Shown here: piece by piece, positions 1 through 37,155 of the stretch | Position numbering within the stretch: position 1 is the stretch's first letter | How the letters are laid out: every line of letters begins with the position of its first letter | Source of the DNA: Spirochaetaceae bacterium | GTDB taxonomy: Bacteria; Spirochaetota; Spirochaetia; DSM-27196; SLAA01 | DNA: 37,155 bases | Assembly: GCA_003556605.1 (NCBI GenBank) | Contig: PWQX01000089.1 | Span: forward strand, 1 to 37,155 | Reading direction: 5' to 3' | The notes under the pieces: generated by a model | The model's database searches: none | Seen by the model: the letters and a program-made list of their open reading frames with translations, nothing else | Told to the model about the DNA's origin: nothing | Made by a program: the position numbers and the translations under genes

Positions 1-1
1 C

Positions 2-130
2 GTCGCGCATAAGGCGCCGCAACTATCGCTGGATGTGCTGTTGAAAGGCATGACATGGAAACAGGCTCTTGCCGAGGACTGGCGCACGACGAAAGCATGG
101 CAGCCGGGTTGGGAATACGTGGTCGAATAA
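2..130 (+). CDS. 3' end of an unknown protein-coding gene (partial)
   Basis: Only the last 42 codons and the TAA stop (128-130) are inside the window. The visible tail ends WEYVVE and is rich in Trp, Lys and Ala; no motif is recognisable. It is open from the window edge to the stop, with plausible coding character. About 40 bases after the stop lies a very GC-rich hairpin (172-200), as expected at the end of a transcript. The product cannot be named from this fragment. Confidence 0.4.
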   Translation, partial: VAHKAPQLSLDVLLKGMTWKQALAEDWRTTKAWQPGWEYVVE

Positions 131-504
131 CAACGTGCATCCGCCGGTCGGGCCGAGAAGGGAGTGCGCCCGGGCCGGGCACGCGGTCGCGTGCCGGCCC
201 TGGCCCTGTTGCGTATCGCCGCCCGGCATCCCCGGATTATCATAGAGAACGTCAAATCGGCGGCCTGATCCCCTTCTGCAAGGGTCGCGGCATCGGCGTT
301 GATCGTTAACGGCGGGCCGGAACAGCTGCGGGCCGGTCGATGCTCCGGCCGTTGCTTTGCATCTCCGCGGCATCAAGAAACCCCAGGTACATCAGGACAA
401 CCGGGATTCCCAGGCCGGCGATCTTCCATGCCCGGCCGAAACGGTTTGCCAGCTGGTAATGGCGGTCGTGTCTATGACCAGCCCGCAGGCTCCTTTGCTT
501 TTTT
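131..504. other. Intergenic region between convergent genes, with GC-rich hairpins
   Basis: No convincing gene. It holds a hairpin at 172-200 (arms GGGCCGGGCACGCG and CGCGTGCCGGCCC, one bulged G) and a second at 331-350 (GGCCGG / CCGGCC, 8-base loop). Neither is followed by a run of T on either strand, so they may be Rho-dependent or processing ends. Just before the DUF21 stop, a short AGCC/GGCT stem at 480-491 is followed by a T-rich stretch on the plus strand. Short open frames here have no family likeness. Confidence 0.5.
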
Positions 505-1530
505 TCACAGCGCTTGGGCTACCGGTTGGCGGGCAATGCCGCGCAGCAGCCGGCCCAGGATATCGGTGCCGGTGACAATCCGTGGATTCGCGTTCCACAG
601 CAAAATGACGTCGTCGTCTACGATATCCTCTCCGATCCTGCCCGGCCGAACGCGAAAACGTTGAATCATCTCGCCCAGTCGCTCTTGTGGCTTGCGAGCT
701 ATGATCGGCCGGTGGCAGTGCCGGTACGGATTGAAGCGTTCCGGCGCAAAGATCGCGTCACGGATGAACTCATCGGTATTCAGCACCAGTCGAGGTTCGC
801 CGGCGCCGTCAACGATCACTACCCAGCTCTTACCGGACCGGTTGACGGCCTGCAGAAACCGGTCGCCGGCGTTCGGCTCTATGCGCGGGAAGACCGGGCG
901 ATCACCTCTGAACTCCAGCTGCAGGATGCTTTCAGGATCGACGATCTCGCCTTCTTCGTCGAGCGGTATGTCATCAAGCTCCAGAAAGTTCAGTGCGCCT
1001 TGCCCTTCGACCACGTCAATGTCGGTTTCGGCAGCATCGATGTGAAGCTGGATCAGTCGGCGCAGATCGCGCTCTCGAAAGAACCGAATTTCCTCGCCGC
1101 CTAAGCACACGTCCAGGAGCAAGGCAGTGGGACGCGCCACCGGATAGAGTATTACCTGGTATATCTGCAGCACCGGCGTCAGCAGCGCCGCGAGCCACAA
1201 CGCGTGACGCGTAAAATACGCCTGGGGGATAATTTCGGCGAACACAGTGATTACTACGGTCGAGAAAAGGAATGCTGCAATCCCGCTGAGAAGCGAGCCT
1301 GATAGCAGGGCCAAAACAACATTCACCGCCACGTTGCCCCAAAGCACGGTAACGAGCGCAAAGTTCGCGTTCTCGCGGAGTCTCTCTACTCGACGTGCGC
1401 GCGGGTCACCTTTTCTGGCTGCTACGCTGAGCTCCAGCTTACTGAGCGAGAACAGGCCCAGGTTCATTCCCGAGAGCATTGCCGACTGTGAAAGGCACAC
1501 AAGGATGCCGATCCATGAAAGTAGGTGCAT
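505..1530 (-). CDS. CNNM (DUF21) transmembrane-domain protein with CBS-like C-terminus
   Basis: 341 aa. The N-terminal ~130 residues hold the DUF21/CNNM membrane domain: a first hydrophobic segment (about 5-25), the family stretch GMNLGLFSLSKLEL, then further hydrophobic segments near 55-75, 80-105 and 110-130, with VFAEIIPQAY matching the conserved EIIP(K/Q) motif. From about residue 180 it looks like a CBS-pair region, ending RIVTGTDILGRLLRG. The family (CNNM, CorB/CorC relatives) is linked to Mg2+ or other divalent cation transport at the inner membrane. The extra C-terminal transporter-associated (CorC_HlyC) domain seems absent. A TAGGAG ribosome site lies 8 bases before the ATG at 1530. 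The gene stands alone. Substrate is unknown. Confidence 0.85.
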   Translation of the reverse strand: MHLLSWIGILVCLSQSAMLSGMNLGLFSLSKLELSVAARKGDPRARRVERLRENANFALVTVLWGNVAVNVVLALLSGSLLSGIAAFLFSTVVITVFAEIIPQAYFTRHALWLAALLTPVLQIYQVILYPVARPTALLLDVCLGGEEIRFFRERDLRRLIQLHIDAAETDIDVVEGQGALNFLELDDIPLDEEGEIVDPESILQLEFRGDRPVFPRIEPNAGDRFLQAVNRSGKSWVVIVDGAGEPRLVLNTDEFIRDAIFAPERFNPYRHCHRPIIARKPQERLGEMIQRFRVRPGRIGEDIVDDDVILLWNANPRIVTGTDILGRLLRGIARQPVAQAL

Positions 1531-1740
1531 AAGTGATGCTCCTAGTTGATTTGAAGACAGCGCACGCCTGACAACTATGGCTGTTTGAAAGCTGCGCTTT
1601 GGTTCTGTTTGACCCTGTAGGGATGCTCAAGCAGCCCGTGTACGCTGTGCGAGTATTACCACGGAGCAGCGTTTTCGGGTAGAGCGTGTTAACTGGGTGC
1701 TAGCCCTTGAGCTTTGAAGCGGCGGCGTCAAAAGGCCACT

Positions 1741-2565
1741 TCAATGACGCGCCGGTTCATGATAGACACGTCTCCGCGCCACCTGGTATACAACCGCGGC
1801 AGTCAACACACCTATTCCTACCAGTGAGGTAATAACTACCCCCTGCGCAGGGATATCACTCTCTACGGTCCTCCTAATCAGTATGCCGAGTAACGCCCAG
1901 TCGACAACAAGGGTGTAGAAAATGTCGTTTCGATCAAACAGCATTACCAGAGCAAGAGCTACCCCGATCGTGATCATCACGGATGCCCAAACCTGATCGC
2001 TGATACCGAACCCTTCCCAATTGTAGGCTACGAGCACCGCGGTTACATTAGCTATTGCTGCGATCGTTATCCAGCCGAGATAAACGCTCATCGGCAGATG
2101 CACCAGGTACTTCTCCAACGGCGCTGCATGTGTTCTGCCCACACCTAATCGAAGGTAGATCCGTATGAGACTCAGCAGGAGGATCGCCATCCACACCAAA
2201 GACAGCGGCAGCAGTTGATAATGCCAGGCGAAAATCCAGCCGACATTGGCAACGCACGTAACGACGAATAGCAGGCCGATCCTCGCCAAGAAGCGCTGGG
2301 CCGCTTCGGTGTTTCGTATGGACTCGAGCAGCCCGTATCCAACAAAGACTGCCAGCAGTAGATAAATAACGCCCCATATGGAGAAGGTGATCCCGGATGG
2401 AACGAAGAGATTAGGCAACGCGGCGGACAGCTCTCCGGTTGTCTTCCCTCCGAGCGGGACGGTCGTTGCGAGTACATTCACCACGATTACGACAATTAAC
2501 CCGATGAGGTTGAAAACAGCGAGCATCACAAGCGACCGTGTTCCGGACAATTCGTCCCCCCTCAT
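1741..2565 (-). CDS. TspO/MBR-related tryptophan-rich membrane protein
   Basis: 274 aa from the ATG at 2565; a TTG at 2598 would add 11 residues, and neither start has a strong ribosome site. The protein is almost wholly hydrophobic, with eight or more likely membrane segments. Near its N-terminus it has the typical PNLFVPSGITFSIWG stretch, and later LSLVWMAILL and MSVYLGWITIAAIANVTA, seen in bacterial proteins annotated as tryptophan-rich sensory protein. True TspO is about 160 aa with five helices; this longer form is a related family of unknown ligand. It lies downstream of nothing and is divergent from the MscS remnant. Function beyond integral membrane protein is not established. Confidence 0.75.
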   Translation of the reverse strand: MRGDELSGTRSLVMLAVFNLIGLIVVIVVNVLATTVPLGGKTTGELSAALPNLFVPSGITFSIWGVIYLLLAVFVGYGLLESIRNTEAAQRFLARIGLLFVVTCVANVGWIFAWHYQLLPLSLVWMAILLLSLIRIYLRLGVGRTHAAPLEKYLVHLPMSVYLGWITIAAIANVTAVLVAYNWEGFGISDQVWASVMITIGVALALVMLFDRNDIFYTLVVDWALLGILIRRTVESDIPAQGVVITSLVGIGVLTAAVVYQVARRRVYHEPARH

Positions 2566-2783
2566 AACCAGGATCAGACGGTTTTGTATCTCTGTCAAGC
2601 CTGCGGGGTCCGCGGGATTGCGATGCTACCGTGGATAGGATATTTTTGCCTTATGCGAAGCACCTCAACCGAGTGCAGCGAACGGCATGCGATTCCGTTA
2701 TGGCGGTTCTTAAGGCCGACGATTACCTCGTTGACCGGTTCTGACGCTGAACTAAAGGGGTAACGGACACAGCGGAGACAGTT

Positions 2784-3288
2784 TTGGGCGTATTCAGGGA
2801 TGTGGGTGAGATCGCGGTAGTGCAGATCGTAGTGATCGTCGCGCTTGCCTGGGTGCTCGGCTTTATCGGCGTAGGGTTGGGGTTCGCGCTGAAAGACTAT
2901 GCCGGCAGTTTGATTGCCGGAACTGTGTCGCTGTACGAAAACCGCTATCGGCCCGGTGACTGGGTCTCTATCGACGGCGCCTACGGAGAGGTGCAGAGCA
3001 TCAATCTGCGAACGCTGAGCATCCTAACCCCCTGACGATACACTGGTGATCATCCCACACAATAAGCTTTGGAACACGGCGGTGTATAGCGCCACCATGG
3101 GGAGCACCAAGCTGCAGTGCGTTGTCACCGGCGAGATCAAGGGGGGCAATCACTACCGCATCCGCGCGTACCCTATTGACCCTCAGCAACAGTTCGCGTT
3201 CGTCACCGACCTGTCCCAACGGGGTAAGACGGCGTTACGTTGGCTCGGCGTGGAGTTCGCGACGGTCGATGTAACTCCGGCCGAGTGA
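2784..3288 (+). pseudogene. Decayed MscS-family mechanosensitive channel gene
   Basis: Two adjoining reading frames together give an MscS pore and beta domain. The first (2784-3035) has one hydrophobic segment, then GLGFALKDYAGSLIAG and YRPGDWVSIDG, the pore-lining helix and start of the beta domain. It stops at TGA 3033-3035. Removing one C from the C5 run at 3028-3032 restores the conserved stretch LTPDDTLVIIPHNKLWN. The second part ends with HYRIRAYPIDP and GVEFATV, seen in longer family members, but the usual stretch between the STKLQCVV-like motif and HYR appears to lack some tens of residues. No N-terminal helices precede the TTG at 2784, since an in-frame TGA lies at 2748. Frameshift, truncation and internal deletion together indicate a dead gene. 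Confidence 0.75.
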
Positions 3289-3396
3289 CAACCGCACCCC
3301 GGCGATTGCTGCAATGATCAGTGTTGCTGACGAAATCGGGGCGCATATGGTTAGATTGTACGACGTAAAGGGAAGTCCTAAACAGGAAGTGGTAAT

Positions 3397-4656
3397 ATGA
3401 ACGTACGTCTTGCTTATGGGAAAACCGGCCTGGAAGTCGAGGTGCCCGAGCGGGCCGATGTGATTGAGCCGCGGTTCGAACCCGGTGCCGATAACCAGCT
3501 TGCTGCGGTCCGCGCGGCACTGCGGAATCCTATTGGAACGCAGCCGCTGCAATTTTTGGTCGAATCCAGCGACAGAGTCGGCATTATCTTTAGCGATATA
3601 ACGCGGGCTACGCCGTATGAGGTTTTGCTTCCGGCAATCTTTGCGGAGATGCCGCATGTACGGCCGGAGAATATTACACTGTACAACGCCACCGGCACGC
3701 ACCGCCGCAATTCCCAGCGCGAACTGGAACAAATCCTGGGACCGGGAATCGTGGGCAGGTATCGGATCGTGCAGAATGATTGCGAGGATGATGCGAGTCA
3801 TCGCTATGTCGGGACGACGTCGGGCGGTAACGCCATTGAGCTGCTGTCTGATTTTCTCGATTGTGACGTAAAAATTCTCACCGGTTTCATTGAACCGCAC
3901 TTCTTCGCCGGCTTCTCCGGTGGCGGCAAAGCCGTTATGCCGGGACTCGCCGGTCTGGGCACGGTGCAGGCAAACCATAGTGCGCAGTATATGGACCATC
4001 CGATGGCGCGCTGGGGCATTACGCGGGGAAATCCGTTGTGGGAAGACGTGCGTGAGGCGGCAAGCTTCGCAGCGCCGCTGTTTCTTGTGAACGTCGCTTT
4101 GAACAGAAACCAGCAGATCACCGCGGCGTTCGCCGGCGATTATGTTGAAGCGCACGCTGTAGGATGCGAGTACGTCAAGGCACACGCAATGGTGCGAGTA
4201 CATGCCCCGTACGACATTGTAGTAACAAGCAACTCCGGCCACCCGCTTGATCTGAATATGTATCAGGCGGTGAAAGGGATGAGCGTGGCTTCGCAGATCG
4301 TGAAGCCGGGCGGTCACATTATTATCGCTGCGGATTGCTGGGACGGCATACCTGCGCACGGGAAATACGGGCAATTGCTTTCGGAAGCCTCGAGTGTGGA
4401 CGAGCTTCTCGAGCGGATTCGGACACCCGGTTTCGTCATGCAAGATCAATGGCAAGCGCAGATACACGCGTTGATTTGCAAGTCCGCTACGGTCCACTTT
4501 TATAGTGAGAATCTCACGAACCAACAGATCAAGGATTCGTTCATGCGGCCGTGCACGGATATCGCCGGTAGAGTGCGGGAGATCAGTCATGATTTGGCAG
4601 ACCATTGTCGGACCTGTGTGCTACCGGAGGGGCCGCAAACGATTGCGTATGTCTAA
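3397..4656 (+). CDS. LarA-family nickel-pincer-dependent 2-hydroxyacid racemase/epimerase
   Basis: 419 aa, the usual length of LarA. The catalytic set of Lactiplantibacillus LarA is present with a constant offset of six: His102 (in NATGTHRRN), His168 (GFIEPHFFAGFSGG), Lys178 (the lysine that holds the pyridinium-thioamide nickel cofactor) and His194 (QANHSAQ). The N-terminal DITRATP loop is also conserved. LarA homologues invert the alpha carbon of various 2-hydroxyacids, so lactate should not be assumed. The larB, larC and larE cofactor genes are not in the window. The ATG has an AGGAAG site 6 bases upstream. It stands just before a sugar-type importer, suggesting a sugar-acid or hydroxyacid catabolic role. 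A long open frame on the opposite strand is a shadow. Confidence 0.9.
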   Translation: MNVRLAYGKTGLEVEVPERADVIEPRFEPGADNQLAAVRAALRNPIGTQPLQFLVESSDRVGIIFSDITRATPYEVLLPAIFAEMPHVRPENITLYNATGTHRRNSQRELEQILGPGIVGRYRIVQNDCEDDASHRYVGTTSGGNAIELLSDFLDCDVKILTGFIEPHFFAGFSGGGKAVMPGLAGLGTVQANHSAQYMDHPMARWGITRGNPLWEDVREAASFAAPLFLVNVALNRNQQITAAFAGDYVEAHAVGCEYVKAHAMVRVHAPYDIVVTSNSGHPLDLNMYQAVKGMSVASQIVKPGGHIIIAADCWDGIPAHGKYGQLLSEASSVDELLERIRTPGFVMQDQWQAQIHALICKSATVHFYSENLTNQQIKDSFMRPCTDIAGRVREISHDLADHCRTCVLPEGPQTIAYV

Positions 4657-4763
4657 TAACGTGGTTGGCTTCGAAAGGTAGGCCACGGCGCACGACCAGC
4701 GATCTTCGTCGCTAGTGCTCTTGCAACTGCGCATCAGGCGGCTAATCGGCACTAATCGACATA

Positions 4764-4795
4764 TTGACGGATGCAATAACTTGGTCTATTATTGC
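4764..4795 (+). promoter_or_regulatory. Promoter with inverted-repeat operator before the sugar ABC operon
   Basis: TTGACG (4764-4769), a 17-base spacer and TATTAT (4787-4792) form a near-consensus sigma-70 promoter. An inverted repeat, GCAATAA (4773-4779) and TTATTGC (4789-4795) with a 9-base gap, covers the spacer and the -10 box, a position suited to a repressor. The predicted start, near 4799, leaves a leader of about 90 nt with a small CCTTCG/CGAAGG hairpin from 4809. No matching regulator gene is in the window. Confidence 0.65.
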
Positions 4796-4888
4796 CAACG
4801 AGTCAGGCGCCTTCGTCTCTGCTGGCTCGAAGGATGGTTTGTTATCCTGGCTTATGGTCAGGGAAAAGTACTCACAAAGGGGGCTTTT

Positions 4889-6226
4889 ATGAGAGAAAAG
4901 CGCTGGTTGGTGGTAGGGGCGGTCTTGTGCATTGCCGCTGGTCTGGCCTTTGGTGCAGGGGCACCGGAGCCGGAACCCGAGGTTGCAGTGCCGCCGGAGT
5001 TCGAAGAAGCCGATATTGACTGGCGACAATTCGAAGGGCAGACGATAAATGTGTTGTTCTCCGCTCATCCGTGGGAAGAGTCGATTACACCACTGATACC
5101 GCAGTTTGAGGCGCTGACCGGTATTGAGGTGGATCTCCGAAGGGTTCCGCATGACGATATGATCGTTGAAGTTCCGGCGAGTTTTGCGGCAGGCACCATG
5201 ACGGATGATGTCATGATGGCCAGGTATTACGACGCTGCGAAGTATACGCTGGAAGGGTGGACCACCGACATCAGCGGATTTCTCAACGATCCAAGCCTGA
5301 CGGACCCGAACTGGTATAACTTTGACGATTATTTTCCGGGTGCACAGGCTATTACCAGTTGGGCTGACTATCAAGATCGTCTGCCAATCACCGCTGAGGC
5401 GAGTATCCTTATCTATCGAGAAGACATTTACTCAGATCTGGGCATAGCGGTCCCGACAACGTTTGATGAGCTTCTGGACGCAGCGCGGGAGATTACCGAA
5501 TCAGGCGAGGCATACGGGATAACCGCCCGGGGAGGCCCTGCGAACTGGATGCCGTTCTACGGGATGGTGCGTTCACACGGCGGTGAATGGGTCGACGAGA
5601 ACGACCAAGTAATGATCAATACACCCGAGAGCGTCGATGCGGTTCAAACCCTCGTTGAGTTGGCGGAGTATGCGCCTCCGGGGATTACCGCATATGGATG
5701 GGACCAGATCAATACCGCGATGCTCACCGGCGCCGCGGCAACATTTATTGATTCCTCGGTGATCTACCCGCGCCTGCAGGACCCGGACCGGTCTGCCGTG
5801 GTAGGAAAGATTGGTGCGGCGCCTTATCCGGAAGGTCCGGGTGGTAGAGTCTCTAATGCGCATTTCTGGTCGATAGCCATGAATGCGGACTCCGACAATC
5901 AGGGTGCCGGCTGGCTATTCATGCAGTGGGCAACCTCTCCTCCGGTGCAAAAGGAATTGGCCATCATGGGAATCCTGCCGCCGAGAGCATCAATATGGGA
6001 GGACCCTGAGTTTGCCGCAGCTTACTCACCAGACTTTATTGAAGCTATGGAAATCACCATGGAGACTGCAGTCTCGCTGCCCGCCGGTGGCAGACAAGCG
6101 GGTCTGAACTTCATGAGCTTACTTGACACGTTGACGCGTGCTTTGCAGGAAGCTATAGAAGGTGAGAAGACCGCGCAACAGGCTATGGATGACCTCGCAA
6201 GCGAATGGGAGAGAATTCTCAGGTAG
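4889..6226 (+). CDS. Extracellular sugar-type ABC transporter solute-binding protein (family 1)
   Basis: 445 aa. The ATG at 4889 has an AGGGGG site 6 bases upstream; the frame is open further upstream but lacks a signal peptide there. Residues 1-22 are a Sec signal (basic MREKRW, hydrophobic core, end near AFGAGA), followed by a Pro/Glu linker PEPEPEV. The mature part starts INVLFSAHPWEES and shows the layout of family 1 (MalE/UgpB-like) binding proteins: LIPQFEALTGIEVDLR, DVMMARYYDAAKYTLEGW, a middle hinge ITAEASILIYREDIYSDLGI and a C-terminal AMDDLASEWERIL. It delivers a sugar or related solute to the permeases encoded from 6645. Substrate cannot be told. Confidence 0.88.
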   Translation: MREKRWLVVGAVLCIAAGLAFGAGAPEPEPEVAVPPEFEEADIDWRQFEGQTINVLFSAHPWEESITPLIPQFEALTGIEVDLRRVPHDDMIVEVPASFAAGTMTDDVMMARYYDAAKYTLEGWTTDISGFLNDPSLTDPNWYNFDDYFPGAQAITSWADYQDRLPITAEASILIYREDIYSDLGIAVPTTFDELLDAAREITESGEAYGITARGGPANWMPFYGMVRSHGGEWVDENDQVMINTPESVDAVQTLVELAEYAPPGITAYGWDQINTAMLTGAAATFIDSSVIYPRLQDPDRSAVVGKIGAAPYPEGPGGRVSNAHFWSIAMNADSDNQGAGWLFMQWATSPPVQKELAIMGILPPRASIWEDPEFAAAYSPDFIEAMEITMETAVSLPAGGRQAGLNFMSLLDTLTRALQEAIEGEKTAQQAMDDLASEWERILR

Positions 6227-6247
6227 ACTAAGGTATGTGATTCAAGG

Positions 6248-6279
6248 CTTCATCCCCCCCATATCGTGGGGGGATGAAG
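6248..6279 (+). terminator. Strong hairpin after the binding-protein gene
   Basis: A perfect 12-bp stem, CTTCATCCCCCC (6248-6259) with GGGGGGATGAAG (6268-6279), and an 8-base loop, 21 bases after the stop. No T run follows. This is typical of the stem after a binding-protein gene that protects its mRNA and lowers downstream permease expression; partial termination is also possible. Confidence 0.6.
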
Positions 6280-6530
6280 GACTCTCCGTGAATCCGGAGG
6301 GAAATCGAGTCGCGCTGTTTTAGTGCCTCCCGCCGCCCTTGATGAAAGCAACTGCAAAGTGTCACGCAGTATGGTTGAACGCGAGACGTGAGCCATGATG
6401 CGCTTCCGATTCCGGGCTTAGGCGGAACCCGCCGGCAGAGTGCAGGGGTGCTGCGCTGCAGCGAAAGCGGCCTGCGAGATGCGAGACGGCTTGTCGATGG
6501 AGCCGCAGCTTGTATATCATTATTCGGCGA

Positions 6531-6592
6531 GAGTCTCGGCACGAGTGAGCGCGCTAGGCAGCTGATTTTGAGCCGAACGCGACTCTTTTTTT
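6531..6592 (+). terminator. Terminator-like stem with T7 run upstream of the permease genes
   Basis: GAGTC (6531-6535) pairs with GACTC (6581-6585), and TCGGC (6536-6540) with GCCGA (6572-6576), leaving a 4-base bulge and a long loop. Seven T follow (6586-6592). It ends 52 bases before the permease ATG, a place suited to attenuation. The long loop makes it weaker than a classic intrinsic terminator. Confidence 0.45.
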
Positions 6593-6644
6593 ATCTTCCT
6601 TTTGAGTAATGTACACCGGGAGGTGTGTAAGGGGTGTGTGTTAA

Positions 6645-7523
6645 ATGAAGATGAAAGCGGAAAAGGGGGCGGTTCTCATATTCGTATTACCTACGCTGGT
6701 CTTTCTCCTGCTGGTCTTCATATATCCACTCTTCTACGGCGTCTATTTGAGCTTGCATTCTACTGCAGCAGGACTGCGCGCCTTGAGCTTCGTTGGACTC
6801 CGGAACTACGTGAGCGTCTTGTCGTCTTCGTTGTTTTGGCTGGGAGTTCGCAACACCATCGTCTATACCGTTGGCACAGTCGGTCTAACGGTTGGTTTTG
6901 GGCTCGCTATTGCCGTGCTGTTGAATCGCATAAGAACGGGAGTATGGGTGTACAGGGCTCTGCTTATACTGCCATTGGGAGTAAGCCCCGTAGTTACGGG
7001 TATGACTTGGCAGATGATGTTTGACCCGTTAGCCGGAATTGTCAACCACCTATTGACACTTGTCGGACTGCCAACTTCACTGTGGCATACCGGATTCGAA
7101 ACAGCGATGCTGAGTGTAATAATAATTGAAAGCTGGCAGTGGATACCGTTCCCGCTTTTCATCATTTATGCCGGGTTGCAGATGCTGCCGCACGAGCCTT
7201 TTGAAGCGGCCACTATTGATGGCGCAACGATCATTCAGCAGATTCGCTATATCACGCTCCCGCTTATTGCACCTGTTCTCGGCCTCGCTACTACGCTCCG
7301 GTTCATTGGAGCGTTCCGTTCATTCGACATCCTTTACGTTGTTACAAAAGGCGGACCGGGTCGGGCTACGGATACGTTGATCCTACAGGCCTTTCAGGAA
7401 AGCTTCTCTTTCTATCGATTCGAATACGGCCTGGTGGTTGGGAAGATAATGCTTCTGATCACTTTGGGTGTATCTGTTCTGCTTGTGAGCCGGGTGACAA
7501 GGGGAGTTGGCACTGGTGAATAG
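6645..7523 (+). CDS. Sugar ABC transporter permease (MalF/UgpA-like)
   Basis: 292 aa. Six membrane segments: one at about 10-30, the rest from 75 to 285. The cytoplasmic EAA loop reads EAATIDGATIIQQIRYITLPLIAP (positions about 187-210), the surface that docks onto the ATPase. WQMMFDPLAGIVN and SFDILYVVTKGGPG are typical of the MalF-like subunit of CUT1 importers. The ATG at 6645 follows an AAGGGGTG site. It overlaps the next permease gene by 8 bases. No ATPase gene is nearby, so a shared MsmK/MalK-type ATPase elsewhere is expected. Confidence 0.93.
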   Translation: MKMKAEKGAVLIFVLPTLVFLLLVFIYPLFYGVYLSLHSTAAGLRALSFVGLRNYVSVLSSSLFWLGVRNTIVYTVGTVGLTVGFGLAIAVLLNRIRTGVWVYRALLILPLGVSPVVTGMTWQMMFDPLAGIVNHLLTLVGLPTSLWHTGFETAMLSVIIIESWQWIPFPLFIIYAGLQMLPHEPFEAATIDGATIIQQIRYITLPLIAPVLGLATTLRFIGAFRSFDILYVVTKGGPGRATDTLILQAFQESFSFYRFEYGLVVGKIMLLITLGVSVLLVSRVTRGVGTGE

Positions 7524-8352
7524 ACACAGAGTTCAGCGTTACCTAATGGCAGCGGCCAAACACATAGTTATGGTTGTTATATGCCTGGTAACGTTGTTTC
7601 CTATCCTCTGGATATTGGCGCAATCACTCAAAGGCTATTTTGATACGATAGCAATACCTCCAAAGATCGTTTTCACGCCGGTTCTTGACAATTTCGTGCA
7701 AGTGTTAGAGCGGAGGGGCTTTCTGCAGGCATTGACAGACAGTTTGCTCGTTGCAGCAGGGTCCAGCCTGTTGGGGTTAACCCTTGGTACACCGTGTGGC
7801 TATGCGCTGGCTAGAGTTCGATTCAGGGGCTCGGAATCGGTCGGTTTTCTTCTTCTTATTACCAGGATGGTTTCCCCGATCGTGATAATTATACCGTTGA
7901 ATCGGCTCTTCGCCGTCATGGGGTTGATTGATAGTCATATAGGTCTCATCGTTGCGCATACATTCATTAATATCGGCATTGTAGTATGGATGATGCGTGC
8001 GTATTTCCGGGACATCCCTGAAAGTCTCGAAGCAGCAGCAAGGATAGACGGGTGGTCAACTGTAGGCGCATTCTGGAGGATAGCTTTACCGTCTGCCGCT
8101 CCCGGCTTGGCTGCGACTACTATCTTCTGCTTTCTCTTTTCTTGGAATGAATTCATGTTCGCACTGACTCTAACCAGTAGATCTGTGCGCACAAGTCCGG
8201 TATTCATAGCCGGAGAGTTTGTCGGATACTTAGCGGTTGAATGGGGTTTGCTCTCCGCAGCCGGTATGCTGATCGTATTGCCGATGCTGATCTTTGTAGT
8301 GGCAATACAAAGAAATCTAATCCGCGGATTGACTATGGGAGCAGTTAAGTAG
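7516..8352 (+). CDS. Sugar ABC transporter permease (MalG/UgpE-like)
   Basis: 278 aa from GTG 7516, chosen because GGGGAG at 7501-7506 lies 9 bases upstream; a TTG at 7507 is too close to it. The start overlaps the stop of the first permease by 8 bases, indicating translational coupling. Six hydrophobic segments; the EAA loop reads EAARIDGWSTVGAFWRIALP and is followed by FLFSWNEFMFALTLT, the usual MalG-like signature. It forms the inner-membrane channel with the preceding permease. Confidence 0.93.
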   Translation: MNRHRVQRYLMAAAKHIVMVVICLVTLFPILWILAQSLKGYFDTIAIPPKIVFTPVLDNFVQVLERRGFLQALTDSLLVAAGSSLLGLTLGTPCGYALARVRFRGSESVGFLLLITRMVSPIVIIIPLNRLFAVMGLIDSHIGLIVAHTFINIGIVVWMMRAYFRDIPESLEAAARIDGWSTVGAFWRIALPSAAPGLAATTIFCFLFSWNEFMFALTLTSRSVRTSPVFIAGEFVGYLAVEWGLLSAAGMLIVLPMLIFVVAIQRNLIRGLTMGAVK

Positions 8353-8386
8353 CAGCGGGATAAAATCAGACACAGCGAGGAATAAA

Positions 8387-9127
8387 ATGGAACAACAGAG
8401 CCGAGTATTGTTTTGCGGCGACGCGCATTTGAAATCCGGTGCGGCGTATTTGGCCGGAGTCATGTCTCACCTCTCTATCTCTTATGATTACATAGAAATG
8501 CAGCAAAAGCTGCCGGATAAACAGCTTGAAAAGGGCTATGCACTGATTATCTTTAGTGACTATCCCAGTACAAATGTCTCAGACAAGCAGATGCTTACCC
8601 TGGTGCGCCTGATAGAAGCTGGAACATCGTTTTGCATGATAGGCGGATGGGAATCTTTTCACGGCTTGCTTGGGTTTTACGATAGAACTCCCTTAGCCGA
8701 GGCACTGCCGGTAAGGTGCAAGACAAGCGATGACCGGAATAACGTGTATCAGGGCTTCGTTGCGGAAGTATCTAAAGATCATGAAATAGTACGAGAGCTT
8801 CCTTTTCACGAGCCACCGGTCATGTGTGGCTACAATTCTTTCGCAGGCAAAGACGGATCCGAAGAGATCCTCAGGTTGAAGAGAATCGTCATCAAGGATG
8901 GCGTTATTTCGTTAGATGAGAAATCAGAACCACTATTGGTGCTCGGTAGATATGGACAAGGAAAGACTTGCGCGATTGCAACAGACTTTGCTCCGCACTG
9001 GGTTGGGGGCTTGGTTGATTGGGGTGATCAGCGTGTCCAGAGCCAGGCGCCCGGGGCAAATGCTATCGAAGTAGGAAATTATTACGTTCAATTCATCGGG
9101 AACATCCTCCGGCATTTGATCGGATAG
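8387..9127 (+). CDS. Putative glutamine-amidotransferase-like protein (DUF1355 type)
   Basis: 246 aa, no signal peptide. It resembles the class I glutamine-amidotransferase-like fold of PF07090: RVLFCGDAH at the start, a mid stretch YALIIFSDYPS and LIEAGTSFCMIGGWESFHG, and a C-terminal VLGRYGQGKTCAIATDFAPHW. The nucleophile-elbow cysteine of true amidotransferases is replaced by an IGGW turn, so glutaminase activity is unlikely. Such proteins often sit in sugar-catabolic clusters with trehalose-utilisation-like roles. The ATG follows GAGG with short spacing. It is downstream of the permeases (34-base gap) and likely in the same transcript. Its exact role is unknown. Confidence 0.75.
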   Translation: MEQQSRVLFCGDAHLKSGAAYLAGVMSHLSISYDYIEMQQKLPDKQLEKGYALIIFSDYPSTNVSDKQMLTLVRLIEAGTSFCMIGGWESFHGLLGFYDRTPLAEALPVRCKTSDDRNNVYQGFVAEVSKDHEIVRELPFHEPPVMCGYNSFAGKDGSEEILRLKRIVIKDGVISLDEKSEPLLVLGRYGQGKTCAIATDFAPHWVGGLVDWGDQRVQSQAPGANAIEVGNYYVQFIGNILRHLIG

Positions 9128-9157
9128 CTATGTGCTCGTGTTAGGGGAGAACAGCAG

Positions 9158-10300
9158 TTGAACCACCGAGAAAGGGTTATGACTGCTCTTGAACATAAAG
9201 AACCCGACCTCCTTCCGTTGGATTTCGGCTCGACGCCGACGAGCACTATAACAAAAGGCGCGTATACGAGACTCCGTACTTACTTGGGTATGGAAGAGAA
9301 ACCGATAGAGTTCTTTAATTTCGCAGCACAATCGGTTGTTCCTGATGAAGAAGTTCTCCGACGCTTTTGTGTTGATACTCGAGCTGTCAGTGACACGAAG
9401 GTGTTGGCGGACAGTGTGTCGCCCGAGCGGGTAGAGGGATACGACGAGTTTACCGATGCGTGGGGGATCCGGCATCGCAAACCCGCTACCGGGGGTTTCT
9501 ACTATGACCCGTACGGTCATCCGTTACGCGGGAAGAATGGTGATGAGATTGGGCGCTATCCACTCCCTGATCCGAAAGAGTTGGTTAACGGTGAAGCCTT
9601 GAGGCAGCGATGTATCACCGTACGAGAGAACGGGTTTCCGGTAGTTCTGGGGAAAGGATTTGCTTTTGGGCTGATGCACACCGGTGCGTATCTTCTTGGG
9701 TATGAGGATTTCTTGAGTAGGATGATTCTGGAGCGGCGTTTGGTGGAGTCACTACTGGAGAAGATCCTGTATCATAAGCTTGTCTTCTATGAGCATGTGT
9801 TGCAGGCCGCCGGTGAGTATATCGATATCGTTGTCGAAGCAGATGACCTTGGTACTCAAAGAGGGCCATTCATATCTCCCGACCTGTACCGCACTTTGAT
9901 CAAACCGTTGCAGGCGAAGCTCTTCCGAGGCATCAAGCAAATGGCTTCTCACGTGAAGATCCTGTATCATTCCGATGGGTCAATATATGAGTTTATACCT
10001 GATCTAATTGAAATAGGGGCGGATGCGCTCAACCCGGTCCAGATCAGTGCGGATCGGATGAATCCTGAGCTGCTGAAGAGCGAGTTTGGCAGCGAAATCA
10101 CCTTTTGGGGAGGGGGGATTGATACGCAGGAGGTGCTCCCCAAGGGGGATATCGAGGCCATTAGGAGGTCGGCGGAACGGCTGATATCGGTGTTTTCTAA
10201 AAATGGTGGGTATGTGTTCTCGACTGTCCACAATATTCAGGATGATGTTGCTCCTGAGCATATCGTGGCGCTGTTTGATGAAGTCAACAAAGGCCGGTAG
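9158..10300 (+). CDS. URO-D/MtaA-superfamily protein, sugar-cluster type (copy 1)
   Basis: 380 aa from TTG 9158, which has AGGGGAG 10-11 bases upstream and gives the family start NHRERVMTALEHKEPDLLP. It is a URO-D TIM barrel, as in uroporphyrinogen decarboxylase and MtaA/MtbA methyltransferases. The zinc-binding HxC...C set of the methyltransferases is changed: here YHSDGS puts His271 and Asp273 in place of H-x-C, and VHNIQ puts His358 where the C-terminal cysteine usually is. So neither haem synthesis nor CoM methyl transfer is likely. It closes the ABC operon (30-base gap after the amidotransferase-like gene), pointing to a role with the imported compound or with a methylated derivative. 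Related to the gene at 11491-12576. Confidence 0.88.
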   Translation: MNHRERVMTALEHKEPDLLPLDFGSTPTSTITKGAYTRLRTYLGMEEKPIEFFNFAAQSVVPDEEVLRRFCVDTRAVSDTKVLADSVSPERVEGYDEFTDAWGIRHRKPATGGFYYDPYGHPLRGKNGDEIGRYPLPDPKELVNGEALRQRCITVRENGFPVVLGKGFAFGLMHTGAYLLGYEDFLSRMILERRLVESLLEKILYHKLVFYEHVLQAAGEYIDIVVEADDLGTQRGPFISPDLYRTLIKPLQAKLFRGIKQMASHVKILYHSDGSIYEFIPDLIEIGADALNPVQISADRMNPELLKSEFGSEITFWGGGIDTQEVLPKGDIEAIRRSAERLISVFSKNGGYVFSTVHNIQDDVAPEHIVALFDEVNKGR

Positions 10301-10333
10301 GAATATCGAACCCAGCTCGTAATTTGCGCTGTT

Positions 10334-10369
10334 CACATGCCCTCGGCATGTGGGTTGCGCATAGCAACC
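10334..10369. terminator. Two back-to-back hairpins between convergent operons
   Basis: CACATGCC-CTC-GGCATGTG... (10334-10352; 8-bp stem) is followed at once by GGTTGC-GCATA-GCAACC (10353-10369; 6-bp stem). They lie 34 bases after one stop codon and 62 bases before the other, so they probably end transcription from both sides. No T runs. Confidence 0.55.
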
Positions 10370-10430
10370 AAGGTCTTACTACGGAATCCACACCGTTGTG
10401 TCGTTCCTACGGATCACCAATGCGGCTGTT

Positions 10431-11273
10431 TCATAAATGGCGCTGAAGGTATTGCTTCGCCTGAACAATAGCTTCGGTTAATGACATCTCGCCATGACGT
10501 CGGTCAAGCTCTATTTCAATTGTATACGCTCCAGCATACCCGAGGGTATCAAGCTCGGCAAGGAACTGCGGCATGTCGAGGTCACCGCTTCCAATCGGAA
10601 CCTCTATGCCAAGCTCCTTACCGTCTGTTGGGTATTTCCCGTCCTTCACGTGCACGCCGCGGATGAACTTCCCTAGCACTTTTAGTGAGTCAACGGGATT
10701 ACCCTTGCCGTACATGACTAGGTTTGCGGGGTCTAGATTGACCCCGAGGTTTTCGGCGCCGATATCTTCGATTGTTCTAAGCAATGTTACAGGGGTTTCT
10801 TGGCCGGTCTCGAAACAGAAGCACTGTCCGTTGTTCTTACAGTATTCGGCAATATCTCGCAGTGTATCTATAAGCCCTCCGTACAGAGGATCGGACGGAT
10901 TTTCCGGGATGAATCCGACATGTGTGGCGATGCAATCGACATCAAGGAGCTTCGCGAAGTTCGATGCGCTCTTCATAATCGCTGCGCGTTCTTCACGGTA
11001 CCGCAACGGTACAAGCCCAACTGTACCTGGCCCATCTACGAAGTTCCATTTGGTTTTTCCCGGCCAGCCCGCCCAGAGCATTGTTACTTTTAGACCATTC
11101 TTTCTGCAAAACCAATTGATCCAATCAGCATTCTTGCTCGTGTACAGTCCCGGTACGTTGTTTGAGATCTGGCATGTCTTAAATCCGAAGCGAACGACGC
11201 GTTCGAACAGAGGTTGGAGCGAGTGTGAATCATCGGAATCAACTAGCTTAATCAGCAACCCTAATTGTTTCAC
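10431..11273 (-). CDS. Sugar phosphate isomerase/epimerase (xylose-isomerase-like TIM barrel)
   Basis: 280 aa from GTG 11273, which follows AGGAGGG with a 5-base gap; the open frame continues 60 codons upstream but that part is not family-like. The AP_endonuc_2/xylose isomerase-like barrel is seen in FGFKTCQISN, THVGF, CFETGQETP (metal-binding Glu), NLDPANL and GVHVKDGKYP with IGSGDLDMPQFLAEL near the end, followed by YTIEIE. Such proteins interconvert ketoses or keto-acids with a divalent metal, for example D-tagatose 3-epimerase or hydroxypyruvate isomerase relatives. It is last in the minus-strand operon after the Gfo/Idh/MocA and URO-D-like genes; the 217-base gap before it holds no gene. 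Confidence 0.88.
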   Translation of the reverse strand: MKQLGLLIKLVDSDDSHSLQPLFERVVRFGFKTCQISNNVPGLYTSKNADWINWFCRKNGLKVTMLWAGWPGKTKWNFVDGPGTVGLVPLRYREERAAIMKSASNFAKLLDVDCIATHVGFIPENPSDPLYGGLIDTLRDIAEYCKNNGQCFCFETGQETPVTLLRTIEDIGAENLGVNLDPANLVMYGKGNPVDSLKVLGKFIRGVHVKDGKYPTDGKELGIEVPIGSGDLDMPQFLAELDTLGYAGAYTIEIELDRRHGEMSLTEAIVQAKQYLQRHL

Positions 11274-11490
11274 GTGAACCCTCCTGTGGTACCGGTCAAT
11301 CGCTCGCGCTTTGATCGGTTCCATTGCAGACTCTGTTGCGAAACTCTTCGAGATACACGCAGAGAATGTCGAAAACGTAATCAACGGGAGTAACGCTGCG
11401 GTCGGGGCAACCAAAGCGGAAAGCTCCACCCCATTGTCATCAGAAGCGTGCAACGGTCAGCACAAAACGCGCTCTTGTTCTTCTAAGAGA

Positions 11491-12576
11491 TCATGAATGC
11501 GGGCGATACGTATCAATTTCTCCAAAAAACGCGTATACGTTCTCTAATGGGGTATCCGGCTGGATGTTATGCGCAGGAGCGATAATGAATCCTCCGTTGG
11601 TTGCCGCCTGGTCGATGCGAAGACGAACTTCTTCCCGAACGCGGCGGGCGTCACCAAAGGGTAGAACCTCCTGCTCATCGACCCCACCGAAGAAGGCGAG
11701 AACCTCGCCATACTCGGACTTGAGCGCCCCAAGGTCAATGCCGCGTGCTCCTGGTTGTATTGGGTTCAAGACTTCCATTCCGATTTCAATCAAATCAGGT
11801 ATTATCGGCGTAATTGAGCCGTCCGAGTGGTACGCAATCTTGACTTCAGGGTTTGCTTTCTTAAATGATTCAAAAAGATAGGCCATCCTCGGTTTGAATA
11901 CACTTCTCCACAAATTAGGTGATAAGAGCATTCCCGTCTGGGTTCCAAAGTCATCACCCGTCCATATCATGTCAACGCCCAATTCTATCATCTTCAAGCC
12001 GCACGATAGACTATACGCTTGAATCTTGTCCAAGAGAGCGAATACATACTCCTCCTCTTGCTGTAAGTCGATTAGAAACTTCTCTAGGCCCACCAGATTC
12101 CAACACAGCTCGAATATAGTAGTCTCGAGGTTTCCGATAATTGCAAATTGATCTCCATACGTTTCTATTTGTTCCTTTGCCCACTTCCAGATCTCCGGAT
12201 CGTCTAAGCCGGGCGCCTGAAAGCGCTCAATGTCTTCTCTGGAGGCTGCTGAAGAGAGCGGACGCTCCACTATTTCGGTATAGTATCCTACTCGCCTACA
12301 GACGAACCCAAAATCATCGATTAATACGCCCCTTTTCCAACGATCTTGAACGTCTGCAGGCCAGGTTGGTCTGATCGCAACCGCATCGTTGCCCAGTTTA
12401 GTCAGCACCTCAGCATGGGATATCCTTTGGGACATTCTCGCGAGTACCGGCTCGGTATCCACTCCCAATCCCAGCGCGAGCTCTTCGGCTACTTGCGGGG
12501 TAAGCGTTGTATAAGTAGGTACTCTATCTGTTTCTTGGTGATTGAGGGCTTGCAAAAAGCGTTGTTTCGGTAGCAT
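11491..12576 (-). CDS. URO-D/MtaA-superfamily protein, sugar-cluster type (copy 2)
   Basis: 361 aa from ATG 12576 (a TTG at 12582 would add two residues; no clear ribosome site for either). It starts with the family motif MLPKQRFLQALNHQETDRVP. As in the plus-strand copy, the usual metal-binding cysteines are replaced: YHSDGS (His250, Asp252) and AHNIQPDTPLENV (His336). The shared stretches PDLIEIG, LNPIQ, LKSEYG and EQEVLP show the two are homologues, though clearly diverged outside the core. No corrinoid protein is encoded nearby. It sits between a Gfo/Idh/MocA dehydrogenase and a sugar epimerase, indicating sugar or polyol catabolism rather than haem synthesis. Substrate unknown. Confidence 0.88.
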   Translation of the reverse strand: MLPKQRFLQALNHQETDRVPTYTTLTPQVAEELALGLGVDTEPVLARMSQRISHAEVLTKLGNDAVAIRPTWPADVQDRWKRGVLIDDFGFVCRRVGYYTEIVERPLSSAASREDIERFQAPGLDDPEIWKWAKEQIETYGDQFAIIGNLETTIFELCWNLVGLEKFLIDLQQEEEYVFALLDKIQAYSLSCGLKMIELGVDMIWTGDDFGTQTGMLLSPNLWRSVFKPRMAYLFESFKKANPEVKIAYHSDGSITPIIPDLIEIGMEVLNPIQPGARGIDLGALKSEYGEVLAFFGGVDEQEVLPFGDARRVREEVRLRIDQAATNGGFIIAPAHNIQPDTPLENVYAFFGEIDTYRPHS

Positions 12577-12670
12577 GCCCAATTGTAATACCGGAAACCG
12601 GAAAATCCAAGAGCCCGCTCGTGCAGAAATGCAATCTGGGCATGGTCGCCGGCGCCTTGAGACGATAGGG

Positions 12671-12697
12671 CCCGGCTCGGCTTTGCCGGAGGCCGGG
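12671..12697 (-). terminator. Hairpin between Gfo/Idh/MocA and URO-D-like genes
   Basis: CCCGGC (12671-12676) pairs with GCCGGG (12692-12697), with an inner CGGC-TTT-GCCG stem. It lies 71 bases after the oxidoreductase stop on the minus strand and has no T run, so it may be a partial terminator or a processing stem within the operon. Confidence 0.45.
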
Positions 12698-12767
12698 TCT
12701 TGCTGTTGCCACCGCCGTTGCCGTGTCGCTTCGGCCCTACCGTCAGCAGACTGGACCTATTGTTTGA

Positions 12768-13913
12768 TCAAATAGCTACCCAGCTTCGCCTGTTGTTGCT
12801 TTCGATGATCTTCTCTATTATCCTCATCTCTCGCAGCCCGTCACGAAACGTAGGATATAGAGGCTTCTCCGAGGGGCGCCCCTGTTGCACGTCTGCACAG
12901 ACTTCTTTGCAAAGGGCTCTGCAGGCATCATGGAATCCTTCATTGTGGCCCGCTGGTATAGTCATCAGTTGCGCTGCTTCCGGGTACGATAGCGATGGAT
13001 CTTTCAGCAGGATTTCGTTACTTCTGTCCCGATGGCCGAGCCAGAGTTGATTCGGTGATTCCGAATCCCATGCGGCAGATTGCTTAGATCCGTCCAGCTC
13101 AAAATAGAGCCGGCATTTGCGGCCGGCGGACACCTGGCTCACGGTTAGAACTCCGCGCTCACCGTCTTTGAAGCGAAACAGCATTGTCGCGTAATCTTCT
13201 GTATCGATCGGTATTTCAACATAATCCTCCGGCTTCAAGAGTACGTTTGAAAACGTCTCCACCGGTTTCTTAGGCTTCTTTCTGGTTTTGTGCATCGTCG
13301 CAAAATCCGCAAAGACTTCTACGATCTCTATCCCGGAGACATATTCAACCAAATCCATCCAATGTGATCCGATATCTGCCACAGCTCTCGACTCCCCAGA
13401 CAACGACGATTCCAGTCTCCAGTTGTAATCGGTGTCGTAATAGAGCCAATCCTGTAGAAATGAGCCGTGTATCGAGAATATTCTCCCCATATCGCCACGA
13501 TCAACCATTGTCCTCAGCTGCCTTATCAGCGGATAATATCTTATATTAAAATTAATTACGTTGATCAGACCTTTTGTCTGAGCAAGCTCCGTCAGTTCTT
13601 CTGCTTCTGCAACGCTCATTGCTAGTGGCTTCTCGCAAATGACATGTTTTCCGGCCTCAAGTGCGGCCTTAGTTGCTTCGTAGTGCAAATGATTTGGAGT
13701 GCAGACATGAACAACCTGCAGTTGATCATCTCTAAGCATTTCTCTATAGTCCCCATACCACCGATCCACTCCAAGCTCAAGCGCCTTCTTTTCGCTGGTT
13801 TCATCGCCATCATCAGCCAATGCCCTCACGTGAATATTCGCAAGCCTTCTCAACGCGCCGATATGCACGGGTCCGATAAAGCCTGTTCCGATTATCCCAG
13901 CCTGGATTTTCAT
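12768..13913 (-). CDS. Gfo/Idh/MocA-family NAD(P)-dependent oxidoreductase
   Basis: 381 aa. The N-terminal Rossmann domain has GIIGTGFIG (about 6-14), then CTPNHLHYEA and the family EKP motif with catalytic Lys95 (CEKPLAMS). The C-terminal alpha/beta domain includes NFNIRYYPLI and ADIGSHWMD, whose Asp and His are the usual active-site pair. Members oxidise hydroxyls of sugars, inositols and sugar acids using NAD(P)+. An AGGAGG-type site lies about 8 bases before ATG 13913. It is first in the minus-strand catabolic operon and probably oxidises a carbon of the imported sugar, to be followed by the epimerase step. Substrate unknown. Confidence 0.92.
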   Translation of the reverse strand: MKIQAGIIGTGFIGPVHIGALRRLANIHVRALADDGDETSEKKALELGVDRWYGDYREMLRDDQLQVVHVCTPNHLHYEATKAALEAGKHVICEKPLAMSVAEAEELTELAQTKGLINVINFNIRYYPLIRQLRTMVDRGDMGRIFSIHGSFLQDWLYYDTDYNWRLESSLSGESRAVADIGSHWMDLVEYVSGIEIVEVFADFATMHKTRKKPKKPVETFSNVLLKPEDYVEIPIDTEDYATMLFRFKDGERGVLTVSQVSAGRKCRLYFELDGSKQSAAWDSESPNQLWLGHRDRSNEILLKDPSLSYPEAAQLMTIPAGHNEGFHDACRALCKEVCADVQQGRPSEKPLYPTFRDGLREMRIIEKIIESNNRRSWVAI

Positions 13914-14275
13914 TTCCTCGTCCTCCTGTGCTCCTGTGCATTATGTTTGCTGTAACAGTGTCCCATTTTAACAGCTTTACGAAGATTTTGCTCTTAGCAG
14001 GGCGCCTTATCTACGGCTTTGCTGCCGGAATTCCGCCGCTTCAGAACGACGCGTATTACCGGAAACAGGCTATGGGCCGCTTTGCCCTGAGCACCGAGGT
14101 GCGTACGTTGAGCCGGCGGCCGGTGGAGCGCACGAGGTGCGGATTGCATTCGACTCTGAGATTCTTTGCACTATTTTGACGCGGTGCGGACTCCGTATTG
14201 ATATGTGTACTGTACTTTGCAAGGCAAGAAGCATCAAAGTACCGAGTTTCGCGGTGCAAAGAAGGAGTGCATATT
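13914..14275. other. Divergent intergenic region
   Basis: It separates the minus-strand oxidoreductase operon from the plus-strand DUF4168 gene. No gene is supported: an 83-codon open frame at 13928-14179 has no family likeness or ribosome site. A candidate promoter for the DUF4168 gene is at 14176-14204. For the oxidoreductase only weak -10-like boxes (TAAAAT, CATAAT) can be seen on the minus strand. Confidence 0.5.
14176..14204 (+). promoter_or_regulatory. Candidate promoter of the DUF4168 gene
   Basis: TTGACG (14176-14181), a 17-base spacer and TGATAT (14199-14204). The -35 box is good and the -10 box poor. It would give a leader of about 65 nt before the AAGGAG site and ATG at 14276. Confidence 0.35.
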
Positions 14276-14776
14276 ATGAAGAACAGACGGTTCAATCTGT
14301 CGATGGTGTTAACAGTTCTGATTCTGGCGGCGTTGTTCGTGACCCCGGTGGCGGCGCAGCAGGAAGGTTTTGACGATCCGATGCAGCAACCGGAGGCCCC
14401 CCAAGTTGACGTTGACTCCGCTGAGCTTGATCAGTTCGCCGATGCAATGAACGAGGTGCAGGAGATTCAGATCGATTCGCAAACGCGGATTGAAAGCGAG
14501 ATCGACGCTTCGGAGCTTGATCAGCAGCGATTCCAGGAGATTCACAGCGCGGCGATCAACCCACAGGTTGAAGCTCCGGAGGATATCTCGGACGCGGAGC
14601 AGGCGGCCTATGACGACCTGCTCGATGACTTGGTAAACGTTGAGCAGGAGGCGCAGGAAGAGATGCAGATGGCGGTGCAGGACGCCGGTCTTGACGTAGA
14701 GCGGTTCAACGAGATTGCAACCGCCATTCAGCAAGACGATGAGCTGTGGCAGCGCCTGCAGGAGCGCATGCAGTAA
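14276..14776 (+). CDS. Exported DUF4168-domain protein
   Basis: 166 aa from ATG 14276, with AAGGAG 8 bases upstream. Residues 1-28 are a Sec signal peptide (KNRR, hydrophobic core, cleavage after PVAAQ-like AA). The mature part is very acidic, Gln-rich and helical. It contains DUF4168 in two copies or one extended copy: LDQFADAMNEVQEIQIDS and, at the end, LDVERFNEIATAIQQDDELWQRLQERM, the typical family ending. DUF4168 proteins are periplasmic or envelope-linked and of unknown function. It is transcribed alone. Confidence 0.8.
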   Translation: MKNRRFNLSMVLTVLILAALFVTPVAAQQEGFDDPMQQPEAPQVDVDSAELDQFADAMNEVQEIQIDSQTRIESEIDASELDQQRFQEIHSAAINPQVEAPEDISDAEQAAYDDLLDDLVNVEQEAQEEMQMAVQDAGLDVERFNEIATAIQQDDELWQRLQERMQ

Positions 14777-15167
14777 GCCAATACCGCCCTCATTGAATAC
14801 TGCCGGCGGTGATGTATGTTTGCCGTTCAGCAGCCGATATAGCCCCCCCACCCGCGGCCCGCTCGCATGTCATGACGAGACACTCAAAATGCGGCGGGTC
14901 GCTTTTGCGTTCTCGCCCCGGCGAGCGGTGCCATGATAACATGTAGGCGGTCAGGAACAGCGGCGCGCATGGCCTCATGAAATGACGCGCCGGTATTTCC
15001 AAAAAGCCCAATGGCTTGACATTCGCCGAAGCTTAGAGTACGTTAACCGCTATAATCGGCAGGACTAAGTGCGCGTAGCTAAGGCAAGGCTCGGTAACAC
15101 GAACCGCCGGCCTCATGCTTGACCTTGCCCGTGCTTTTCGCTACCGTGCTGCTTGTTACTGATACGC
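14777..15167. other. Intergenic region before tRNA-Glu
   Basis: No gene is supported. It holds an inverted repeat GGCGCG/CGCGCC around 14963-14994 and, toward the end, promoter-like boxes for the tRNA. A perfect TATAAT at 15051-15056 has no fitting -35 box and may be incidental. Confidence 0.45.
15016..15044 (+). promoter_or_regulatory. Candidate promoter of tRNA-Glu
   Basis: A consensus TTGACA (15016-15021) is followed after 17 bases by TACGTT (15039-15044), giving a precursor leader of about 115 nt. A second candidate lies nearer: TTGACC (15119-15124), 17 bases, TACCGT (15142-15147), which would start about 14 nt before the tRNA. Either may be used. Confidence 0.4.
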
Positions 15168-15242
<75 letters not shown>

Positions 15243-15254
15243 AAGAGTCGAATC

Positions 15255-15293
15255 GGCCGCTTGGCGCGCATCTGCGGGCAAGCGGCCTTTTTT
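15255..15293 (+). terminator. Intrinsic terminator of tRNA-Glu
   Basis: A perfect 9-bp stem, GGCCGCTTG (15255-15263) with CAAGCGGCC (15279-15287), a 15-base loop and six T (15288-15293), starting 12 bases after the tRNA. Confidence 0.92.
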
Positions 15294-15376
15294 GCGAATG
15301 AAAATCCATGACAGTTTGTTTCAAAGCAGCAGGTCGCGTGGTCGGCAAAGGCTGAACGGCTCAACTTGATTGATGG

Positions 15377-15401
15377 CTGCACCGGCTGCAAGCCGGTGCA
15401 G
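15377..15401 (-). terminator. Hairpin after the slipin gene
   Basis: A perfect 11-bp stem, CTGCACCGGCT (15377-15387) with AGCCGGTGCAG (15391-15401), and a 3-base loop, 66 bases beyond the slipin stop on the minus strand. No T run follows, but it is the obvious end of the NfeD-slipin transcript. Confidence 0.6.
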
Positions 15402-15466
15402 TCTGATCGTAACTATCTGAGCTGAGGGGAACCGAAAACCCTTTAACGAAAAATCGTGCGTTACTG

Positions 15467-16276
15467 TTACTGCTGCTCGTCTTCAGTGTATTTGCGTCTT
15501 ACGTTTTCGAGAAACGGCAGAATCTGTCCGAGCTCAATCGGCAGCGGGAACACTAAGGTTGACGCTTGCTCGGCGGCGACTTCGGACGCGGTGCGCAGCG
15601 ATCGCAGTGTCATAGCGCCCGGTTCGTTGTGCAGGATCTTGGCCGCCTCGGCGAGGCGTATCGAGGCTTCTTTCTCACCCTCGGCCTGGATCACGATTGC
15701 GCGCCGAGTGCGTTCGGCCTCGGCTTGCCGAGCGATCGCCCGCTGCATGTCCGTTGGGATTACGACGTCTTTGATTTCAACGGCAGATACTTTGATACCC
15801 CACGGATCGGTCGCTTCATCGATAATCTGCTGCAGTACCTTGTTTAGCTTGTCGCGCTCGGACAGCAGCTCATCAAGCTGTGCTTGGCCGACGACGCTAC
15901 GAACCGTTGTTTGGGCGAGCTGAATCGTAGCTTCGTGGTAGCGCTGCACGTTTACGATGGCTTTGCTTGCGTCGACCACCCGGTAGTACAGGACGGCGTT
16001 TACCTTGCACGAGACGTTATCGTTAGTAATGACTTCCTGAACCGGCACGTCGTACACCACGGTGCGCAGCGGTACACGGATCAGGCGGTCGACGATCGGG
16101 ATAATCACGATCAACCCAGGGCCCTTCAGCCCGATGAGTCGACCTAAACGGAGGATCACCGCGCGTTCCCACTCGCTGATTATATGAATCGCGAGGATCA
16201 ATAACACCAGGACAACGGCGACTCCCCCGATCAAACTGACAGTTTGTCCTCCTAAGAGGTTCAGTATTGCACCCAT
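15467..16276 (-). CDS. Slipin (stomatin-like SPFH/band 7 membrane protein)
   Basis: 269 aa. One membrane helix at about 14-33, then the SPFH domain with [39 protein letters not shown] and a coiled-coil region with [24 protein letters not shown]. It forms ring-like oligomers in inner-membrane microdomains. In archaea and bacteria the partner NfeD protease cleaves the stomatin C-terminus; here the hydrophobic tail [17 protein letters not shown] would be that site. AGGAGG precedes the ATG. It is 15 bases downstream of the NfeD gene, so they share an operon. Confidence 0.95.
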
Positions 16277-16291
16277 TGCGCGCCTCCTGAA

Positions 16292-17653
16292 TTAGTCGGA
16301 TGATTCGGCTTCTGCATGCTCTATCTCCTCCACCATAAGCTCCATGCCTCGCTGGCTCGCGACCCGCACTGCAGCGCCTGCGGCGATAGACGTATCCGAA
16401 GCGCTCCGCGCGTTCCACCATTCGCCCCGGATCTTGATGACACCGCTCGGGTTGAGCTCGTCCATTACGACGCCTTCGTAGCCCTTCATCCCGAGCGACT
16501 CGTGAACGACGGGTTTGTTTCGGCTTCGCAGCACCTTGGTAATCACTAAGATGAAGAATCCCGCAGTTACTGCGGCCATACCCAGTACCGTCACCAAAAA
16601 GGTCTGAAACCACTCTTCCGGCATCATCGGCTCCACCGGCATCAACAACGCCCCCACGATCAACGCCACCACTCCCGCGGCGGTGAGAAACCCGAAGGTC
16701 GGTGTGAATGCCTCTGCTACGAATAGAATGACCGCCACCACAATCAACACGATTCCGAGCGCGTTTACCTCGAACATGCCGAGCCCGAACAACGCCAAGA
16801 TCAGCGCAATCGCGCCGAGCGTCTCCGGTACAATGGTTCCGGGCATATTCAGTCCGAAGAAGATCCCGTACACGCCAAAGAGAAACAAGAGCAGTGCCAC
16901 CTGCGGATTACTGATGATGTCCATGATCCGCTGGCGCAGGGTCATCTCGATTTCTATGAGGTTGGCATCGCGGGTTGCAAGCGTTACCTCCTCGCCGGCG
17001 ATTGTCACGATGCGACCGTGCAACTGCTCCAGCAAAGCGGCAGTGTCATCCGCGATGATCTCTATCACGCCCTTATCCAACGCGGCGTCGGCGCCGAGTG
17101 TCAGGTTTTCGGTGACGAAGCGTTCGGCGACATCGGGGGAGCGCCCGCGAGCCTCAGCAATGTTGGTCATGTGGCCGGCGAGAAACGCAATCGTCTTATC
17201 ATCGGCGGTCTGGCGCTCATCTCCGCCGGGTTGCATCATGACCGGCATTGCCGCCCCCACGGTGGTTCCGGGCGCCATGGCGGCCACGTGACCGGCCATC
17301 AGGATGAAGGTCCCGGCCGACGCGGCGATAGCACCCTGCGGATACACGTAGGTGAGCACCGGTATTGGGGCGTTCAAAAGATCGCGGATGATATCAAGCG
17401 TAGCGTCAACCAGCCCGCCGGGGGTGTCCAGCCGGATCAGCACTGCGTCCAGGTCCTGCTCAACCGCTTCAGCTACGCTTTCGCGCAGGAACTGCCCCGT
17501 ACCCGCGGTGACGGTTCCCTGTACATCCAGCACCGCTATATCTGCGTGCGCGTGGGTTTCTTCAGGCGGAGACTCAGGCCGAACCGCAGTCACAGAGACT
17601 ATCGTAAGCGTTACGAGTGCCAGCCGGAAAAAGCGAGACCTAATCAAAGCCAT
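16292..17653 (-). CDS. NfeD: ClpP-class membrane serine protease with NfeD OB domain
   Basis: 453 aa, the long NfeD form. After an N-terminal signal/anchor (about 9-24), the ClpP-class domain shows RLDTPGGLVDA and the nucleophile Ser112 in ASAGTFI. Lys153 lies 41 residues later, the same spacing as the Ser-Lys dyad of the archaeal PH1510 protease. Four or five membrane helices follow (about 245-370), then a C-terminal OB-fold NfeD domain with GYEGVVMDELNPSGVIKIRGEWWNA (about 395-425). It acts with slipin at the inner membrane, probably in envelope quality control. It is first in the two-gene operon, behind the promoter at 17676-17705. Confidence 0.95.
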   Translation of the reverse strand: MALIRSRFFRLALVTLTIVSVTAVRPESPPEETHAHADIAVLDVQGTVTAGTGQFLRESVAEAVEQDLDAVLIRLDTPGGLVDATLDIIRDLLNAPIPVLTYVYPQGAIAASAGTFILMAGHVAAMAPGTTVGAAMPVMMQPGGDERQTADDKTIAFLAGHMTNIAEARGRSPDVAERFVTENLTLGADAALDKGVIEIIADDTAALLEQLHGRIVTIAGEEVTLATRDANLIEIEMTLRQRIMDIISNPQVALLLFLFGVYGIFFGLNMPGTIVPETLGAIALILALFGLGMFEVNALGIVLIVVAVILFVAEAFTPTFGFLTAAGVVALIVGALLMPVEPMMPEEWFQTFLVTVLGMAAVTAGFFILVITKVLRSRNKPVVHESLGMKGYEGVVMDELNPSGVIKIRGEWWNARSASDTSIAAGAAVRVASQRGMELMVEEIEHAEAESSD

Positions 17654-18017
17654 TTTCTCTATACCTCACATCATAAGTATAGACCCCAATGGTTTCATCC
17701 GGCAAATGCCGAAGCGGCAAATCAGAATCTTCCGTCAGTGATTGACATCGGCACTGAAGCATTACTACAGTTAACAGCACGCGTTGCGCGGCTGAGGTGA
17801 ACTCTATTCCCTGCTCTGGGCGAAGGCTAATTATCCGCTCCTCGGATATGGTCAGCCTGACGCGTTTGATCCGGGAGTAGAGAACTGGGCACTAAGGTGC
17901 TGAGGAGGTGACAGTGAGCAGCGAGCACCTTCTTGGTGGCGTAGTTCCCCAGCACCACGGGTGACCGGCAACAGTGCAGTGCGGGTGCGTATTCACGCGC
18001 TTTTATGAGATGACGCA
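17654..18017. other. Divergent intergenic region between NfeD and CapA-like genes
   Basis: No gene is supported. On the minus strand it carries the NfeD promoter (17676-17705). A short GCCG-AAG-CGGC hairpin lies at about 17708-17718. No clear plus-strand promoter for the CapA-like gene could be picked out. Confidence 0.5.
17676..17705 (-). promoter_or_regulatory. Promoter of the NfeD-slipin operon
   Basis: On the minus strand TTGCCG (17705-17700), an 18-base spacer and TATACT (17681-17676). The start would fall near 17669, about 15 nt before the ATG, with GAGG between. Confidence 0.5.
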
Positions 18018-19160
18018 ATGAAAGACGGTGGACGCATAACACTGGCGCTCGCCGGTGACGTCATGACCGGGCGGGGTGTCGACCAGGTTCTGCCGCACGG
18101 ATCGGACCCGGTTCTCTACGAGCCGTACGTTGACGATGCGCGCGTATACGTACAGCTGGCTGAGCGAACGCACGGCCCTATCGGTGCGCCGGTTGCGTTT
18201 ACCGATATCTGGGGAGACGCCCTCCGGGTGCTTCAGGAGGCCGGCGCAGACGTACGGGTGGTGAACCTTGAAACCGCCGTAACGACCAGCGCCCAACCGT
18301 CTGCGGACAAAGGTATTCATTATCGCATGCATCCCCGAAACACGCGGGTGCTTAGAGCGGCGGGAATTGACTGCAGCATCATGGCGAATAACCACGTCCT
18401 GGACTGGGGGCGCGGAGGACTGACCGAGACGCTTAGGGTGCTGCGCGAAGCCGGCATTGCCACAGTGGGTGCGGGACAGGACCGGCGACAGGCGGAGCGC
18501 GCCGCGGTGTTGGACGCAGGCGGCAGCGGAGGTGTGATAGTAGTCGCCGCCGGTAGCGCAGATAGCGGTATACCCGAGCAATGGGCGGCGACAGCAAATG
18601 AGGCGGGTGTAAACCTTCTGCCGGATCTGTCCGATGCAGGCTTCAGACGTCTCTCGCAGGCGCTGGGCGCCGTGCGAGGCGCGACCGACGTGGCGGTGGT
18701 GTCGCTGCACTGGGGCGGCAATTGGGGGTATCGGATTCCGGAGAGGCATCGTCGTTTCGCCCGCCGGCTGATCGACAAGGCGGGAGTCGACATCGTGTTC
18801 GGCCACTCATCGCATCATCCCAAAGGCGTTGAGCTGTACCGCGGCAAGCTTATCGTCTACGGAGCCGGCGACTTCATCAACGATTACGAAGGAATCGGCG
18901 GACACACAGAATATCGGCCCGACTTAGGCATACTCTATCTTGCCGGTGTTGAGCTCGGGAACAGCAGGCTTGTGCAGCTGGAGATGGTCCCGTTTATCCG
19001 GCGCGGCTTTTGTCTCGAGCACGCCGGTGCGATGGACGCCGCCTGGCTTGCCGCTCGGCTTAACCGGCAGTCTCGGTGCTTTGGGGTCGAAATCGCGCTC
19101 GGCGACGATGGGCGGTTGCGGATCAGGCCAACGCGGACAAGAGCTCAATCACCGCCGTAA
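18018..19160 (+). CDS. CapA/PgsA-family metallophosphatase-like protein
   Basis: 380 aa with no signal peptide. The PGA_cap domain covers most of the length: LALAGDVMTGRGVDQVL near the start, VRVVNLETAVT, IDCSIMANNHVLDWG (the conserved NNH metal motif), VVSLHWGGNWGY and VFGHSSHHPKGVELYRGK with YGAGDFINDY. The family has a calcineurin-like metallophosphoesterase fold and is named after CapA of poly-gamma-glutamate capsule synthesis, though most relatives lack a tested role. No capB or capC genes are present, so capsule synthesis is not implied. The ribosome site is weak. The 3' end overlaps the convergent Cfa gene by 16 bases. Confidence 0.9.
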   Translation: MKDGGRITLALAGDVMTGRGVDQVLPHGSDPVLYEPYVDDARVYVQLAERTHGPIGAPVAFTDIWGDALRVLQEAGADVRVVNLETAVTTSAQPSADKGIHYRMHPRNTRVLRAAGIDCSIMANNHVLDWGRGGLTETLRVLREAGIATVGAGQDRRQAERAAVLDAGGSGGVIVVAAGSADSGIPEQWAATANEAGVNLLPDLSDAGFRRLSQALGAVRGATDVAVVSLHWGGNWGYRIPERHRRFARRLIDKAGVDIVFGHSSHHPKGVELYRGKLIVYGAGDFINDYEGIGGHTEYRPDLGILYLAGVELGNSRLVQLEMVPFIRRGFCLEHAGAMDAAWLAARLNRQSRCFGVEIALGDDGRLRIRPTRTRAQSPP

Positions 19161-20323
19161 TCGGGATCATTTGGGTGACAGACTTTCTGCTGCGGAGCCT
19201 CGGTGTACTGCGCGGTGGCGATCGGTTGGGGACGTGGATTCTTGCCGAGGAGAATCTGCCACAGCTGGATTCGCCTTGTGCGAAATGATGCCGCGCACGC
19301 GTTGAGGAAAAACCGCCACATCCGGTAGAAGCGCTCACCGTAGTGATCGGCGATCTCGGGCCAACGCGCCCGGAAGTTCCGGTCCCACGCCATCAGGGTG
19401 TGGTCATAGTACGGGCCGAAGCTATGCAGATCTTCCGCCAGGAAGTAGGGTTCGGCGGCTCGCGCCAGCTGCGCCAAGGACGGCAGCATTGAGTTTGGAA
19501 AAATGTATTTCTCTATCCAGGGGTCGGTTGACTGAACCGAGCGGTTGCTTCCGATGGTGTGCAAGAGAAACAGACCGCCGGGTTTGAGGCAGCGGTGCGC
19601 TACGTTCATGTAGGTCGGGTAATTCCGGCTTCCCACGTGTTCGACCATACCGACGGATGCCACGCGCTCGAACTGTTCGGTGAGCTCGCGGTAGTCTTTG
19701 AGCTCTATGCGTACCGGCAGCCCGCGGCATCGTTCACGCGCGAGCGACGCTTGCTGTTCCGATACGGTAATCCCGACACCTTCCGCGCCGTAGTGTTCGG
19801 CTGCAAACTCCAGCAGGCTGCCCCATCCGCATCCAATGTCGAGTAGCCGCATTCCGGGAGCGAGCTCGAGCTTTCGGCAGATCAGATCGAGCTTCGCCTC
19901 CTGCGCCTCGGCGAGCGTGGATGCCTCGGCCCAGTACCCGCAGCTGTAAACCATCCGGGGGTCAAGCATACGTTCGAACAGGTCGTTGCCGAGGTCATAA
20001 TGTCGCTTCCCGATCTCGAAGGCACGGCGCGGCGCCTGCGGATTAAAGATACGCCACCACAGCGCCAACAGCACCGCTTGGGGCGAGCGTTTGGCGCGCT
20101 CCTCGAGCCGAGCCTCGAACAAGCGCTGACAGAATTGGTCCGGTCGCTCAGCATCCCAGATACCGTCCATGTACGATTCACCCAAATAGAGCGAGCCCCC
20201 GGCGAGCACTCGTCGGTAGAAGCGCCGATCGTGTACCCGGATATCCCAGGGATTTTCACCGTTGATTTGAATGCCGGCTACTGAGAGGAGCTCGCGTACC
20301 GTCTGTTCCGCTTTCTCACTCAT
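19145..20323 (-). CDS. cfa: Cyclopropane-fatty-acyl-phospholipid synthase
   Basis: 392 aa, close to E. coli Cfa. An N-terminal part (1-110) with GSLYLGESYMDGIWD is typical of the family, then HYDLGNDLFERMLDPRMVYSCGYW, the SAM site LLDIGCGWGSLLEFAAEHYG (about 160-179), VGITVSEQQ, SVGMVEHVGSRNYPTYM and the C-terminal FGPYYDHTLMAWDRNF. It transfers a methylene from SAM to cis double bonds of membrane phospholipid chains, hardening membranes against acid and stationary-phase stress. The ATG has AAAGGG at modest spacing. It is divergent from the oxidoreductase operon; a TATAAA box upstream on the minus strand has only a poorly spaced TTGCCG. Confidence 0.95.
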   Translation of the reverse strand: MSEKAEQTVRELLSVAGIQINGENPWDIRVHDRRFYRRVLAGGSLYLGESYMDGIWDAERPDQFCQRLFEARLEERAKRSPQAVLLALWWRIFNPQAPRRAFEIGKRHYDLGNDLFERMLDPRMVYSCGYWAEASTLAEAQEAKLDLICRKLELAPGMRLLDIGCGWGSLLEFAAEHYGAEGVGITVSEQQASLARERCRGLPVRIELKDYRELTEQFERVASVGMVEHVGSRNYPTYMNVAHRCLKPGGLFLLHTIGSNRSVQSTDPWIEKYIFPNSMLPSLAQLARAAEPYFLAEDLHSFGPYYDHTLMAWDRNFRARWPEIADHYGERFYRMWRFFLNACAASFRTRRIQLWQILLGKNPRPQPIATAQYTEAPQQKVCHPNDPDYGGD

Positions 20324-20521
20324 GGCAGTTGCCCTTTCTTTGTAGAGGGTAGTTAAGACTTTGCCGGTGTATTTGTTGTTTATAGTGTACTACCGGGTGT
20401 TGCCGGCAAGCAAGGCTGCGGACGGGCGGAGTCCGCGAGTCGGTTGTGAGAACCTTTCCGGCGGGCTCACAAGCCGGGGGGAACCTCGTGCCGCAGCGGC
20501 GATAACGCGATTGGAAATAAT

Positions 20522-20552
20522 ACTTGTAATTGCAATTGATGGGTTATATATT
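20522..20552 (+). promoter_or_regulatory. Operator-promoter site 1 (TTG-N6-CAA) before the oxidoreductase operon
   Basis: TTGTAATTGCAA (20524-20535) is a near-perfect inverted repeat. Its first six bases also form a -35 box, TTGTAA, 17 bases before TATATT (20547-20552). The start would be near 20559, leaving a leader of about 48 nt with an SD site. It is the same layout as at 26492 and 32105. Confidence 0.65.
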
Positions 20553-20606
20553 CCGTGTAGTGAGACCGCTCATGTGAAAACCGCAATTACGAAGGGGATT
20601 CCGCAC

Positions 20607-22064
20607 ATGTACACACATGATATCGTTGTTATCGGAGGAGGAGCAGGGGGGCTTAGCGTGGCTTCAGGGTGCGCTCAGCTGGGTCTGAAGACAGCTCTCG
20701 TGGAGCGCGAGCACATGGGGGGCGACTGCCTGCACTTCGGCTGTGTGCCGAGTAAATCGCTGATTCACGTTGCAAGCGAGTTTGCGGCCGCGCGTCGTCT
20801 CTCCGGTTATACGCGCGGTGACTTTACAGTTCCGCCGCCGGACATGCAGGCGATAAACAAGCAGATTGCAGCGGTGATATCCGCGATCGCCTACCACGAC
20901 TCACCCGTGCGCTTCCGTTCGCTCGGTGTGGACGTGTATCTGTCGGCGGCGCAGTTTCGAAACGAGCACGAGGTGGAGACTGGCGGGACGGTGTTGTCTG
21001 CGAAACGCATCGTTGTTGCTACCGGCAGCCGTGCGGCCGTGCCTTCGATCTCGGGATTAGCCGAAGCGGGCTATTTGACGAATCGCGATGTTTTTAGTTT
21101 GCCGCAGCTCCCGAGCTCACTTGCGATCATGGGCGCAGGTCCTATAGGTGTGGAGCTTGGACAGGCGTTTCGACGGCTTGGGGTAGAGGTCACCATCATC
21201 GATAAGGCGGCGCGAATCCTGCCTCGGGATGACGCGGAGGTTGCACGCTTCGTTGCTAAGAAACTCGAGGCCGAGGGCATACAGATCGTGACTGAGGCCG
21301 CGGTCGAAGGTGTCTCGCAAAGCGCCGATGCTAAGGTACTGACCTTACGAAAGGGAAACAAGCGTGATACCGTAGAAGCCTCGGAGATTCTTGTTGCCGC
21401 CGGACGGCGCGCAAACACCGACGAGCTGAATCTTGAGCGCGCGAGTGTTGAGATCGGCCCGCGCGGTGTCATACCGGTTAACGATAAGCTACAGAGTAAC
21501 GTAGCCCACATCTCGGTGATCGGTGATGCCAACGGGAATTACCCGTTTACGCACGTCGCCGGGGCTGAGGCTGCACTCTTAGTTCGCAGACTTGCGCTGC
21601 ACGCCGGGGGCCGCATCAATTACCGAACCGTTCCTTGGGTCAGTTACACCGATCCGGAGCTTGCCAATGTTGGGCATAGTGAGACTTCTGCGGCGGCAGC
21701 CGAAATATCTGCTCGTGTCGTGCGCCAGAGTTTTGCAGGAGTCGACCGCGCGCACGCTGAAACGGCAACCGACGGTATACTGAAGATCGTACTCGATAAG
21801 CGCGACAAGGTAATTGGGGTGCAGATCGCCGCTCGTGGAGCCGGGGAGCTGCTGGGGCCGGCGCTGTTCGCGGTTCGCCATCGATGGAAGCTTGCGAAAT
21901 TTCGTGACGCGCTCACGCCCTATCCTACGATGAGTGAGGTCTACGGCAGGGCAGTCTCGAGCGAGCTCGCCGCTAAGCTGTTTAATCCAACGGTTCGCAA
22001 GATTTTACGTGGGCTGTTTCGCTATCGTGGCCTGGGGCCACAGCCCTCAACGGAGGTCGCGTGA
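20607..22064 (+). CDS. FAD-dependent pyridine nucleotide-disulfide oxidoreductase (MerA/Lpd-like)
   Basis: 485 aa from ATG 20607, with GAAGGGG 9 bases upstream; the longer upstream frame is not family-like. FAD motif GGGAGGLSVASG (10-21), redox-active disulfide Cys41 and Cys46 in GGDCLHFGCVPSK, NAD(P) motif MGAGPIGVELGQAF (about 175-188), and VIGDANG for FAD. The C-terminal dimer domain has YPTMSEV: the active-site His of lipoamide dehydrogenase is Tyr here, as in mercuric reductases. There is no HMA domain and no C-terminal vicinal cysteine pair, so mercury reduction is unlikely. It is translationally coupled to the TVP38 gene (TGATG), a common pairing. Physiological substrate unknown. Confidence 0.9.
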   Translation: MYTHDIVVIGGGAGGLSVASGCAQLGLKTALVEREHMGGDCLHFGCVPSKSLIHVASEFAAARRLSGYTRGDFTVPPPDMQAINKQIAAVISAIAYHDSPVRFRSLGVDVYLSAAQFRNEHEVETGGTVLSAKRIVVATGSRAAVPSISGLAEAGYLTNRDVFSLPQLPSSLAIMGAGPIGVELGQAFRRLGVEVTIIDKAARILPRDDAEVARFVAKKLEAEGIQIVTEAAVEGVSQSADAKVLTLRKGNKRDTVEASEILVAAGRRANTDELNLERASVEIGPRGVIPVNDKLQSNVAHISVIGDANGNYPFTHVAGAEAALLVRRLALHAGGRINYRTVPWVSYTDPELANVGHSETSAAAAEISARVVRQSFAGVDRAHAETATDGILKIVLDKRDKVIGVQIAARGAGELLGPALFAVRHRWKLAKFRDALTPYPTMSEVYGRAVSSELAAKLFNPTVRKILRGLFRYRGLGPQPSTEVA

Positions 22065-22768
22065 TGGTAAGTCGGTCAAAAAATACAAGGGCAGTGGCTG
22101 CGGGTCTCGCAATTGTGGCGTTGTTTGTGGCAGGCTATCTGCTTGATGCACCGCGATATTTGCAGCAAGCGCTTACATGGGTCGATGGGCTGGGGATCTG
22201 GGCTCCGGTGGTGTTTGTCGCGATGTATATTGTCGTCTGTGTGCTCGTTATACCGGGGTCAATTCTCACGCTCGGTGCGGGCGCGGTTTTCGGCGTTCTC
22301 AGGGGTACGCTGTTCACGGCGGTTGGGGCTACCCTCGGCGCCACGGTTGCTTTCTTGCTGGGCCGTACCTTGCTGCGTGACTGGGTAAAGCAGAAGGTTG
22401 AGGCAAGCCCCAAACTCTCCGCTGTCGACGACGCGGTGGAGCGCGAAGGCGGCAAGCTTGTCTTTCTGTTGCGTCTCTCACCGCTTGTTCCCTTCAGTCT
22501 ATCCAACTACGTGTACGGTTTGACCAAAATAAAGACCCGACATTACACGCTCGCCAGTTTCTTCGGAATGTTCCCGGGGATTCTGCTGTATGCCTATATC
22601 GGGTCGCTGGTTCGCAGATTCGCCGAGCTCGGCGCAGGCGGCCGAGTCACGTCTCCGGCGGAGTGGGGCTTGTACATCGTTGGGTTGATCGCGACCGTTG
22701 TTGCCACCACTATGGTCACCATCGTTGCCCGTCGGGCCTTGCGGGAGAAGAGAGTCGCGGAACCGTAA
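22064..22768 (+). CDS. TVP38/TMEM64-family (DedA-like) membrane protein
   Basis: 234 aa from ATG 22064, which overlaps the preceding TGA by one base and has GGAGG 7 bases upstream; a GTG at 22061 is possible. Five or so hydrophobic segments. Family motifs: VVCVLVIPGSILTLGAGAVFG, GTLFTAVGATLGATVAFLLGR, FLLRLSPLVPFSLSNYVYGLT and FFGMFPGILLYAYIG. DedA/TVP38 proteins are membrane proteins tied to lipid scrambling or carrier-lipid flipping and to proton-motive-force homeostasis; this member's role is not known. The pair with a disulfide oxidoreductase is recurrent in bacteria. Confidence 0.9.
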   Translation: MVSRSKNTRAVAAGLAIVALFVAGYLLDAPRYLQQALTWVDGLGIWAPVVFVAMYIVVCVLVIPGSILTLGAGAVFGVLRGTLFTAVGATLGATVAFLLGRTLLRDWVKQKVEASPKLSAVDDAVEREGGKLVFLLRLSPLVPFSLSNYVYGLTKIKTRHYTLASFFGMFPGILLYAYIGSLVRRFAELGAGGRVTSPAEWGLYIVGLIATVVATTMVTIVARRALREKRVAEP

Positions 22769-22792
22769 GCCTGCGCGCTGCCGGAACAGTCC

Positions 22793-24658
22793 TTACCCGA
22801 GTGTTCTATTGAGATTGTACGCGGCGCTGATTAGGGCGAGATGGGTGAAGGCTTGCGGAAAGTTACCGAGTGCTTCACCGGTTGGACCGGTCTCCTCGGC
22901 GTATAGGCCGAGATGATTCGCGTAGCCGGTCATCTTCTCGAACACCAGCCGAGCCTGCTCGAGCGTTCGCTCGTCGGTGCGACCTGCACGTGTCAACGCC
23001 TCTACGAGCCAGAAGCTGCAGATGTTGAACGTTCCCTCTTCGCCCGACAGCCCGTCGTCAGTTTTCGAAATGTCGTAACGGTAGACAAGGCTGTTGGAGA
23101 CTAATCCGCCGTTCTCAGGTGTCTTTAGCGTCTCCTCAAGTGTCGATAGCATTCTGCGGTCGGTTGGTGAGACGTAAAACACCAGCGGCATCATGAGATT
23201 AGAGGCGTCGAGCGCGGTGCTGCCGTAGGATTGCACAAAGGCGCCACGCTCGTGGCTGTACCCATTCTGCATTATGTCTTCGTAGATCTCGTCGCGCACC
23301 GCGAGCCAGCGTTGGCGGTCTGCGGGAAATGAACGCTTGTCGGCAAGGCGAATACCGCGGTCAACGGCAACCCAACACATGAGCTTGGAGTACGTGAAAT
23401 GCTGTCTGCCGCCGCGCACTTCCCAGATACCTTCGTCGGTTTCCCGCCAGTGAGCACACACATAGTCAACGAGCTTGCGGAGCTGTACCCAGAAGTCGTA
23501 CGAAATGGGCTCACCGTGCTTGTTATACAAGTACACTGAATCAAGTAGCTCACCGTAGATATCGAGTTGTAGTTGATCATGTGCGGCGTTGCCCACGCGC
23601 ACCGGCGTAGAACCTCGATATCCTTTGAGATGATCGAGAACTTGCTCCTTGAGCTCGTGGCGACCGTCGAGCGCGTACATAACCTGCAGTGAGCCATCTT
23701 CGTTCAGCTCATGGGTGCGCTGTTCAATCCAGCGCATGAAGCGCTGCGCCTCCCGTGAGAAACCCACCCGCATCAGCCCGTACACCGTGAACGCGGCGTC
23801 CCTGATCCAGGTGTAACGATAGTCCCAATTGCGTTCGCCGGCGATCGCTTCCGGCAGGGCGGCAGTCGGGGCGGCGACGATGGCGCCGGTAGGTGCAAAA
23901 GTAAGCAGCTTCAGGGTAAGTGCCGAGCGATGCACCATCTCGCGCCAGCGACCTTGATATGTGCAGTGTGATAGCCAGCGGCGCCAGTACACAACAGTTT
24001 CGTGAAAGAGACGATCGGCTTCTTCAAGCCCTGTTGAGTCTGTTCGGTGTTCGGCCGAAGCGATTGGCTCAAGCACGAACGTGACTGCTTCACCTTCACG
24101 CAGCGTACACTCGGCGACAGCGGCTAGACCGCTGCCTTCGAGGCGAGTGCCTGCAGACAGCTGTAGCCCCGGTAACTCACTGCGTTCGGGCACGAACTGC
24201 ACAATGTTCTCTTTGAGTTGTAGGTGATGGGAAGCTCTCCCAAAATCGAACGCCGGCCGGCACTCGGCTCGCCAGCGGAGTTCTCCCCGCACGCTGCGAA
24301 CGGTTCGCACCAACCGATTGGGCTCTCGTCCGGTTTCCAGCTCCGCGGGACTACGCTGGTCGAAGCTCTGCGAGACCGGCATGAAGTCGGTTATCTCAGC
24401 GACGCCCTGTTTGCACAGAAAGCGCGTGATGAGCACGTTCGTCTCGGGCCAGTAATGCTGTTTTCTCGTGGCCGCAGGCGAATCGGCAGGGTAGATTCGA
24501 AACGACCCGCCGCGTTCGTCGTCGAGGATCGCCGCGAAAATACTCGGCGAGTCGAAATGCGGGAAACACATCCAGTCGATTGAGCCGTTGGTGCCCACGA
24601 GCGCGGCTGTGCGCATGTTACCGACAATGCCGTAGTCTTCTATGGGTTGATATGCCAT
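22793..24658 (-). CDS. Glycoside hydrolase family 15 protein (glucoamylase/trehalase-like)
   Basis: 621 aa, full length for bacterial GH15 without signal peptide. It opens with the usual [17 protein letters not shown] and [17 protein letters not shown], has an N-terminal beta domain up to about 230, then the (alpha/alpha)6 barrel: [44 protein letters not shown] (likely catalytic acid Glu) and [17 protein letters not shown] (likely catalytic base Glu). Bacterial members hydrolyse maltodextrins, trehalose or related alpha-glucosides in the cytoplasm; which one cannot be told. It starts 3 bases after the SDR stop, so the two are one operon under the promoter at 25757-25785. Confidence 0.92.
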
Positions 24659-24661
24659 GCG

Positions 24662-25519
24662 TCAGCCTCCCTCAGCGAAGCCGGGATAGAGCATCATTCC
24701 GCCGTCCACGTAGAGCGTGATTCCGGTGATGTAGTCTGCGAAGTCGGATGCGAGCCACACCACTACCGGCCCGATATCCTGCGGTTCGCCGATTCGGCCC
24801 ATCGGGACGAGCTTCATTAAGGCTTGGTATTCCGACTCGGTCTGCCATGCGGCCGCATTAATCTTGGTGCGGATTGCACCGGGGCTGACCGCGAGTACGC
24901 GAATCCCGTGGGGTGCCAACTCTTGGGCGATGCTCCTGGTGAACATCTGTACGCCGCCTTTGCTCGATGCGTAATTCACATGCCCTGCCCACGGGATCGC
25001 ATCGTGTACCGAACTCATGTTGATGATCTTTCCTGCCGAACAAGATACTTCTGAGACAACACCGCGGCGCTTAAACTCGCGAACAACGGCGCGAGCACAG
25101 AGAAACTGCCCGGTCAGGTTCACGCGCAGCGCGCGGTTCCACTGCTCGAGCGTCATGTCGTCGAACGGTGCATCGGCCTGTAGACCGGCATTGTTCACCA
25201 AGATGTCCAGCGTACCGAAACGCTCGACAGCGGTCGCGGCCATCCGGTCGACTTCGGTTTCGTCGCCAACATCGGCTTGGATTGCGATCGCATCCCGGCC
25301 AAGCTCTTTGATCTCGGTGACAAGTGCCTGGGCCGCCTCCACGTCGCCGAGGTAGTTCACCGCTACATCGGCACCGGCTTCCGCGAGTGCACGGACGCAT
25401 GCGGCGCCAATGCCGCTGTTTCCTCCGGTAACCAGTGCCTTCTGTCCTACAAGAATCGGCGGCAGCTTCTTGGAGTTCGCGTTGCTCCGGTAATCGTCTG
25501 TCACAGTCATCTTCGCCAC
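24662..25519 (-). CDS. Short-chain dehydrogenase/reductase (glucose 1-dehydrogenase-like)
   Basis: 285 aa from GTG 25519, chosen because AAGGGG lies 7 bases upstream; the longer frame adds 22 residues that do not resemble the family. Classical SDR motifs: TGGNSGIG (31-38), NNAG (109-112), catalytic Ser170, Tyr183 and Lys187 (NYASSKGG), and the PGAIRT turn. The sequence SRxxGEPQDIGPVVVWLAS and the end GITLYVDGGMML are typical of tetrameric glucose 1-dehydrogenase-like SDRs. Next to a GH15 enzyme that can release glucose, glucose oxidation is a reasonable guess only. It is between a small ORF (28 bases upstream) and the GH15 gene. Confidence 0.92.
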   Translation of the reverse strand: MAKMTVTDDYRSNANSKKLPPILVGQKALVTGGNSGIGAACVRALAEAGADVAVNYLGDVEAAQALVTEIKELGRDAIAIQADVGDETEVDRMAATAVERFGTLDILVNNAGLQADAPFDDMTLEQWNRALRVNLTGQFLCARAVVREFKRRGVVSEVSCSAGKIINMSSVHDAIPWAGHVNYASSKGGVQMFTRSIAQELAPHGIRVLAVSPGAIRTKINAAAWQTESEYQALMKLVPMGRIGEPQDIGPVVVWLASDFADYITGITLYVDGGMMLYPGFAEGG

Positions 25520-25547
25520 AGTTATCCCCTTTGTGAATCGGTGTTCG

Positions 25548-25730
25548 CTAATCTCCGGAATCCGGCGCGCACCGGACCTCATCAAAGATTAGCCGTATAG
25601 CATCACGGCCCTCCTTGGCCCGGTCAGCGAGCTCAACCGCGTTGGCAGTTTGCCCCATGTCGGCGTGGATCTCGGTGTCCGTTGGCACTCCTACCGCTAT
25701 CGTTGCCGTATGAGGTTCTCCTGCGATCAT
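25548..25730 (-). CDS. Possible small protein at the head of the SDR-GH15 operon
   Basis: 60 aa, ATG 25730. Predicted to be soluble and acidic, with a helical second half, TANAVELADRAKEGRDAI. Family unknown. In its favour: it begins about 20 nt after the start predicted from the promoter at 25757-25785, and it ends 28 bases before the SDR gene in the same direction. Against it: no clear ribosome site (only a weak GACTGGG) and short length. If untranslated, this stretch is a ~230-nt leader. Confidence 0.35.
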   Translation of the reverse strand: MIAGEPHTATIAVGVPTDTEIHADMGQTANAVELADRAKEGRDAIRLIFDEVRCAPDSGD

Positions 25731-25756
25731 TGCCCAGTCTTGTCCGCTAGCGCTAG

Positions 25757-25788
25757 ATTATAGCTGTAACTAGTTGTATACGCAACTA
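25757..25788 (-). promoter_or_regulatory. Operator-promoter site 2 (TTG-N6-CAA) before the small ORF-SDR-GH15 operon
   Basis: The inverted repeat TAGTTG-N6-CAACTA lies at 25771-25788 (6-bp arms). On the minus strand its half supplies the -35 box TTGCGT (25785-25780); 17 bases on is a consensus TATAAT (25762-25757). The start would be near 25750. It is the strongest -10 box of the set. Confidence 0.65.
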
Positions 25789-25867
25789 TCCTCTCGTAGA
25801 GAATAGCGATCTGGCCCCGGTTTGAAACGGGGAGCTTGCCGGCAGAGCAGCTGAGGCTGGTCCCCTT

Positions 25868-26431
25868 TTAGTCGTAGCGGTAGCCACCCGGGTCGTTCTC
25901 GAGCTCTACTCCTAAACCAAGGACGGTTCGGTTGACGAAGTTGAAATACGCCACAACCAAGGTTGCGTCGAGCAGTTCGCGGTCCTCGACGCCGAGCTGC
26001 GCGAGTCGTTCAGCCCACTTACCTTGTGCCGCGTCCTGTTGCGGGCTAAGTGTGAGATCGCGCGCGTAATCACACAGCGCCCGTTGCCGGGTCGTCAGCT
26101 CTGCCGCCTCATACTCGCCGGTCATGATTGCGTTGGCAGCAGCTGGCGACCAGAAATGCTTGAGTGCTTCCAGGTGATGCTGCACACAGTAGCGGCAGCC
26201 GTTCGCGGCCGACACGACTACGGCGATCATTTCACGTTCGGCCCGCGACAGCGGCGAGCGGCTGAACATGATCTGCCGGTACAGCTCCATGTGCGCCGGG
26301 ATGGTGGGCGGGTTAAGGCTCTGGATTTTGTGCACTTCGGCAATCTTCCCGCGCGATCGGGTGAGCTCAGCGTAGATCTGCCGCAGGTTTTCGCCGGCCT
26401 CCTCCGGTTCAATGATTCTGATGAATGCCAT
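25868..26431 (-). CDS. AhpD-like peroxidase-related protein (carboxymuconolactone decarboxylase family)
   Basis: 187 aa. The single CMD/AhpD domain holds the redox motif CRYCVQHH (Cys79, Cys82, His86), preceded by SRAEREMIAVVVSAANG, and continues LTTRQRALCDYARDLT. The C-terminal DATLVVAYFNFVNRTVLGLGVELE matches the 'peroxidase-related enzyme' subfamily. Such proteins reduce peroxides by a thiol pair, as AhpD does, though many are untested. The ATG follows GGAGG. It is monocistronic and divergent from the ABC operon; the promoter is at 26450-26478. Confidence 0.9.
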   Translation of the reverse strand: MAFIRIIEPEEAGENLRQIYAELTRSRGKIAEVHKIQSLNPPTIPAHMELYRQIMFSRSPLSRAEREMIAVVVSAANGCRYCVQHHLEALKHFWSPAAANAIMTGEYEAAELTTRQRALCDYARDLTLSPQQDAAQGKWAERLAQLGVEDRELLDATLVVAYFNFVNRTVLGLGVELENDPGGYRYD

Positions 26432-26449
26432 AGGATCCTCCGTGCCGCC

Positions 26450-26478
26450 AACCTACGCCGTCTTAGGAGTCCTGTCAA
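26450..26478 (-). promoter_or_regulatory. Promoter of the AhpD-like gene
   Basis: On the minus strand a consensus TTGACA (26478-26473), a 17-base spacer and TAGGTT (26455-26450), about 19 bases upstream of the ATG. It lies back to back with operator-promoter site 3, which could affect both genes. Confidence 0.5.
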
Positions 26479-26491
26479 ACAGCCGAGAAGA

Positions 26492-26522
26492 ACTTGTAAT
26501 TACAATATTTTTCTGTTATCTT
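26492..26522 (+). promoter_or_regulatory. Operator-promoter site 3 (perfect TTGTAATTACAA) before the YnjBCD-like operon
   Basis: A perfect 12-bp palindrome (26494-26505). Its first half is the -35 box TTGTAA, 17 bases before TATCTT (26517-26522). The ATG follows after only 9 bases (26532), so the mRNA should have no or almost no leader; no SD is present. The palindrome also lies upstream of the divergent AhpD-like promoter. Confidence 0.7.
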
Positions 26523-26531
26523 TCGACTCGC

Positions 26532-27521
26532 ATGCAAGTATCAATACAAGGACTCTCGAAGTCATTCGGCCGCACTCCCGTTCTATCGGACTTCAGTCTC
26601 GAGGTTGCCGACGGGGAGTTCATCTCGGTACTCGGCCCCTCAGGGGTAGGAAAGACGACACTCCTTCGTATTCTCGCGGGACTCGACACCGCCGCAGCCG
26701 GTGTTGTGCGATTCGACGGCTTCGCGCCGGCCGGCGGCAACGAGGCGGTGCTGGTCTTTCAAGACTACGTGCTTTTTCCCTTTCTGACGGTGTACCGCAA
26801 CGTCGCGTTCGGACTGGAGGCTCGTAGGCTCTCGAAACATCTGATCGCCGACCGCGTCGGCCGGCTATTGTCGCATTTCGGACTGAGCGAGCAAGCCGGC
26901 CGGTACCCGGCGCAGCTGTCCGGCGGACAGAAGCAGCGAGTTGCGTTAGCGAGAGCGCTTGCAGTCGCGCCGAAGCTCTTACTGCTTGACGAGCCGCTTG
27001 CGAACCTGGATAAGAATCTCAAGCGCGACACCGCGCTATACCTTCGCAGTGTGCAGCGTGAGTTCGGTATCACGACAATCTGCGTGACCCACGATCAGGA
27101 TGAAGCGATGGCGATATCCGATCGAATTGCGGTAATGCTCGGCGGTCGCATTGCACAGGTGGGTACGCCGCAGAGCGTCTATTTCCGACCGGTCTCGCCG
27201 GGCGTGGCACGATTCATGGGGCCGGTGTCGAACTTGCCGGAGAGTCAAATCACCGGCGGCGTAATCGCCCGCGCAGACACGGCAGACATCTGTCTGCTGC
27301 GTCCGGAGCAGCTGAGGGTGAGGAAGCAGCTGTCAGGCGCCTTTCAGGTGCAGGACGTTCGACTCTTGGGGTCGTACCAGCTGTGTGTAGTTACGCTGAA
27401 CGGTGTGCGCTATGAGGCCTTCACCTCACAGCCGGTCCCGTTACAGCTTGGTGATAGAGTGGAGTTCGAGCGGGTGATCCCGCCGTTCGAGGAGGAGTAT
27501 GTTTATGAGGCGAGCTCATAG
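26532..27521 (+). CDS. ABC transporter ATPase (YnjD/PotA-like) with TOBE domain
   Basis: 329 aa from ATG 26532; the frame is open upstream but the domain starts MQVSIQGLSKSFG. Walker A GPSGVGKT (35-42), Q-loop Gln77, signature LSGGQ (129-133), Walker B LLLLDEP with Asp153-Glu154, H-loop His187. From about residue 235 a TOBE-type regulatory extension with CLLRPEQLRV is present, as in Fe3+, polyamine and thiamine importers. It energises the importer encoded by the next three genes; the gene overlaps the binding-protein gene by 17 bases. The mRNA appears leaderless from site 3. Confidence 0.93.
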   Translation: MQVSIQGLSKSFGRTPVLSDFSLEVADGEFISVLGPSGVGKTTLLRILAGLDTAAAGVVRFDGFAPAGGNEAVLVFQDYVLFPFLTVYRNVAFGLEARRLSKHLIADRVGRLLSHFGLSEQAGRYPAQLSGGQKQRVALARALAVAPKLLLLDEPLANLDKNLKRDTALYLRSVQREFGITTICVTHDQDEAMAISDRIAVMLGGRIAQVGTPQSVYFRPVSPGVARFMGPVSNLPESQITGGVIARADTADICLLRPEQLRVRKQLSGAFQVQDVRLLGSYQLCVVTLNGVRYEAFTSQPVPLQLGDRVEFERVIPPFEEEYVYEASS

Positions 27522-28728
27522 GGCGCTTATCACCGCTGTGGTGGCAGCAGTGGTTCTTGCAGCGGCGTGTGCCCCGGAGGCGGAAGTTGATGTACTTGAG
27601 ATCGAGTTCGACAAGCTCGAAGAACAGGCTCAGGGTACCGAGGTGCGTTTTGCGTTATGGGGAGGTGATGCGCGGATCAACGAATGGATTGATACCTATG
27701 TTTCGAATGAGCTTGAGGGTCGCTACGGCATTCGTCTGACGCGCGTTTCGATGGATGCAGCACAGATCGTGAATCGATTGCTGAGCGAAAAGCAGGCTGG
27801 GAGGGAGCGCGGGAGCATAGACCTTGTCTGGATTAACGGTGAGAACTTCAAGCGCGCGCGGCAAGAGGAGCTGCTGTTCGGGCCGTACACACACCGTATA
27901 CCCAATCTCGAGCTGACGGATCCCGAAGAGGTTGATCGCGACTGGGGCTTCCCGGTGGATGGCTACGAGCTTCCGTGGGGCCAAGCCCAGTTTGTATTCG
28001 AGTACGACTCGGCCGAGATCCCTGAGCCGCCGAGTACAATCGAGGCGCTCGATCTCTGGATCCGGGAGAACCCGGGAAGGTTTACCTATCCGCAGCCGCC
28101 TGATTTCACCGGTGCGGCGTTCATACGGCATTTGTTGTATCACTTTAGCGGGGGCTACGAGCAGTACCTTGGTGGGTTTGACCGAGCGCTATACGAAGAG
28201 CACGCGGAGAAGCTATGGGATTATCTTCGAACGATAGAGCCGTACCTCTGGCGGGAGGGGGTAACCTACCCGGCCGACAAAGCGCAGCTCGACGTGCTGT
28301 TCGAACGAAACGAGGTTGCGTTCAACATGTCCTATACGCAGTCCGGCGCTCAGGGACTGATCGATGCGGGCCGGTATCCGGAGACAGTTCGCACCTTCGT
28401 ATTAGACGGGGGTACTCTCACCGGAATCCATTTCACCGCGATACCGTTCAACGCACCTAACAAGGCCGGAGCGATGGTGGCGTCGAATTTCTTGCTCTCC
28501 CCCGATGCGCAGTACTCTAAGAACCTGCCGCAGAACTGGGGCGATTTTACGATTCTTGATCTCAGTCGTCTGAACTCCGAAGACCGCCGGCGCTTTGAAA
28601 CGTTGGACCTGGGCGCGGCCACCTTGCCGGTTGAGGTACTGAACGAGCGCAGCCTGCCGGAAATCCCCGCTGAGTATGTTGATGCGATGGATGAAGACTG
28701 GGAGCGTGAGGTTCTGCGCCGTGAGTAA
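27505..28728 (+). CDS. ABC transporter substrate-binding lipoprotein (YnjB-like)
   Basis: 407 aa from ATG 27505, at 7 bases from GGAGGAG; an ATG at 27499 is too close to it. Signal peptide with a loose lipobox VLAAAC (Cys near residue 24), then an acidic linker. The start of the mature part, VRFALWGGDARINEWIDTYV, and LVWINGENFKRARQEELLFGPYTHRIPN are hallmarks of the YnjB family of periplasmic binding proteins. The gene overlaps the ATPase gene upstream and the first permease downstream (8 bases). YnjBCD-type importers have no settled substrate. Anchored to the membrane as a lipoprotein facing the periplasm. Confidence 0.88.
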   Translation: MRRAHRALITAVVAAVVLAAACAPEAEVDVLEIEFDKLEEQAQGTEVRFALWGGDARINEWIDTYVSNELEGRYGIRLTRVSMDAAQIVNRLLSEKQAGRERGSIDLVWINGENFKRARQEELLFGPYTHRIPNLELTDPEEVDRDWGFPVDGYELPWGQAQFVFEYDSAEIPEPPSTIEALDLWIRENPGRFTYPQPPDFTGAAFIRHLLYHFSGGYEQYLGGFDRALYEEHAEKLWDYLRTIEPYLWREGVTYPADKAQLDVLFERNEVAFNMSYTQSGAQGLIDAGRYPETVRTFVLDGGTLTGIHFTAIPFNAPNKAGAMVASNFLLSPDAQYSKNLPQNWGDFTILDLSRLNSEDRRRFETLDLGAATLPVEVLNERSLPEIPAEYVDAMDEDWEREVLRRE

Positions 28729-29608
28729 CCGGCGCGCACCATGCAGGTGCCGCGTGTTGGCTTTCTTACCCTTGGTCCCTTTCGTGCTGCTTATGGTAGC
28801 CGGCATCGGCTATACCGGCATGCAGTCGCTCGGGTTGTTGGTCTCAACGCGGTCGAGCGTGGCCTACGAGCCGGGGTATGCGGCAATCCTGGGTTCGGCG
28901 TGGTTCTATCGGTCATTGTTCTACAGTTTGTACATCGCTTCGGTATCAACAGGTCTCGCGGTCATACTGGGTACGCTGCTGGCGCTGGCGTTGCGGCGTT
29001 TACCGGATCGCCTGTTCACTGCTGCGCTGGTGTACAAAGTTCCGCTGATTCTGCCGCATGTGGTCATCGGCCTCATCGTGCTTCTCGCCTTCGGCGGCCG
29101 CGGTTTGATTGCGCGTGCGGTTGATGCGATCAGCTTTTGGGCGGCGCTCGGGCTCACCCATCGTGTATTTGATCTGCTCAGCCCGCCGGGCAGCGGAGCC
29201 TTGATCGCCGCTTACGTGTTCAAGTCTGCTCCGTTCGTCACGTTGCTGGTCTACGCCGTGCTGCGCCGCTTCGACACGCGCCAGACTGAGACCGCTCGGA
29301 TGCTGGGCGCAGGAGCGTTTCTCCGGTTTCGGTGCCTGTTGTTTCCGGTGCTGTGGCCCCCGGCGGCCACAGCCGGAGTAATTGTTTTCCTTTTCAGTTT
29401 CGGCGCATTCGACCTGCCTTTTCTGTTGGGAGGAAGTCGTCCGGCGATGCTCGCCATAGATGTATTCAATCGGTATTGGTATCGAGATCTCTCCGCCCGG
29501 CCGGCGGCGATGGCGAGTCTCATCGTGATGTTGGCAATCTCGCTGGCTTTCGTGATCGTATACTTCCTTTTGGTTCGGCGCCAGCGCCGCGGGGTGCGCC
29601 ATGTCTAG
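28721..29608 (+). CDS. ABC transporter permease 1 (YnjC N-half-like)
   Basis: 295 aa from GTG 28721, which overlaps the preceding stop by 8 bases (GTGAGTAA). About six membrane helices. The coupling loop is ETARMLGAGAFLRFRCLLFPVLWP, a degenerate EAA motif, and FSFGAFDLPFLLGG follows. In E. coli YnjC both permease halves are fused in one chain; here they are two genes. A frame starting at 28676 would give an unlikely polar extension inside the previous gene. Confidence 0.88.
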   Translation: MSNRRAPCRCRVLAFLPLVPFVLLMVAGIGYTGMQSLGLLVSTRSSVAYEPGYAAILGSAWFYRSLFYSLYIASVSTGLAVILGTLLALALRRLPDRLFTAALVYKVPLILPHVVIGLIVLLAFGGRGLIARAVDAISFWAALGLTHRVFDLLSPPGSGALIAAYVFKSAPFVTLLVYAVLRRFDTRQTETARMLGAGAFLRFRCLLFPVLWPPAATAGVIVFLFSFGAFDLPFLLGGSRPAMLAIDVFNRYWYRDLSARPAAMASLIVMLAISLAFVIVYFLLVRRQRRGVRHV

Positions 29609-30386
29609 ACCAGGGGTATTGAATTTTGGGGTGCTCATAGTTGTACTGGTCTTTTTCACTCTGCCGGTGGCTCTGTTGGTGCTGTATAGCCTAAACGTCA
29701 GATACGGCAGTGTTCCTTCGTTGCGCGCGTGGTTGTATCTTGCCGGCCAGTATCGGACTTTTGGTGCAGCCCTTGTCTCCTCATTGGCGTACGGCTTGAG
29801 CGCAGTAGCGCTGGTCTTCGCGGCGTGTGTCATCCCGGCGAAGGCGATTGCCCGTTCGTCGAGGAGCGGCACGGCGGTGTTGGAGGCGGTCTTGCTGACG
29901 CCGGCGCTGTTGCCGAGTATCACCTTCGCGATCGGCGTACACCAGCTCTTCATCCGTGCCGGACTTGTCGACACCTGGCTGGGGGTCTTGCTGGTGCTGT
30001 CGTTTGTCGCGTATCCGTACATGCTGCGCGCTCTGATTGCCGCGTACGAGTCGATAGACCCGGCGTATGAGCAGTGTGCGCGTAACCTCGGCGCCGGGAT
30101 GTTTCAGACCTTCAGGCTTGTGGAGTTGCCGTTTCTTCTGCCCGGCGCAGCGGCCGGGGGCTCAGTAGTCTTCCTGGTAGCGTTCTCGGACTACTTTCTG
30201 GTGTTTCTCATCGGTGGCGGGATTGTCCCTGCGTACACGAGCTATCTCGTGCCGTTCATTCGCTCGGCCGACTACTCAATTGCCTCCGCGCTGTCGATCG
30301 TATTCTTGCTTGTACCAATTGCGTTGTTCGTGGCACAGGATCGGCTATTGACCCTGGTGCTGCGCGGCCGCGGTATGGCGGTGTAG
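29601..30386 (+). CDS. ABC transporter permease 2 (YnjC C-half-like)
   Basis: 261 aa from ATG 29601, overlapping permease 1 by 8 bases. Six hydrophobic segments; the loop EQCARNLGAGMFQTFRLVELPFLLPG is the ATPase-coupling EAA region, followed by FLVAFSDYFLVFLIGGG. It forms the heterodimeric inner-membrane channel with permease 1. It is last in the operon; the stop is 58 bases from the end of the convergent MarR gene. Confidence 0.9.
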   Translation: MSRPGVLNFGVLIVVLVFFTLPVALLVLYSLNVRYGSVPSLRAWLYLAGQYRTFGAALVSSLAYGLSAVALVFAACVIPAKAIARSSRSGTAVLEAVLLTPALLPSITFAIGVHQLFIRAGLVDTWLGVLLVLSFVAYPYMLRALIAAYESIDPAYEQCARNLGAGMFQTFRLVELPFLLPGAAAGGSVVFLVAFSDYFLVFLIGGGIVPAYTSYLVPFIRSADYSIASALSIVFLLVPIALFVAQDRLLTLVLRGRGMAV

Positions 30387-30444
30387 AGAGCAAGCTCAAC
30401 CGGCTGTCTTTGCTGTGCTGCCGCGCACCGTGTGAATAACGGTG

Positions 30445-30891
30445 TCAATAATCATCATACAGAGTCTTGAGAATACCGAGCGCTATAAGCCAGCGAGCTC
30501 TCCCGAGACGCCGGACGCTGCGCGCCTGCGCCTCTTTCCAGTAAGGGAGGTTCTCCTCGAGTGCATGCCAACCATTGTCGGTAAGCTCGTACTCGCGGCG
30601 CCGCTTATCTGTGCCGTCAACGCGAATAACCATGCCCGATTCCTCTGCCGCATCCATATTCCGCGAGATCGTACTCAGCTCCGAGTTTAAGCGCCGGGCG
30701 AGCTCTCCGGTTGAAAGCGGCGATTCAAGAGCCAGGTTCAAGAGCAAGGCGTACTGGCCTGAGGTGATTGAGGCGGGGCGAAAGGCCTCGACAAACCAAC
30801 GACTCACGGTCTTTTCGGCCCGCCGCAGATTATAGCCCGGACAGAATGCCGGCACCCCTTTGAGCGTCTTTGCGAGTTGTTTTCGGTTCAT
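30445..30891 (-). CDS. MarR-family winged-helix transcriptional regulator
   Basis: 148 aa from ATG 30891, typical MarR length; the longer frame from TTG 30942 is less likely. The winged helix runs from LSTGELARRLNSELSTISRN (recognition helix) to DGTDKRRREYELTDNG (wing), with dimer helices at both ends (FVEAFRPASITSGQYALL and ILKTLY). MarR dimers bind short palindromes and release them on binding small phenolic or lipid-like ligands or on thiol oxidation. It has one Cys (in PAFCPGYN), which could serve as an oxidation sensor as in OhrR. It lies amid five copies of a TTG-N6-CAA palindrome and is my candidate for the protein that binds them. No copy is seen in its own promoter. Confidence 0.9.
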   Translation of the reverse strand: MNRKQLAKTLKGVPAFCPGYNLRRAEKTVSRWFVEAFRPASITSGQYALLLNLALESPLSTGELARRLNSELSTISRNMDAAEESGMVIRVDGTDKRRREYELTDNGWHALEENLPYWKEAQARSVRRLGRARWLIALGILKTLYDDY

Positions 30892-30901
30892 ACTATCATC
30901 C

Positions 30902-30927
30902 CCGGAGGGCCTTTCAGCGGCCTCCGG
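30902..30927 (-). other. Hairpin just upstream of the marR-type gene start
   Basis: CCGGAGGGCC (30902-30911) pairs with GGCCTCCGG (30919-30927), one bulged base, 7-base loop. On the minus strand its 3' arm (CCCTCCGG) ends about 10 bases before the ATG and takes in the nearest purine-rich stretch. It may lower translation of the regulator or mark an upstream end. Confidence 0.4.
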
Positions 30928-30997
30928 TTGCCAGTGGTCCAAGCTTGCAATACCGTAAACCGGCGCCGTGAAGCGCGGGAATAGGTTATGTGCAGAA

Positions 30998-31846
30998 CTA
31001 TCTCGGTTCGTTCAACGCCCAATCGTAGTCATCTCGTGCCCGCGGTCGATAACCGTTCTCGGCATAGCGCCGCAGCTGTGCTGCAAGGTCGTCATCGGCA
31101 TACCTCTTTAGGTGGGTGACCACGCCCTCGATGTTGTCACCAAAGTCTTCTTGGTACCAGTTGAATATGCTTGACATGCGTAGTCTGTTACCATCGAATC
31201 GGGCGCCGCGGGGATGGTTGATGTATTCTCTTGCAGCGCTGTCGAAAACACTCCGGTAGTTTTCACGCGTAAATGGTTGGGGGTGCAGGTTAGGGCAGCC
31301 CATACTCGCGCAGTTCACCGCATAGTGTATTCGTGGGTCCTGCCAAATCGGACGTATGATGCGGTGCTCAATGTCATTCAGGCTGATGTCCTCGCCTTCA
31401 ACGGTCACCAGCGCAGCGTCCCACGGGTGTCTGTTGAACGCACGCCCGGAGATGTTGATGTCACGAATTGAGTCTACCGGGTAGTGTTCGAGAATCAATT
31501 CTACCGTTACCGCGTTGTAGAGGTTGAGCCAGTACGCCATCTGCTCGTCGCGATTGAGCTCAGACACACTTACGCCCTCCAGCTGTGCGACGTAATGTTG
31601 AAGCGCCGCCCTGTCTCCAGCGGAGACTTCGCCATATGGGACCAGGTTAACCCCTGAGTTATGATCGGTAATGAGGTAGGTATCGAGAAAAGCGCCCCAT
31701 TGGGAGTGATCAATTTTGGTGGTGGAGGTGGAATCGTGGGCCTCCCACCGCGGCCAGAGCTCGGCCTGGGGGGCGCCCGCCGCGCTAACGGCGGATGCGA
31801 ATATAAGGACGAGAGCGACACTCGTGGTCATTGCTAAGCGATACAT
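30998..31846 (-). CDS. Exported DUF547-domain protein
   Basis: 282 aa from ATG 31846, with AAAGGAGGG 5 bases upstream. Signal peptide 1-23 ending SAVSAAGA. DUF547 features: NREEQMAYWLNLYNAVTVE-like stretch, HPWDAALVTVEGEDISLNDIEHRIIRP, HYAVNCASMGCPNLHPQPF and an acidic-basic C-terminal tail. DUF547 proteins are periplasmic and may have a papain-like cysteine-peptidase fold, with the Cys-Asn region NCASMGCP conserved; activity is unproven. Upstream is a perfect-arm copy of the TTG-N6-CAA operator (31878-31889). It is monocistronic. Confidence 0.88.
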   Translation of the reverse strand: MYRLAMTTSVALVLIFASAVSAAGAPQAELWPRWEAHDSTSTTKIDHSQWGAFLDTYLITDHNSGVNLVPYGEVSAGDRAALQHYVAQLEGVSVSELNRDEQMAYWLNLYNAVTVELILEHYPVDSIRDINISGRAFNRHPWDAALVTVEGEDISLNDIEHRIIRPIWQDPRIHYAVNCASMGCPNLHPQPFTRENYRSVFDSAAREYINHPRGARFDGNRLRMSSIFNWYQEDFGDNIEGVVTHLKRYADDDLAAQLRRYAENGYRPRARDDYDWALNEPR

Positions 31847-31877
31847 ATAAGCCCTCCTTTCGTGCAGCACAGTATTG

Positions 31878-31889
31878 TTGTACATACAA
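31878..31889. promoter_or_regulatory. Operator site 4 (TTGTACATACAA) before the DUF547 gene
   Basis: Arms TTGTA and TACAA are perfectly symmetrical around CA. It is 32 bases upstream of the DUF547 ATG on the minus strand. Unlike the other sites its half does not serve as a -35 box; a -10 overlapping or just after it would fit repression, but no clear pair of boxes was found. Confidence 0.5.
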
Positions 31890-32104
31890 ATATCACATAA
31901 CCGGCAACATGTCCACTACTGCGGTGTTGAAAACATCCTAGCGGAACGGTATACCGGATCACCTGCTGAGCGGTTACGATTGACCGTCTGCATCGGGCTA
32001 CACCCGCCGATCACCGCCTGCAGGTGCCGCCGGGATGCCGTCAAACCGGCGCGCAAGGCTCCCGGCCGGAACTGAGACACCGGAACCAGAGAAGTTCATA
32101 AAAT

Positions 32105-32135
32105 ACTTGACTATACAAGTTTTTACTGTTAGCTT
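32105..32135 (+). promoter_or_regulatory. Operator-promoter site 5 (ACTTG-N6-CAAGT) before the transporter/acyltransferase operon
   Basis: ACTTGACTATACAAGT (32105-32120) has perfect 5-bp arms. TTGACT (32107-32112) is the -35 box, 17 bases before TAGCTT (32130-32135). The ATG is only 6 bases further (32142), so transcription should start at or next to the A of ATG and the mRNA be leaderless. No SD is present. Confidence 0.7.
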
Positions 32136-32141
32136 GCCAGT

Positions 32142-33074
32142 ATGCACGCAATCATTGCGATGCTCATCGGCATAGCCGGGACGTCGGTGATTCACACATC
32201 CAAAGGCGTGATGAAGCTGGGGCTGCAGCGCCTTCAGATCGCGCGCGCTACGAACGCCCCCCAGCGCGGGGCGTCAGTGGTCTACGGTCTCGGCATGCTC
32301 GCGAATTTTACCACGCCCTTTTGGGTCATGCTCGCCAATCTCTTCGCCCCCACGGTGTTCTATACCTCAATGTACGGGCTCGGGCTCGTCGCGTTGCTCG
32401 TTTTCTCGCGAATTGTGTTGCGCGAGCAACTCACACGGAGACATATACTCGGTACCGGGGTCATCATCGCCGGCACGGGATTTCTCGGTGCGGGCGAGCT
32501 GCTCGGTGCAGCGCCGATGCTCACGAGCGCCGAGCTTACTCCGCTTGTTGTGACCACCGTGCTGTGGGTCACCGGAGGTCTTGCCGGCGCTCTAGTCACC
32601 GGAAGCCGGCGGATCGGCTTTCAGGAGATTTTTTTCGGCTTGGCGGCCGGAGGTATGGCGTCGCTGGATGCCCTGCTCAAAGGAATCGCGCAGCAAGGTT
32701 CCGGAGGCGCGACACTGATACCCGGCACGGCGCTCGGCGGGGTGGTATTGGCCGGAAGCTTTGTGGTCGCGGCCGGAGCCTTCGGGATGATACAGTGGTC
32801 GTATGTAAGATACTGCAGAGCGAGTGTTATGGGAACAGCGTATGATCTGAGCTACGTGGGTCTTCCCGTGCTCTTGTTCGCATTACTCAAGCCCGACTAC
32901 GGGTTGACGCTATTCAATACCTTAGGCCTTGTGACTCTCGCCGCCGGAGCCCTGATTGTGCAGAAGGCCACCGCTGTGCCCACCATGCACGAGCAAGATC
33001 GCGAGCAGCCGGCGGTGTTTACAGGAAGTATAACCGGCTCAGAAGCTGAAGCTTGTCCGCGCGTGGCGGATTGA
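32142..33074 (+). CDS. DMT-superfamily (NIPA/EamA-like) membrane transporter
   Basis: 310 aa with nine or so hydrophobic segments. It begins IIAMLIGIAGTSVIHTSKGVMKLG, then has ANFTTPFWVMLANLFAPTVFYTSMYG and REQLTRRHILGTGVIIAGTGFL, the pattern of NIPA-like members of the drug/metabolite transporter superfamily. A polar 30-residue tail (ATAVPTMHEQDRE to the end) has no match. Possible cargo includes Mg2+, amines or lipid intermediates. No SD is present and the mRNA is probably leaderless. It is first in a five-gene operon; the next gene starts 15 bases after its stop. Confidence 0.8.
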   Translation: MHAIIAMLIGIAGTSVIHTSKGVMKLGLQRLQIARATNAPQRGASVVYGLGMLANFTTPFWVMLANLFAPTVFYTSMYGLGLVALLVFSRIVLREQLTRRHILGTGVIIAGTGFLGAGELLGAAPMLTSAELTPLVVTTVLWVTGGLAGALVTGSRRIGFQEIFFGLAAGGMASLDALLKGIAQQGSGGATLIPGTALGGVVLAGSFVVAAGAFGMIQWSYVRYCRASVMGTAYDLSYVGLPVLLFALLKPDYGLTLFNTLGLVTLAAGALIVQKATAVPTMHEQDREQPAVFTGSITGSEAEACPRVAD

Positions 33075-33088
33075 AGGAGGAGCTGCGT

Positions 33089-33988
33089 ATGAAACCGCTT
33101 GCCGCGCAGGTTCCGGCCGGCGCATTGGCAAAACAGCTGAGCGAACGAACTCGTATTACACGATTCAAGGACCTCGAGGTGCACATGTTTCAGGCCGGCG
33201 AGGCGCCCGACGTGGTCGCAGAGATCGGACGCATCCGTGAGCAGGAGTACCGTCACGTGGGAGCGGGCCGCGGCGTTGAGCGGGATATAGACCGCTTCGA
33301 CACCGAGTGGCCTTCATACCTCCAAATCGTCTCGTTTGACCGCGCCGAGGGCGAGGTTGTCGCCATGTACCGCGCGATTCACTGCGGCTGGGCGCTGGAG
33401 CGCGGCGGGCTCAACGCGCTTCGAACTACGGGCTTGTTTGAGTTCAGCGAGGAGTTCGTCTCAGCGGAGCTGCCGCGGCTGGTGGAGCTCGGCCGTTCTG
33501 TGGTCAACCGCTCCGCGCGCAGGGCGGTGCAGGGGCTGTTCTCGGTGTGGGCTGGACTCGGAGCCTTGGTGGGTGAATGGTCCGATATCATCGGGTTTTT
33601 CGGTAATGTCTCGGTCTATCGTAATGTTTCGGATACCCAGCTGGATACTATGCTGGGCTTTCTGTATGGATACCACGGTGATACCGGAGCGCGGGTTCGG
33701 GCGAGATCGGAGTGCGCGTATGAGGCGCGCGCTCAAGAAGACGCCCCTACCTCCTTCGATGCGCTGATACAGCGGGCGTCTCGGGAACGATGGAGTGTGC
33801 CGCCGATTCTGGTGTCTTATTTGAAGGCAAGCCCGGGTATGATTGCGTTTGACACCGCGATCGATCATGACTTTGGCGGCGCGCGTGAGATCGCGATAAT
33901 GGTGCCGACCGATACCATAACTGAGAAGACACGCACACGCTTTATCGACCCCTATGTCTCGATCAACCCTGAGAGGTTTCGATGGTGA
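33089..33988 (+). CDS. GNAT-fold N-acyltransferase (OlsB/GlsB-like, Acetyltransf_5)
   Basis: 299 aa from ATG 33089, with AAGGAGGAG about 8 bases upstream. The GNAT domain covers most of the chain: EIGRIREQEYRHVGAGRGVERDIDRFDTEW, VVAMYRAIHCGWALERGG, LVELGRSVVNRSARR and GLGALVGEW. This is the pattern of ornithine-lipid OlsB and Bacteroides GlsB, which move a 3-hydroxyacyl chain from ACP to the amine of an amino acid. The C-terminal ~60 residues are extra relative to a minimal domain. No olsA-type second acyltransferase is adjacent. It lies between a DMT transporter and a taurine-type importer, so the amine acceptor might be taurine or a related amine; this is a guess. Confidence 0.8.
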   Translation: MKPLAAQVPAGALAKQLSERTRITRFKDLEVHMFQAGEAPDVVAEIGRIREQEYRHVGAGRGVERDIDRFDTEWPSYLQIVSFDRAEGEVVAMYRAIHCGWALERGGLNALRTTGLFEFSEEFVSAELPRLVELGRSVVNRSARRAVQGLFSVWAGLGALVGEWSDIIGFFGNVSVYRNVSDTQLDTMLGFLYGYHGDTGARVRARSECAYEARAQEDAPTSFDALIQRASRERWSVPPILVSYLKASPGMIAFDTAIDHDFGGAREIAIMVPTDTITEKTRTRFIDPYVSINPERFRW

Positions 33989-34003
33989 TCGCAGCGGCGT
34001 CAG

Positions 34004-34864
34004 GTGTCTGAGGATTCGGTTACAAAAATGCAGCTGAGAACGAAAGGCTCCCGGCAGCCTAAACGCGTGTCGGTCCTAGGGCAAACACCGCAGAAGAACG
34101 GGCACTTGCGATGGTCGCAGGGGCTTATCGGCATTGGATTAGTCGTTGCACTGTGGGCCTTGATAGCCCATCTGGAGGTGCTGCCGGAGCTATTCGTGCC
34201 CCGACCATCGAGCGTGTTGCGTGCGTTTGCCGAAGTGACCGCAACCGGTTATCGCGGCGGGACCCTATTCCAGCACGTGGGGCGCAGTATGTCGCGTCTG
34301 CTATCGGGGTTCGTGCTCGCGGCACTCACCGCGATTCCGCTGGGGATGGTGATGGGGTTCAGCCATACCGCGCGGCGCGTACTCGACCCGTTAATCGAAC
34401 TCTATCGTCCCTTGCCGCCGCTCGCATACTACACGCTGCTGATCGTGTGGATGGGGATCGGGGAGGCGTCGAAGATCGCTTTGCTGTATCTCGCAGCGGT
34501 ACCGCCGATTACGATCGCAACGATGTCCGGCGTGGCGGCGCTGAATCAGCAGCGCGTGGAAACCGCGTATGCCCTCGGTGCCGCGAAACGGCAAGTACTG
34601 TGGCACGTAGCGTTTCCCTCGTGCTTGCCGGATATCTTTACCGGATTGCGGGTTGGCATCGGTTTCGCGTATACGACGTTAGTGTCGTCAGAGATTGTAG
34701 CCGCAGCTCAAGGAGTGGGATGGATGGTCCTGGATGCGGGCAGGTTCTTGCGGACCGACATCATCTTCGTGGGAATAATCGTTATGAGTATCACCGGCTG
34801 GGGGCTGGATCGGTTCATTCGGATCGTCGAACACTATGTCGTGCCCTGGAAAGGCCAGGGATAA
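34004..34864 (+). CDS. Taurine/aliphatic sulfonate-type ABC transporter permease (TauC/SsuC-like)
   Basis: 286 aa from GTG 34004 (ATG 34028 is an alternative; ribosome site weak for both). A basic polar N-terminus of about 40 residues precedes six membrane segments. The TauC-type EAA loop reads ETAYALGAAKRQVLWHVAFP, followed by GLRVGIGFAYTTLVSSEIVAA, which is characteristic of the nitrate/taurine/sulfonate (NrtB/SsuC/TauC) branch. It lies 15 bases after the acyltransferase stop. Whether the cargo is taurine, a sulfonate or another compound cannot be told from sequence. Confidence 0.9.
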   Translation: MSEDSVTKMQLRTKGSRQPKRVSVLGQTPQKNGHLRWSQGLIGIGLVVALWALIAHLEVLPELFVPRPSSVLRAFAEVTATGYRGGTLFQHVGRSMSRLLSGFVLAALTAIPLGMVMGFSHTARRVLDPLIELYRPLPPLAYYTLLIVWMGIGEASKIALLYLAAVPPITIATMSGVAALNQQRVETAYALGAAKRQVLWHVAFPSCLPDIFTGLRVGIGFAYTTLVSSEIVAAAQGVGWMVLDAGRFLRTDIIFVGIIVMSITGWGLDRFIRIVEHYVVPWKGQG

Positions 34865-34896
34865 CGGGCAGTGAATAGAAGAGGAGGATGGAGACA

Positions 34897-35970
34897 ATGC
34901 GTATGAATAGGAAAGTGAATAGGAAAGAAGGATACCGGAGGGGTTTGTTCTTCGCGGCATTAGTGCCGGTTTTTGCGCTCCTGTTGTATGGGCACGTGTT
35001 CGCCGCAGGATCCGGAGAAGCGCGCGAGCTGGAGGAAGTGGTGATCGGCTTTCAGACGATCCCCAACGGTGAGATCGTAGCCAAAGCCCTGGGCTGGCAC
35101 GAGGAATCGCTGGGTGTCCCGATTCGGTGGGTGCAGTTCAATTCCGGTAGCGAGCTCAACGCTGCGGTTGCCGCGGGGAGCGTTCATATGGGATTAGGCG
35201 GAAGCTCGACGACCGTTTCGGCGATTGTTCAAGGCGTTCCGGCAGAAGTGATCTGGATCTATAACATCATCGGCGAAAATGAAGCGCTGGTGGTGCGTGA
35301 AGGCAGTGAGGTTGAGGCGGTCGAAGATTTGGTCGCTAAGCGCGCTGCAGCGCCGTTCGGGGCGACAACCCATTACCATCTCCTGGCTGCGCTGAGACTC
35401 TTCGACGTAGACCCTGAGGATCTCACGATCATGGACCTCTCGCCGTCCGACATGCTTGCCGCTTGGCAGCGGGGCGACATTGACGCCGGCTTCGTATGGG
35501 AGCCGACTCTGGCGGCGATGCTCGAACATGGCGGCGAGGTGCTCATTACGAGCCGGGAAATAGCGGAGCACGGATTCCTCACCGGCGACATCGGTATCGC
35601 TCATACTCGTTTCGCCGCGCGGCACCCCGAAATCGTTGTGGAATACCTGCGCAATCAGATGCAGGCAGTTGAGTTGATTCGCTCGGATCCTGAAGCGGCA
35701 GCCGAAGCGATCGCCGGGGAGTTTGGACTGTCGCAGCACGAAGCGCTGCGTCAGATGAGCTCGCTGATCTTCTTAGACGGGGACGAGCAATTGGGGGCTG
35801 CGTACCTCGGCACGCCGGATACGCCGGGGGGCTTGGCCGAGGTCTTCTTGGAGACCGCCCAATTCTTGGAAGAGCAAGGCACTATTCGTGAGGCTCCGAA
35901 TCTGCAAACTTTCCAAGACGCAATCAATCCGAGTTTTCTGCAGCAGGCGATTGACGAACAGAAGCGGTAA
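34897..35970 (+). CDS. Taurine-type ABC transporter substrate-binding protein (TauA-like)
   Basis: 357 aa from ATG 34897, 9 bases after AGGAGG; ATG 34888 abuts that site and ATG 34903 is also possible. Signal peptide 1 to about 37 (RRGLFFAALVPVFALLLYG, end VFAAGS). The mature part starts VVIGFQTIPNG and shows TauA family features: VQFNSGSELNAAVAAGSVHMG, GSSTTVSAIVQG, PFGATTHYHLLAAL and DAGFVWEPTLA. This is closest to taurine-type binding proteins and supports an aminosulfonate cargo, though the pocket cannot be checked here. It lies between the permease and ATPase genes. Confidence 0.9.
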   Translation: MRMNRKVNRKEGYRRGLFFAALVPVFALLLYGHVFAAGSGEARELEEVVIGFQTIPNGEIVAKALGWHEESLGVPIRWVQFNSGSELNAAVAAGSVHMGLGGSSTTVSAIVQGVPAEVIWIYNIIGENEALVVREGSEVEAVEDLVAKRAAAPFGATTHYHLLAALRLFDVDPEDLTIMDLSPSDMLAAWQRGDIDAGFVWEPTLAAMLEHGGEVLITSREIAEHGFLTGDIGIAHTRFAARHPEIVVEYLRNQMQAVELIRSDPEAAAEAIAGEFGLSQHEALRQMSSLIFLDGDEQLGAAYLGTPDTPGGLAEVFLETAQFLEEQGTIREAPNLQTFQDAINPSFLQQAIDEQKR

Positions 35971-35977
35971 CGCGTAA

Positions 35978-36877
35978 ATGGTGGGAGTGCAACGCAGCCA
36001 AGCGCGTTGGGATTCGGTCCCGACGGATTCAACCCCGAAGAACGGCTCGTCTAAGAGGACGGCATCGCTAAACCGCGCAGCGCCGACGCCCAGCGACGTT
36101 TCGGGCCTCGCTGCGACTGAGCTTGAGCTATGCGATGTCTCGTTCTGGTACGATACCGCGACCGGTGTGATCCCGGCGATTGATAGCCTATCGCTGAAGA
36201 TCGCCAAGGGTGAGTTCGTAAGCATGGTCGGACCGTCAGGGTGCGGCAAGAGCACGCTTCTGCGGCTGATGGCGGGTTTTCTGCAAGCGCAGGAAGGTGC
36301 CGTGTACGACGAGTCTACGCTTGTGAACGGTCCTGACTGGCGGCGTGGGCTGGTATTCCAACGCCCGGAGTTGTACCCGTGGCTGACGGTCGAGGCTAAT
36401 GTGGCGTTCGGGCCGCGCATGCGCGGGTTAGCGGCCGCTGAGCGAACAAAGCGTGTGCGCCACTATCTGGAGTTGGTTAAGCTCTGGGAGTTCAGACGCA
36501 AGCGGCCCTACGAGCTCTCCGGCGGTATGCAACAGCGGGTTGCGATAGCTCGTGCGTTGGCCAACGAACCGCACATTCTGCTCATGGATGAACCCTTCGG
36601 CGCGCTCGACGCCCTCACTCGCGAGCGTATGCAGGACGAGCTTCGTCAGATCCACGCGCGTACCGCATGCACGGTCGTGCTTGTTACCCACAGTGTGGAA
36701 GAGGCAGTCTACCTCTCGTCGCGATGCATAGCACTCACCGATCGTCCCGCGCAGATCGCCGCCGATATCCCGATTGATTTCGGTGCGGCTTCAGAGGGTG
36801 TACAGGGCCGCGAAATCAAGGCAAGCCGACCGTTTGTAGCTCTGCGGGAACAAATTATGGATTACATCTGGCATTGA
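35978..36877 (+). CDS. Taurine-type ABC transporter ATPase (TauB/SsuB-like)
   Basis: 299 aa. Walker A GPSGCGKS (85-92), Q-loop Gln128, signature LSGGM (180-184), Walker B LLMDEP with Asp204-Glu205, H-loop His238, and the SsuB/TauB-type end [20 protein letters not shown]. The first ~45 residues, before [11 protein letters not shown], are a polar, Ser/Pro-rich extension not usual in TauB. Either it is a genuine extension or the true start is a later non-ATG codon. The ribosome site is weak. It is last in the operon and 8 bases after the binding-protein stop. Confidence 0.92.
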
Positions 36878-37051
36878 GCGAGACGTGACGCCGCTCGTGC
36901 GGCCATTCGGGCAGTGCAAATCGCTGCACGGCGAAGACCCGGCAGACTATCTCGTGTTTTTTCGGGGCTGCGGGCGGCAGACTATGAGAGCTTTCCTGAT
37001 TGAGACATTGGCATTGCCGCGTGCGTGTCGTTTGTCTACAATCGCAGCATG

Positions 37052-37155
37052 GTGCGCCGTGAAAGCTGCGCCGTTCCAACGGGTGAGAGTCCCGTCCGGG
37101 TAAGCGCCGAAGCGCCCGGTAGCAGGGTCCGGTCATGAGGGGAGACCCGAAGGGC
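37052..37155 (+). mobile_element. Group II intron, 5' end (domain I), cut by the window edge
   Basis: From GTGCG at 37052, the consensus 5' end of bacterial group II introns, the sequence has the typical early domain I pattern: ACGGGTGAGAGTCCCGT (37078-37094), then CCGGGTAAGCGCC-GAA-GCGCCCGG (stem-loop) followed by TAGCAGGG and a GGGGAGACCC turn. It begins 174 bases after the TauB-like gene, in non-coding DNA. The intron-encoded reverse transcriptase, if any, would be past the edge. Exact 5' boundary and class cannot be fixed from this part. Confidence 0.75.

Follow-up and report, generated by a model that had tools for sequence, protein, structure and literature searches.

Several described systems share parts with the locus analysed here. 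In Bacteroides, the glycine acyltransferase GlsB and its partner GlsA are a separate N-acyltransferase and a PF19576 O-acyltransferase, while in the ornithine-lipid synthase OlsF the same two acyltransferase domains are fused. In Escherichia coli, the taurine importer TauABC is accompanied by TauD. Furthermore, a bacterial aminosulfonate lipid exists, the sulfur-containing aminolipid (SAL) of roseobacters (PMC8319176), for which SalA is a PlsC-type (LPAAT) enzyme and, as of 2024, no enzyme had been assigned to the N-acylation step (PMC11631085). Cerilipin, an ornithine-taurine lipid of Gluconobacter cerinus cited in PMC4484230, is another taurine-containing bacterial lipid. There, taurine is transferred onto an ornithine lipid (PMC12493201), whereas taurine as proposed here would be the primary N-acyl acceptor. 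A literature search of limited coverage on bacterial N-acyl taurine synthesis found no operon like the present one.

The window, a 37,155-nucleotide stretch from a Spirochaetaceae bacterium (genome G000), carries five genes on the + strand between positions 32142 and 36877, as determined by an ORF survey. They encode a DMT-like (EamA/SMR-like) membrane protein (32142–33074), a GlsB-like N-acyltransferase, hereafter NAT (33089–33988), a TauC-like ABC permease (34004–34864), a TauA-like, predicted taurine-binding protein (34888–35970) and a TauB-like ABC ATPase (35978–36877). The NAT has a good ATG at 33089, preceded by a ribosome-binding site, and the intergenic gaps are therefore 14, 15, 23 and 7 bp. 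This confirms the co-directional operon with a spacing of 7–32 bp of the original prediction. A search of viral contigs retrieved no close relative.

The predicted GlsB-like identity of the NAT was borne out by a match to Acetyltransf_5 (Pfam E-value 4e-9), by 163 bits to the GlsB profile (NCBIfam NF053696) and by 113 bits to the C-terminal half of OlsF, both scores being under the curated cut-offs (300 and 620 bits, respectively). Its best curated match is GlsB. This would fit a pathway in which the NAT and a GlsA-like enzyme produce a lipid of the glycine type, or with another amino acid, and taurine is imported for a separate use, such as osmotic balance in saline alkaline water or the supply of sulfur, with the genes brought together by one stress regulator. 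We consider this rather unlikely, and part of the evidence against it lies in the enzyme itself. The NAT is far below the GlsB cut-off, which among 198 relatives was passed only by the second copy of G028. It also carries the motifs GAGR and FFGN instead of the GGG[TS]GK and FFGK of the GlsB-like clade, from which R61, R112, N173 and D259 further set it apart. Both types, the divergent and the GlsB-like, co-occur in G011 and G028. Together with the residue differences, this indicates that the divergent type probably has a different job. The closest solved folds to the NAT model are acyl-homoserine-lactone synthases; a sequence search of solved structures gave no close relative.

The three genes that follow encode the TauCAB-like importer that had been predicted, with profile scores of 245 bits for the permease, 213 for the binding protein and 236 for the ATPase. 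Tau-type proteins are the best match for all three parts, at scores under the equivalog cut-offs (213 versus 304 for TauA). Among solved structures, E. coli TauA comes closest to the binding protein (1e-43). Seven ligand residues of E. coli TauA, drawn from PMC6906117 (Q30, G61, G79, E106, T132, W176 and D205), are the same in all 24 spirochaete sequences compared, so that every residue tested agrees with the sulfonate ligands expected in the pocket. They include Asp205, which is not present in SsuA and which confers taurine preference on TauA. Judged by these residues, the pocket is of the taurine type. The same pathway could also use another aminosulfonate acceptor, cysteinolic acid or homotaurine, in the manner of the roseobacter lipid, whose N-acylating step was unassigned in 2024, and crystals of E. 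coli TauA with taurine analogues can be obtained (PMC6906117). However, E. coli TauA binds such analogues far more weakly than taurine (PMC6906117), and with all tested taurine contacts kept we regard a different aminosulfonate as improbable.

In components and ligand residues the importer equals E. coli TauABC, but instead of a known desulfonating enzyme, acyltransferases are linked to it. TauD was found in 0 of the 46 genomes of the window's spirochaete order that formed our comparison set, while the E. coli positive control matched. SsuD was likewise found in 0 of 46, and Xsc, with 0 of 61 above the cut-off, had no bona fide representative in the order. No PFL-like protein was found in G000, and hence no IslA-type enzyme. 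By these searches, no known taurine sulfur route was seen in the order or, for the IslA type, in G000.

The pairing of NAT and importer is not unique to the window. NAT, TauCAB, GlsA-like, DMT and DUF547 genes cluster in ten genomes and in at least five gene orders, with the NAT near TauCAB in G000, G020, G022, G026, G030, G034, G035, G038, G043 and G045; the two are on separate contigs in G006, G012, G014, G025, G033 and G041. Chance linkage was rejected, at a P of about 1e-7 counting just five separate gene orders in genomes that are not independent. In phylogenetic trees, the G000 NAT falls among those of its genus and family, and the G000 TauA pairs with that of G045, from a different family (100/98). 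Given these different neighbours, the join probably has more than one origin. Across the order, a NAT-family gene was present in 19 of 20 genomes with TauA versus 12 of 26 without it (Fisher p 4e-4). The repeated re-forming of the linkage, and a TauA that is almost always accompanied by the NAT, speak against separate roles for taurine and a glycine-type lipid. In favour of separate roles, no TauA was detected in 12 of the 31 NAT genomes of the order, among them three from the window's genus, and family f34 contributes five genomes with the same TauA and no divergent NAT. The TauCAB genes of f34 have sulfur-transfer genes for neighbours, and this family lacks SsuD as well. Incomplete assembly is unlikely as the sole cause of the missing TauA in G001–G003, which are 85, 91 and 76% complete. 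The divergent-clade motifs are unchanged in the NAT genomes without detected TauA, and taurine import is thus not required for this clade. NAT homologues in Gammaproteobacteria had no linked taurine importer genes.

Several of these genes are preceded by an operator-like palindrome, TTGTANNTACAA, whose exact sequence was counted 36 times in 529 kb of loci, where 0.05 occurrences would be expected. The window genome holds six exact copies in all. Ahead of the operon lies the inverted repeat ACTTGACTATACAAGT (32105–32120), which has two mismatches to TTGTANNTACAA and ends 21 bp before the DMT start. We took it to be the site under which the original prediction had placed the operon, and it is a candidate operator of the five genes. 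An exact palindrome, TTGTACATACAA (31878–31889), precedes the DUF547 gene, and G002 and G003 keep its 22-bp context ahead of GlsA. A further copy with one mismatch, TTGTAATTGCAA (20524–20535), stands before an oxidoreductase-VTT gene pair. It is likely that a small regulon marked by TTGTANNTACAA joins the operon set with redox and membrane genes. The neighbouring MarR-family protein (30445–30942, − strand), assigned by profile matches, is a candidate regulator of these sites and perhaps controls the regulon; its orthologues adjoin GlsA-DMT-NAT in G001–G003. The redox and other genes in the palindrome-marked set mean that co-regulation is no proof of a single pathway, and they would also fit a glycine-type lipid made next to independent taurine import. 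GlsA, the DUF547 and MarR genes and the likely regulon had not been part of the original prediction.

The GlsA-like O-acyltransferase (PF19576) adjoins the NAT in most relatives. As with GlsB/GlsA and in contrast to the fused OlsF, the two acyltransferases are separate proteins. What distinguishes the present pair from that of Bacteroides are the NAT score, the clade motifs and the linked taurine importer and DMT gene. The repeated adjacency of taurine uptake and amine-acylating genes suggests, without proving it, that soda-lake spirochaetes turn scavenged taurine into a sulfonated membrane lipid that contains no phosphorus. TauCAB would import taurine, the NAT may transfer a 3-hydroxyacyl chain to its nitrogen, and the GlsA-like enzyme, by analogy with GlsB/GlsA, may then acylate the hydroxyl group, giving the lipid its second chain. 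The product would be N-(3-acyloxyacyl)taurine, an anionic lipid that the DMT-like protein might carry across the membrane, and the gene set would belong to the TTGTANNTACAA regulon, perhaps under the MarR protein. The predicted product type resembles the roseobacter SAL in its aminosulfonate head group and two acyl chains; here, the O-acyltransferase is of the PF19576 instead of the PlsC type, and taurine brought in from outside would supply the amine.

The GlsA-like gene of G000 is remote from the operon (contig C197, 12908–13669). With the acyl-homoserine-lactone synthases as nearest folds, this could mean that the NAT product is a singly acylated N-acyl taurine, exported by the DMT-like protein as a surfactant or signal, and not a membrane lipid. 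We find this very unlikely, as GlsA directly adjoins the NAT in most relatives, and even the remote copy of G000 stands behind one of the six exact palindromes. For the taurine-fed pathway to an acyloxyacyl-taurine lipid we see about an even chance. The idea in the original prediction of a lipid made from imported taurine gains from the recurrent linkage, the intact pocket and the GlsA partner, and is weakened by the NAT genomes without TauA, the gammaproteobacterial homologues without importer and the f34 genomes with TauA only. More tentatively, and at somewhat below even chances, N-(3-acyloxyacyl)taurine may be a new lipid class of haloalkaliphilic spirochaetes; a divergent GlsB/GlsA pair would assemble it from scavenged taurine, a MarR-type regulator at TTGTANNTACAA would induce its synthesis together with redox-defence genes, and the same enzyme clade may make related lipids in haloalkaliphilic Gammaproteobacteria. 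If true, the organosulfur nutrient taurine would be used whole as a lipid head group instead of being degraded. Such a pathway would also provide an enzyme clade for the N-acylation of an aminosulfonate, a step that a review listed as unassigned for the roseobacter lipid (PMC11631085), as well as a gene marker for sulfonated aminolipids in soda lakes and a substrate that can be tested directly.

The DMT assignment of the original prediction is weaker than the other family assignments. The window protein has no Pfam match, including EamA, but its orthologues show sub-threshold matches to EamA (8 of 13, E up to 1, best E 0.0006) and NIPA (6 of 13), and its model is an all-helical membrane protein (pLDDT 82) with weak best fold matches to nucleotide-sugar transporters (E about 0.1) and the SMR protein Gdx-Clo. 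The gene adjoins the NAT in most relatives. It is a candidate aminolipid or amine transporter, and the genetic linkage hints that it might move the aminolipid, a role that is a guess.

Just upstream of the operon, on the − strand with the MarR gene, the DUF547 gene lies at 30998–31846. Its ORF runs to 31885, with a likely start at 31846 after the ribosome-binding site AAAGGAGG. The literature on DUF547 was uninformative; in many relatives the gene is next to TauC or GlsA. The palindrome-marked pair on the + strand encodes an FAD disulfide oxidoreductase (MerA/lipoamide-dehydrogenase-like, 20610–22064) and its partner, a VTT-domain membrane protein (22061–22768). In several relatives, the oxidoreductase orthologue adjoins TauCAB, DUF547 or the NAT.

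The pairing of an N-acyltransferase with a taurine-type importer recurs across the spirochaete order of the window genome (G000), and the reading that imported taurine is N-acylated to a sulfonated aminolipid has, as a whole, about an even chance of being right. As originally predicted, the five ORFs DMT-NAT-TauC-TauA-TauB (32142-36877) form a run on the + strand and are separated by 14, 15, 23 and 7 bp. Pfam and NCBIfam recovered the proposed GNAT acyltransferase in ORF 2 (NAT, 33089-33988), closest to GlsB (163 bits) and matching the C-terminal half of OlsF with 113 bits, and likewise assigned ORFs 3-5 to TauC, TauA and TauB, the importer that had been proposed. ORF 1 is weakly assigned as a DMT-like protein: its orthologues match EamA and NIPA, both below threshold, and its AlphaFold model (pLDDT 82) weakly resembles nucleotide-sugar and SMR transporters. 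Some 200 bp past TauB lies the 5' region of a group II intron (37077-37155; Rfam group-II-D1D4-4, 48.1 bits with the gathering score at 49, E 8e-10), within which the contig ends.

A NAT-family gene is present in 31 of the 46 genomes examined from the order, a TauA of the window type in 20, and both in 19 (Fisher p 4e-4, and 4e-3 among genomes at least 90% complete, p values which include the effect of kinship). The NAT of G033 is GlsB-like, so that 18 of the 20 TauA genomes remain if the divergent NAT clade alone is counted. The original prediction would have been refuted by a pairing unique to the window; instead, NAT and Tau genes are close in ten genomes (G000, G020, G022, G026, G030, G034, G035, G038, G043, the last counted on a TauC fragment at a contig end, and G045). 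Five gene orders were seen: (i) DMT-NAT-TauCAB, (ii) GlsA-NAT-TauCAB with a convergent DMT, (iii) TauA-TauB-GlsA-NAT, (iv) TauCAB divergent from DUF547-GlsA-NAT(-DMT), and (v) DUF547-TauCAB, convergent with a GlsA-NAT-DMT run. Contig ends in G027 fit the fourth order, the genes are about 8 kb apart in G005, and they lie on separate contigs in G006, G012, G014, G025, G033 and G041.

In the NAT tree, the G000 protein falls in a fully supported set (100/100) with G001-G003, other members of its family f1 and three genomes of family f3. The TauA of G000, by contrast, has as its sister the TauA of G045, a member of a different family (100/98). Placing the TauA label on the NAT tree needs six changes, and well-supported branches force four of these. 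The simplest reading is a repeated joining of NAT and TauCAB, though an old NAT-TauCAB cluster may have gone through much loss and transfer.

In most spirochaete loci, a GlsA-like O-acyltransferase partner (PF19576) directly precedes NAT or is one gene away. The window has no GlsA-like gene; that of G000 lies on another contig (C197:12908-13669). The NAT clade is marked by GAGR, R112, FFGN and D259, and a distinct GlsB-like clade by GGG[TS]GK and FFGK. G011 (L061) and G028 (L060) encode one GlsB-like and one divergent NAT each, and only the second copy of G028 passes the GlsB cut-off (318.7 bits). These sequences suggest that the divergent NAT may perform a task other than glycine acylation. 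In both genomes, each NAT type adjoins its own GlsA-like gene. The NAT clade marks are common to spirochaetes with TauA, spirochaetes without it and Gammaproteobacteria, and therefore these enzymes would not depend on import for their acceptor, although import could supply it. The NAT model (AlphaFold, pLDDT 95) resembles acyl-homoserine-lactone synthases, in agreement with the grouping of such enzymes in PMC11631085.

Among solved structures, the one most closely related to the binding protein is that of E. coli TauA, in which Gln30, Gly61, Gly79, Glu106, Thr132 and Asp205 bind taurine and Trp176 touches MES (PMC6906117; residue numbers 55, 84 and 109 of that paper were left out, as their chain letters mismatched under the same offset). 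The sulfonate-binding pocket on which the original prediction depends is there: all seven residues are kept in 24 of 24 spirochaete proteins, including Asp205, which SsuA lacks. TauD and SsuD were not found in the 46 genomes of the order, Xsc gave no match above cut-off in 61 genomes, and no PFL-like protein was found in G000. Taurine may nevertheless be used by other routes, or as an osmolyte. Because five genomes of family f34 share this TauA pocket but gave no match to NAT, and SsuD was not found in them either, the missing desulfonation enzymes are a weaker argument. The neighbours of TauCAB in f34 (L148-L152) encode a YeeE-type sulfur transporter, a CoA-disulfide-reductase/rhodanese protein and sulfurtransferases, and three of the five loci have another ABC set nearby, either NMT1-type or Tau-like.

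In the taurine-lipid reading, taurine would be the NAT acceptor, the product would probably be diacylated, and the DMT protein would be its transporter. Glycine lipids, an ornithine-taurine lipid and a roseobacter aminosulfonate lipid with an N-acyl step then unassigned are known (PMC11631085, PMC4484230, PMC8319176). No operon joining such an acyltransferase to a taurine importer was found in the literature searched.

The palindrome TTGTANNTACAA is over-represented, with 36 copies in 529 kb of order-level loci, where shuffles gave 0.05, a count that describes gene surroundings, not whole genomes, as the loci were picked for NAT or Tau-type genes. Loci of family f34 and of Gammaproteobacteria contained no copy. 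For the most part, the palindrome stands shortly before GlsA, TauC/DUF547, a YnjBCD-like ABC operon, or the gene of an FAD disulfide oxidoreductase that is paired with a VTT-domain protein; in G020, G030 and G034, a regulator-like or TPR ORF separates it from GlsA-NAT-TauCAB. The whole G000 genome has six exact copies, against two for the reversed control, and G013, G015 and G016, with neither NAT nor TauA, have 0, 0 and 1. One G000 copy precedes the remote GlsA gene by about 600 bp (chance about 0.1%), with a short ORF between (L137 9397-9696) that by eye resembles a transaldolase start. Site 5, under which the original prediction had placed the operon, was taken as the inverted repeat at 32105-32120, a two-mismatch version of TTGTANNTACAA.

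An exact TTGTAATTACAA site (26494-26505) precedes the YnjBCD-like ABC transporter operon of the window (26532-30386). The promoter region there resembles that before DMT, and the site recurs at the orthologous ATPase genes of G002, G003, G020 and G030. At L183, L184 and L187 (G000, G020), the palindrome stands before genes for DUF3179, DsrE-like and YHS-domain proteins and for second-type FAD oxidoreductases, and the regulon therefore resembles a response to redox or membrane stress. A natural candidate for the regulator would be the MarR protein encoded just upstream of the acyltransferase operon (30445-30942, - strand). G001-G003 have its orthologue in the corresponding position, and in G022 and G027 a weaker homologue adjoins TauB.

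The window genome is a MAG of 296 contigs (99.4% complete, 4.4% contaminated), and the named NAT relatives are mostly Spirochaetales and Spirochaetaceae MAGs, for which sample labels (CSSed and B1Sed, for example) hint at an origin in sediments of soda lakes. More distant relatives include many alkaliphiles or halophiles (Alkalimonas, Alishewanella, Natronospira, Natronospirillum, Idiomarina), as well as Leptolyngbya. In haloalkaliphilic Gammaproteobacteria (L102-L128), a DinB-like gene is followed by a TANGO2-GlsA fusion and NAT, and such a fusion also occurs in an f3 spirochaete locus (L043). Vibrio penaeicida and a relative (L131, L133, L134; ~5241-8828) encode a fused, OlsF-sized protein with a NAT domain, preceded by a TANGO2 gene, a YHS-domain gene and a gene resembling the gammaproteobacterial DinB-like one. 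The spirochaete regulon, too, includes YHS genes.
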